A DNA stretch of 64,000 nt from positions 20,233,029-20,297,028 of the forward strand of contig NC_092646.1 in assembly GCF_039555335.1 (NCBI RefSeq). The letters run 5' to 3'. The position numbers and the translations under genes were made by a program. Under the pieces are notes generated by a model, which was not told the DNA's origin, did no database searches, and saw only the letters and a list, made by a program, of their open reading frames with translations. This document shows positions 1 to 64,000 of this stretch, piece by piece (positions within the stretch are counted from its first letter, which is position 1; each line of letters begins with the position of its first letter). This DNA comes from Amphiura filiformis (Eukaryota; Echinodermata; Ophiuroidea; Amphilepidida; Amphiuridae).

Positions 1-424
1 TGAAAACAATTTTGAATATATCACGCTGCCCTACAAGCAGGTAGTCTTGAATCAAGCCCATATCCACCCGGGGCCACATGCTGTATGTTACGCGTGTAAG
101 TAACAGCCAACAACAGTGATCGATTCTATATAGTGATGGGCGTGCTCAAAATACGGTCTTGATCAATCTGTATTCCTTGTTTAATATTTTACTTTATAAA
201 TCTCTGAGATTCCTGATTTTATGTAGACTACCAAATATAGAAAAGAATGAGATGCTGCTGAATATTCATGACTTTAGCCATCCAATCATATACTTGTCAT
301 TTATTGTTTGACCACAAACGTAAACACTCACGCACATGGTGCATGCTCATAAATGTGCAGCCCAGCTGTTTTGAAAATACAACAACCTTCTTGACCGCAA
401 GATTGACAGCAAATGGGCGGTCTG
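1..424. other. No gene seen; one arm of a split inverted repeat
   Basis: AT-rich sequence with no convincing exon or RNA. Bases 1-30 are the near-perfect reverse complement of 3137-3166 (about two mismatches and one indel), so they may be one end of a larger inverted-repeat structure that runs off the left edge. Confidence 0.4.
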
Positions 425-1406
425 ATCATCGGCAGGGACAGACTTAAGTTTCGGTTTTCTACTGGCCCTCCGGGCCAGTGGAATGGCAGATCTAGTGGCC
501 CTGCAATAAATTTACTGGCCCAGCTTTTTCAATATGTTAAAAAAAAAAAACTAATTATTTTCTTGTTTTGGGGGAAAATCTATATCAATTTTTAATAATT
601 TGCCATAAAAATGTGTATTACCGGTATATCACAAATTAAAAAAAATCAAAATTATTTGATATCAGAAGGACATTCCTCGCTTTCAAAATGCAATTCGATA
701 TGTCTGATGTGCTCTAAAGTCCCACAAAAATATGTGGAAATGTCGCTATCCGAGTCCTTAAAGTCAAGCAAACCTTAACGCGAAAATGTGGACAAATAAG
801 GCCTATACACTAATTAATTTTGGTTACTAGATGTTGAATATCTGTCTTAAAATGTTCTTACAATTGATTTTGTGCTGAAATGCGCGCAAAGCGCGCAAAA
901 TGTTTAACTTTCATCGCTTGGATGGGCTCAGAATCGATGCTGAATTGGTCAATGTGGTGCCCCCCCCTAAGGGTGGCGCCTGGGCATGTTGCTCCCCTCT
1001 GACCCCGTGAGTTACGCCACTGGTCCTGCCTTTGTTAGTTCCAAAAGTTGACAAAGTTTCAAATATGATGCGGTATCGCTATCATCATCAGATAGAGCTT
1101 GAAGTAGTAGGCTACGAGGCCTACTATCGCCAGTAAAAAGCGGCAGATATTTCCAACTTGCTAGAAATGCAAGAATAAGAATATAAATATACTGAAAAAT
1201 CATTGAATAAAGATATAAATTACAGGTGACTGGCGGAGCAGAAACTATATAAATAATGTCCATGACTGATTATATCTTGTCTCATGTGTTGGCTCAAAAA
1301 TCTAGTGGCCCGCCGGGCCAGCGTTGTTGGAAGTTTACTGGCCCGATGCAAAATCCACTGGCCCCGGGCCGCCGGGCCACTGCTTAAATCCGTCCCTGAT
1401 CATCGG
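425..1406 (+). mobile_element. Non-autonomous hAT-like element, copy 1, with 8-bp target duplication
   Basis: The element spans 433-1398 (966 bp). Its ends are inverted repeats: left CAGGGACAGACTTAAG, right (reversed) CAGGGACGGATTTAAG. It is flanked by a perfect 8-bp direct repeat ATCATCGG (425-432 and 1399-1406). CAGGG-type ends with an 8-bp target duplication are the hallmark of the hAT superfamily. No transposase is encoded, so it must have been moved in trans. The interior is chimeric: 589-740 matches the right half of the TTAA-flanked foldback family at 19.95 and 28.57 kb, and about 905-1022 matches the truncated element near 30.65-30.76 kb, which ends TTACGCCACTG. Confidence 0.85.
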
Positions 1407-3005
1407 ACAACCACCAATGAAAACAGCATATTTCGTCAGTGCATTGGGTCATACATACAACATTAATGAGCTAATGTACAAGACACTTGGCTTCACCTCC
1501 CCTTCCCCGGTTTGTACAATGTAAAACAATTAAGAAAAAACTGACAGTGCTAATAGCTGCGAGTGCTCGCTTGGCTTGCCAATGGGGCTAAATATATATG
1601 ATCAGTGTAGAAATTAAGTTGATTTTATTGGCCGTATAGAGCGGCCGGGGCCTGTGGAAATTAGCTAGCAATATAGTATATTGATACTGGGCATCTTGAA
1701 CAAGACTACAAGCAGGTGGCAGGGACAGACTTAAGTTTCGGTTTTCTACTGGCCCTCCGGGCCAGTGGAATGGCAGATCTAGTGGCCCTGCAATAAATTT
1801 ACTGGCCCAGCTTTTTCAATATGTTAAAAAAAAAAAAAACTAATTATTTTCTTGTTTTGGGGAAAATCTATATCAATTTTAATAATTTGCCATAAAAATG
1901 TGTATTACCGGTATATCACAAATTAAAAAAAATCAAAATTATTTGATATCAGAAGGACATTCCTCGCTTTCAAAATGCAATTCGATATGTCTGATGTGCT
2001 CTAAAGTCCCACAAAAATATGTGGAAATGTCGCTATCCGAGTCCTTAAAGTCAAGCAAACCTTAACGCGAAAAATGTGGACAAATAAGGCCTATACACTA
2101 ATTAATTTTGGTTACTAGATGTTGAATATCTGTCTTAAAATGTTCTTACAATTGATTTTGTGCTGAAATGCGCGCAAAGCGCGCAAAATGTTTAACTTTC
2201 ATCGCTTGGAGGGGCGCAGAATCGATGCTGAATTGGTCAATGTGGTGCCCCCTAAGGGTGGCGCCCGGGGCATGTTGCTCCCCTCTGACCCCCGTAGTTA
2301 CGCCACTGGTCCTGCCTTTGTTAGTTCCAAAAGTTGACAAAGTTTCAAATATGATGCGGTATCGCTATCATCATCAGATAGAGCTTGGAAGTAGTAGGCT
2401 ACGTAGGCCTACTATCGCCGTAAAAAGCGGCCGTATATTTCCAACTTGCTAGAAATGCAAGAATAAGAATATAAATATACGAAAAATCATTGAATAAAGA
2501 TATAAATTACAGGTGACTGGCGGAGCAGAAACTATATAAATAATGTCCATGACTGATTATATCTTGTCTCATGTGTTGGCTCAAAAATCTAGTGGCCCGC
2601 CGGGCCAGCGTTGTTGGAAGTTTACTGGCCCGATGCAAAATCCACTGGCCCCGGGCCACCGGGCCACTGCTTAAATCCGTCCCTGATCATCGGACAACCA
2701 CCAATGAAAACAGCATATTTCGTCAGTGCATTGGGTCATACATACAACATTAATGAGCTAATGTACAAGACACTTGGCTTCACCTCCCCTTCCCCGGTTT
2801 GTACAATGTAAAACAATTAAGAAAAAACTGACAGTGCTAATAGCTGCGAGTGCTCGCTTGGCTTGCCAATGGGGCTAAATATATATGATCAGTGTAGAAA
2901 TTAAGTTGATTTTATTGGCCGTATAGAGCGGCCGGGCCTGTGGAAATTAGCTAGCAATATAGTATATTGATACTGGGCATCTTGAACAAGACTACAAGCA
3001 GGTGG
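433..3005 (+). repeat. Direct tandem duplication, two 1.29-kb units
   Basis: Unit 1 is 433-1719 and unit 2 is 1720-about 3005. The units differ only by scattered substitutions and 1-2 base indels, so the duplication is recent. Each consists of the 966-bp hAT-like element plus about 320 bp of its right flank. The left breakpoint is the first base of the element; the right breakpoint is a short GGCA microhomology. Confidence 0.9.
1720..2693 (+). mobile_element. Non-autonomous hAT-like element, copy 2 (arisen by duplication)
   Basis: Element at 1720-2685 (966 bp), with the right-hand ATCATCGG at 2686-2693. The 8 bases to its left do not match, because this copy arose by tandem duplication rather than by its own insertion. 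Confidence 0.85.
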
Positions 3006-3813
3006 CACTCATCACCTGTATATGTCTGCAATCATAGATTGAATACAATACAGATCTTTTCAAAGATACCAATCTTACAGGTGCGAGTGATCAACATGAC
3101 ATGGTTCAATGCAGTGTTACCGCGTGAACGTACCAGTGCAGCGCGGTATATTCAAAAATTGTTTTCACCTATTGCTATAGTAGTTAATCCAATTATTACA
3201 TCACTTCGCCAGCATATATTAAATTGAATGTTTTTGGACTATTCCAGTTGAAATTCATATGCCCCCTATGAAAGATATGGCTGCAGACATATCGCCCCAC
3301 GCCACTCAAGTTTAAGCAATACATAACATGCCCAGGTGCATTGAATCACATGGCAGCATCGGAAGCATTATATAACACAAACCCCTACCCGTCTGTGCGA
3401 CAATCATGGACCTTGAATATTGCTATCAAAACAAGGACGTCTGAATCAACATACCAAGAACCACAAAGGTGGATTTGTTTTGCATGTTTATGACACAGTA
3501 CGAAACATTCTTAACCAGCTGCAGCCATTATTTTTAATACAAAATAATAATAATAAATAAATGTCGATGATTTAACGTGCGCTTCACCTAAGTACCAGCA
3601 CACTTCAACAATTATTCCGCTGCCATTAGGATATATTACATTTACATTTACAGGCATTTATGGCGCCATTCACAAAGATACCATGGCGCTTACAAAAATA
3701 TACACAAAAAGTCAAATAACAAGAGAACAGTTCAAGAATTCATATCAGAATCATTTTCGCTTCAACAAGTCCCCAACTGATGCGCAGGTACTCTCAGCCG
3801 ACTGTGCTCTTAC
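3005..3813. other. Intron or 3' region of the quinone oxidoreductase gene; no exon found
   Basis: Downstream of exon 5 on the minus strand. I looked for the conserved region that follows the Rossmann segment in this family and found none, so the remaining exons should lie left of the window. 3137-3166 is the second arm of the inverted repeat with 1-30. 3236-3280 is a fragment of the TTCCAGTTGAAAT foldback family. Confidence 0.5.
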
Positions 3814-4026
3814 CTTTTGTATGTCTAAGTACAGCATGAGCAAAATCTTCTTGCTTATAATTAAATCCAGCCTCTGCTCCTAGACTAATAGCTTTAGCCA
3901 GTTTTGTCTCCGATCCAGCGGTCACTATGGGATGACCACCAGCTAGTTTGACCAATTGTACAGCTGCTGTCCCTATGCCTGAGCCTCCAGAGTGGATGAG
4001 CACCGTGTCATTGCGTTTCATATGTC
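3814..4026 (-). CDS. TP53I3: Quinone oxidoreductase exon 5 (Rossmann fold)
   Basis: Acceptor TTATTTCAG and donor G|GTAAGA. It encodes residues 161-231, including the dinucleotide-binding HSGGSGIG and the [10 protein letters not shown] segment typical of PIG3-like enzymes. It ends in phase 1. Confidence 0.92.
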
Positions 4027-7000
4027 CTGAAATAACAATAGTAATAAATATGGCAACAAGAGAGTGAGAACAACTATATTTCTTTGTACATGCAATACAG
4101 GCGTTGCCATTTAAGGTGAGAGATCACTCTTGCTCGCCACCGCTCGCCCAAACTCAATTTCTAGTGAGCAATTTTTCACTCGCCATAGACACTAAATATC
4201 GCTCGCTGCGAATCACCATGATCACCCAATTTACATCAAGTCTCAGCATTCTTTACATATATTGTGATAAATTAGTCTGAATTCCTGAAAACGATAGAGA
4301 GGGTATTCAACAGTCCATAAGTATAATTGGTATGAATGATCTTTCAGACCTAGAGAGTGATTCGACCACTAGATTCTACTACTAAAGAGTGTTTCAACCA
4401 CTCACCTAACATCGAGCTCGCCTTTAAAATCTAGACGGCAAGGCCTCCAATACATTTTTTTAAAATTCCACATATCAAATGGAATTAGCACATTAACCAA
4501 CTCTACTTGAAACTCACCCTGCCTCTGTAGAAGATTTAGGTGGAATCTTTCTTAGTGGGTGTATGGAATTCAAATGGAGCTGCCTAATGTGTTCATTCCA
4601 TTTGAAATTCATACTCCCCTTGTGGAAGATTTTTCCAAAAAATGGAATAGGCCATTTTGGATAGAACTGGTAAACTTGCCTACAAAATGTAGCAGTTGAT
4701 ATGCTGTGAGCCATACTTCAGGTATAGCAGCTGCTTCATCCCATTTAAGCTTTCCTATTGGCATCAGATGGTCCTCATGGACAGCCGTATACTCTGCATT
4801 ACCGCCACCCGGTAACAGCGCCATCACTCTATCACCTATGGTAACAAAAGGACAACTTATGAGCAGAAACGAAGGAACTTTTATGGCTTATATGCCTATA
4901 CATGTATGGTGTGATCAAGCAAAATCAGTCTGAAGTCGGGTATATTCAATTTTTTTACATGATTGTATAAAGCAAATTTGCAAAGCTACATTTTGCCATA
5001 AAAAACCATTGAAATTAAATAACCAGTTCCAAAGATATGAGCAATTGAAGAAGTTCCAAAACAGCAGGAAACAAAAGGAGTTCCGATTGATTTTTCTTGA
5101 TCGCATCACTTATGTGGCGTGATCAAGCAAAATCAGTCTGAAGTCGGTTATATTCAATTTTTATTTTTTTACAAGATTGTATTTATAAAGAAATCCCATT
5201 GAAATTGAACATTTAGTTCCAAAGATATGAACAGCTGAAGTGGTTCCAAAACAATAGGCAACAAAAGAAATCATTGTCTTTGTTTTGCTATATCTGAAAA
5301 TAAATATATCCAACTTCCGACTGATTTCGCTTGATCACATCACATATTCTCTAGAAAAAGACTTTCAGTATCTGTTCTTACAATTTTGAATACATGTAGT
5401 GCTAAATATGATATCAATTGGCTTATAATAGTGAAAAAATGTCCACTTTGTGCACAGAATTTAACAGCACAGTGTTTTAAATTTTGAATGTCATGTTGTT
5501 TGCATTATCTCTTTAGTCTTAGACCATGCTTTAAATGTTTATTAGTACAGTTTTGGGCACAAAAATATTGAAAAGTCGCCAACATCGTAATAGTCGCGAT
5601 TATTTGGTGTTGACTACTAAACAGAGCTGAAGCTGCGCAAATTAACCCTATCATACATTACATGAAGATGAGGCTATTCCAGTTGAAATCCATATACCCC
5701 TATGGAAAACATGACCTTAATCTCCCACACAGGGGGGTGTAGATTTCAAATGGAGTCACCCATTCAGGTAACCCTATTTGAAATTCACACTCCCTGTGTG
5801 GAAGATTACGGTTATGTCTTCCATTGGGGGTGTATGGATTTCAACTGGAATATCCCATTTTAACCCTCTCCACACGGGCGTCGACTGCAGATCACAAGTT
5901 TCAAATTTTATTTTTTAAATTAAAAAGTTTCAAAATTGTACATTTTTATGACCATATTTGGAAACAGCATGAATAATGCATAAAAATGAGTACAAACAAG
6001 CCTAGTATTGGTTCAGTGGTTCTTGGGATAGCTCTTGATATTTGAAGAAAATATCTTAAAAGTTGGGACTTTTTATGTTGAAGCCCACACAGAGCATTAA
6101 TGATGAATTAACCCCATGAGAACTACCTGCCGATTGGCCAAAAAGAAGTTTTCATTATCGACTGGACCAATCAGCAACATTGTTAGAATAATTTCACCAC
6201 GCAAAAAAGTTGGGGTGAATTATTTGCAAAGCTCCATTTTAATTGGTGATTAATGTGAAGATATCATGTAATTGACCAATCAGAGGCAATGTTAGATTGG
6301 CAGGTAGTGCTCAGGGGGTTAAGTTGTCTTACCTGCTTTCCATTTGGATTGGCAATTTGGACCGACTGTGTGGATAATTCCTGCTGCTTCTAAACCTAAG
6401 ATTGAACTTGCTCCCGGTGGAGGGTCGTATCTGCCTCTTCTCTGAGGAAGTAATTCATGTTATCATAATTAATTAGTTAGAGCTTGAAAATTCAGGTGCC
6501 ACTCAACAAGGTAGACATCCGGGGGAAGACGATCCTGGCTATGACCCTGTTGGTTTGTCCCCTGCTAATTGTCATTTCCTATTGGTTGAGACCGGTGTAT
6601 GCAAATCAGAGATGGAAAAGGGTGGGGCTATAGTGGGCCACAGGTAGGCCAATGACCATTTTCGCATCAGCGTGTGTAGTCGTGTGCGAGCTGCTTTATA
6701 AAGATCTAACTGGGTTGGAGATTTTTTCATTACAGATTAATTTGGTCAAGATCTACCTCGTATATTTTGACTAAGGGGGAGTACACCATTCCAGGGACAA
6801 ATTTAAGTGGTTGCCCCGCGCCAGTGGTTTTTGCGTCGGGCCAGTCAACTTCCAACAATGCTGACCTGACGGGCCACTAGATATTTGAGCCTGATATAAC
6901 TCATATGAGACATGATATAGGCCTAATCAATGATGGACATAACTTGACACAGTTTTGCATTGCATGCACCAACGTTTTACAGCAATGGACCTACATACTA

Positions 7001-9961
7001 TTTCCAAGCTCTTTTTGTGCACTATCTGATGAAGATAACGATACCGTATAGTCGCATAGGCCTACCTGAACCTTTGTGTGAACCTTTGGAACTAGATTTT
7101 GCACAGTTTGCAGTAGAACATATTGAAAAAGCTGGGCCAGTAAATTAATTGCAGGGCCAGTAGATTTGCCATTTCACTGCCCCGGAGGGCCAGTAGAAAA
7201 CTGAAACCTAAGTCTGTCCCTGCACCATTCAGTGCTCATCGCTAAGAATGGTGCTTGTCAGGTCAGTGTTATGTGTGGCGGTGTGTATGGGTGCATGTTT
7301 GGTAAGCAAAGAAGGAGAAATAATATGAAAGCTTTTACTTCAGTTTGAGCGCGAGCAAATTAGCAAATATATACCTGTAATGTGTCGGCTCTGTTGATGG
7401 CTGAAGCTTTGACCTGCAGTAAGACTTCCCTTGTCTTTAACACTGGTATTGCAACACGACCTACATACAGAACGCTAGGATCCCCTGGATTATCAAACTG
7501 AGCTGCTCTCATTGAATTGCCCTGAAATGAACAATGAAAGAACATTGAGTTATGCTGGTTTCATACTTTCTGCCACTTGCAGTTTTATTTCAGGAGTTCA
7601 GTCAGAAATGTAAAAACAAACAGCAGCGATTTCAAGTCAAAATCCAAGCAAGGCATGTAAAATATTGTTATTCATTTCACTATGTTGATGACATGAGATG
7701 CAGCGTTCAGAACTGCTTTCACCAAAAACGTGTTCTTATCTAATGACCATTTTCCTTTAATTGTTACCACCAAGAGTCAAGAAGCTCTAAAACTGATATA
7801 TTTTCAGTGTGCAATATTTAATTTTTCAATGCATGTATGTTTCTTTTGTGCAATAAGTTCAACAATAAAAAATGAGAGAAACATAAAAAGTAATAAAGAA
7901 AACATCTGAAAACAAAGTCGTGCTTGTGTTCAACTTTCATTGTGCGATATTTTGATAGTTAGCCACACTTGACACCCCTGTCATCTTGCTCGCATAAGTT
8001 AAGTTGCTTTTAAGATACGGAATTGAAACTTAGCATGCTGTTACAAGAAGGATGAATAAATAATATCTGAGAAAATGACATTGTTTTGTTTTACCATTAC
8101 AAAATGTGTTTCATTTTCTACATGTAACCTTTTTATGGGACACCTTGTACTTGCTATCTATTTGTTATCAATCCAATCTAACCACAAGTATGGAAGTACG
8201 AGTTGTACTCATGCACCAACACAAAGCGCCGCAAATTCCACAGATAGTTGTGTATGCTGTAGTTAGTGGTAATGACACATGCCCAGAGGATTTACATTAT
8301 CACAAGATCTGGGCGACCAATCACAAGCCAGATCCATTTACAAAGATGCATGTCACCATGGCTAATTTCAGTAGACCAGAAAACCGCCAGCTTTCCATAG
8401 ATGGCTGCGTTAAGGGGGTACTACACCCCTGCCCAATTTTGTGCCTATTTTTGCTTTTTTTCTCAAAAATTATAGCGCATTGGTGGTAAGTAAGATATGT
8501 ATATTATCGGGGCAAGGACTACAACTACTGCATTGAAAATTTAGCAACTCAAGGTAAGTAGTTATTGATTTATTGATCAAATGTTGGTTTTCCCTCATTT
8601 TTGACTGTAACTCCACAACTGTTGTCTGTGCTGAAATAAAATTTCCTGTGCAGTAGTTGTAGTCCTTGCCCCTATAATATACATAGCCTATCTTACTTAG
8701 TCACCAATGCGCTATAATTTTTGAGAAAAATGGAAAAATAGGCACAAAATTGGGCAGGGGTGTAGTACCCCCTTAAGCATTTTAACTGAACATGGGGAGC
8801 TAGCAAACAGATGGAGTTTGGTCAATGAAAAGATCAGATATGGAAAATCAATCAATTGTGCACAAATTAATACAAATCTATAGCCTAATCATTTTTTAAA
8901 GAAAAATGCAATAAGTAAAAAAAAGTGATGTAAATTGTATTAAGATTCATATACCGCCAATAGCGGTACAACACATTAAACGTAAGTATACATTTTTTTT
9001 AAAGAAAAGAGTCATTGAATATAAAAATAAATAATACAGATACGGGACACATAAAAAAATCCGGATTTATAAAATCCGGGGAAATCACAGCCCTGATGCA
9101 TGCACGGTAAAATGCACCAAGTAAGGCTAGAAAACAATGTTTGGTTGCCCTCAACCGACCGACCCAAAAAATTGGAAATCTTGGGTCAGAATCAAGGACT
9201 TTTATATTTGTAATTCACTCAGTTTATTTATTAAATGCTTATATTTGATTGAAAACAAGAAGTATTTCCATTTAAATCCAGTCCAAAAGCACACATTTTT
9301 ACCGTAAAATGATCAAGCATTTGTCAATACTAGCCTTTTCAAAATGGAGGAAAAATCAAGGAAGAGTCCATAAAAAAATTTTTTTTAAAGGATCCACCTA
9401 CAATGTAGTCACCTACCGACCCTCCAAATTTTTGTCTCGGAAGGGCAACCAAACAATTTTTTTGTCTAATTCAAGGTCTGCATTATACTGCATATGCCTG
9501 TCAAATGCGTGCTTTGCTGTGTGCCCTACTGCCTTTTTATGCGTTGCTAGAAAACTGAGAGAAATTAAATAAAATGCACTTTTTGCGCATCAGCGCATGT
9601 CATGCATGTGCTTGCAGTAAAACCTCATTTTGGTAGCAAGATGGAAGATCCGTGGCCTGCCGTGCAAAAGGGCGAATGGAGGTATAGGAGAACCCACCAA
9701 GATATTGTCTCCGACAGAGATAAAACTGGGAATCATGATTTATTCATGTACTGTGTAATCATAAATGCGCGCATTTAATACGATTTACAACTTTACGTGC
9801 GTGCAGCATTTGAATGCCGAAACCACGCCCAAGGATGACATCACACATCGAATTTATCTCTACCAAGACTACATATATTTGATATTTCTTACCTGATCTG
9901 GTTGTAGAGATTGATATCCATCATCATGTGTGGAGTATGTAGACAAATTTGACAATGTCAT
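3814..9961 (-). CDS. TP53I3: Quinone oxidoreductase, TP53I3/PIG3 type (5' five exons; 3' end outside window)
   Basis: Zinc-free medium-chain dehydrogenase/reductase that reduces quinones with NADPH; TP53I3 (PIG3) is the closest family member I recognise. Exons in transcription order: 9961-9893, 7521-7375, 6441-6333, 4835-4680 and 4026-3814, giving 231 codons in one frame. Visible features are [10 protein letters not shown] (27-36), the GroES-like catalytic fold with [18 protein letters not shown] and [16 protein letters not shown], then the nucleotide-binding loop [13 protein letters not shown] (about 172-184). The family is about 330 residues long, so roughly 100 are missing to the left. The start at 9961 is the first ATG after an in-frame stop. 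It adds a 26-residue leader before the usual family start at Met27. Introns carry hAT-like and foldback MITEs. Intron 4 uses a GC donor. Confidence 0.9.
4515..4652. mobile_element. Partial TTCCAGTTGAAAT foldback MITE
   Basis: Two opposed arms with TCTGTAGAAGATT...AATCTT and CATTCCATTTGAAATTCATA. It is the same family as the complete copies at 5672-5857 and 41781-42060. It ends 28 bp from the GC donor of exon 4. Confidence 0.6.
4680..4835 (-). CDS. TP53I3: Quinone oxidoreductase exon 4
   Basis: Acceptor GTTACCATAG. Encodes [20 protein letters not shown] through TAYQLLHFV, residues 109-160. The donor reads GTAG|GCAAGT, a GC-AG intron. Only this junction keeps the frame into exon 5 and yields the family sequence LLHFVGHMKRND; the nearby GT (GGCAA|GTTTAC) gives the wrong phase. 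Confidence 0.9.
4911..5343. mobile_element. Two tandem palindromic MITEs (GTGATCAAGCAAAATCAG ends)
   Basis: Copy 1 (4911-about 5108) and copy 2 (5119-5343) each begin GTGATCAAGCAAAATCAGTC and end with its approximate reverse complement. The units stand head to tail in intron 3 of the quinone oxidoreductase gene. Superfamily not assigned. Confidence 0.7.
5672..5857. mobile_element. Foldback MITE, TTCCAGTTGAAATCCATA family (complete)
   Basis: Starts GGCTATTCCAGTTGAAATCC and ends with its reverse complement. The inner arms (GTGTAGATTTCAAATGGAGT against ATTTGAAATTCACACTCCC) also pair, so the whole 186 bp can fold into a double hairpin. Non-coding. Confidence 0.8.
6333..6441 (-). CDS. TP53I3: Quinone oxidoreductase exon 3
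   Basis: Acceptor TTCCTCAG, donor CAG|GTAAGA. Encodes [20 protein letters not shown] and onward to NCQSKWKAG, the most conserved part of the PIG3 N-terminal domain. It is too short and split to appear as an isolated ORF. Confidence 0.92.
6784..7230 (-). mobile_element. hAT-like element, third copy, independent insertion
   Basis: Element 6792-7222 (431 bp), reversed relative to the copies at 433 and 1720. Ends CAGGGACAAATTTAAG and its partner. A perfect 8-bp target duplication CACCATTC lies at 6784-6791 and 7223-7230. It lacks the two foreign segments found in the 966-bp copies, so it represents the uninterrupted form. It sits in intron 2 of the quinone oxidoreductase gene. Confidence 0.88.
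7375..7521 (-). CDS. TP53I3: Quinone oxidoreductase exon 2
   Basis: Acceptor GTTCATTTCAG, donor CAG|GTATAT. Encodes [20 protein letters not shown] through INRADTLQ, residues 24-72. Met27 corresponds to the usual start of cytosolic family members. Confidence 0.92.
8410..8776. mobile_element. Foldback MITE with TTAA target site (GGGGGTACTACACCCC family)
   Basis: TTAA flanks both ends (8410-8413, 8773-8776). The arms begin GGGGGTACTACACCCCTGCC and pair over more than 100 bp. A second copy is at 21954-22315. TTAA specificity is typical of piggyBac-type transposases, but no transposase is present and the assignment is inference. Confidence 0.75.
9137..9457. mobile_element. Probable MITE with GTTTGGTTGCCCT inverted ends
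   Basis: Left end GTTTGGTTGCCCTCAACCGA, right end the reverse complement of GTTTGGTTGCCCTTCCGAG. The interior is non-coding. Target duplication not clear. Confidence 0.55.
9893..9961 (-). CDS. TP53I3: Quinone oxidoreductase exon 1 (start codon)
   Basis: ATG at 9961-9959, donor CAG|GTAAGA. Encodes a 23-residue leader ([20 protein letters not shown] then PDQ) that joins exon 2 in frame. An in-frame TAA lies upstream with no ATG between. The leader has several acidic residues and no arginine or lysine, so it does not look like a mitochondrial presequence. Confidence 0.8.
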
Positions 9962-10389
9962 TGTGACTGTCAATGCAAAGAATTTTGCAAATGGAATGTC
10001 GATAAGCTTACACAAAATCTCGATTTTGTGTTAGAAATAGACCACCAAGCAGAGAGGCACTGGCGAGATAAATAAGGCATGCGGTTGAACAAAGCTTTCA
10101 CAAGCGCTACTCCATTTAGTGCACAAAATCGAGCAGCGTTTTCATGTTTTTTTCAGCACTAAACTCTCCAGCTCTCGGCTTTATTATTTACTTTATTTAC
10201 AACGCATGAACATGAATGACGTAATGGTGACCTCTCGTCTAATCCAAAAGTTGACCCTTGACCTTTGACCTGTAGTAATTTGCCGTTGCCAAATTGTAAA
10301 AATGAGTTAAATTATTTGATTTGCAAATTGTGCAATATAGATGGAGTGTGGGGTGTGTGCACATAAAAAAAAATGTAATTTTGTATTAA

Positions 10390-10490
10390 TATTTCTATAC
10401 GTTCTTTAGTGGTGGAGGTGTGTGTGTTTCACATGGGGGGGTGGAGGGGCGGTGTCACGGGCATGGGGGGTGGAGGGCGGTGTCACGGGT
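10390..10490 (+). repeat. G-rich tandem duplication
   Basis: Two adjacent copies of a GGGGTGGAGGGGCGGTGTCA-type unit of about 30 bp, between the quinone oxidoreductase start and the LINE. Confidence 0.6.
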
Positions 10491-10688
10491 GAATGCTTTT
10501 TCCCATCATGCATTACTAGCGACAACATCGCGAAAAATTTGCTCCGTGACTCGGTCACGTTTTTACTGACTTTTAGCCTTTAATTTGGAACATTTTATGC
10601 TTTTTTCACGTTATAAGTGTTTTTAAACCTTCGCTGCTTCGTGTACGTCGTGCTTGAATCGCATTTTTAACAATTTTGGTGTATTTAG

Positions 10689-11558
10689 TTGACTTTAAAA
10701 ATTTGCTACCATTTGGATGTTTCGCGCCATTTTAATTTGTATACAACTACGTGTGACGCAGTATTTTATAGCCACTTCAATTGCCATTTACTTCAACTCC
10801 TGAGCTGTTTTGACTACCAATTTCCACCAATTCTTGCCATGGAATATAGGCCGTCGTGTTCCACCTTGACTGCTTTGTGTTTCCTTGTTTTTGCCAAGAT
10901 TGTGACATCGGAAAACCCTCCCCCAAACCACGAATGTATACAGGGATACGTGGATTGTTCATCACAATGGAGATCTCCGGTGAGTTTGTTCCATTTATCT
11001 GTGCAGTGTTCAACTTCCAATCGCCACTTCAAAAGATACTGTATTACCTCATTGAACTCGTCTACCAAGATTACCCTCCTGCTGCTCATCGCCGGTGATA
11101 TAAACCCAAATCCTGGCCCTGCTTACCAGATTAAATTTCCTTGCAAGATTTGTAAAAATGCTGCAAGATGGGGCCAAGAGTGTTTAGAGTGCGAAAATTG
11201 TAACACCTGGTTTCATGCCCAATGCCTTACAATGAGTAGTGATGTTTACCATGTTCTTGCTAAGCATTCATCCTACTCGTGGATTTGTTGTGATTGCGCA
11301 ATGCCAAATTTTGACTCTTCATTCTTTTGTGGATCCAACATCGAGTGTAGAAACAGATTTGAAATCTTGACTGATGAATCAAGTGTGTCCAATGTTAATG
11401 ATTCTTCATCACTAAACTCTGATTTAGTGCATAGCCTGCCACAGAACGTTAGTATTGGTGCTCCGAGTAGAGCCTCAAGCCCTTGTAAAGAGACTGCTTC
11501 TGAACCCAAAGACAAGAAAAACAAAATAAACCCAGAGAGCGTCCGCTTAAGATTGTGA
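10689..11558 (+). CDS. LINE ORF1: 2A-like peptide plus PHD zinc finger
   Basis: 289 residues. The N-terminal half has hydrophobic stretches (LTALCFLVFAKIV). It is followed by TLLLLIAGDINPNPGP, whose last nine residues (136-144) are a 2A-like ribosome-skipping motif with Asn in place of the usual Glu. A PHD finger of Cys4-His-Cys3 type follows (Cys152, 155, 168, 171, His176, Cys179, Cys200 or 201, Cys203, with Trp198 two before the last pair). PHD-bearing ORF1 proteins are known in CR1-type elements and are thought to act as nucleic-acid or chromatin chaperones. The last residues (RLRL) come after a frameshift, so the true C-terminus or fusion to ORF2 is lost. The start is the first Met; an internal Met at 10839 is an alternative. 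Confidence 0.8.
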   Translation: MTLKICYHLDVSRHFNLYTTTCDAVFYSHFNCHLLQLLSCFDYQFPPILAMEYRPSCSTLTALCFLVFAKIVTSENPPPNHECIQGYVDCSSQWRSPVSLFHLSVQCSTSNRHFKRYCITSLNSSTKITLLLLIAGDINPNPGPAYQIKFPCKICKNAARWGQECLECENCNTWFHAQCLTMSSDVYHVLAKHSSYSWICCDCAMPNFDSSFFCGSNIECRNRFEILTDESSVSNVNDSSSLNSDLVHSLPQNVSIGAPSRASSPCKETASEPKDKKNKINPESVRLRL

Positions 11559-11586
11559 ATATGAACTTACAAAGTGTTCGTAAAAA

Positions 11587-12912
11587 TTGCCTGCTTTTCT
11601 CTGCTTCATCAACGAAGAAGATCCTGACATTATTGTAGGGACAGAATCGTGGCTGAACCCGAATATAAATTCTGGTGAAATATTCCCTCCAAACTTCCAT
11701 ATTTTTCGCAAAGACCGCAATAGTGACTCCCATGGCGGAGTATTCATAGCTGTGAATGATAGATTTATCGCACAAGATGAATCAGATTTGGATCAAGAAA
11801 ATTGTGAAATGAAATGGTGTAGTATCCATGTAAAAGGTGTCGCTCCTGTCTTCATTGGAGCCTTTTACAGATCCCAAACAACTGATAATGACTATATGAG
11901 ACTTCTTGATGACTCACTTCAAAAAATTCCAAAAAATGCCTCAATTTGGCTGCTAGGGGACTTTAATTTGCCCGATGTCAACTGGATTACCAACAGCTTC
12001 ATCCCATGTGGTAGATATCCTGGGCCCAGTAAGCTCATGATTGATATAGCGCTGGATCATGGTCTCCACCAAATTGTTCAGAAACCAACCAGAGGAAAAA
12101 GTATTCTTGATTTGTGCTTCACAAATGATGTTTCATTTGTCAAAGATGTCCAAGTGATTGACGGTTTAAGCGACCATGACACAGTTATAGTTTCTGCATT
12201 GGTTCGTCCTAAGCTTGTGCATAAACCCAGGCGCAAAGTCTACATATACGCTAAGGGAGAGTATGATAAGATTTGTGAAGAATTAGATGCCTTCAATGCT
12301 ACCTTGACTGATGATCATGTAAATAAATCTGACATTAATGAAATCTGGTCAGATTTTACTAGAATTGTCCAAAAATCCATGGATAGCCACATTCCATCAA
12401 AAATGAGCACTTCAAAAGTCAGACTCCCGTGGATGAATGATAGGATGAGGAAAATGTGTAATAAGAAACGCAAAATTTATGACAAAGCCCGCAAAACTGG
12501 TGATTTTGCTACGTGGGACAAATACAAAGACATTAGACGCAAAAATGACAGAGAATTGAGGAAACTTCAAAGGAAATACATCCGCGATGTTTGTGATACC
12601 CTGGAAAGCAACAATACAAAACCTTTTTGGAGATATATAAAATCTCTCCGTAGGGAGGTTTTTGGTGTTGGTCCATTAGAACATCTGGGCCGCATAGCTT
12701 CCAGTGCCAAAGACAAAGCCGAGGCTTTGAATGCCCAATTTTGCTCTGTTTTCACGGATGAAAACATCCAAAACATTCCCAACTTCACTCAAAGTACTGT
12801 TCCTGATATGCCTGATATAATTATTACTACCCCAGGGATAGAAAAGCTTTTGAAAAACCTCAATGTTCAAAAAAAGCAACTGGACCTGATAACATTCCTG
12901 CCAAGATTCTGA
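11587..12912 (+). pseudogene. LINE ORF2, endonuclease part (frameshifted)
   Basis: APE/EEP-family endonuclease that would nick target DNA for target-primed reverse transcription. Visible catalytic motifs: GTESWL (metal-binding Glu), WLLGDFNLPDVNW (Asp/Asn) and GLSDHDTV (Asp-His). The expected start (KIVNMNLQSVRKN) lies in another frame at 11545-11585, so at least two indels separate it from ORF1. The 3' end drifts out of frame in an A-run near 12870; the true continuation (TGPDNIPAKILKECA) is one frame away. Confidence 0.85.
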
Positions 12913-14351
12913 AAGAATGTGCTTCTTCAATTGCTCCAATTTTGCAAAAGATATTTCAAAAATCTTTATCTTCTGGTGCATTACCACAAGACTGGCGTGA
13001 TGCAAATGTTTCACCAATTTACAAAAAGGGCAATAGATCATCACCTTCTAATTATCGCCCAGTTTCCCTCACAAGTATCGTCAGTAAACAATTGGAGCAT
13101 ATCATTGTTAGCAACATAATGGCTCATTTTGACAAGTACTCAATTATCAGTGATAAGCAACATGGTTTTAGACGAGGAAGATCGTGTGAGACTCAGTTAT
13201 CGGGTCTTGTTGATGACCTAGCTCAAGTGCTAAATGTCCGCGGCCAAATAGACCTGTGCATCATGGACTTTAGTAAGGCATTTGATGTTGTGCCCCATCG
13301 CCGTCTGCTTGCTAAACTTCACCACCTCGGGATTAGAAATAATATGCAGAATTGGATCCAAGCGTTCCTTTCCAATAGGACCCAGAGAGTCATCATTGAT
13401 AGTGAACACTCTGCTAAATCTCCTGTTGTGTCGGGAGTTCCTCAAGGCACAGTTTTGGGGCCTCTGTTATTCCTCGCTTATATAAACGATCTCCCGGACA
13501 ACGTCACATCTCAAGTTAGGATGTTTGCGGATGATTTGATCTTATACAGGCAAATTGACTCTATCAATGATTGTCACACCCTTCAAGATGACATAAATTC
13601 CCTCTGCAACTGGGAAGCCATGTGGCAGATGAAATTTAATAAAGCGAAGTGCTTTATCATGAGGATGTCTCATAAGAAAACCCCCTTGGATCATCAATAT
13701 TTTATGGGTGATTCGCTGCTTCAGGAAGTAAATCAACACCCATATCTGGGTGTTGAACTCTCAAATGATCTTGCGTGGACAAAGCACATTCACCAAACTG
13801 TCACTAAGGCAAACAAAATTCTTGGCCTCATCAAGAGAAACTTGTGGAACAGTTCATCTAAAACAAAGGAAATTGCCTATAAAACACTAGTTAGACCCAA
13901 GCTGGATTATGCTAGTCCAATTTGGGACCCCTACCATAAGACATTAAAAGACAGCCTTGAAAAAGTACAAAGGCGTGCTGCGAGATTTGTAAAAAGTGAT
14001 TACGGGCGCACAAGCAGTGTAACAAACATGCTTCAAGAACTTGGGTGGGACACCCTGGAAACTCGTAGAACTCATGCTAAACTCATCACCATCTTCAAGG
14101 AAACTCATGGACTCATCCCAAGCAATATCAGCCATCTCCAGGTCGGCAATTTCCCTACCAGTACTATATGTACCCGTTCATCACATAATTTGAATTACAA
14201 TATCCCCCAATCCAACAAAGACTGTTACAGAAAATCTCTTTATCCTTGCACCATCCCTCAATGGAACTCTCTCCCTCCTGAGACAAAAACAGCAGCTTCA
14301 GTTCAGTGCTTCAAGACTATGCTGCAGGACGCCACCAGTAACACCAAGTAA
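12876..14351 (+). pseudogene. LINE ORF2, reverse transcriptase part
   Basis: Continues the endonuclease part after the frameshift near 12870. RT motifs in order: DWRDANVSPIYKKGN, NYRPVSLTSIVSKQLEHII, KQHGFRRGRSCETQL, LCIMDFSKAFDVVPH, SGVPQGTVLGPLLF and the catalytic MFADDLILYR. A thumb/C-terminal region ends in FKTMLQD. All catalytic aspartates are intact; the element is dead because of the upstream frameshifts. Confidence 0.9.
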
Positions 14352-14428
14352 TGCATGATGCGGAACTGCACGTCAACAGCCACTACTGGGGCGATTTGTG
14401 CAGCTACCACATCAAGATCAAGATCAAG

Positions 14429-15290
14429 AATGTTCTGCCAAAAATTACCCCCTTCCGATGTGCCCGAAAATAGCCTCCCCAAGAAAGACCAGCAATTTCA
14501 ATTTCAGGGAGGAAAAAGGGGGACAGGGCCAACAACTTCATTTTTGACAGGTCAGTGCGGAAAGAGATTTTTTGGCAAGAGAAAAGGGGGAGTCGTGGGC
14601 CCGGCACACAATTATAGGGCACCTTTTAACGCTCTAAGGCTTGAAAATGTACCGTCTCAAAAATAAGCTTCCGGACCAGGCCACTTGGCGGTGCCAGGTT
14701 TTTTTTTTTAGGGGGACGTGGAGTATGGGAGGTGAATTTTAGGGGAAATCAACCAATTTTACACAAATTGCAGCAAAAAGTGCAACTTGGGTTCTTACTT
14801 GAGGGGGAACAGTGGCAGCAATCGGGGGGGGGGGTCATGGGAGAAAAGTGAATTTCAGCGGGGGAATCAACCAATTTTGCACAAAATTGCTGCAAAAACT
14901 TGAAATTTGTGTGATTTGGGGGAAAACTGGAGTGGCAAGAAAATAATTGGGGGGGCAGGGATATACTGTAAGTTTTCAGGCTTTCAGGCTTTTTTGTGTT
15001 TGCACGATTTATTTTCAGGCCGTTTTAGGGCTTAGTAGGCCTATATAGGCCCTATATAAAAAAAACTTTAGTCAGGATGTCAAAAATTCCAAAAGAAACT
15101 GATGGAAAGCCTTATATGGCCTATGGGTAGGGGTGGGCCTTTAATTGCTAATTTTTTTTGCTATGTACCACATAGCAAAGGCCCACCCTCTCCCGCTCCC
15201 CTCCAGAATATGACATAGGCCTATTTTGGAGAACCTTATTTTCAAAACTTAATAATGATGTATAAATTATGAGCTCATTCATGATGCGAG
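14429..15290. other. No gene; G-rich repeat-like DNA
   Basis: Several G-runs (for example 14824-14836) alternate with two related copies of a segment containing AATCAACCAATTTT(A/G)CACA (about 14750 and 14865). No exon or RNA recognised. Confidence 0.5.
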
Positions 15291-15888
15291 CATTCCAGAA
15301 AAATACAGCACCACCGGTAATTTTTTTGGATTCAAAAATATTATCCTGTTTTGCAAATGAAACATAGCTAAATCCTAATTCTAAAAGTTAAATTTTAATA
15401 TCATTTGCAATTTGAGGGAAAATGATCCAAAAACATGCAATTTTGCTGTTTTCTTACAATTGTAGTCACAAAATGTAAGACTTGGCACAAATTTAATCAT
15501 GCAAAATCTTGGGTAGTATAGGGTAAGAGTTAGCTCAAAATTTTCATGTTATAAGGGCCTATATGTTATATTTGCTAATTGGAATTGGTCATGAAAAAGA
15601 TGGGAAAATGTGTTTCCAAGTTAGAATGCATATCTTCAAATTAGTTTTTGTTCAAATCTTTGGGATGCAGGGCTTGATTGTCACAGAATATGAACTTAAA
15701 AGGTCGAAAAACTTTTAAAATGCGTGTTTTGGCCCTTATTTCCAAAAAATGACCAAATATTTAAATTTTACTTTCATTGCCAGTTAGGACTAATTAAGGA
15801 ATTTAGCTATGTTTCATTTAGCAAAACAGGGTAGTATTTTTAATCCAAAAAAATATTAGTGCTGCTGTGCTGTATTTTTCTGCAATGG
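15290..15888. mobile_element. Foldback repeat with GAAAAATACAGCAC arms
   Basis: Left arm about 15292-15420 and right arm about 15770-15888 are diverged reverse complements, sharing CAGAAAAATACAGCAC, TTTTTTTGGATT and GAAACATAGCTAAAT. Non-coding; probably an old MITE. Confidence 0.6.
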
Positions 15889-15921
15889 GGACTAGACCCA
15901 TGATCCATTTTGTCCCTCAAT

Positions 15922-17541
15922 CAGAGGCGGATTTAAGGAAAAGGGCCCTGTCAGCAAAATATCCCGGGGGCCCTAAAAGAGTTGAAATTTTTGTCGGGAG
16001 GAGGAGGGTAAGAAAACAATTTGGCCAGTGAGCATTAGTTCGGCCTAATGTTATTAAAGAGATATGTGCGCGTAGTGCGCGAATATTCATTCCATTTCAT
16101 ACTATACCGTATTTGAAGTAAAAGTTGATGTATATTTGGTAAATTTCGCGCGAAGCGCGCGATAATTTGCAATTTTCACACTATTCTATATCCAAATCGA
16201 GGGTTTATCAGATTTGTGAGTGTTTAAAAGGTACGGTAGGTACTAAAGAACAAGGAATATTTCCTTTTATGTTTTTGCTTGATGGTCAAGAAGCAAACAA
16301 AATCCCAGATTAAGGTCCAGAATCAGTTTAAATATCATAATCTGACCTCAAGGAATAGGAAGCCAATACGTTAGTAGGCCTACGCGTGAATTTTGACATT
16401 ATGGGGGTGGAATTTTTTTTAAATCCAGGACCTTTTGGCAACAAAACAAATTTATGGTAAAAATGCGCGAAAAATTTTGCCATTTTGAAACTAAACTTTT
16501 AAAACATGGTGCAAAATGGGGATTTATCCCCCATTCCCATTATACTCCACCGGATCTATATACGCCTATGTAGCTTAGGGCCCTGTCAGGGCTGGATTTG
16601 CCTTTTGGGGGCCCTGGCCAAAATTTGAGGGCCCCAGACTCACTGTGAGGAAGGCATAGGCCTATACACTCAAGTGGCTTAGTTTAATTTGACTTACGTA
16701 TAAGATATTGTGGCGGAAGCATAACAATTTAGAGGGAGCCGAACATTATTTTGTTTTCCATTTTACTATGACATTTGCGGGTGAAGCACGGAAAAAAATT
16801 CAGGTCTATTTTAGCCCAAAATGAAGGTGAATTTTGCTATATACAGGGCCAGAGCGCGCTTCGCGAGGGCAAAATTTTACCATATTTTGGCCCAAAACAT
16901 GGTGTTTAGGTCTAAAAAGGAAGACGCACAAGGCCATTTTGGGGGCCCCACATTTTGGGGGCCTATAATATTTGACCTTTGGAGCTCATGTACCCATGAA
17001 TAGTTATTGAGAAACGAATGGCCCTTTGTATTGATATTTGGGCCCCCGGGAACTCATGAGCTTGGATATCTGGGCCAATATTGGCAAAATTCATATCTAA
17101 GGGGAAAGACCTTTAGGCCCAAGTGTATCACGGTCCACATACGGGGTCCTTTGTAGTTTTAGAGCCAGCTTTGATGATACCCTTATATCTAACATCTATC
17201 ATACTATAGATTACCTATACTTGTATTTTGAGAATGTATAATGCTCTAGTACCAATTCGTAGTCCTGATTCTATAAAAATTGTATTCCCAAATATTAAAT
17301 TTGGGCCCCTGGGGCCCTTGACCTTTGACCTCTTGCTGGGGCCAAAACGGGCAAAATGAAACTTTTCAAAACTCATAATGCTGGCATAAATAGAATAAAT
17401 AGAATATAACCTTTTCAGTACTATTTTCCCCACCGCACCTTTGAACCTTGCAGAAAACAATTACAGCAAAAAAAAAAAAAAAAAGCAGGGGGGCCCTTTG
17501 GCAAAAATAACAGGGGGCCTGACAGCTTAAATCCGCCACTG
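15922..17541 (+). mobile_element. Non-autonomous hAT-like element A (CAGWGGCGGATTTAAG ends)
   Basis: Left terminus CAGAGGCGGATTTAAG, right terminus (reversed) CAGTGGCGGATTTAAG. The interior has CAGGGGGCC-type subterminal motifs and several copies of GCGCGAAGCGCGC-like palindromes. No transposase ORF. It has no target duplication of its own across the element. Confidence 0.8.
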
Positions 17542-17547
17542 TCATCA

Positions 17548-19080
17548 TCTATACAACGTGTGTTAGGCAATGTCGTTTTTGGAACATTATTATATTTTAT
17601 GTTTTTTGCTTGTTATCTTCTTAAAACAGCTTTTAGGGCCTATACAAAGAAATAATTAATACCTCCAGGGGAATCTGTTAAAAGCATCTTTTCATATAAA
17701 TATTTTTCTTTCTTTATGTTTAATGTTTTTGTAATGATTATTATTTTGACTATCTACTGGAGATAGCAATTACGGCGGGTTTATGATTTCTTGCGCACTG
17801 AATCATTATTATTTTTTGTTTTGTTTTTTTGTTTTAGTTCTTATTTTTTCCCTTCGTGTTCCTGATAATCTCTGCTATACAAGTGTTGTTTTACATTTTG
17901 GTCAGCTTCGGCATTCTATTTTGTTTTAAATTTGTGCAGCAGCCGGGCGCCGGGCGCGTTTTAGGATTTTTTCGCGATATCTACTGAATATAGCATTTAG
18001 AATCTCATCCCGATTCATTACATCTTTCTACTCTAGAAGTAATGTTTTATATTCTTTTCTCTACATTTTCACTACATCATGTAGCGGCGAATGTTTTTCT
18101 TTTTAATACATCAGTCCCCATCAGAAAGTTTAAAGCGATATTACAGACTCATCACTTTCCGCATCTGTGTGTTTCTCTGTTTTTACCTCTTTTTTGTCCC
18201 TTTTACGGCGGGTTTATTATTAATTTCTTGCGCACTGAATCACTATTTTTGGGGTTTCTTTTCTTTTCTTTTTTTGTTTTTTGTTTTTGTTTTGTTTCTT
18301 ATTTTTTTCCTCCATGTTCCTGATAATCTCTGCTATATAAGTGCCGTTTTAAATTTTGGTCAGCTTCGTGATTCTAACATTTCTTTATAGCTTTGCATTC
18401 CGCCAATGCCGATTTTTTTTTCAAAGCGTAATGCAGTTTTGCGTTTCGCGCCGTACTGAATCATCGTCTGCAACGTGTGTTAGGCCTAGGCAATGTTTTT
18501 TTGGAACATTATTAATATTATATTTTATGTTTTTTGCTTGCTATCTTCTGAAAACAGCATTTAGGGCCTACGAAGAAATAATTAATACTTCCAGGGGAAT
18601 CTGTTAAAAACATCTTTTCATATAAATTTTTATCTTTCTTTATTTTTAATGTTTTTTAATGATTATTATTATTTTGACTATCTACTGGAGATAGCAATTA
18701 CGGCGGGTTTATGATTTTTTGCGCACTGAATCATTATTATTTTTTGTTTTGTTTTTGTTTTGTTTTTTGTTTTAGTTCACATTTTTTCTTCGTGTTCCTG
18801 ATAATCTCTGCTATACAAGTGTTGTTTTAAATTTTGGTCAGCTTCGGCATTCTATTTGTTTAAATTTGTGCATCGCAGCCGGGCGCGTTTTAGGATTTGT
18901 TCGTGATATCTACTGAAGATAGCATTTAGAATCTCATCCCGATTCATTGCATCTTTCTACTCTAGAAGTAATGTTTTACATTATTTTCTCTACATTTTCA
19001 CTTCATCATGTAGCGGCGAATTTTTTCATTCTAATACATCAGTCCCTATCAGAAAGTTTAAAGCGATATTACAGACTCAG
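17548..19080 (+). repeat. Large tandem repeat, about 0.9-kb unit, with an internal partial copy
   Basis: Segments 17550-18150 and 18466-19080 are near-identical (offset about 917). A partial copy at about 18200-18400 repeats the part starting TTACGGCGGGTTTAT. Units share AACGTGTGTTAGGC, CTATCTACTGGAGATAGC, CCTGATAATCTCTGCTATA and TCATGTAGCGGCGAAT. Small ORFs inside are rich in Phe and Leu from T-runs and look spurious. Confidence 0.75.
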
Positions 19081-19855
19081 TCTTGGAGGATGAGGTCTTG
19101 TACCCAAGACATGGAAGGTCATTATATGAATGTAGAAATATTGGGGTTAAGGAATTGTGCCCTGTCAGATGGGGATGTTTAAGATGCTAACGATTAGGTC
19201 TCATTATATTGGATTTACTGAACCTTTTCATAAGGTGCTATAAACTGAAAAACGATTTTTCAGGGATGATCGGAGATTAAAATGTTTTGAAGCCGACACG
19301 TACTCCGCACTGTTATCACTAATATGCCATCATACACATTGGCTTTGGAAGATTTTCAACATGGGGGGGTATGTATGTGCGGAGTCAGAAAATTTTGCAA
19401 AATATAGGTCACAAACACCCATTTTTCCTCTATTTATCACAACTTTTTAACTTCACCTATAGGATTATTGGGGAGGGGCCTGAAAGGTATTCCAGCCCCG
19501 CAACAAAAATTATTGAGGGGCTGAGCCCCCAAGCCCCCCGGTTCATAAGCCTTTGCTAAAAGTCAGACAATTTGTGTTTTCATCACTAACAGGGTGAAGG
19601 TACATGGAGGCAAAACAATTGTTTCCAGGGTTGGAGGGAAATGAAACCTGGATTTTTCTCTTTTTCTTTTTCCTTTTTTTGGCCCCAGTTTCAGAACAAA
19701 AATCACTGAAAATTTCTAAAATTAGTCAATACATTTTCGGTTGTTTCCCTTATTCTACCTCCCTCTCACTTTCTAGGATCAGTTCATTTTTTCCTTCAAT
19801 TTTCATATTAAATTTGATCGCAACATCCTATAAAGAACTCTATAAAAATAATGAT
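19080..19855. other. No gene seen
   Basis: AT-rich sequence with no supported exon, RNA or clear inverted repeat. Confidence 0.4.
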
Positions 19856-19952
19856 CAATGCAATTTTGCCAAAGCTCACTACCACTCCACTACCATTCGC
19901 AAAATTCTACGAATGACCAAATCGCAACAGAATAAATAGTTACTAACCTTAA
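19855..19952 (-). mobile_element. Fragment of a TTAA-target MITE (CCTTAAGGTTAGTAACT family)
   Basis: Matches the ends of the copies at 42851-43215 and 46376-46750, including CAATTTTGCCAAAGCTCACT and AAATCGCAACA. Its terminal TTAA is the same TTAA that starts the next element. Confidence 0.6.
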
Positions 19953-20621
19953 GGGATCTAAAATGAGCGTTTATTGCGTTTCGACAGTATTTTTTGTGGG
20001 ACATGAGAGCACCTCAGACCTATCGAATTGCATTCTGAATACGAAGCATGTCTTTCTGATATCAAATAATTTTCATTTTTGAAAATCACAATATAATACA
20101 AATTTTATGACAAATTATAAAATTTGATATTTTTCACATTTTTGATATATAACAGTCCTCGAAGTAAATTATATAAATCTAATGACATATTCTTAAAGTG
20201 TATGTAGCAGGGAGGAAAAGCCGACGGTCAATTGAAAATTTTGACCTGTCATATTGAAGATATGGATTTTTTTCCCAAAAAGACCTATTTTTTTTTGTGT
20301 TTTGGGAAAAAAAATCCATATCTTCAAGACGAAAGGTCAAAATTTTCAATTGATCGTCGGCTTTTCATCCCACCTACATAGGCCTACACTTTAAGTATAA
20401 ATCATCAGATTTATAAAGTTTACTTCAAGTACTGTTAAATATCAAAAATATCAATTTTTAATGATTTGCCATAAAATGTGTATTAAATTGCGAATTTCAA
20501 AAATCAAAATTATTTGATATCAGAATGACATTCTTCGTATTCAGAATGTAATTCGATATGTCTGATGTGCTCTAATGTCCCACAATAAATACTGTCCAAA
20601 CGTTCATACCCCAGCCCTTAA
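19949..20621. mobile_element. Foldback MITE, TTAAGGGATC family, copy 1
   Basis: TTAA at both ends (19949-19952, 20618-20621). The two halves are long inverted repeats meeting at an AT-rich centre near 20290. Conserved blocks include GACAGTATTTTTTGTGGGAC, TATCGAATTGCATTCTGAAT and GCCGACG(G/A)TCAATTGAAAA. Non-autonomous. Confidence 0.8.
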
Positions 20622-21184
20622 GTTGTTTTACTTTAGTAGAATGTTAATGCTGAATGTTAATCACTTTCAAGTGTGGTATTAAGTTCGTTATCAAATTGGG
20701 CATTCACGAAATGCCATTAGTTCAAATCTGCCTCCAGAAAGCATGATGCGTGAATAAAGCACAAAAAGAAATCCCCAGTTGAAGTGATATTGATTGACTC
20801 ATTTACTATTCCAACTTCATGCATACTGTCCTTATGCTCCTGTACCATATGATGCAGGACCATGGTGCTCCCCATATGGTCCTGGACCATATTATCGGGC
20901 CAAAATGGCACAAAAGCGCGCTGTACTGGTCCACTTCAGATACAAGTAGGCCCCTACCACGGCCACTACATAATAGAATCTATATAGGCGTAACATGCTT
21001 TCATATATAGGCCTACATTCGATGAATAATCGATGTAGCGACAATCTCAGTTAATACATGTAGAGCCACAAACAAGGCATTCCAGTATTTCAAACATAAT
21101 TTTTTTTTTATCAAAAAAGAAAGTTTTCATTTGGAAATATTCTTTTGAACAGTGTAATTGAGAGGTCATTTTGGGTAGAGTCAA

Positions 21185-21490
21185 CTTAAGGGCTCCTCGC
21201 AGTAAACTTTATAAATCTAATGATATGTAATTAAAGTGTATGTAGCTGGGATGAAAAGCCGACGATCAATTTAAAATTTTGACCTTTCATCCCAGCTACA
21301 TACACTTTAAGTACATATCTGTAGATTCAAGTTTACTTCGGGGACATGTTAAATATTAAAAAGTTTAAAAATATCAAATTTTAATAATTTGTCATAGAAT
21401 TTGTATTATATCACCAATTTAAAAAAAATCAAAAATTATTTTATATCAGATGGACATTCCTCATATTCAGAATGTATTTCGATACTCTCC
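21185..21490. mobile_element. Internally deleted copy of the TTAAGGGATC foldback family
   Basis: Contains the paired GTATGTAGCTGGGATGAAAA / TTTCATCCCAGCTACATAC core and one outer arm to TCAGAATGTATTTCGATA. Confidence 0.65.
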
Positions 21491-21953
21491 GCTCCCACAG
21501 AGTTCTCGAGAAAAAGAGGCGTGGTCCCATGCTGGTTCTGTCTATTATCTTAGATTGGGGCCTACATTTAAAACAATGTATTTTCAAATTTTTAGTTATA
21601 ATGTTGCTCCAGCGGTTTTGATATGACATGTATGAGAAGCAAAAACGTGTATCGTTTAAATCGTTATGTTTTAGTAAAAACGGTTACTATGGCCAAAGTT
21701 CTAGGGCTAGTGCCCACTAAACAAAAAAAAAAAAAATATATCGGGTAATGCGTAAAATGCGAGATTTCTGATACCAAAATGGTCGCGTACTCCTACCGCC
21801 AGTTAAAACTCTTTTTGGAGTATTTATCATGTTTATGAGGAGAACCAAGCAAATACCAAGTACTTTAATTTCTCGATCAATCGAAATTCCAAGTTTGGCA
21901 TACCGCGGCGAACTAAATGATCCACACTGTCATATCAGTTGTATTGCTTTCAA

Positions 21954-22315
21954 TTAAGGGTACTACACCTGTGGTAAATTTCAGACTATTTTTGCATTTT
22001 CTCAAAAATAATAACACACTGGTAACAAAAGTTATGTATATTATTGGGGCAAGGAATCCAATTACTACACTGATATTTCAGTGATTCAAGACAAGCGGTT
22101 CGTTATTTATGATAAGAAATGAGGTACATCCTCATTGTACCTTATTTCTTATCATAAATAACGAACCGCTTGTCTTGGGTCAATGAAATTCCAGTGTAGT
22201 AATTGGATTCTTTGCCCCTATAATATACATAACTTTTGTTACCACTGTGTTATTAGTTTTTGAGAAATATGCAAAAATAGACACAAATTTATCGAGGGGT
22301 GTAGTACCCCCTTAA
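21954..22315. mobile_element. Foldback MITE with TTAA target site (GGGGGTACTACACCCC family), copy 2
   Basis: TTAA at 21954 and 22312; arms pair over about 170 bp with a perfect centre (GATAAGAAATGAGGTAC region). Same family as 8410-8776. Confidence 0.75.
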
Positions 22316-25300
22316 CTGAAAGTAAGTGGGGACTTTCTTTATTGATAATATATTTTGGGCAAATAGTTTGATACTTTCAATGATTCTCTATCGATGGCAC
22401 ACATCATTCAGATCAGATCAATCAATAGCAATACTGGGAAATAAAATGTGACTGAGCTTGCTTCTGTTTGAAAGCAAGTTTGGTATTATCGAGCCTGGTC
22501 TGCTGTGTAACCAAGCAAAGCCAACTACAAAAGTGTTTGGGTATGCGGATTCGCACCACAGGATTCGCACCATGCATTCAGGGACCGTCTGTAATTCAAT
22601 TGAATTTGATGCCCATGCCTGACCATAAATTGCTGGTGTGAAGTGCAATGATCGATTCCAGAACCATTCATATTATACCGTTTTATTGTATTATCATGGG
22701 ACATTCACCATGGGGCCTCCTGAAGGACATACTTTTGAATTTGAATGCATTTTGAAATCATTAATAGAGTATGACATGAAAACAAAGTATCAATTTTCAT
22801 ATTAAAAATACAAAATATCTTGAATTTTTTATTTTATTTTTTTTTTTTAGGTCAACCATGAATGATCCTAGCATCTAGGTCTAGGTCCAGGGACACTCCA
22901 ACACCGGAAAAAATAAACTTTAAAAAAATTTTTTTTTTTTTAAATAGTTTTTTTTGTTTTGAAATTCGAGTATAATCCCACCCCCAATTGTGAAAAATGT
23001 TCACATAAAAAACGGGTGGGACTATACTCGGACCAATACGGTACTTTATAATATAAATCAATCACACCTGGGCATTTTAATGGAGTTTAAAAAAAAACCA
23101 TCCCTAGATGACTCTGCGATAAACATGTGATTTTTTTGTTGTTGCAATTTGACGAAAATTACTTCAGATTGAACTTGGCAAACTGGTGGGTCTACGAAAT
23201 AGTCCGGATACATCAAGAAAATGTCAAAATTGTAATTAAAGTGAGTCTGTAAATATAGTATCCCGAGCACAGCAAAGGTCGAATATGATTATTATTCTAT
23301 TCACTTTTATCTTTATAGACCATATTTTTGTTTACTTATTGTAGGTTTACATCATACATGCATGAAATCTCATGAATGGCTCAATGAACTGTGATAGTTT
23401 ATAGGAATTCGATAACTTATTCCGTAATATATTATTCCAATCCTAAGAACTTGTGAAAGTCTATATAGTTTGATCCAGTGAGATTGATCGTACTTTCTGG
23501 TGGACAAAGAAATATTCATGCTCATTAGTACGTGTTTATCGCTCGTCGCTAAATACTGGAGTATAAAACAAGCACAAAGGGGGAGTAAAGTGGGTGTGAC
23601 CAATCAGCATTCAGAACGTGCTGTTCTCCATTTAGTTTTAAGTGAAATCATACACTCCTAGAAGTACACCCTCTGTTGTCGAGCTCGTTCGACACGAATA
23701 GAGGGCGAAAACATTTTTTAGTCACTTTAAGGTGATACTACCCTACTTTGAGTTTAAAAAATTACTTTTCGTGTTGACACCACGGATTATATATTCGTAC
23801 TTTTTGGTAAATATATAAGCAAGTTGTGATTAGAACTTTAAATGTGGTGCTAAAGTGTAAGCCTTTCCTCACATCTGATGAGTTGTAAAGGTGGCCAGGT
23901 TTAGGGTTCTTGGCTGTAAAACGTCCCCTAGCATCACAACTCATTATTAAGGAAATCAAAGTCAGAATGATTTGTGATAATTTTTTTCCTCCCGAGTCAT
24001 TATTATAGGGGGCGCTTTTACACAATTGTAGGTAGTAACACAGGCTGTGTCCAAAACAGACAACAGGCTACGCTACACTAGTCTTGTTACAGTCTCGGTC
24101 CCATGGCTTATGCTCCCCTTTTTCGTCACCAAGGCTACGGTTTCATAGGTTTGTTAGAATTGTAATTATGCAAATGAAGTCACATATTTCCATCATGTTG
24201 CTATAGGGGGCCTATTGCTCTTGAATCCAAATAAAAAAACAGGGAAATATGTTCCAACTGACCAGCAGGGAACCAAAGGAAGGAGCCAAAAGGATACAAT
24301 CAGCGTGTTTATAGTGAATATACTGAGTTTACCGTATACGATAATCCTTGTATATATACCGAAACTCTGTATAGCGAGACGCACAAATTATATACATTTT
24401 GTAACAACTAACATTATCGTACATTTGCAATGACCGAGGTCATATGGGGAATGTGTAAATATTGTGGCGCGAACTGTAAACAGCTCAGTATGATCATGGC
24501 GGCGATGATAACTCTTGGGGGTGAGAAGCGTTCCGAATGTCCAGCGCGTATCTTACGCGTCATGAAGAAGCTACTACTTCCGGTAATACAGCGAACAAGT
24601 ACCCTCCTGTGTGTAGTGCAAATATCTCGCGCAATATCCATTGGTTCAGAAGGAGTGATGTGCGGTACATACAAATACGGCCGCTAGCGGCTAGTGTTAG
24701 CGAGTTTCCGAATAATTTCTGACCAGATAGAAATTATACCGCATGTAGGCCTACCGCACATCTGCTCCCACTATACGCTGAAAGTCACACTAGCAATGGG
24801 AAAATATGACACAAGATCCGATGGAGGAATAACACAAAATGTATAAACAAAGTTTTAACCCCGACGTTTCGAAAAGACGCAATTTTTCTATTTCAAGCAA
24901 TAAAATTAGAGACCTGCCCTTGGCTGCTCTCAATATTATAGTCAGAGAGTTGATATTCTTGAGAGGGCACTCTATTCACGTGGTTTCTTTTCCAACGCTA
25001 AAAGATCACGAATTTTGGTGGTTTGCAAATGAAAAGTGTCCGCACTATCGATTGATTACGTAACTGTTATGAATAATGTATTAGGTTTTCAATGCAATCG
25101 CCTCGACCCATCAATACATATTATCTGTATTTATCAAAGTACTTGGAATAGCAATCTGGTGAGTTCACTGAACTACGCCCTAATACTGATGGAGTTTTAA
25201 TGGCGTTTAATGGCGCTAATCCTCTCCATACACAGATGAACAAATTCAATAGGAGAAGGTCAACACATATGACCTCCTATATGACATGTTATATGAGATG

Positions 25301-26369
25301 TACAACAACCTGAATATCATAAAGATCAGTGTTCGTTTGTGCATATGAACTGCATATTTACAATACTAAATATTAGTCGTTATATATTATGCCAAATATT
25401 GGTATTATGACAACACGGTATATGCATTGTATATAAAACAACTAATAGATCCTGCTATCATGGCGTCAGGTCATTGGTTCATCATATCCCGTATGTTTCT
25501 TAAAATTCATTCATATTTGAGACAAATTTCTGTGCCCATTTTATAGGCGTACAGGTGGATCCGGTTTTTTTGGTCATTTTCATTTCTTTTTGATGAAAGA
25601 ATTAAGGTTTTCCACTACACGGAGGCCACTATGTGATACTAATTTAATGCTATATTTATAAATTGAATACGTGTTCCCGATTGGCTCTATAGCGATTTCA
25701 CAGAAAAGGTATTTCTAGTACAATGCAGCGTCGGACTCTAGCTGAGAGCGTAGTAGCCTAAGTCATGGACTCCAAGAAAGGCTCTCCATACACAAATGAA
25801 CAAACACAAAGGAAGGTAGTCTCCTCCGTGACCAGCTTGATTTCGATGGAGCGAAAACAAATTGGCTGCAGAGGAGACGGGTAATTTTGCCATGCAAATG
25901 AGGTGAGTGTCATCCCCCTGATTATAGTGAAGACCAGCTCTTATCATAAAATGCAAGGAATAAAAAGCTGCATTGATCAAACATTGATCAAGCAGCAGAA
26001 CATAATAGAAATCTAAATAACAGTGGAGGCTTGAGTGGGTTAGGACAGGTGTGAAAACCCATAACCGTGATAACAGCAAGCAAAGTATTAGGTCATGCGT
26101 CTTGAATTCGCCATCCAAAAAAGGTGGCGATGTTAACGTTTTTCCAAAGTCGACTCAAATTAAATGATGATATCTATGCCAAGCAAGAAGTTATTGTCAT
26201 GCTTTTGATTGCACTTTCAACCCTGTAAAAAGAAATTCTTTAGCCTTTTTAATGCTGACACCGTGCTTCATAGAATTCAGAATGGGCAGGGTGGCGGAGG
26301 TGGGGGATGTGGAGGTGGGGGATGTGGTACACACAAGCTATATGGGATTGATAATTTTAGTGTATAATC
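22316..26369. other. About 4 kb without a recognised gene
   Basis: I found no exon chain. A small hairpin is at 22966-23031 (CGAGTATAATCCCACCC against GGGTGGGACTATACTCG). 24440-24690 is somewhat richer in CpG and holds ATGGCGGCG, but its ORFs resemble no family I know. The segment around 25770-26110 also shows nothing convincing. Confidence 0.4.
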
Positions 26370-26768
26370 CAGTAGCGTAGCCAGCGGGGGGGCAGGGGGG
26401 GGGGGCAGAGGGCCCCCCAGACCAAAAAATGAAAGAAAAAAGTGCCCCTATGACAAAAAAAAAAATAAAAGAGAAAATCAGGAGGGCAAAGGAAAAGAAA
26501 AGGGGCATGGAGCCCTTTTCTACCGAAATTCAGTCCGAAAATTCAAATTTTTTCGCGCTATGCTCGCACATTGTAAAGATAAAGCCATTTCCATCCAGAT
26601 AATGGGCGAAAAAAGTGTAAAATACCAAATTTTTGCGCACATCGTCCCAATAAAGCCTTTTTGTCTCTATGTATGGTATGATGCAACTGTAATTTTTTTC
26701 GTCTGTGCCCCTGAAATTTTATTTTGCCCCCCCGACCAAAAAAAGCTGGCTACGCCACTGGTATAATC
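26362..26768 (+). mobile_element. hAT-like MITE with 8-bp target duplication
   Basis: Element 26370-26760 (391 bp). Ends CAGTAGCGTAGCCAGC and (reversed) CAGTGGCGTAGCCAGC. Perfect target duplication GTATAATC at 26362-26369 and 26761-26768. The interior has G/C runs next to the ends. Non-coding. Confidence 0.88.
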
Positions 26769-28560
26769 TGCTTCTGTAAAGGCTGTAAATTGGATTTTTA
26801 CTCTATTAAGCATCTAAAAGACTAATGACCTTACAGCTAAACAATTCTACTAATTGTTTTAATCATTTATGATTGGTTTAGTCTAGAAAATACAAACTTT
26901 TTCATACAAAACTACCCATTTTCATATTAAACACTGTAGTAAGTAATGCAGATTCAAAATTCAAAATCTAAAAGTTACTGTAAAATTTTAATTACTTGTC
27001 CTATCATAGTCAAAGTAAAGATTTTCTGAAGGGACGAGGAATCTAAATATGGACTTATTTTTTCTGTATGGGTTAGGGGCAAAATGTTTCAGTTCAAAAT
27101 ATGTTGAATTGTAAAAAATGCTAACATACTTCGGAACACCCTGTATTCCGAGATTACTAACCAGCTGTGATTTTGGTTTCTTCCAAAGTCAGTAGGCTCC
27201 TCCTATCCTCTAACTAAATGAATGTTCACGTTTACTTTACTGCAAGTTAGTAATAAGCAATGCATTAACTAACACATTTTTTCATGGCAATGAAATGATG
27301 CCACTTGCACCCACATCTCATATGCACAGTTTATCCCTTATCCTGTGTCTTGAATAGCTATATGTGGTTAACCAGTGTGGTTAAGAGGCTAGGAAATAAT
27401 TCCTAATATCTCATATCCTAGTTTGTATGCCTTTATCTAATCTTGCCACACGTGACAACTTAATATTTAGCCTTTCACCCGGGAAAGAGTCTGTTAAGTG
27501 GAGGAATTTGTTAGCCTTTTTTATAAACATTTTTGCAATTGGCTTATAGCCATCACATGCTGACAATACACATAACTGATTGGTTAATAAAAACTACCAT
27601 TACATGGTCAGGCCTAATCACAAAGTAAACATATCATCTGTAATTAGAAAACTATCATAATGCAGCAGGCGATTTACTTCAGAAAAAGTTTAATATAATT
27701 ACATTGCACAAAACTAAGTCCATTATCTATAGTTAATTGAATGTTTATTGACTCTTGTAATAACCCAGTTAATTGAATGTTTATTGACTCTTGTAATAAC
27801 CCATGTGTATAAACCTGTATAATATTGGTGTTCATATAAAAGCTGGACCATGACCCTGACATAAAAATTCCTTTAAAAAAGGAACGGGGCGCCCAATGTG
27901 AGCTTGGTCGTGATGTGGTGAATTTCATGGTGTTTAGATTTGGCATTAATTATCTCTTGCAAACCAAACCCGGTGACACCTCATTATAGAAATCAGACCT
28001 GTTGATAGGTTGTAAGAGGGGATAGCCTTTTCCAGGCATAAATTGGGCCATATATAAAGAAAGTTTTGCTACTTTGCAACGCAATAAAAAACTAAATGCA
28101 AAAATGAGGTTTTTAAAAATATTGTTTTCCAGAGTCAAGACGCAGGTATCATTATTAAGTCTCATATCACTTATTTATTGTCGAATAAGTGCAGAGTATG
28201 TTAGATATGAATATTAAATGTTAGACCAAAGTAGCTCAAAGTACATGTACTATACACCTGATCCGTGAACTTGTCTTTTTTAAAGACAAATTCTTGTTTA
28301 TCCCATTTTTGTTCCACTCTATATAACTTGAAAGTCACCCTGTATATAATGAGTTGAAATGTGTAAACTGGAATTGCTTATGCCTCCAGCTTTCCAAACA
28401 ATGTATACTTTTGCTAGTTTAGGGTTGATTATTGTGGAGATAATCTAATTCGAAAGTTGATTGGTGTAAAAATTCATTATATTTGTGATGTACGCTACGG
28501 GTGGCGAAGTCAAGACACACGGCCATTATGGAGAGCCGGCCAAATGAGAAAAAATGAGAC
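26769..28560. other. No gene; left arm of a split inverted duplication
   Basis: 27670-27850 and 28085-28290 match 30825-32960 in reverse orientation (see findings). 27749-27803 holds a 37-bp direct duplication containing TGAATGTTTATTGACTCTTG. 27505-27585 is a diverged direct copy of 29420-29505. Confidence 0.5.
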
Positions 28561-28564
28561 TGTT

Positions 28565-29230
28565 TTAAGGGATCTGGAATGAGCGTTTTGAGCGTTTCGA
28601 CAGTATTTTTTAGGGGACATAAGAGCACCTCAGACGTATCGAATTGCATTCTGAATACGAAGCATGTATATCTGATATCAAATAATTTTCATTTTTGAAA
28701 ATCACGATATAATACAAATTTTATGACAAATTATAAAAATTGATATTTTTCAAAATTTTGATATATAACAGTCCTCGAAGTAAATTTTATAAATCTAATG
28801 ATATATTCTTAAAGTGTATGTAGCTGGGAGGAAAAGCCGACGATCAATTGAAAATGTTGACCTTTCATATTGAAGATAAGGATTTTTTTCTCAAAAAGCC
28901 CTAATTTTTTTTGGTGTTTTGGGAAAAAAAATCCATATCTTCAATACGAAAGGTCAAATTTTCAATTGATCGTCGGCTTTTCATCCCACCTACATACACT
29001 TTAAGTATAAATCATCAGATTTATAAAGTTTACTTCGAGTACTGTTAAATATCAAAATATCAATTTTAATGATTTGCCATAAAATGTGTATTACATTGCA
29101 AAATTTAAAAAATCAAAATTATTTGATATCAGAAGGACATTCTCCGTATTCAGAATGCAATTCGATATATCTGATGTGCTCTAATGTCCCACAATAAATA
29201 CTGTCCAAACGTTCATACCCCACCCCTTAA
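28565..29230. mobile_element. Foldback MITE, TTAAGGGATC family, copy 2
   Basis: TTAA at 28565-28568 and 29227-29230; halves pair around 28910. Closely similar to 19949-20621. Confidence 0.8.
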
Positions 29231-32200
29231 AAGCACTAAAAACATATAGATGGCCAAACAGGTCACAAAGAGGGGACGTCGACAAGGGTAGCGAAAAGGG
29301 GACTATCATTTTCTTCGGAAGGGGGTTGGGGGTAGGGTTCCAAATATACTGGGGTCATAAATTTTGGAAAGAAAACTAGGGGGATATTTACAAAATGAAG
29401 GGAGCCACAAGCCGGGACTTTTTTAAGGCTTTTTTCTAAGCATGTTTGCAGTTGGCTACCTGCAGCCATCACATGATTATAATAATATGCTTTATACTGA
29501 TTGGTGAGCAGGGTTATTACAATTGTTTACTTAGTGATGCGGTCCCTGAGCATAGGAAAAATACACTGAATATTTCAAAGAGCCTGTTTACTGCCAGTGC
29601 TCATGATGCACAGTGTCATCGACCCTATATCTTCATGGCAGAAATCGCCATGGTAGGTTGAATCCACAGCCACGATTGGCCATTTGGTTCAGACCTTTGA
29701 AGCTCTTTGAGACGAATAATTAGTCGAGGACATGACTAAGGCTACTCACAATAGCCGTGTAATTGATCTTGGTTGTGCGTGAATAAGCTTATACCCCATT
29801 GAAGTCAATGGTCATCGACTTTTATACTGCCTAGTAGTAGTGAGTGCAGCTGTACTACACGATGTAGTCCATACAGGACCAACGCAATATAAAAAAAAAT
29901 TAAGAGTTTTGGTCCGATTTTGAGTTCAAAGCGCACGGCCAATTTTCAAAGCGCATTCTAGCGACCATCATATCTGTTCAACACGTATTTTCAAGTGTAT
30001 GAGACCACATCTGGTTTCTTGAGAAAAATTCATTTACGGGAGATATTCATCATTTTCTAACCCGCTATCCGAAAATTTTCGTCTGATATCAAAATCGTGC
30101 ATAGCAATTCACGTGTATCGATCCCGTGTATTCATTTTAGTGTCTCTGCTACACCAAATAATTATTAGCCAGGCGGTGTCGGTGTGTGATGCCCCATTGG
30201 TCTTTTTTAAAGACAACTTCTTGTTATATTTACGTGTATTGCCAAAGTATAATCCTAGGGGCGATACTCCAATTCAGTACAGAAGGGCGTGGTCAATTTG
30301 CACTTACCCCAACACTTTGGGGTGGCCTATAAGTGGGACACATGGGGTAGGGGTAAATTTGACACATAACCTATATTTATGATAGGCCTATTACATTAAA
30401 CATGTTAAAAGAACATATTTTACAGCAGTGTACAATAATGTATATTTATATTGGAGCATTTGGGCATTATTGAGGCAGATTTTTTTCTTGGTACACAATC
30501 CCCCCCCACACGATTTGCGATTTTCAGCCCAAAAATCAATAATCAAGTCATTCTAGGCGTGTTCAGGGGGTAGGCCTAACCCTATCGGTTTAGGATATGG
30601 ATTAAAACTCTAATAGGCCTACATACAATGTCAAATATCGTCCCCCCATTATGCGAAAATTTCGACATTCAACACTTGAAGGGGCGCAAAATCGATGCTG
30701 ATTAGGCCACCCTAAGGGTGGCGCCCGGGCACGTTGCCCCCCCCAAGTTACGCCACTGCCATCAAACAAGATAAGCTTTAAGACAAATACTGCACTACCA
30801 TATTGAATTAGCACAATAGTCACGGATCAGGTGTATGAGACTATTATACCTGTCTATTATTAGTCTCAGATAGTACTTTGAGCTACTTTGGTCTAACATA
30901 TCTAACCTACTCTGCACTTTAATACGACAATAAATCAGTGATATATGAGGCTTAATAATGATATCTGCGTCTTGACTCTGGAAAACAATTTTTTTTAAAC
31001 CTCATTTTGCATTTAGGTTTTTAAGCCACCTACGTACAGGAAACAAATTGGGCTATAACTACGAAGAAAATTGTATCAAAATGCCCACTTGTATGTTAGA
31101 CTATGCCATAGTCGAATTTTAATAAAAAATATGTTATTATTATTTAATCATGATGAACGCATTCCGTTGAACTCAAAATTATACTGATGTTTAAACATGT
31201 TAAGATTAAAGTGTTCAATAGGAAAATTGTCATAAAGAGTTTATATAATTAGATGATTAGTGACAATAAAAGTTATCGAATTCAACATATCTTACATAAT
31301 TAGAATGGCTCACTTCAATACTAAACAATTCTGATTTGGAATCTACCAGTTTATTGATCGCGAAAGCCCGAGTAAAAAATCCACTTGGGAAGCTAACAAA
31401 CAGAGGGAGTATGGTGACTGAAAATATCAGATGTGAAAATCTATCAATTGCACACAAATTAATACAAATCAGCGTTTTATGCTTAATGTAATAGCCAGAG
31501 TATGCAAAATGGGCAAGTGGACTACGGAGAAGTCTACTTGCATGTTGGCAATATCTTAAAGGCCCATTCAGTGATTTGCTCATCCGGACGATCATAAAAA
31601 TGATCAAAATTCAGATTTTGGTACCTTTGTCATTGTCATAGATGTGCTAACATAGCCTGCGAGGCCTGGTTCAGCCGAAAGCCGTGTATTAAGACAAAAT
31701 AAGACACTTTACACGAATCTGTAATTTAGGTACTCGTATTTGAAAGGGGCTTCAACTTCGTCAGGGCTGCTGTTTTCTTCGTTTTTTGCCAAATTTGTCA
31801 TTTCAAAAATACCTTGAATGACTTATCCTTCACTTTTAAGCAATTTTAATTTTTTTACACTTGCGCTGGGATCACTGAATGGGTGTTTAAATTTGTTCTA
31901 TATACAGATGCAAGATGCCTTATCACTATAAGTAAACAAATTACACAGTTAGTGTTCTTGCTAGCTTTTGACAGGGATATTTGTCTCATAGCCCTGGCCT
32001 ACAATAGCCCTGCTTTTATCATGTTTATGAACACCAATTATTATTTCGTAACAGAAAATATATTATACAGGTTTATACACACATTGCTGGGTTATTACAA
32101 GAGTCAATAAACATTCAATTAAAGCAATATTATAACATTTTCAAACAAAATAGATTAGCATTTCTTTGCCATAAAATGTTAGCTTTTACTGTCCGATATA

Positions 32201-32240
32201 TCCCCTTTTATTTTTGAGCCGAACAACTACTTCAAAGCAA
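29231..32240. other. About 3 kb without a gene; dispersed repeats
   Basis: 30650-30760 is a truncated element ending TTACGCCACTG and related to the foreign segment inside the 433-1398 element. 30825-31020 and 32025-32120 are the right arm of the inverted duplication. 31385-31480 resembles 8790-8890. No exon recognised. Confidence 0.45.
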
Positions 32241-32259
32241 AGAAAATTGGAATTTACTA

Positions 32260-32720
32260 CCAGCGCACATGTCGCCAATACGTACCACTCCTTCGGGCAT
32301 GTTGTGGTACGACCACAGAATTAGAGAAGGAGAACCGGGACTCCCTATACCGCCACGTACTATCGCGCCGTCAGCTATGGGGAGAAAATTGGGGGTATTC
32401 GGGTCCTTGCCGACGGTGCGCGGAGACGAACGAAAACAATTCTGCGTCTCATCTGTAGCGTCTTGGTACTCGCGTGCAGGTCGCATCAAGTGCGTCTCTC
32501 AAATGCGCCCATCATCTATGTCGCGCTTGCATGACAACGGATGCCTCGAGCGCATTCCGAGGGAAACCGAATACCCCCAATTTTTGCTCCATGTCTGTAT
32601 CAAGATGGCGGTCGAGTCCTGGTTCTCTGGTTTTAATTCTGTGGGTACGACCCTTTGTTGTGTATATCACCGTCGCGCACGCCGCGTAGTACTGTGTGTT
32701 ATGAACATCGTGTATGCGTT
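32260..32720. other. CpG-rich palindromic segment
   Basis: Unlike its AT-rich surroundings this stretch is rich in CpG. It has inverted arms: 32305-32350 (GTACGACCACAGAATTAGAG) pairs with about 32612-32653, and GGGGGTATTCGG near 32389 pairs with CCGAATACCCCC near 32568. ORFs of 152 and 92 codons overlap it on opposite strands but look like by-products of the composition. Possible foldback element or CpG island. Confidence 0.5.
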
Positions 32721-32959
32721 CGACTAACAATTCCATCGTAATAATAAAGGGCTGAATCAGCCTTTTATTCAAAATCTCTGATTTTGACAAAACTACAGCA
32801 CCTAGAGTCTTGATTTTTGCAGGCTAATAAAGTACAATTTAATCGTGTAAAAAAATGAATTAAAAAAATTCAGTGAGGGCGTCCTCCTCAGCAAATGTTA
32901 TAATATGGCTTTAACTATATGGACTTAGTTTTGTGCAATGTAGTTTTCTGAAGTAAATC

Positions 32960-34843
32960 CAGAGGCGGATTTAAGGAAAAGGGCCCTGTCAGCAAAATAT
33001 CCTGGGGGCCCATGAGTAAAGAGTTGAAATCAGAAGCGTGCCTGACTTTTTGTCGGGAGGGGATGTGCAAGAAAAAATTGACCAGTGAGCATTTGTTCGG
33101 CCCAATGTCATGAATGTTATGAGATTTGTGCTCGCAGTGCGCGAATATCATTCATTCCATTTCATACTATTTAAAATAATCTTGGTTTTGGGCGAAGCGC
33201 GCAAAATTTGTAATTTTACACCATTCTATAGTATACCCAAATGGAGGGTTTACCAAATTTGTGCGTGTTTAAACGGTACTTAAGAACAAAAAAATATTTC
33301 TTTTCTGTTTTTGCTTGATAGTCAAGAAGCAAGCAAAATCCCTGACATTATTTGTAATTAAGGTCCAGAATCAGTTTTATTATCATAATCTGACCTCAAG
33401 GAATAGGAAAAACTTGGGTGGCAAAAATGCCCCTTGCTCAGAAAAGAGTTAAGGTCATTCAGGGGTCCAATTTCAAAATTGATAAGATCATAATTATGTT
33501 ATAAACCACGCCAAAGTTTTGGTCTGATCATAACGATTCAGACAAAGTATGACTTGACCACAGAGGTCTACGATCCACGGTACATGTACATGTTCACGTA
33601 ATTTTGGATACCAGGATCGTATTCTGATATAGGGCCAACTCAGAACATTTTAGGCCCTGGGGCAGAGGGCCGCAAATGTTTAAACAAAGGGTCAAGGGGG
33701 CCTTTATAATATTTGACCTTTGGATCTCATGTACTCATGAATAGTTATCGAGAAACGGTTGGCTCTTTGATTTGACATTTGGGCCCCCGGCAGGGCCGGG
33801 TTACCTTTTTGGGGCCTTGGGCCAGGCCAAAATTTGGAGGCCCCCACGCACCGTGAGGAAGGCATGTGCACTCAAGTGGCCAAGTTTTTAGACTCTACTA
33901 GGACATTTGCGTGCGAAGCGCGCGAAACAATTGATTTTAGATTATTTTAGCCCAAATTGAAGCGGAATTTTGCTATATAACAGACCAGTGTGCGCGAAGC
34001 GCGCAAAATTTTGCATTGTTTGTACCCTATTTTGGCCAAAAACATGGTATTTTCGGCTAAAATGGAAGATGCACACTGCACAGGGCAATTTTGGGGCCCA
34101 CAAATTTGGGAGCTCTGGGCCGTATGGTAAATCCGGCCCTGGCCCCCGGGAACAGTTGATCATGATATCTGGGCCAAAATATGCAAAATTCACATCTAGG
34201 TGGAAAGGCCTTTAGGCCTAAGTGTATCACGGTCCACATGTGGGCGGGCATGTGGGTCCTTTGTAGTTTTAGAGCCAGCTTTAATGATACCCTTATATTT
34301 AATATTCGGGGCCCGGGGCCCATACTAGGTGACCTAGGCCCCTACTTGTAGGCCTATTTTGAGTATGTACCGTACCGGTATATATATCATGCTCTAGGAT
34401 TATCCATTTCTACAGTCTATGGATTATCAGTGTATACCAATTCGTAGTCCTGATTCTATAGAAACTGTATTAAATTTGGGCCCCTGGGGCCCTTGACATT
34501 TGACCTCTTGCTAGAGCCAAAACGGGCAAAATGAAACTTTTCGTGGTAGGGACTGGGTATGCCACATACCGGGCCTGATAATTTTTTTGATTATGTTTTA
34601 GGGCTACTATAGTCTTGACACTATTATGGAAGGCAGAGGAGAAGGAAAACCCACGAATTACAAATGCGGGCATTAATTGAATGGCCTCTTGCACGCACGG
34701 GCATAACTTTTTCATTTGAACCTTGCACAAAACAATTAAAGCAAAAAAAAAAAAAAAAAAAAAGCAGGGGGCCCTTGGATCAAAATAGCAGGGGGGGCCT
34801 TGTCAGCAACTGCTGACTTGCTGACAGCTTAAATCCGCCACTG
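32960..34843 (+). mobile_element. Non-autonomous hAT-like element B, sister of element A
   Basis: Left terminus CAGAGGCGGATTTAAG; right terminus ends TTAAATCCGCCACTG at 34843. Same interior order and orientation as 15922-17541, including the A-run near 34745 and the GGGCCCTTG...CAGGGGG subterminal block. Its left flank AGTAAATC is not repeated on the right; the right flank is CCCTCAAT. Confidence 0.8.
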
Positions 34844-35045
34844 CCCTCAATGCCACATAAAAATAAAGAAGAAGAACAGGAAGCAAACAAGTAGAAGGCA
34901 TAAGTAAGTTACAAGAAATGGAAAGGAAAAGAAATAGAAAAATATTAATAATTTATATAGATAACGCTGCTAGCTGAGCAAAAAAAAAGTGAAACTTATG
35001 GATGGATGGACCGCAACTTTTTATCATTGAAAGTAAAGTATTACA

Positions 35046-36806
35046 TCTATATAAATAAAAGGAAGGTTGCCCATCTTGTGCGCGAGTGTTCTCCGAATTG
35101 CCTAGACTTTCGGCTTTGATTTAGTGGTATAATGATCGGGTACATATTGCCATTTTTCCATCGGACATTCGTTTTTGCAAAAATTGATGGTAACTAAGAG
35201 AATAACATAAAAAACTGTCGTGTTGCTATGCAAAATCTCATGCAGTGGCATTGTGGGTAATAAGGACAGTGTGAACCGCGTAATAATATTTCCATTAAAA
35301 AACCATACGCAGAGCAACATTGCCCTGTTTTCTGCCAACTGCGAGGTGGCCAAGAAATGATTCAGGCTATCTAGATGCACAACATCGCGTACTTTAAAAA
35401 TGATCTTACGAGCTTTTCGCCCCTACGCAGAGCTACGCATCCCATTTTCCGCCACTGCACCGAAGTTGGCAGCCAAGAGATTAAGGCTACGTCGCGTGAA
35501 TTTTATTATTTATTCTAGGCCTATGAATCGTCGTTTAGTTTTACAGCCAAATTCATACGGGAGATTGAGGAATATACGGGGAACGCATTGCACTTTATTT
35601 GGTTGAAAACTGTCAAGACCAAGAATCGGCCTCAAAATCAGCGAAAATATGGTTAAAACCGGGGTTTTTCCCGGGATTTTTTGTTGTCAAAACTCAGTGG
35701 TAGCGCGTACCGTAACTAGGCCTAACTGGCAGCAGCGAGTTGGCGTTATTACGTCGGCGTACTGAGCAATGTGACGCGCACGTACGGGGTGCATAAAAGA
35801 AAAGAAAGGAAGACAAAACTGAAAAGATAGGCCTATGAATGGGTCGGGTTGTGGATTATATGCATGGTACTGGATTCGGTTAAGAGATTACCCGCCAAGA
35901 TGATAAAAATCGTGAGGATACGAGAGGAAAGAAGGAAGCTAAAAATGAATAAATAAATAAATAAATAAATAAATATTCATGTCAAATAAACTCCTGTAAA
36001 AACAAATAAAATAATGAGAATAGAATTAAATAGATACAATTCAAACGGGAAATCACGAGCTAAGCAGGAAATATGAAAAATGGGAATAAAATGTAGAAAA
36101 AAAGCCAAAACTAAAAGGAGAAATGTAAGAAATGGTAGATTTATAAAATAATGCATGGGAACGGGGCTCAATAAATGAATAACATGGAAACGGAAATCAC
36201 AAGCCAAGCATGGGAACAAAATAGACCTATGCAAAAGAAACTGAAGAGAAAGAAAGGAGCTAAATGAATTTTTAAAAAAAGAAGAAAAAAGGTACGGGTA
36301 GGCCTATTATAGGCCTACGGGTTATAGTTACAGTAACTAAATGAAACGGGAGCAAACTAAAGAGGGAAAGAAAGAAACTAATCAGGAAAATTAAGGGGAA
36401 AAAAGAAGTTAAAATTAGAAACTAATCAGGAAAAATAAAAAAAATAAATAACAACTGAAGGAAACGGGAAATCACAAGCTAAGCAGGTAATAAAAATGAA
36501 GCTATAAAGGGAAACGTATAAGAAAGGACAGATTTAAAAAATAATGGGAATGGGGTTAGGCCTAGATAGATAAATAACATGGCAAACGGAAAATCACAAG
36601 CTAAATAGCATTTTGTTTTAATGGAAACAAACTAGGCCCGTGCAGAAGAAACTGAAAAGAAAATGGAAATGCAAGAAGGGACAGGTTTAGAAAAATAAAA
36701 TTTACCATTCAGTGATTCTACCTTTTCAGTAATTCCTCCTGTTTTAGTGATCGCTCCCATTTACTCATCTAGCGGGGACCCGCGCGAAGCGCGGGTATCC
36801 CGCTAG
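35046..36806 (+). mobile_element. Non-autonomous Helitron-like element
   Basis: Starts TCTATATAAATAAAA at 35046 after an A. It ends with a GC-rich hairpin (CCCGCGCGAAGCGCGGG, 36779-36795) followed a few bases later by CTAG at 36803-36806, with T next. TC...hairpin...CTRR inserted between A and T, without target duplication, is the Helitron signature. No Rep/helicase is encoded. The interior has an AATA microsatellite (35945-35978). Confidence 0.75.
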
Positions 36807-38088
36807 TAACAGAATAATAGGGAAATATTGTATGTGAATTGGGCTGGCAACCCAGTGCTAACTGGCAACCAATGACGCTTTTGACAGGTAGATAATAGTG
36901 AAAATCAAGTAGAGCAACAGGTTTGTTACATGGGTATGTGCGAATAATTCCTTTTATTTTGTCATCAATTGCGTATTGTAGAGGTAGAATATGCTCAACG
37001 ACACCATTCTGTTTCGTTGTCATCTTCGTGAAGTTTTTGAGTGTTTTTTTTCGAAGCCTTCAAGTGCTTCACATTTTCATTTCATTCTTCAAAGTTCAAT
37101 GCTGTACATGGCATGCATGTCAATATTTGCTCGAGAACTCTAGCCAAGAATTTGCTCACCGATAGCTTCACATTCTAGGCTAGAGACCGTTGTATTCAAA
37201 ATTTAGTCGGATTCGTTGAAGCATGACACCGTGTAAAGCAATGGAAGTTCAGAAGTAAACACAGCCGATCACGACAGGCGATTGCATCAAAAATGTTGCT
37301 AAAATTACACTTCAGCAAACTTTTAGACTATCCAAAATACGCAAATCTTGCTCAAAAGATACAGTTGACTCATCCAAATAACTTTCATCCAAACTTCAAC
37401 ATTAACAGAATAAATAACCTCCGGTGTAAAAAATTGCACCGCTGTCCGACCGAAAAACCATAGTAAAGTACTCTAGCATCGAATGCGTAACTATCGTGTG
37501 CAAATTCGAAGCTAGAGTTCTCGAGTAAGTCAATATGTATGACAAAACAATCAAGTGAAACAATGAAAACATGATCATTTTTGTCAGATCATCCTTCATT
37601 TCTGTGTATAAGCAGGTATGAAGACAAAGATAGAAAGACTAGTTTGCGTGAATTGCGTCTGACATCATCTGTCAATCAAAGACGTCGAGCACCGTTTGTT
37701 TACAAGCGTGACAAGTGTCGTGATGCATGGATTATGAGTTGCTGAACACTCATACACTGCGTTAAAACCGGGCACCTTATTGTTAATTTTGCACCTTCAA
37801 ACATACAAACCATCTCAAAAGTTAGGTCTTTATACTAGCTGTAGGAAACTTTCTTTCGCGAAGGCACCATGACATGTCAACAATGCCTAGAAAAGTTGCT
37901 TTTTGCCTTGTAAAAGTATGTATGATTTTTCGCCATTCACTGCTATTCCTTTTCTCCAATCAGCACCAGATAAATCGACCTTCCTTTTTACGCGCTAATT
38001 AAACCAATCAAGGATCGTATAGAATTTGATTGACAGTGACGTTGACATCTATGCAAACTAGTCTTTTTATCTTTGTCTTCAATTATGC
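36807..38088. other. No gene; foldback segment at 37104-37550
   Basis: 37104-37190 (CTCGAGAACTCTAGC...) pairs with 37470-37545 (GCTAGAGTTCTCGAG...), forming an inverted repeat of about 450 bp. The rest shows nothing recognised. Confidence 0.5.
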
Positions 38089-38265
38089 ATCTCAACCAGG
38101 GCCGTAGCAAGCGGGGCGGCCGGGGATGCCATGGCCGCCCCACTTTTTGAGAATTTTTTTCTTTGTATCTTTATTTCAATATGGGCATAGATTTGTAATT
38201 TGGCCGCCCCATATTTTTGATGGCCGCCCCACATTTTTCGACCTTGCTACGGCCCTGATCTCAAC
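38089..38265 (+). mobile_element. Short hAT-like MITE with 8-bp target duplication
   Basis: Element 38097-38257 (161 bp). Ends CAGGGCCGTAGCAAG and its reverse complement. Perfect target duplication ATCTCAAC at 38089-38096 and 38258-38265. Confidence 0.88.
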
Positions 38266-40030
38266 TGATGTTAATTTTAGGATTTAGGGCCTTATATTTT
38301 TCCCCTGGTAGGAGAAATCCCCAAAGTAACTTTTTTTTCTTCCTGCACCGCACACCAAGTCCATGCACCAAGTCACCAAGCATGGCGTCATTTGGAACAT
38401 ATTTCCCAACACCAAGGAAAAATCGGCAAGCACGGTAGAACACAGAATTAATCGAGGAAAACTCATCAATACCCCAGACCCCACTGCCGTAGTCTAAAAT
38501 TGGACCAACGAAAGAGTAAAAAAACTTGGTGAAAGAATTGAAATTGATACCACCCAGGGCTTTGACTTTACTGATGACCATTCCCAGAGCTCTGGATGCA
38601 GAAGCAACTAGATTTCGGGTAGACACATGAAAATCAAGATATTCGTCAAACCAAATGCCTAAATATTTATAACCATTTACTGTAGAGATGTTAGTATCAC
38701 AGCATGTAAATTGTACATTAGATTTATCACAGCTTTTAGTGCGGAAATGAACTACCTGAGTCTTTGTATCATTTAAACTTATACGCCATCTTTTAGTCCA
38801 GTTTGATACACAGTCTAACATTCTTTGAAGAGAACTTTCACTTTCAGCAACAAGTACAATATCATCCGCATACATTAGCAGATCAATTTTTGTGTCAAGC
38901 ACAGGAACACCACAGTTTAATTCTTTTATTTCATTCACAATACTATTCAAATAAATGTTAAAGAGCACGGAGAAAGTAAACAACCTTGTTTCACACCGAT
39001 TTCAACATCAAACCAATTTGTCATAAAGTTATTAACCCGTACAGAACATTTCACATCTTCATAAAGACTTTTAATACAGTTATAAAAGTTATTACCATTA
39101 ATACCTATACTTCTATTTTATACCATAAACAATCACGATTGACACGGTCAAATGCCTTCTTGGCATCGATAAAACAAGCAAATGTGTCTTTGTTGCAAAG
39201 ATTTCTATTCTGTTCAATAGATGGAAATGTGTATAAATGATCAAGACAACTACGATTCTTTCTAAATCCATTCTGCTCTTCATTGATAATGTTATTTTCT
39301 TCAAGCCAATCTGTGAGCCTTTTACGGATCACATCACAATATATTTTACATACCACTGAAATCAGCTTATACCTCTGTAACTCATCGGATCTCTAGGATC
39401 ATTATTACCAGATTTAGGTATTGGGTTTATTAAACCAAATCTCCATTTGGATGGACAAATACCACATGTAAAACAACGGCTAAAGAGAGCATGGAGAACA
39501 ACTGTCATAGTTTTGTTCTTAAGTAATTCTGTTACAATACCATCAACACCAGCAGCTTTATTCAATTTAGCTCTATTAATTGCACCAATATCTTCATCAA
39601 GCTCAAGAGGTTTATTGAGATTAGCTGCAGTATAATCTTTCTCAGACGAACTAGCTTCAAGATCTTTCAATTTTGTCTTTATATGTGACAAAAACTCGTC
39701 ATCAAAATTATTTGCATCAGCTTTGAAAAGCGATTCAAATTCATTACACCATTTGTTTAAAACATGGTCAGTATTATCTGTAGTTTCACCAGTATCTGTT
39801 ATTACCTCCATTGGTATACTACTACTTTGTTTACAACTGTTAACACCAATTTTACCGATCTCTTTCCAAAACATATCTTTGATCTTACTGTATTGAAATT
39901 GTTGTTTAGCTTTCTTCACAGCTTTATCAAATTGTCTATGAGCTGATTTATATCGCACAAATAAGGTATTACGCATGTTAGGTATTTTACATATATGCGG
40001 AGTAACCAATCCAGATCCAGAAACCTAAAG
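38259..40030 (-). pseudogene. 5'-truncated non-LTR retrotransposon, reverse transcriptase with frameshifts
   Basis: Runs right to left. 40009-39362 encodes the region before and into the RT (KAAGVDGIVTELLKN, WRFGLINPIPKSGNN, DPMSYRGIS). 39356-39105 continues (EEQNGFRKNRSCLDHLY, CFIDAKKAFDRVN). Between 39105 and 38975 the frame changes twice around GVKQGCLLSP. 38983-38261 carries the catalytic LLMYADDIVLVAES and the thumb (GYKYLGIWFDEYLDF). At least three frameshifts; no endonuclease domain remains, so the copy is 5' truncated. Distinct from the CR1-like LINE at 10.5-14.4 kb; clade not assigned. Confidence 0.85.
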
Positions 40031-40043
40031 ATCTCTAACCCTA

Positions 40044-40420
40044 ATTCAACTTGAATTCAACTCCCAGTGATGCTGCCGCTTGCAATGCTTGGGCAAAGCG
40101 GTGTTGAGTAATCGAACGGCTTACTCAATACTTCTGGACACTTCGACTTTCATCAGCAGACTGGCAACCCAATTCAGAGGTCAGCGACCTTTGGACACTT
40201 GACCCCAAAATGGTCGCATTACTCTAGGTAGCTTGTATCGGCCTTCGTCTCTGTTCAGCGATGGCTGGTTCACTCTGATAGATGGCCTCCTTCACACCAC
40301 GCTCAAAATAAGCTACAAGCTACCTAGAGTGTACAACCCGATTTTGGGGTCAAGTGTCCGAAAGGTCACTGACCTCTGAATTGGGTTGCCAGTCTGCTGA
40401 TGAAAGTGGAAGTGTCGACT
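40044..40420 (-). mobile_element. Penelope-like element fragment with inverted pLTR arms
   Basis: Arms 40136-40237 and 40314-40417 are about 100-bp inverted repeats. On the minus strand the 76-bp spacer plus the adjoining arm reads YFERGVKEAIY, then after a one-base shift RVNQPSLNRDEGRYKLPRV. This is the C-terminal signature of GIY-YIG-bearing Penelope-like elements. Severely truncated. It abuts the truncated LINE. Confidence 0.65.
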
Positions 40421-40572
40421 GAAAATTCCAGGTACGGTACGCACATTTTTGTGTTGTGAACAAAGGTTTAAACCACTAAGTTATGTTTACTACCAACACA
40501 GATGAACTTTCATTCTAACATATCAAAATTGTATAGTTTTATATACTTTTGACTTAAACTTTGGATATATAA

Positions 40573-40979
40573 GAGACCGTTCACAAACACTTGTAAGGGG
40601 GGCCTGATGCAGAAAAATTTTATCGCAAACATTTTCCGGGGCCCCCCCTTTACCGACCTCAAAAATTTCAGGGCCCCCCTTTTTGACATGAAAATTATGG
40701 GTAAACCCCATAGAAAAGCATATAAACTCAATTTTCCAGGAAAATTGTGGTCATTTTTTCAGGCCCCCCCCTTAGGAGGGTCAAAAATTTCAGGGCCACC
40801 CTTTTTGACATGAAAATTATGGGACAACCCCATAGAAAAGCATATAAACTCAATTTTCCAGGAAAATTTGAGGTCATTTTTTTCAGGGCCCCACCTTAGG
40901 AGGGTCAAAAATTTTCAGGGCCCCTCCCCCCCTTTTTGCATCAGGCCCCCCCTTACAAGTGTTTGTGAACGGTCCCTAA
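40573..40979. mobile_element. MITE with ACCGTTCACAAACACTTGTA inverted ends
   Basis: Left end GACCGTTCACAAACACTTGT, right end its reverse complement. C-runs and a repeated block (AGCATATAAACTCAATTTTC at two sites about 120 bp apart) fill the interior. A second copy starts at 63852. Confidence 0.75.
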
Positions 40980-41328
40980 TGAAACTTGTCGGGAAAGGGC
41001 CTTAATGTTCTCTCAATTACTTTGCCCTTTTAATTTAATTACCAATTTTTTATTTACGGTACCAATTCTAGGTACCAATACCTTGCATAAAATATATTTG
41101 CACTACAGCAATTGTGTGTTAAGTTTACATGTTAAAATCCATGGAACGGGTGCAATTCCTTTTTGTATACGGTGCACTTTTTTTTGTAGCTTTGCTAATT
41201 ATTTTTTATTTATAATTACATACGTGTAGGCTGTAGGTGTTGCAATTTTAAGTATACTAACTAAAAATTTTGCTTCAATGATCTTATTTTGAAAATCTCT
41301 ATTGATAGCATGATTCCATGAAGCAACC
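40980..41328 (+). promoter_or_regulatory. Upstream region of UBXN11
   Basis: About 350 bp of AT-rich DNA before the UBXN11 start. No clear TATA box or CpG island is visible. An in-frame TGA at 41311-41313 shows that the ATG at 41329 is the first possible start of this frame. Confidence 0.3.
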
Positions 41329-41390
41329 ATGAGTGGACCAAATTCAAACTTATGGAAACCAAAGAAGGTGGCGTTTCCTGGTAAACAAGG
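41329..41390 (+). CDS. UBXN11: UBXN11 exon 1
   Basis: ATG at 41329 in the context AACCATGAG. Encodes MSGPNSNLWKPKKVAFPGKQ plus two bases. Donor AAGG|GTGAGT. The start is supported by an in-frame stop 18 bases upstream. Confidence 0.8.
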
Positions 41391-44300
41391 GTGAGTACAT
41401 GTATTAGATTCATATTAGGCCTGGCATTTTCGGGTAATTTTGTACCTTTAATTTTTTCATGGTTGAACTTATTGTACAAAAGAAACATTGAAAAATTTAA
41501 TATTGTACGGCACACTGAAATAAATCAGTTTTAGAGCTTCTTGACTCTTAGAGGTAACAAATAAAGGCAATGGTCATTAGAGTTGAGTTAAAATCACTGC
41601 TGTGTCAGAGGTATACCATCAAAATATTGTACATTTCTTTAAATAAAACTGAAAAAGTTTTATTCTCTGTTCAGCAAATTCACTTTGATTTTTGATATTA
41701 TTTTTTTCTTCTCTACTTGCAGGCAAAGAGCAGTTCCCTTCAGAACTACAGCAGCAGATTTCTTAGGTAAGTAAATATTTGGCTATTCCACTTAAAATCC
41801 ACAATCCCCATGTGGAAGATTTTGGAAATATCTACCACAGGGGGGACATGAATTTCAAACGGAATGACCACATTGGGCAGTTCCGTTTGAATTTCATACA
41901 CCCTCTGGAAACGATTTAACCTGAATCTTCCACTGAGGGAGGGTGACTTTCAAATGGAGCTGCTAATGTACTCATTCCATTTGAAATGCATACTCCCCCT
42001 GTGGAAGGTATTGCCAGAATCTTCCACGGGTGGAGTGTGGATTTTACATGGAATAGCCCATTCAATTCAGGAGGCACATGAAAGATAAAGGTTATGCCAT
42101 GTCTTAAAGATGTGTAACCAGATTGACAGCCTCATCCCCCAACTTAATCCCAAAATATGCAGATTTCGAATGGTTCAGAAGAAAGGTCATTTTTTCATAA
42201 CCCCAGGAGTGGTATGAACAAAAACTTAGATTAGTGGATACCATTTGTTCTCCATGGACCATTGTGAAACACATATGTGACACGATCAAGGGAAATGAGT
42301 CGGATGTCGCTAATATTGATTTTGAGATATTGGCAAAGAAAGTGTTCAAATTCTTTTGTTTTATATTGTTTTCAGCGATTGATAAATTGATGTAACTTTG
42401 CAAAGAAAAGTCATATCAACATGGGGTTTTCAGTTTCTGAAAGCTCTAGTTGTCCTCTTTAGAAACATATGTAAACCTCATTTTCGACCAGGGTCGACAT
42501 GTGACTCATTCCCCTTGATCATGTCACATATTTGCGTTTAGAACCAAATCGATGGAACTTAGACATGAATAAGAATTTTTGGTTGATGGGCCTCAATGTG
42601 AGGTAGAAATCCGGCCAATGTGTTACTATCAGACTACACACCCAGGATTGTCACAAGGGGGAAATAAGTGCCTGTTGTATTTTTATGGAAACGGTTCTTA
42701 CTTCAAGCACAAAATAATACATTTTAATGGTTCGATCTAGGCCACATGTTGAAATTCATCATGTTCAGCCAAATTTAGTGCCAAGTTAAGTAGAGGTCGT
42801 TGGCACCGAGTGCAGACGAGACCGACTGGTGTAGTAACACCCCTACACCTTTAAGGTTAGCAACTATTTTACACTGTTGCGATTTGGTAGTTCACAGCAT
42901 CTTGCGAATGGTAGTGAGCTTTGGCAAAAATTGCATTGATCATTTCATGGCGAGTGTATAGAAGAATTCAAATATCACAGATACACTTTTGTAGGGCCTG
43001 TGGTTCTTGAGTTATGTTGTAAAGAGGGCTGAAACAACAACACTTTTGTAAAACATACATAACCCATAACAACAATAAAACAAGAAAGTTTTCAATGTAT
43101 ATGATATTATGATTTGTAGAAGGAACTTTTGCAAAGCATCAAAGTGTTATTTTTCAATAATATATTGATTTAGATAATGAAAATTGATTTTATGGCTGCT
43201 TCGACCAACAATACCTGATGAAGTCAGAGCCACATCTGACGAAAGCTTGACCAATTTCACACAGTGACTGGCTGCACCAGTACTGTAGTTTTCACACATT
43301 GACCGGCTGTACCGGTAATGTGATATCCGACGGCGCACCCGTCATGAAAGCCTATCCACTTACTTACAACAATACCTCGTCCACCCTTAATGTTTCTACA
43401 GTATAGCTGGTATTAGCCTATGTCATTACACACATTTTGATTTCAGATGATGAAGACAAGCTGTTATTAGATGATGTACTGGATAGGTCCTCTTCCAGTC
43501 AATCCACATCAACTAGAAGTGATGGCAGTCTCTTTGCTAGAGGAGGTGTGCAGCTGCCTAAACTCTCTGGAGGGGACCCAAAAGGTCAGATTCTCCGCAA
43601 ATAGATTCATCAGGATTGTCCATTAAAATTATATTAAAATGTTCTCAAACAAATCCAAATAAAGGTGATGTTAACATACCTCAATGACGTTTCGTGCTGT
43701 AACACAGCACTTTCTCAAATTGAATGACCAGCTTTGACCTTTGACGTCGGCTGCTTCCTGTTGGTAGCTGACGTAGGTGGTGCTGTCAATAACTGATCAT
43801 AGATGTTAGTATAGTATATAGAAAGAAGACACATACAGATCAGTATCTGCACTTCCAATCACACCACCCCTTACAACACAAACTTAGTGTTATCCGAACT
43901 CTCATGGACAGAAAAGATAAAGTAGTAACCGAGGAAAAAGACAGAGAGCTTGAGGAGTCAAAAATAAAGGAAGCCCTTACGCGTTGCGGCTACCGGAGTG
44001 GGCATTTAAAAGGTTCAGGAGCCCAGTAAGCCAAAAGTCATTGACCAATCTCAAACCACCAAAAGTCGTGGCTTTGTGTGCCTCCCTTATAAGCAGGGCT
44101 TGTCGGAAAAGACTAGAAGAATTTTCAAAAACACGGCTACCAAGCTTAACTTTAAACCACACAAAACGCTTAGATATCACCTGGTGCATCCCAAAGATAA
44201 ACGGGATACCAAAACAACAGCAGATTGCGTGTACGAAATTCCCTGCCTAGGTTGCCCCAAATCCTATATCGGAGAGACTTCCAGACTTTTCGGTACAAGG

Positions 44301-47300
44301 ATGAAAGAACATAAAACTGAATCGGACCTGGCATCAGAAAAACCATATACCAGGGCCCAAAGGAAAACATCTGTCGCCAGCGCCCTAAGAAATCCGCTCT
44401 CACGGACCATGTCGCCGAGGACAATCATGTGATAGGCTGGGAAGAAGCCAAAATAAGAGACATTGAAACTAACAGGAAAAGGAGACACATCAAAGAATCA
44501 ATATGGATAATGAAGAGGAGACAGGCAAATACTCACAACAGGAATTGTGGGAACTACTACCTTTCGCACATCTATGATCAGTTATTGACAGCACCACCTC
44601 GTCCAGCTACCAACAGGAAGCAGCCGGCGTCCAAAGGTCAAAGCTGGTCATTCAATTTGAGAAAGTGCTGTGTTACAGCACGAAACGTCATTGAGGTATG
44701 TTAACATCACCTTTATTTGGATTTGTTTGAGAACATTTTAATATAAGGTCAGATTCTCTTTGTTTGATTTTTGTTTGTTTGTTGTTTTTGGTAGTCTTTA
44801 ATCGAGTAGGTTTTCATAGGTAACGTATAATTTAAGTTTGTTTGCCTTATATTTGGCGAAAGAAATGAGACCTGTAACATTGTGTATTGATATAGAATGG
44901 TGTGCACTCAGTCAGGCGCACATACGTTAATTACGCTTTGCATAATGCGTGACTGGCGCATGCTTATGTAAATTTATGTGAGCGTAAGTTGGGACTTTAT
45001 TGATACGCGCAGTAACAAAAAACAAATAACTTCTGCCACTTAAGCTAAACAAACTTTAGGATTTTCAACTTTTGATCTCAGCACAAGATCAAATTGTCGG
45101 TCTTAACTTGGACCTTCACTGGGGGACTGTCAATCCAAGTTAAGGATCCGTGTCCTTTTGGACACTAGACCCCAACATTTAGCAAAAAGAAATAAAAGGA
45201 GAGAAATGGAACAAAGAAAGAAAGTAGATGGTGAACAAAAGAAACTGAATAAGAGGAGAAAAAAAGAGTGAAAACAGACTGAGGTGGGGATAAACAAATT
45301 GAGTCTGGTCACATCTAACATATTCATGACCCCCCCCCCTCCTCCCAAGAAGATGACAGCCTGTCAGGCCGCCTCATCTGAGATTCTATCAAGCTTGTTT
45401 GGGGTGCATCCTTGTTTTAAGTCCTTACAAACACACCCCATCCTCACACACCCACCCCAACCCCCATGCACACGCAATCCCCTCACACACACACCACCAA
45501 CAAATCCCAGCTATCATAATCTACTAAATGAATTGTGATTACTATCATCAATGAGAGATCACAAACTTCTAACAAAATTAATTATTTTGTATTGTTTTTC
45601 CTTTTTTTATTTTAGGTCCTGATGATTTTCAGCTTATGGGTAGCATGATGAGTCGTATAACTCAACTTGAATTGAAAGTGCAATATTATGCTAAAGAAAT
45701 TATTGATAAGGTAAGATGATTTTCTTTTTGTAAAAAGTGATTCAAAGGGTATTTCGTGATCCACAGCCGCACCCCCACTTTTCTCAAAAAAGTGAGATTT
45801 TTATACCACTGGAAACATAGCTACATAATGTTTATGTACAAAATATTTCTTGCAGATTAATTCGTTCAGCAAAAATATCGTCCAATTTGAATTACGTTCT
45901 GGTACACTAGAATGAAGTTACATCACATTGTTATGGAGCAGTGTAATACACATAATCATGTATAACTTGCAAATGCAATATCGGAATCTATCTACTGAAA
46001 AATGTTATAAAAGAGGATGCTAGGATCACAAAATACTCCTTTAAGTACTAAAATCAGGGTTCCCACTTTCCTTGAAAGTCCTTGAATTTGAAAACACCTT
46101 TTCAAGGCCTGAAAGTCCTTGAAATTTGCACAAGGTCCTTGAAAGTCCTTGAAAATTAGAATTTTACCTAAAGTATAATTTTGACAAAATTTGGGGAGTG
46201 GAGAGGAGCTGTCACTTTCGTTATACACAACTTTTTGTGTTGTGTTTCAAGTCCTTAAAAATCATGTTTTTGGACCTTGAAAGTCCTTGAAAAGTCCTTG
46301 AATTTTAAAGGCTTCACTATTGGAAATGAGGTACAAAGTTATTGAAGTTTACTTTGTAATTATTAAAGGACAGTCTTAAGGGTAGATGCGGTATTGTTGG
46401 TCGAAGCAGCCAAAAAATCCATTTTTATTGTCTAAATCAATATATTATTGAAAAATAACACTTTGATGTTTTGCACAAGTTCATTCTACAAATCAAGTAC
46501 TTTGAAAACTTGCTTAATTTATTGTTGTTAATTAGTTATGTACTTTTTACAAAAGTGTTGTTGTTTCGACCCTCTTTACAACATAACTCAAGAACCGCAT
46601 GACCTACAAAAATGTTTCTGTGATATTTGAATTCTTCTACACGCTCGCAAGGAGGAAATGAGCAATACAATTTTGCCAAAGCTCACTACCATTACGCAAG
46701 ATGTTGTGAACTACCAAATCGCAACACTTTAAAATAGCGTATTACCTTAAAATAAAACCAAAAACCAAAAACAATATAGTGCATATTGTGCACAGAATAA
46801 CGTATAAATATATGATACAGATAGTGCTTTGTCTGAGTGCAGTCACAGGGGGTATCTATAAATGGCTTCTGCGCATTCAAAGGGCTGACATAAAATTCGC
46901 AAAAGAATTGTGGTATCAGTTATGTTCACCCTTGTATATCCTAAACAAAGACAAATAGGACCAAATTAGAAAGCCAATACCTGTATCTTTAGCATTGATT
47001 TAAAACCTCAATTGTTAATATAGGTTGAGAATTAAAGAAACTGTGATCTAAAACCTAAGGAAGGAACAAAATCAAAAGTTGCACTTTTATGTTCTAATCA
47101 ATGAAAGCTTGATGCTAGTTTAATGTGTTAATCAATGGAAAGCACACCCGGTGGGTTCAGTTTGTATTTAAAGGTAGGACGTATGACCGTTCCAGGATTT
47201 GAAAATGACCCCTATTTCACGGGGAATCAAGGACATTTGCAGCAATTTTACCCCCTATTTTGCACGAAATCAAGGAAAATTTGCCCCCAAATACCTCCCC

Positions 47301-50300
47301 TATTTTTATCATTTTGAGGACGCATTTTCATTTTACCCCCTTATCACGAGGAATCGAGGACAGTTTTCCGAAATAAATACCCCTATTTTTACCATTTCAA
47401 GGACGCTTTTGAATTTTTCCCCCTATTTCACGGGAAATGAGGACAATTTTATCGGAAAAATACCCTATTAATTTTGTGTGGAACTACTAAAAACGGACAG
47501 AAAAAATACAAAAAACGAAAACTGTAGCGGTAAAACGCGGACGAAAGAACTAGAAATACACCCTATTTTTAATTTCAAGGACAATTTTGCTCCAAAACAC
47601 CCCTAATTTGGACAATCATGAACAATTTTGTCCTCGAAAATTCCATGGACATTTCTTGAAAAGTACCCCTAATTGGAACCATCATGCGTACACATTGTCA
47701 GTGAAGACTGAACCCACCGGGAAAGCACAGCGCTAGTTCTTTTGTTCAAGAATACTTTGTGTACAAATCAATATGTCATGCAATGGAGCAAACTGCAACT
47801 TTTGAATTTTGAATTTTGAATTTTATTTCTTGAACGATTTCAACAAATGAGGTCTTAAATCCGAGCTAAAAGATGCAGCTATAGGCTGCTTGTTCCAATT
47901 ATGACATATCTGTCTGTGTTTAGGATATACAGGGGTGAATATAACTGGTACCCTAATTCGTTTGTGCACTGTACACATGTTCATATAGATAGTTACCTCA
48001 ACACAGGGCATGGCTGGCATTCAATCAGAGTCAAAACATTTTCAAAGGTAAAATGGTTGATAAAAGTATACTGTAAGTTTCATCTTCGATATTTGAGTAA
48101 AAATTCAGATTAATGATGTTTTTTCAACTTATCGTTGATTTACAGGATAAGAAAATCAGTATTTTAGAAGAAAAGGTCAAACTCTTGAATAGATTAAAAG
48201 GTAAGATGAGAACTTGCTTTGACACACCATTCTTGATATAGAATTGGATTGATTGAGCCCATATATTTATTGGCTGAGCTATGAGTTTTAAAATATTCGA
48301 CAGGACGTAGTCAAGTCCAGTATTTTAAAACTCATAGCGAGACCAAAAAATATTGGGTGTAAAGCGTCAAATTTTATCATTATTATGTTCTGGATCCAAT
48401 ATTTTCACACACTTTGGATTCATCAAAACATAATAATGTTGATAATGGGACAGCCTCAAAGAACTGGTTGTGATTTGCAAATTTCTGGTTGAGATTGGCA
48501 AATTTTCAGTTGTGATCTGCAAATTTCTGGTTGAAATCTGTAAAGTTTTGGTGTAAATCTACACATTTTTGGTTAAGATCTGCAAATTACAGGTTGAAAT
48601 CTGCAAATATCTGGTTAAGATATGCAAATTTCTGAAGGAAAATAATGTCTCAATCTCTTTTCTTCCTTTTGCAGAAAATCCTGATAGTGAAACAGAGAAA
48701 GTAAAGGAACTAGAACTGAAATGTGAATCATTGCTGGAACAGATTAAAGATATGGAGGTGAGAATTTGCTTCCACACCTAAGTGCATAACACAATCAAAC
48801 TCAGAACAACATCTAAGCCCATACTACTGTACAACCGTGCCATCATATATTAAGTTACGAAGGGTACTCAAGAAGTCACAACAATGATAAAAGGCTGAAT
48901 ACAATTTTAACTATTTTAGTCTAAAATATATTATGCTAATTTATCGGTTGTTGACAGCAAACCTCTCCAGTGTGCAGTATTGTGGGCTGGTTTTTATCAA
49001 TATTGGAAATTGTCAACTCCCATAAACTTGGGGTTTGATTTCAATAGACCACTTGACATGTGACGTCATTGCCTGGCATTATGCGTGCGAATTATACCAA
49101 TTTCCATTGTTCTTTGCCCTGCAGTGTGCGTACACATCGTAGTTTGCCGAGGGCACATGCATTTTAAATCACCCACCACATTTCATATAGTACAAGAAAG
49201 CCATTACACCGTGTAGCAGTTCGTTCAAGCATATCGAAAGACCAGTCCCTTGCGCCTTTGTTGATAAACAATGATGTCAAGTGGTCTATACAGCATTGAT
49301 TTACTAAGAATTGAACAGGGCACCTGTCTCATCAAACCATTCTTATACCTCTTTGAAAGTGACAGTGGTGTCATCAAAGTTTATAATACAAAGTTGATGA
49401 TATTTTATTGTTTTTATTGTATAGGATTTCTTAGCTGATTATGGTATGATGTGGGTTGGCAGTGCAGAAGACACCGCAGCATCTGGCAATGTAGGAGATG
49501 TATATGATGAATTAGCAGAGGAGACAGATTTATGGAGGCCAGGTAGATTTTGCTTGTTGGTTGGTTGTTTATGTACAGATGTTACATATCTTGTGGGAAC
49601 AATACATGGCTCCTGGGTTTGTCCATCGGAAGTTAATTTGTACAGATATTCCTTCCTATAATACAATATGCATGTTGCATAACCAAGGAGATAAATTAAC
49701 CGCTGAGCTGAATTTTTGTTATGCAATATGCCTACAACCTTTCAAGAAGGAATTTCGGCATAAATTGACTTCTAGTAGAGAAATCCAAGAGCCATGTATT
49801 GTAAGTTGTGTCCATCCTTATGCAGATCAACTTCGTTCCTTGTGAGGACATTGTATGTCAAGAGAAAAATGCAAATTATTGTAAATCTTCCAAATTATAT
49901 GCAAGAGAATTGAGCTGAATATTCATATCAGAATTTTTTGAATAAAAGATTACAATTTGAGCTCAGAAAACAAACCTGATGGCTGTCACAATGAAATGGA
50001 CCAAAATAACATCAAAAGAGCATTGATGACTAAAAAACTCCCTGTGATGTGGGTGTGAGTTTGTTAACACTGATGAGCGAGAATAGGTGTGAGAAATGTA
50101 TGTGGAACAGCGGATGCATAGGAACCGTGGACATCCATGGTTCCTGGTTCCTGGACAGTGTTGCTAGACCAAATACAGCTTAAAACGCACTGAAAATCAC
50201 GACTGTGGTGTGTAGGTGTGGGATCCCAGCAAACACAAAACGTTTTCGACATCATTCGGAAAAGGTTATAAAATGTTGTCAAAAAAACGTTTAAATGTCG

Positions 50301-53300
50301 GTTGATATAAAGGGTACAAAACGTTTTCATAACATTGAAAAACATTTTTTGATAATCTACTGCCCAACAAACACAAAATGTTTTACAGAAAACGTTTAAA
50401 TGTCGGGTTATATAAAGGGTATAAAAACGTTTTAATAACATTCCAAAACATTTTTGAAAACATGATACAAAATATTCAAAACAGAATGTTATTTTGGGGT
50501 TAAAAAAACATTTTGCGAAAAATGTTTGCCCAAAATATTTACAATAACGTTTTTATGACCTTTATATAACCCGACATTTAAATGTTATTAAAAGGTTTTG
50601 AAGAAAACATTTTAAGATTTCTGTGTTTGCTGGGGGCAAATATTTTATCATAATATTATTTACGTGTTGGCAAAATATTTGGCAAAAATGTTTGCAAAAA
50701 TAGTTTACAATAACATTTTTGAAAACATTTTAAAAATATTGCTGTAGTGTGTTTTCATACAAAACGTTTTAAAACATTTTCATGACCTTTATATAACCCG
50801 ACATTTTAATGTTATTAAAACGTTTTTACCTAAACCAAAAGCTAAAATATAGCTTATTTAAAACATTTTAAAAACGTTTTTGTGTTTGCTGGGATGGTGA
50901 AAACTTTGGAAAGGCGAATAAAACTCAAATGTGTGTTCGCAATATGATGTCCACATTTGAGCCGTAAGCTATATCTTCATGACAATTTTTTTCCATATCA
51001 TTTGTTTCACAGGAACATCCCTTGTAGGCCAAACTAGTTCTTTGCACATAGACTTTGATAAAATCATTAAAAGCATCAGAGAGCTTAACGTTTTGGCTGG
51101 TGAGGGTGAAAAGAAGATACAACACACAGTGAACGGAGCACGGTTAAGAGCACAAGAACCAATACCACTTACTCTGTATGCTAATGGTATATTCATGTTC
51201 AACGGTCCGTTTAGGTCGTACCAGGAACCAGAGACACAGGTGAGTGAAACAGAATGTTGTTGTTAATAATTGGAGTAATGATAACAGATTGGTTTTTTTC
51301 CTTTACAGTATAAACATGGAAGTTTCGCTCTGAACAAGCTGCATAGCATTGTGTGACTTGGTTCTTTTTAGGCGATATTCAGAAGGGTATTAACGTAGTG
51401 CTGAAGGACCTACCTTAATTCCTATATATTTTTAAAAATTATGCATCAACTCCTCCAGCAACTCCTTGCACAGCCGCCATCGGCGCTGTGCATTGTTTTT
51501 ACCGCGTTCTTCTTTCTTCTTCTTCTTCTGTCAACATTATGATCTCAACATCATAATCAGCCAGCGTAGCCACATGCTTTCAGGCATGTTGACCATACTT
51601 GGTCAGTAGAACTGTTTGGTGGTGCCACAGATGTCACATGATCAACTTCCGGTCAAATGTCATCCACTTCCGGTCAATGGCCAAAACTTGGATTTTCACT
51701 AAAAATGCTTCTCCTCACACATATTACTTAGCACCGTAACGTCGCTTACGCACATGCATCATCTATAGCCAGTGTCTAAAAGTTATACCACAAAATTGGA
51801 ATCAAAGGTCATTAAGGGGTCACTTCCGGTCTGAAAGCTAAAAATATTCAAAAAATCACTGTTTTTACAAATTACATAGCAGAGTGTTGTCATTAGCACA
51901 CATGCATCGCTACTAGCCAGGGTCTTTAGGATGCCTACAGTTTTGGGGTCAAAGGTCATTAAGGGGTTACTTCCGGTCAAAAACCAAAATTATCAAAAAA
52001 AAAAAAAAAAATTTTATCTCAAAATGTAAACAGACCAGAGTAATATAATCATCATACATGAATCAGAGTTACCTGATGTATGCATGGTATTTTTATTTTG
52101 GGGTCAAAGGTCATTAAGGGTCACTTCCTGTTTTAGCTAAATAACTTTAAGAATTTTTATCTCGACAACTAAACAAAGTAGAATTTTTTAATTAAAATTG
52201 GAACAATGCATTTTGTCGGTGTACATAAGGTTTTTTTTTCATTGAGGTCAAATGTCATTAAGGGGGTCAAAAGGTCAATCATAAAAAAAAAAAAAATCAA
52301 AATCCATTTATAAATTCGATTAAGCTGGAATTCACCAGGAATATTCCTTATGACATCCTGAGCAGTATGTAATATTTTATGGGTCAAAGGTTATTAAGGA
52401 TCACTTCCGGTTATCAACAAAACCGCCTGGTGGCTGTGCTCGCGGTCGCAGGTGACCGCAACCAATCAGATCTCGTTTACTTTTCTTTTATTTTTTCACT
52501 CTTTTTTCTTCTTTTCAGTCAAAGTCTGCAACCCCCTGAAGAAGTGCTTGTGACCCACAGTTTTTGAAGCCCTCATTTAACTGTTTGCGGCTGTTTATTT
52601 TGCACAACAAATCATACAATTCATATGATTCTTTCTTTTTTTTTCCCAACAGCAATGTATTAGAGATTTATCAGATGGTTATTTCCCTTCAGAACTACAG
52701 AAGAGATACCCAGATGGCATACCATTTCAGGTAAAGAAACTTTGATTTGTTAGGTACAAATAGGGTCATTTGGAAATGAAAGTTCAGGAAATGCTGAGGG
52801 TGTAAGTTTAAGTAATTGTTACATGTGCACCTAGAGACACCCCCATCCCACCCCATCCCCATTTGTTTCAGAGCAATCTCCACTAAATACTCCTTGTAAC
52901 AACAGATGAGAGTTTTTCAAAAAACACATGGTGAAAAATTTGCCCCAAGAGACCCAAAATTTCATAATTTTGGAAAAAAAAACACCCGTCACTATAATAA
53001 TGCACCAAAAGACACCTAAGTTGTGCCCTTTTTTCACCTGTCCATAGTTAATTTGAGACCTATATAACCATTCATAGGGTTTACAATATTTGTTTGAAAA
53101 GTGAGTGCCCCTTCCAACACTATTGAACTTTTTTCTGTTCAAGATTGTAGAAACCAAAGACGTAGTGTCATCTCAACAAGTCCTAATCAATATACACCCT
53201 CTGTGGAAGTTGTGACCTTACTCTTTACACAGGGAGTGTGAATTTCAAATGGGGTTTCCCGAAGGATTGACTTAATTCAAAATTCAAGCTCCCTGTTTGG

Positions 53301-56300
53301 AAGATTAAGGTAATGTCTTCCATATGGGTGCATGGATTAAAACTGTAATAGCCAAATCCTTAATCCAAACTCTAAATTCCTATTCCTAATCCCCTGAAGG
53401 AGTTACTGCATATGTTAGTAGTGGTATTGATCTATTCTTCCTTAAGGAATCAACAATTTTTTAAAAAGATCAGTTTACATGATCTTCAACCTTTCTCAAC
53501 ATATCTTGACCATTGAAAGTGAAATAATTCCAGTTTAAGTATGATGCTGACTCAAATTAATGCATCATGTACATGGCTATCTATGTGCTATCTACTGAAG
53601 ATAGCAGCAATAAGATATAATAATCAGGCAAGGCCTAATTTTTTGCTTCCTAACATTTCAGATGTTTTTAATTGAGTCACATGACACATAAAGTTGAAAC
53701 AAAATCATGTTAATATATCCAGATCTATTGTCAAGTAGGCAATGCCATGTACAAGTGCAGCCTGAACCCCAACATCCCTTTTTAAAAGCTCTTCTTGTTT
53801 GAGTTTTTCTTGATTAATCTTACTATACTTGTAAATAGTCAAAAATGCTAAAATGCTTGATGGGTCCATGATGCCCTAGTGATCACACACCTGAACAAAA
53901 ACAAAATTGAAATCAGGCAGATTACTGCATCCTAATAGGCCTAGCAAAACTTAGCCATGTCTCAGAGTCGGTTATACGGCCTCGACAAAACCCAAATTTG
54001 TCAGTTTATAGGCCTTTCTTGTGCAAGAAGAATGTTCTTGACTAGCTGATTAATATTATTTGCAAGTACTTTAGCATGATCAAGTTCCAGTATATGAATT
54101 TTTCAAGTAAGCTTAAATTTTCAACAATTCAGTCTACAAGCCATTTTGGACCACACTTTCCAAATCCCACAGCCAGCGACCCCCCCCCCCTGTAATGTCA
54201 ATTTAGCAGAAAACTCACCCACAAACAGAAAAAAATCACTAAAACCATGTGCAATCTGATTAAATATTGTTACACAGTGTAAACTCTCTGTCACGGTGAG
54301 TCCGTAGCCACAAAAGTGTTTCTATACCATGGTATACACATGAAATTAAGGAATCACACCACTAAATCAAGTTCCTATTCTTTTATGTGTTAAAAGGTAC
54401 CCAAGAAATCGTCATTTTCTCATGGTTATAACGTCATCGTTCATTCAAAACACCATTTTTCCAAAAGTTTATGATATATTCTACCCTAGAACCAGCATTT
54501 TTTTGGTAGTTGAGCGGCTCGATTTTTCGCAGTGGTGCCTTGAACATGATGTAAACCATACCAAAGCCTACATCTCAGGCCCTCTATGCTGTGACGTCAT
54601 TTGGTGTATGGAACTAAAAAACCTTCCTAAAATGTCAGAAGTGTAATATTTTTTATTATTTTATGCTTGAATGATAAGAAAAACATCCACAGAGCACAAC
54701 TATCACCAAAAAATGGGCACATCAGCCTTCATTTCAAACTTTTTTCCATTAAAATGCACCTGGTATGGTCAGCGAATAAAAACACTGGTTGTTATTTCTT
54801 CGGTCAGATAGGGTTGGACCTGATTTAGTGGTGTGATCTCTTAAAAGAGCAGGGTAATTTGACAACTATAGTCTATTTATTTACCTCCAGTCACCAACAC
54901 TAGCTTTGAAGTTCAATGCGTTCTGTGTTAGCTTAGCGTTACTTGGTGCGGGATCAACATGCCACATATACGCTAATCAGAATAATATGTGGGTTTCGAG
55001 AATGTAAATAGGTGGATGTTTCTGGAATTGTTATTACTTTGTACCCATTTTATGTAAAACTGTGACATTTTATCCACAGATATCGGACAAACGTGACACA
55101 GTATTCAAAGATGCACGCACTGATCGCGAGTTTTTCCCAGGTACAGGTCATCTCCTTGGAGGAGAAAGTAAACCCTCACGCCTTGTTCCTAGTAACCTTG
55201 ATAAATCTACTAGTACAAATCTAGAGGTTAACGTTACTACCAGTAGTGATGGGAAGAAATTGTATGAATCTACACAGCCACCTAGTAAGTATGCATTATA
55301 CTGTAGTGAGTTGGGAACACCTAATAGTACCCTACATTGATTGGTGGGAAGAGGGAGGTTAGGAAGGGTAACTTTGGCAGCTCTTTGCAGACACCATTTT
55401 CCAAGTTAAACTCTACAAATGAATTATGTAGAGTTCAACTTCTGTCAGAAATGGAGTTCAACTTCTGTCAGAAATGGAGTTCAACTTAAGTCAGAAATGG
55501 AGTTGTCAGAAATGGAGTTCAACTTCTGTCAGAAATGGAGTTGTCAGAAATGGAGTTCAACTTCTGTCACAAATGGAGTTCAACTTCTGTCAGAAATGGA
55601 GTTCAACTTCTGTCAGAAATGGAGTTGTCAGAAATGGAGTTCAACTTCTGTCAGAAATGGAGTTGTCAGAAATGGAGTTCAACTTCTGTCAGAAATGGAG
55701 TTCAACTTCTGTCAGAAATGGAGTTGTCAGAAATGGAGTTCAACTTCTGTCAGAAATGGATTTTCTTTCAAGCAAATTTGATATAAAGTTGAACTTATAA
55801 AAAGTGACCAGCAAAGAGCTGCCAAAGTTTACCCCTTACTGTACAATACATTAGGCATTTATAATGCGCCATTTCATATAGACCACGGCGCAATTAACAA
55901 GCAGAAATGAAAAATACAATAATGCAAATGTGAAACAAAATATATACAATAAAAAAAGCAAAATGCATGAGATCATAATAACATGATTAATGATACAAAT
56001 GTGATACTGTACACTCTTCTCCCATCTGTGGGGCACACAAAATTATGTATTCATAATCAAATTCAGTTGCAATGGTGCTAACAATACACTTGTTCTCTTT
56101 GAACCCTGTAATATTATAGGACCTCAGCTTTCTGTAGACCAATTCTTAAACAAGTTGCCATCATCTGTATTAAGAGATGGGAAAGTCATTGATGTAAGAT
56201 CATCTGTTGCGGATTCATTTAAGGTAAGATATGGCTAGAAAAGTATTTCAGATTAATTTCAGAAAAAGGCGTAATTATAAATTTTATTATGTTTACTTTT

Positions 56301-59300
56301 TTGTGTGTGAAACACTTTTGAATCAATCCTGCTTTTGCAAGGGAACTGATTGAGCAATCCTTCAAATTTTTGAACTGTTTCTGAAATTGATATTATCACC
56401 ATAAAATAGATAAAAAATATATCAATTTTGGATTTATATGGTGCAGTTTTAGAGGACTCAAAGCGCTGTAATTTCATTACCGCTGGTGAATCATCAGAAT
56501 CAGATCGCATCAAGTGCAGACCTATCCACACTTAGATTGTAACATTCACCATATATTTGTGCAGCTCCCCAAATTTCATTGGATGAAGGAAGTTTTTGAC
56601 AATGAAACAAGAGATGTATCGTTCGAGTCCGGTCTCGGACTCGAGTCCGGACTCGAGTCCACTTTTGTTGGACTCGGACTTGGCTCGACTCGGACACAAA
56701 AAGACTCGGCTCGGCTCGGACTCGGACACAAAAAGGACTCGGACTCAAGGCGAGTCCGGTCCGAGTCCAGTCCAATGTCCAAATCTATGTAAACTGTGAA
56801 ATGATTATCTAAAAATGTTAAAATAGATCTCAAATTTGTTGACTTTACTTATTTGGCCATTTTCCAAATTAATTGGGGCTGTCAAATCTGTGACCTGTTA
56901 TTATTCCTACATATCCACCAAATTATTTAGATTTATCTGTCACTTAGCAGAATCATATTTTTGTTATCATTTAAAATGAAATAATTGATAATTAATCAAA
57001 TGCATAATTTTATTAAATATTTGGACTATATAAAATTCCTACAATGTAAGACTTCTTTCATGGAACTTTCCAATCCATTAAGCTCTTGAAAGAGAAACAT
57101 GCACACTGGACCATACATCTCTGCTCCCACTCAGTAGGGCTATATAGTTTGCATGTGCTCAGTAAGTGAGTACACATGACATTTGTGTGGGCCAATTTGA
57201 AAATATGTTTAGAATTATAAAGGTGAATTTCTGTTAGTATTATTATTATTATAATGATGATGATGTTAATTTTCTATTTGTATTTGAATATATTGCAATT
57301 CATTTACATGTAATACTGCACACAGCCCCGGGCACACAGTGTATAGGTATGCCAGGCAAACCTATCTGCTAGTCATGATTCGCCTAGAACACAATACATA
57401 TTTACATATAGAAATTTAAAAGAACAGGTAGGTCAAGGCAGGGAACCTACATAAATACTAGTATGTTGTCTATACTTCACTTGACCCAAATATATGATTT
57501 TTTATGGCGATGAGACACTCGCACATGGAATTTTAGAGGATTTTGACCGGATTTTGATAGCAGTTCCACATAGAAAAGCTGCTATCATCATGACACTAAG
57601 ATCTAGAAACACCACCGAAATCCCAGACAAACTAGTACCTAGACCAGTGACTTTGACTCGCTTAGTGAATCCGACGCTGCTTAGCAACGACTTGAACAAG
57701 GACGCATACCCGGACGCAAGCAAGCAGATAATGTTCGCGTCTACAGAACATGTTGCATTTGACGCTGGGCGATAACGGCGCAGTAACCACGCAACCGAGA
57801 GCGCAGAATGTACGCGATTATCTCCGCGCCTAGTAACCCTGTCAATCCGTCAATATCACCTTGGATACTGGGCTTCATCTCCCGCTGTGGTAAGGGATGG
57901 GCAGTCATAGGTCTAGGTGGTATGTCTATGACCGAAATGCTGTTTTGTTAGCTGAATCTTTTTGATGAAAGTCAATCTTTGACAAGATGTAACTTTGCTA
58001 CGGAAAGTGCTTTGACAAAACGGTTTTCAGTTTTGACTTTCTTTACTCAAGGGCTTTAATTTGATATATAAAATGATGCAGTTTGATGGCAAATTTGAAT
58101 TCACCTGGCATACCTACAGCCTTGTCCCTAGCCACAATTAAGTTAACTGTGAGTTTACAATGTACATGTAGTGTGCTACACACACACACACAAAATACCC
58201 CCACATGCCTGCTGTCTGATACAGGTACTAGGTGGTCTGATACATGTAGTTTTTACCTTCAGGAGTAACCTGTTCATCATGTTCATGGACATGGCTTTTG
58301 AAGAAAGTGTGTATGGTTGGTTGGTTGAGTCAACAGTGTTGGGTGGGGTTTGGTAGAGTGGTGTGTGGTGTGATGCAGTGAGTGACCTACTGACCTTCTC
58401 ATCACATTTCTACAATTTTATCATCAAAATGCCATAAAATTATGCGGAAACTTTAAAATTGACCTTTTTCAGCAAATTTGTATTGTAAATTTTTCAAATA
58501 AGAAATAAAATATAAAATTTTGCTCCATTTTTGCAAATAATGACCCATTTTTTCAAAATGTTGTACCAAATGACCCCTTCTTTCAAAATTTTATACCCAA
58601 TTACCCCTTTTTCATTTTGTTATATCCAAACTAAGCAATGCCAATAGGTAGATACCTGTCACATTAAAGTTGAATGACCCCCCACCCCCCACCGGGCATG
58701 GACTCTCACCCCGAGTCCGGACTCGAGCCGGACTCGAGTCCGGACTCGGGTCTTATTTTTGTTGGACTCGGACTTGGCTCGGACTCGGCACCCCTGGACT
58801 TGGACTCGAGTCCGGACTCGGACACAAAAGGACTCGGACTTGGCTCGGACTCGGATACAAATGGACTCGGCTCGGCTCGGACTCGGACAAGCTGGACTCG
58901 GGTACAAGTTACTATTCCTTCCCACAACATCAATTAATCTGAAGTGTAATGCAGATAATCCATGGCCAGTTTTCAATGAAAAAGTAACTCTTATTATGTT
59001 TTATGTACAGGTGCATGACCAGATTGTGGTTTTATTGTAAAACTTTGTTTTCCACCTGGCAGTGAGGACCATCACCCAATTATATCTTATTTCAAGAAGT
59101 TTGGAGTTAAATTGCTCTGGTCATTTCGATTCTAGAAGCAAAAAAATTATGTGAATTCTAGTGGCCCATAGCACAGTACATGACTTTCAGGGTGTAACTA
59201 CCAAACTACCTTGTTTTTGTTTAAACCGCATAAAACCAAACATATTCAAGGCCTCAAATTTCACTGGGGCTATTGGAAAAATGTGAGCTTTCACCTGACA

Positions 59301-61698
59301 CCAGGATCTTCTTTTTGATGGGGTAAAGTGGGTTGATGAATGAGGTTGTCAATCTGGTCAAGCACTTATTGGTTTAATGTTTTTGCAACTTTGGTCCAAC
59401 AACAGAACATATTTTGGGTGCAATTTAATTTTAAATTACTTTTTATCATCTTTAGGGAGATACATCCAAAGTTGGCGTAACCGTTATAGAAACACCCATC
59501 GTTCAAGAAATCAAAGACAGGCTATCAAGTCCGCGAGGGACAAATAGACCGCTATCAGCAAGCTGTTCTATCACAACTCTGAGAATCAAATCAGAAAGTG
59601 GAGAGCATACCTACATAATGAAGATGAGATCTAATGATACAATAGCAGATGTGAGGAAACACATTGATGCACAAAGGTAACACTAACAGATTCCATCGTC
59701 GTCTGCTTTACATACTGCTGTATCTCAAAAAGCTGTCTTGTGTGATTTTTAGAGAATAAAGGTATTGTTTTAGCCACTGCCATGCATCTATAGTCTCAAA
59801 TAACATGGGCGACATCATTATTTTAAGTAAAACAACAAGGTGAAGTTCAGTTGTATTACGCCAAAATTAATGATGTCGCATCTTATATGAGACGATAGAT
59901 GCACGGCAGCGGCTAAAAACAATACCTTTATTCTCATTCTTAAACACTTCAATTCAAATCAATATATTAATTATAAGTATACCAAATTTTAATCAAATTC
60001 TACTTTAAACAAGGAACTAGGGCCTAAAATCGATCAGTCCCATTGTCGCTATGCACCTCCGATTGGTGTGATATCGTGTCATATCACATGACTAAGAACC
60101 AATAAGGCCAAAAAAAAAAAGGTTTGTCTCAAAGCTCACAAGAAATTTAAAAACAAATGTGAAATGCGATTTTTTTAATTTTTTTATTCCAGACTTTTTT
60201 TTTCATGGTATTTTAAGAAAAAAGTCTGATTTTCACCGATTTTTCTGGAAAAAACTATAAAAAAATTTTTTGAAATAAAAAATTTCCGCATTTGTTTTTT
60301 GTCAAATCGTGGGCGCAAGCTTTGAGACGAACCTTTTTTTTTTTTTTTTTTTTGCCTAAGATTGCAGGAACTTTCTTAAGTGTTTTTAAGAATTTTTATT
60401 ATTGTCATCTAATTGTGATGAGATACACTGTAAAATTAACTTTTTATATTGATTTTGAGGTATTGTCACAATATTACACTCTCATGTCCATTCATGAAAG
60501 AAAAGAAGTATTCGAAATATAAAATAACAATATGAAATACAACATTGATAATAAAAATGACACAAAGCAGCCTTTTGAGATATGACAGGATGTGATGCAG
60601 ACAACAACATAATACTAGTATGTAACTCTGTATAATAATTGTGACATGGTCTGGTTCAATCAGACTAAAAGTCTGCAATAATGAATTGAGATACAAGCAA
60701 AAATAAAGTGCAAAATACAAACAAAACATAAGAAATGGATAAAACAATTTCATAACTTTGCAACCTAGTATGTCAGGGACTCGGATAATCTAAACATCAG
60801 TTACTAAAGTGAATCTGAGCAAGTTAAATCTTACTCATGTTTACCGACCTAGAGTACCAAGTAATTTCAAATCCTAATGTCACAATTGTTTACTAAAGGT
60901 ATGTTTAGATAGATACTTAAGAACAACAAAGTTTGGTTTGATGGTCAAATGTATTGTGTGTGAACTGTGGAATCATTTGTAGTATGCCATATGGAAGAAC
61001 AAGACCTTCAGAGATATATTGAAAGTGTGGACAGTTGGCCATTGAGTCTATTTCTTATACAGTACTGACTATTTCATAAGCTCCTCTCCACCACTTTTAG
61101 GTTTGTGCATACGCGATGCAAATCGGTGTATCATCTGCCAGGAAAATACATTGATACTGGATTGTTTTCCAATTGGTTTACATGCTTACTCTACAAGATT
61201 CCTATTGGGGCCGCTTGCACAGTAACACCATCGTCAAGGTACCTTACTGGTACACACATACCTACACAGTACCAATGTTGCTACTGCATAGGGCCCACTA
61301 GCAGTGGTACTTCACTGGTATGACACTGGTACTGCACAGTGATGATGGTGTACCTTTGCAGGCGGCCCTATAATAGGAATCTTGTAGTGTAATTATAACA
61401 AGTTGTGACTGCTCACACAAACCTTTAGAAAAATTAATTTTAGAATGGCTCTATTTATAGTGCAGATAGGTATATGATGCATAAAATGGACACACTAGAT
61501 AGAGTTTCACTCATCAGCATGATTGCTTCAATATATTATTATATCTTTTTGGGCATTTGTTTTCACAGGAAAAGCCAATCTTCATATGACATAGTCACTA
61601 CGTATCCAAACAAAGTTCTATCAGATGAGACAGCCACGCTGGAACAGTGCGGACTCATTCCCAATGCGGCACTGCTGCTCAGATCAAGGAAGAAGTGA
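41329..61698 (+). CDS. UBXN11: UBX domain-containing protein 11 (UBXN11/socius), complete, 13 exons
   Basis: Exons: 41329-41390, 41723-41766, 43447-43584, 45616-45710, 48146-48200, 48675-48757, 49425-49542, 51013-51239, 52653-52730, 55080-55284, 56120-56223, 59456-59676, 61569-61698. They total 1560 nt (519 codons plus stop) and every junction keeps frame. Residues about 85-165 are coiled coil (ITQLELKVQYYAKEIIDKDK onward). FLADYGMMWVG follows. The SEP domain is about 247-312 (LYANGIFMFNGPF, LSDGYFPSELQKRYPDGIPF). The C-terminal UBX domain is about 440-519 (SITTLRIKSESGE, TLEQCGLIPNAALLLRSRKK). Domain order and length match vertebrate UBXN11, reported to bind Rnd GTPases; SEP/UBX proteins are usually p97/VCP adaptors. 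The p97-binding FPR loop reads YPN here. Introns are GT-AG and repeat-rich. Confidence 0.93.
41723..41766 (+). CDS. UBXN11: UBXN11 exon 2
   Basis: Acceptor CTACTTGCAG, donor TTAG|GTAAGT. In frame it reads GQRAVPFRTTAADFLD. Its bases 41734-41751 are identical to 52683-52700 in exon 9 but read in another frame. Confidence 0.8.
41781..42060. mobile_element. Foldback MITE, TTCCAGTTGAAATCCATA family, beside a splice donor
   Basis: Starts GGCTATTCCACTTAAAATCC 14 bp after the exon 2 donor and ends GGATTTTACATGGAATAGCC. The interior arms pair several times (CATTCCATTTGAAATGCATA against AATTTCAAACGGAATG). Confidence 0.75.
42271..42533. mobile_element. MITE with ATATGTGACA(C/T)GATCAAGG inverted ends
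   Basis: Left end ATATGTGACACGATCAAGG, right end reversed ATATGTGACATGATCAAGG. Lies in UBXN11 intron 2. Confidence 0.65.
42851..43215 (-). mobile_element. TTAA-target MITE (CCTTAAGGTTAG / GGTATTGTTGGTCGAAGC ends), truncated
   Basis: Matches 46376-46750 in reverse over about 370 bp. Intact TTAA at 42851; the other end stops at CAACAATACC without TTAA. Confidence 0.65.
43447..43584 (+). CDS. UBXN11: UBXN11 exon 3
   Basis: Acceptor TTGATTTCAG. Encodes DDEDKLLLDDVLDRSSSSQS through GVQLPKLSGGDPKG, an acidic/serine-rich linker. Donor AAAAG|GTCAGA is weak and lies inside a 14-bp target duplication made by the Penelope-like insertion. Confidence 0.85.
43582..44758 (+). mobile_element. Penelope-like element, 5' truncated, flanked by a 14-bp target duplication
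   Basis: Target duplication AAGGTCAGATTCTC at 43582-43595 and 44745-44758. Inverted pLTR-type arms at 43630-43805 and 44571-44744; about 34 bp separate the left duplication from the left arm. The interior carries the remains of the protein (next entry). Inserted at the exon 3 donor of UBXN11. GIY-YIG type, nearest Penelope/Neptune-like elements; the reverse transcriptase core is missing. Confidence 0.85.
43860..44700 (+). pseudogene. Penelope-like ORF remnant: connector and GIY-YIG endonuclease
   Basis: Reads HPLQHKLSVIRTLMDRKDKV and on to ALTRCGY. A one-base loss then continues as PEWAFKRF (frame at 43984-44070). From about 44085 the frame reads GLSEKTRRIFKN, HKTLRYHLVHPKDKRDT and the endonuclease motif CVYEIPCLGCPKSYIGETSR then RMKEHK (44229-44313). 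Another shift near 44395 leads to TDHVAEDNHVIGWEEAKI and HIKESIWIMKRR. YIG, the following Arg, and the EHK pair are present. Three frameshifts make it non-functional. Confidence 0.85.
44759..45615. other. UBXN11 intron 3, right part; no feature
   Basis: Contains a C-run (45331-45341) and C/A-rich sequence around 45430-45510. No exon or RNA seen. Confidence 0.4.
45616..45710 (+). CDS. UBXN11: UBXN11 exon 4
   Basis: Acceptor TTATTTTAG, donor AAG|GTAAGA. Encodes PDDFQLMGSMMSRITQLELK and on to EIIDK, the beginning of the coiled coil. Confidence 0.9.
46049..46320 (+). repeat. CCTTGAAAGTCCTTGAA-rich repeat
   Basis: The motif CCTTGAAAGTCCTTGAA recurs several times at 46070-46160 and 46275-46310. 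It starts CAGGGTTCCCAC, a hAT-like terminus, but I could not find a matching right end. Confidence 0.5.
46376..46750 (+). mobile_element. TTAA-target MITE, complete copy
   Basis: TTAA at 46376-46379 and 46747-46750. Contains GGTATTGTTGGTCGAAGC, TTGTTTCGACCCTCTTTACA and CCAAATCGCAACA. Reverse-orientation relative of 42851-43215. Confidence 0.7.
47139..47729 (+). mobile_element. MITE with CCCGGTGGGTTCAGT ends and 8-bp target duplication
   Basis: Element 47147-47721 (575 bp). Perfect target duplication AAAGCACA at 47139-47146 and 47722-47729. The interior is a degenerate repeat built from phrases such as CCCCTATTTTTACCATTT and AAGGACAATTTTG. The 8-bp duplication fits hAT, but the ends are unusual. 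Intron 4 of UBXN11. Confidence 0.82.
48146..48200 (+). CDS. UBXN11: UBXN11 exon 5
   Basis: Acceptor TTGATTTACAG, donor AAAG|GTAAGA. Encodes DKKISILEEKVKLLNRLK, coiled coil with heptad leucines and isoleucines. Confidence 0.9.
48465..48640 (+). repeat. Degenerate minisatellite (ATCTGCAAATTTCTGGTTGA)
   Basis: About eight imperfect units of about 22 bp, ending 35 bp before the exon 6 acceptor, so it lies in the usual branch-point region. Confidence 0.75.
48675..48757 (+). CDS. UBXN11: UBXN11 exon 6
   Basis: Acceptor CCTTTTGCAG, donor GAG|GTGAGA. Encodes ENPDSETEKVKELELKCESL and on to LEQIKDME, end of the coiled coil. Confidence 0.9.
49425..49542 (+). CDS. UBXN11: UBXN11 exon 7
   Basis: Acceptor ATTGTATAG, donor CCAG|GTAGAT. 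Encodes DFLADYGMMWVGSAEDTAAS and on to DLWRPG, the conserved segment between coiled coil and SEP domain in UBXN11. Confidence 0.92.
50225..50893. mobile_element. MITE with CCCAGCAAACACAAAACGTT inverted ends
   Basis: Both ends read CCCAGCAAACACAAAAACGT inward (second end reversed). The interior is made of AAAACGTTTT/AACATTTT palindromes and repeated CCGACATTTAAATG blocks. Intron 7 of UBXN11. Confidence 0.75.
51013..51239 (+). CDS. UBXN11: UBXN11 exon 8 (SEP domain, first half)
   Basis: Acceptor TTGTTTCACAG, donor CAG|GTGAGT. Encodes GTSLVGQTSSLHIDFDKIIK, then ARLRAQEPIPLTLYANGIFM and FNGPFRSYQEPETQ. Confidence 0.95.
51440..52470. repeat. Degenerate tandem repeat with AAAGGTCATTAAGGGGTCAC units
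   Basis: The phrase GGTCAAAGGTCATTAAGGGG recurs at about 51805, 51950, 52105, 52250 and 52385, spaced 130-150 bp and followed by CACTTCCGGT in most units. It is preceded by TTCTTCTTTCTTCTTCTTCT. Intron 8 of UBXN11; class unknown. Confidence 0.65.
52653..52730 (+). CDS. UBXN11: UBXN11 exon 9 (SEP domain, second half)
   Basis: Acceptor TTTCCCAACAG, donor CAG|GTAAAG. Encodes QCIRDLSDGYFPSELQKRYP and DGIPFQ, the SEP signature. Confidence 0.95.
53188..53354. mobile_element. Foldback MITE fragment, TTCCAGTTGAAAT family
   Basis: Paired arms with CCTCTGTGGAAGTTGTGACC and TGTTTGGAAGATTAAGGTAA, and a diverged end GATTAAAACTGTAATAGCC. Confidence 0.6.
53355..55079. other. UBXN11 intron 9, right part; no feature
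   Basis: AT-rich with a C-run (54181-54190). A 74-codon ORF at 54422-54646 resembles nothing I know and is probably spurious. Confidence 0.4.
55080..55284 (+). CDS. UBXN11: UBXN11 exon 10
   Basis: Acceptor TTTTATCCACAG, donor CCTA|GTAAGT. Encodes ISDKRDTVFKDARTDREFFP and on to YESTQPPS, the end of the SEP domain plus a serine/threonine-rich linker. Confidence 0.92.
55366..55838. mobile_element. MITE carrying an expanded minisatellite
   Basis: Outer inverted arms: GGGTAACTTTGGCAGCTCTT (55366) against reversed GGGGTAAACTTTGGCAGCTC at the right, continuing through GCAAAGAGCTGCC. Between them, 55429-55765 is an array of 23-bp units (GTTCAACTTCTGTCAGAAAT + GGA) mixed with 15-bp units (GTTGTCAGAAATGGA). 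The small ORFs across it are products of the repeat. Confidence 0.8.
56120..56223 (+). CDS. UBXN11: UBXN11 exon 11
   Basis: Acceptor ATATTATAG, donor AAG|GTAAGA. Encodes RPQLSVDQFLNKLPSSVLRD and GKVIDVRSSVADSFK, matching the UBXN11 block that precedes the UBX domain. Confidence 0.93.
56612..56780. repeat. GGACTCG-type simple repeat, copy 1
   Basis: Built from GGACTCG, GGCTCGG and CTCGAGTCCGGACTCGAGTC palindromes, interrupted by ACACAAAAAG. Apparent arginine/serine-rich ORFs on both strands come from the repeat. Confidence 0.8.
56781..57480. other. UBXN11 intron 11; no feature
   Basis: AT-rich; short ATT/ATG microsatellite at 57237-57268. No exon seen. Confidence 0.4.
57494..57775 (+). other. 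93-codon ORF in a CpG-richer patch, unrecognised
   Basis: Starts MIFYGDETLAHGILEDFDRI. It is more mixed in composition than the surrounding intron, with several CpGs at 57655-57835, but I recognise no domain and see no splice sites joining it to UBXN11. It could be an exon of another gene, an old retrocopy, or chance. Confidence 0.25.
58700..58912. repeat. GGACTCG-type simple repeat, copy 2
   Basis: Same repeat family and same order of motifs as 56612-56780 (CCGAGTCCGGACTCGAG, then TTTTTGTTGGACTCGGACTT), slightly longer. Both copies lie in UBXN11 intron 11. Confidence 0.8.
59456..59676 (+). CDS. UBXN11: UBXN11 exon 12 (UBX domain, first half)
   Basis: Acceptor CATCTTTAG, donor AAAG|GTAACA. 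Encodes GDTSKVGVTVIETPIVQEIK, then SITTLRIKSESGEHTYIMKM and TIADVRKHIDAQ. Too AT-poor in stops to be missed by homology, but it lacks an internal start. Confidence 0.93.
59752..59940. mobile_element. Foldback MITE with AATAAAGGTATTGTTTT arms
   Basis: AGAATAAAGGTATTGTTTTA at the left pairs with the right end ACAATACCTTTATTCT; GCATCTATAGTCTCA pairs with TGAGACGATAGATGC. About 190 bp, 76 bp after exon 12. Confidence 0.7.
60108..60355. mobile_element. Foldback repeat with AAAAAGGTTTGTCTCAAAGC arms
   Basis: Left arm AAAAAGGTTTGTCTCAAAGC pairs with GCTTTGAGACGAACCTTTTT at the right; inner GAAAAAAGTCTG/CAGACTTTTTTT also pair. Ends in homopolymer runs. Confidence 0.65.
61569..61698 (+). CDS. UBXN11: UBXN11 exon 13 (UBX domain end, stop)
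   Basis: Acceptor GTTTTCACAG. Encodes RKSQSSYDIVTTYPNKVLSD and ETATLEQCGLIPNAALLLRS, then RKK and TGA (61696-61698). Human UBXN11 extends further with a repeat tail in some isoforms; this protein ends directly after the UBX fold. Confidence 0.93.
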
Positions 61699-61889
61699 CA
61701 ATGTTAGACATGGGGATCTATGAGAAATAAGACCACCGTTCCCACCTTCAAGTGAATCCTTCCCACTGTTTTTAAAGAGAATTAGGGTATATGATAGATG
61801 TACCCCTCAATATCAGAAAAAAATCAGAACTCTTTTTTTTTTATAATTGAAAACAACTTATTCTGTACTGCTAGATAAATCATAGCTTC

Positions 61890-62660
61890 CCTGGACCAAA
61901 ACAAGTATATTTAAAGCACTGTACTTTAAATATGCTTTATAAACAACATTCCAATGTGCGACATTTGGAACGACGATAAAGTACCTTTAAAGTACCAATA
62001 ACGCACAATGACCAGAAAAGTACATTTAAAGCATACTGAAAAAAGCACATTTAAAGTACTGTAACAAGCATATTTATAGTACTGTGCTTTAATTATACTT
62101 TATACCAAAACAAGTATATTTAAAGCACTGTGCTTTAAATATGCTTTCTAAACAACATTTCAATGTGCGACATTTGGAACGACGATAAAGTACCTTTAAA
62201 GTACAAATAAAGAACAATGACTAGAAAAGTACATTTAAAGCATACTGAAAAAAGCATATTTAAAGTATTGTGCTTTAATTATACTTTATACCAAAACAAG
62301 TATATTTTTAAAAAGTATATACAACAGACCTCTAACAAGGCATGTGCCTTTCATGTTTAAAAAAAACCCAACACCACACAAACAAACAAGTCCAAAATAA
62401 GCACAATTAAAGTATACTCACTGACACTGGGTAAAAAAGTCCAAATAAAGTGTAGTTAAAGCACAAACAATTTCCCATATTTATCAAAATATTCATTAAG
62501 TATAATTAAAGTCCTATAAAGCACATTTAAAGTACACAGTTTTTCCAGGATATGAAAAATAAGCACATTTAAAGTACGCTTTATGTGTACTAATTACCCA
62601 TAAAGTACAGTTAAAGTACCCATAAAGTACAGATAAAGTACATTTCTAATGTGCTTTATT
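61890..62660 (+). repeat. AAAGTAC/TTTAAAG-rich tandem repeat downstream of UBXN11
   Basis: Two direct units of about 200 bp (61898-62102 and 62103-62291) each start CCAAAACAAGTATATTTAAA and share GCGACATTTGGAACGACGAT. They are followed by degenerate AAAGTACATTTAAAG-type phrases to 62660. It may lie in the 3' UTR or beyond. Confidence 0.75.
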
Positions 62661-63310
62661 TGGTCCAGGGTTAATCCTAATCCTATAATACGATCAAACT
62701 GGAAAAAAGTTTATATTCTATATACAATGAAATTCAATTTAATTGTAATCTTTGGTCTTTGTTTTATTCCAGGGAGGGGGTGTATGGGATGTGCCACTGA
62801 GAATTTTAAAGTGGACCCATCTGTATACCAAGAAATTCGGACCCACCACTGTACGCACCAAAAGTCAAAAATTTGAGCCAAGTTTTTACAACTTTTCCCA
62901 AAATGTTTGGCAAATTTCAAAAATTTTGGCTAACAGCAAAATTGGGCTATTTTTCAGAATTTTGCATACTATTCCAGTTTGTTCAAATGAATTGGGATTG
63001 AGCTATGTTTCATCTGACAAAACAGAATTATATTTGTTTTAAATCAAAAGATTTTAATCATGAATTTCTATTGAATTGTATTTCTACTCAAGCTTGCTGG
63101 TATCATGTACATGAATCCGTCCAATAAATGCTACTCGTCATGCTTCCTCTTCTAACTGTAATTTATGTTGCAATATCTGTTATTTTTGCAGCTTATTCCA
63201 GAGTGTGCAAAAAATAGTTCACATGTCTTAAACATGTTTAAATTTTGTAAAGCGGTGTATTGTTTTGGAAAGAATACTTAGATATAGAACTAAAACACTG
63301 AAAATGTATG
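62661..63310. other. No gene seen
   Basis: A 96-codon ORF at 62752-63042 and its antisense partner resemble no family. CCAATAAATG at 63121 could be a polyadenylation signal, but nothing ties it to a transcript. Confidence 0.35.
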
Positions 63311-63314
63311 TACT

Positions 63315-63795
63315 TCTGGATTGGGCTTCCAATGGATTGAAAACTGGTGAAGAGTCAGTCTTGTTGACCTGTTCTCTGGATTGGGCTTCCAATGGATTGA
63401 AAACTGGTGAAGAGTCAGTCTTGTTGACCTGTTCTCTGGATTGGGCTTCCAATGGATTGAAAACTGGTGAAGAGTCAGTCTTGTTGACCTGTTCTCTGGA
63501 TTGGGCTTCCAATGGATTGAAAACTGGTGAAGAGTCAGTCTTGTTGACCTGTTCTCTGGATTGGGCTTCCAATGGATTGAAAACTGGTGAAGAGTCAGTC
63601 TTGTTGACCTGTTCTCTGGATTGGGCTTCCAATGGATTGAAAACTGGTGAAGAGTCAGTCTTGTTGACCTGTTCTCTGGATTGGGCTTCCAATGGATTGA
63701 AAACTGGTGAAGAGTCAGTCTTGTTGACCTGTTCTCTGGATTGGGCTTCCAATGGATTGAAAACTGGTGAAGAGTCAGTCTTGTTGACCTGTTCT
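63315..63795 (+). repeat. 60-bp minisatellite, eight identical units
   Basis: The unit begins CTGGATTGGGCTTCCAATGG and is 60 bases, repeated eight times with no difference between units that I can see. Because 60 is divisible by three, both strands stay open (181 codons plus, 174 minus). The predicted repeat peptides look like by-products. Confidence 0.92.
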
Positions 63796-63851
63796 TGGCA
63801 AATGAGATAAACTCATGCTCTCTGTTCCAAAATGCTTGTAATGTTTACATT

Positions 63852-64000
63852 AGGGCCCGTTCACAAACACTTGTAAGGGGGGGCCTGATGCAAAGGGGGG
63901 GGGGGGCCTGAAATTTTTGACTCTCCTAAGGGGGGGCCCTGAAAAAAAAAAACCACAAATTTTTCTGGGAAAATTGAGTTTATATGCTTTTCTATGGGGT
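63852..64000. mobile_element. MITE with CGTTCACAAACACTTGTAAG end, cut by window edge
   Basis: Begins CCGTTCACAAACACTTGTAA and runs through a G-run and TTTTTTTTTTCAGGGCCC-type sequence (reversed), matching 40573-40979. The right end is outside the window. Confidence 0.7.

Follow-up and report, generated by a model that had tools for sequence, protein, structure and literature searches.

A probable fossil macrotransposition bounded by two hAT-like elements in the ophiuroid Amphiura filiformis

Two hAT-like elements and the DNA between them

We analyzed a stretch of 64,000 nucleotides of the Amphiura filiformis genome (assembly GCF_039555335.1, contig NC_092646.1, positions 20,233,029 to 20,297,028 of the forward strand), referred to here as the window; all positions below are counted from its first letter. 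Two hAT-like elements, A and B, lie in it in the same orientation at the ends of an 18.9-kb block (15914-34851), and further hAT-like sequences are found between and within them:

15922..17541, + strand: element A, hAT-like, 1620 bp, with two intact terminal repeats, complementary at 15/16 bases
32960..34843, + strand: element B, hAT-like, 1884 bp, both terminal repeats intact
33791..34141: hAT-like element nested within B, flanked by an 8-bp duplication of its own, GCCCCCGG
26370..26760: ordinary hAT-like element within the block, used as a control, with its own duplication GTATAATC

Both A and B start with CAGAGGCGGATTTAAGGAAAAGGG and finish with CTGACAGCTTAAATCCGCCACTG, and in each of them the terminal inverted repeats, CAGAGGCGGATTTAAG and CAGTGGCGGATTTAAG, agree at 15/16 bases. 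CAG ends are typical of hAT transposons, and the short terminal inverted repeats of both A and B start with CA(G). The tips of the two elements are identical over the first 43 and the last 23 bases. The 43 bp of the left tip are also their longest exact run, all others being at most 30 bp; the five larger aligned pieces carry 9-19% mismatches (10% and 16% in the two longest) and many indels. The nested hAT-like sequence is placed differently in A and in B, and A's copy has no recognised right end. Since the interiors differ and the nested sequence sits at different places, B cannot be a simple copy of A; we rejected the origin of both by segmental duplication of one element because of the many interior indels and the differing position of the nested sequence.

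We did not find a third copy of the A/B family in the window. The 20-base tip pattern had no occurrence in viral_contigs; the 17-base tip had 17 exact matches in GTDB contigs, but none of these 17 loci matched the window at E 1e-3. Both A and B are apparently non-autonomous. The two ORFs of B that were scanned had no Pfam match. Pfam scanning of 20 window ORFs, 13 of them from the block, revealed no transposase domain; five of these 20 did have matches, all outside the block and none to a transposase. We also considered, and rejected, a large transposase-encoding autonomous element in the interval from A to B: of the 31 ORFs there that reach 75 aa, 11 were scanned with Pfam, without a match, and no cargo gene was recognised among these 11. 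Rfam and tRNA scans of the window gave no matches.

Outer duplication and inner flanks

The outer flanks of the pair are the same 8-mer, and the inner flanks can be compared with paralogous sequences inside the block:

15914..15921, + strand: left copy of the composite's target duplication, CCCTCAAT
34844..34851, + strand: right copy of the composite's target duplication, CCCTCAAT
17542..17549, + strand: right flank of A, TCATCATC; its aligned counterpart in the sister copy R2 is TCATCGTC (18461-18468)
17542..18151, + strand: R1, the repeat copy adjoining A, 89% against R2 over 634 columns
18461..19079, + strand: R2, the sister copy without A, with upstream DNA GCGTTTCGCGCCGTACTGAA
32911..32959, + strand: G1, the left flank of B, ending in the half-site AGTAAATC
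27671..27736, - strand: G2, the paralogue of B's left flank without B, inside the block
32123..32910: terminal-inverted-repeat element inserted in the G1 copy, with a TTAA duplication

A is flanked by CCCTCAAT on the left and TCATCATC on the right, and B by AGTAAATC on the left and CCCTCAAT on the right. The flanks of A agree with each other at 4/8 positions and those of B at 1/8, while the outer pair, A-left and B-right, agrees at 8/8. The 8-bp target-site duplication of hAT transposons is therefore found around the composite and not around A or B singly, and the pair is linked, in direct orientation, with intact outer ends, as in a macrotransposon. A previous reading of this DNA from sequence alone had given these coordinates, the shared orientation, the matching outer flanks and the unmatched own flanks; all were confirmed on re-check, the coordinates being exact. 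We rejected the decay of ordinary own duplications, which would require four changes per eight bases at A and seven at B, though the element tips are identical (43 and 23 bases).

The sequence-only reading had put the chance of such a match at about 1 in 65,000, which is too strong. Random pairs of 8-mers from the window were identical at 3.9e-5 (116 of 3,000,000 pairs), compared with 2.5e-5 for independent bases, and a site-preference matrix, derived from 8 distinct flank sites of hAT-like elements with the matching site among them, gave a match probability of 1.0e-4 to 2.9e-4. With about four meaningful pairings, the family-wise chance is ~1e-4 to 1e-3. The 8-mer itself occurs in the window four times on the + strand and once on the - strand.

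We compared the 14 flanks of seven hAT-like elements. A-left/B-right was the sole 8/8 match among the 84 non-own pairs, the runner-up reaching 5/8. Own 8/8 duplications were present in five of the seven, similar elements with CAG...CTG ends, A and B being the two exceptions; the seven were hand-picked, and two of these five (26370-26760 and 38097-38257) came from a scan demanding an 8-bp match. The set excluded C2 (1720-2685), the second copy of a tandem duplication, whose own flanks agree at 2/8; partnerless single tips (e.g., 16587, 53963 and 57666); and 32314-32643, a match of the scan requiring 8 bp that was judged not hAT-like. A scan free of the flank-match requirement returned 16 end pairs with at least 15/16 complementary bases: two were A and B, two had 8/8 flanks (the same 26370-26760 and 38097-38257), and the other 12 lay inside longer inverted repeats, with flank matches of 0 to 5.

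If transposase paired A's left end with B's right end, the inner flanks are predicted to be half-sites. On the side of A, homology between R1 and R2 begins 0-2 bases from the right end of the element (17542 by MAFFT, 17544 by BLAST), the BLAST register being offset by 3 bases owing to the TCA repeat that makes up the flank, and the DNA upstream of R2 was not found left of A. We infer that TCATCATC would be the surviving half of A's original target duplication. On the side of B, G1 matches G2 at 48/49 bases, with two gaps, right up to the base that precedes B (alignment score 36.0, compared with 12.7 for the best among 1966 random pieces), and G2 runs on as GCCTGCTGCATTATGATAG past the base where B starts in G1. 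This continuation of G2 is absent from B's right side, and with up to 4 mismatches allowed it had no other occurrence in the window. The element at 32123-32910 serves as a positive control for the half-site method, since both sides of its site and the TTAA match G2.

Both inner flanks are read as half-sites because their paralogues continue into DNA that is absent from the elements' outer sides. Judged by one paralogue each, the inner flanks match surviving halves of target sites (G2 to the base, R2 within 2 bases), and each element reads as separated from its original outer neighbour at its end. With a single paralogue each, the homology could in principle end naturally at these points, and its start at A is uncertain by 2 bases. 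No repeat spanning the outer junction, which would amount to an internal empty site, was seen within the window: the left flank of A (15500-15921) has three other matches (15291-15373, 62958-63049 and the 20-base 53892-53911), all of which end short of the junction, and the right flank of B (34844-35300) has no further match in the window.

Origin of the block and a nearby tandem duplication

A second structure of hAT type lies upstream of the block:

433..3007: young tandem duplication, copies C1 and C2

According to the excerpted text of PMC3744419, the signature of reversed-ends transposition consists of exactly two copies, each begun by the transposon, with the first element having an 8-bp duplication and the second only one copy of it, this second feature being seen in 2/3 cases. 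C1/C2 shows these published features, and its junction also lies within a 4-base microhomology. The two copies differ by 5 mismatches and 15 gap runs.

We consider the block (15914-34851) to be probably a fossil macrotransposition, which is one form of hAT alternative transposition. The proposal of the sequence-only reading, a composite transposition in which A's left end was paired with B's right end, remains the best account and has independent support, both from the inner half-sites as compared with their paralogues and from the nearby tandem duplication of hAT type. The events may have been as follows. A would have inserted into a repeat array at TCATCATC, and B, oriented alike, at AGTAAATC about 15 kb downstream of A. 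A hAT transposase supplied in trans would then have synapsed the left end of A and the right end of B, ignoring the two inner ends; the chromosome would have been cut outside the pair, and the 18.9-kb unit pasted at a new target, where CCCTCAAT was duplicated on both outer sides. The transposase, the donor locus and the choice of cut-and-paste over a composite insertion with re-replication are what we infer; the latter is a closely related hAT reaction with an identical outer signature. That the window holds two products of hAT alternative transposition, the macrotransposition and the reversed-ends tandem duplication (433-3007), in one 35-kb stretch of an animal genome is a proposition for which the case is evenly balanced.

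Recombination or gene conversion is an unlikely source of the block. A block bounded by two sisters would have been inserted by homology, either as a looped-out circle or as a template for break repair, into a lone element lying between two copies of CCCTCAAT, and A and B would be hybrids. On this route, too, the outer duplication and the half-site inner flanks are expected, and two crossovers with an element resident at CCCTCAAT would give these flanks as well. The unmatched inner flanks had been taken to exclude the integration of a circle; this argument is flawed, since a circle looped out between two elements carries a hybrid whose flanks are free to differ, and it is valid only where the circle carries a single ordinary insertion. 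The same reasoning applies to gene conversion. It is the low homology between A and B that counts against recombination: two exchanges would be required despite the 9-19% mismatches of the five larger pieces and the many indels, in elements that share no exact run longer than 30 bp apart from the 43 bp of the left tip.

We regard an assembly artefact as very unlikely. The identical tips of A and B would allow an assembly path to enter at the CCCTCAAT locus, cross into the block via shared element sequence and return through another copy; however, two matching wrong joins returning to one locus would be required, and no exact run between A and B exceeds 43 bp, although longer runs might be shared by unseen copies. 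The window contains zero N, and the 5 mismatches of C1/C2, set against 15 gap runs, hint at long-read data. Finally, an accidental 8-bp identity left after unrelated rearrangements had cost A and B their outer neighbours is hardly credible at ~4e-5 per pair, or up to 3e-4 with site preference, and with two independent breaks needed in addition, both at a transposon end, even allowing for some selection bias, since the feature was chosen by a reader scanning for oddities.

Comparison with known systems

Among the literature matches listed, and going by their excerpted text, hAT macrotransposition and reversed-ends transposition are documented in maize Ac/Ds and in transgenic rice. In those matches, a set that subscription papers mostly fall outside, we saw no animal case of a natural hAT macrotransposition. 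As a macrotransposition, the block is a further example of a kind known from maize Ac/Ds. A natural example with half-site evidence would indicate that non-autonomous elements are able to carry unrelated DNA segments, tens of kilobases in length, to new places. Should this pattern be typical, pairs of non-autonomous hAT elements would keep generating relocated blocks and tandem duplications in organisms other than plants, and the flank signatures would allow both products to be counted genome-wide. The signature described here (an outer duplication shared by two elements, neither with its own, and paralogous half-sites) would make a simple scan for any assembled genome.

By its title, the 2008 paper of Huang and Dooner reportedly concerns a macrotransposon pair in direct orientation. 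The block resembles the macrotransposons of maize Ac/Ds, members of the hAT superfamily, in having a linked pair of family members that acts through its outer ends, with the inner DNA carried along and 8-bp duplications at the ends. Unlike Ac/Ds, where movement was followed genetically, we deal here with a fossil inferred from sequence, in an animal genome and in a different hAT-like family. Bacterial composite transposons are IS-bounded units in which a pair of mobile-element copies mobilises the intervening DNA; the block is similar in that two element copies carry the DNA between them, and differs in transposases and hosts. As to size, excerpts of PMC9910405 give a 10.3-kb Ac/Ds macrotransposon that reinserted and a 28-kb one that was excised in maize, and an excerpt of PMC3260210 gives up to 100 kb mobilised by a macrotransposon with Ds at one end and Ac at the other. 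The composite insertions formed by Ac reversed-ends transposition with re-replication, as outlined in the excerpted PMC4270019, likewise end in transposon termini on either side, enclose flanking DNA and have an 8-bp duplication outside; they would differ in that their interior should consist of donor flanks in duplicate, with an internal junction. In animals, a similar idea is the block movement by P elements proposed for a mosquito MITE (excerpted text of PMC1562414), in which two nearby copies would move en bloc; that case concerns P elements and not hAT, and was proposed from a MITE with the ends of two different subfamilies.

Flanks of elements A and B

An 18.9-kb block of the window (15914-34851) is bounded by two hAT-like elements separated by 15.4 kb:

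15922-17541, element A, same orientation as B, hAT-type ends
32960-34843, element B, same orientation as A, hAT-type ends

At the left tip the outermost 43 bp are identical in the two elements, at the right tip the outermost 23 bp, and the terminal inverted repeats show 15/16 complementarity in A and likewise in B. The sequence-only reading had noted identical outer flanks around two elements without duplications of their own, and this is confirmed: the 8-bp flanks are CCCTCAAT left and TCATCATC right of A, AGTAAATC left and CCCTCAAT right of B, the A-left/B-right pair being the sole 8/8 match among the four.

Random pairs of 8-mers from the window agreed at a rate of 3.9e-5 (116/3,000,000), and a matrix built on eight distinct hAT-like target sites from the window, among them the matching site, gave a match probability of 1.0e-4 to 2.9e-4. 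We scanned for CA...TG ends with at least 11/14 complementary bases, 80 bases to 25 kb apart and with an exact 8-bp flank match. The scan returned 8 pairs, A-left/B-right among them; over twenty Markov-shuffled versions of the window the same scan found 4 in total. Two of the 8 are overlapping readings of C1/C2, the copies of a tandem duplication at 433-3007, and the pair at 32314-32643 was not judged hAT-like.

Seven hand-picked hAT-like elements were compared: C1, a further element (D), A, 26370-26760, B, the element nested in B, and 38097-38257. C2, as the second copy of the tandem duplication, was omitted (own flanks 2/8). Perfect duplications of their own are found in five of the seven, a biased sample in that two came from the scan requiring an 8-bp match, and in neither A nor B. 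Among the 84 non-own flank pairs of these picked elements, only A-left/B-right reached 8/8; the runner-up reached 5/8. Without the flank-match requirement, the scan gave 16 end pairs with at least 15/16 complementary bases: two have 8/8 flanks, two are A and B, and the remaining 12 lie inside longer inverted repeats, with 0 to 5 flank matches.

Paralogues of the inner flanks

If A and B moved as a pair, the right flank of A and the left flank of B would be remnants of two separate ordinary insertion sites, that is, half-sites parted from their original outer neighbours. One paralogue of each inner flank is present in the window.

The left flank of B (32911-32959, 49 bases) is, two gaps aside, identical at 48/49 positions to the reverse complement of 27671-27736. 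The alignment reaches the final base before B; its score is 36.0, and none of 1966 random pieces scored above 12.7. Past the point where B starts, the paralogue goes on as GCCTGCTGCATTATGATAG, in place of which the right side of B has CCCTCAATGCCACATAA. Elsewhere in the window, GCCTGCTGCATTATGATAG was not found within 4 mismatches; two places had 5. The same left-flank copy carries an ordinary insertion:

32123-32910, 788 bp, element with terminal inverted repeats, flanked by duplicated TTAA

Each side of it matches the paralogue (~27671-27826), which is without the 788-bp element; thus, the comparison recovers both halves where both exist.

Right of A, 17542-18151 is a copy of a repeat and shares 89% identity with 18461-19079; the homology starts at most 2 bases from the end of A (from 17542 with MAFFT, 17544 with BLAST). 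In the MAFFT register, the right flank TCATCATC is aligned with TCATCGTC of the second copy, which is preceded by GCGTTTCGCGCCGTACTGAA. No occurrence of GCGTTTCGCGCCGTACTGAA within 5 mismatches was found elsewhere in the window, and comparison of the 1 kb left of A with the 300 bases upstream of the second copy gave no match longer than 13 bp. Each inferred half-site has one paralogue, and homology could end there by nature; that two homology ends coincide with two transposon ends would be hard to get by accident.

The region 17542-19079 comprises two copies of a ~610-bp repeat, for which no known family was identified, with a third, partial and more diverged copy between them (18203-18398).

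History of the block

The apparent half-sites at both inner flanks support and strengthen the proposal of composite transposition. Macrotransposition is the simplest history: hAT transposase would have paired the left end of A with the right end of B, cutting there, and the 18.9-kb unit would then have been pasted at CCCTCAAT, with mobilisation in trans if A and B were already non-autonomous. A Pfam scan of 20 ORFs, 13 of which lie in the block, revealed no transposase domain; between A and B it covered 11 of the 31 ORFs with 75 aa or more.

Integration of a circle, looped out between two elements, into an element at CCCTCAAT would yield exactly the observed map. It had been rejected because the inner flanks are unlike, an unsound argument, since the single hybrid element of a circle recombined out between two elements is itself flanked by unlike DNA. 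We consider this route less likely, given the divergence of A and B: mismatches amount to 9-19% in the five larger pieces of their alignment (10% and 16% in the longest two), indels are many, and the longest exact run shared by the two elements outside the 43-bp left tip is at most 30 bp. An assembly artefact would require two false joins leading back to a single locus.

As described in PMC4270019, reversed-ends transposition with re-replication yields composite insertions whose outer signature is the same. Telling this closely related reaction from macrotransposition would take the donor. The block adds a new natural case to a kind already known.

Other contents and the tandem duplication

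A quinone oxidoreductase fragment (best PDB match 2j8z; Pfam ADH_zinc_N) is encoded in the window, as are two reverse-transcriptase regions, one with an upstream endonuclease and a PHD match slightly under the cut-off:

10689-14351, non-LTR retrotransposon with weak PHD-finger match, endonuclease and reverse transcriptase

Its first ORF contains GDINPNPGP, which resembles a 2A motif. We regard the window as eukaryotic DNA, probably from an invertebrate animal, a view helped by the link between 2A-like motifs and retroelements of this sort. tRNA and Rfam scans of the window gave no match. At 63315-63795, a 60-bp tandem unit is present in eight identical copies, with several reading frames open.

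The duplication at 433-3007 consists of exactly two tandem copies of a hAT-like element plus 321 bp, with 5 mismatches and 15 gap runs over 1278 aligned bases (0 and 2 in the 321-bp part); the excess of gaps may reflect long-read indel errors of the assembly. Each copy starts at the left end of the element, and the first element has ATCATCGG on both sides, the second on the right side only. A microhomology-driven origin is possible, since the junction lies inside a 4-bp microhomology, GGCA. In its copy number, copy starts and ATCATCGG flanks, the duplication agrees with maize tandem duplications from hAT reversed-ends transposition, for which PMC3744419 gives the same features.
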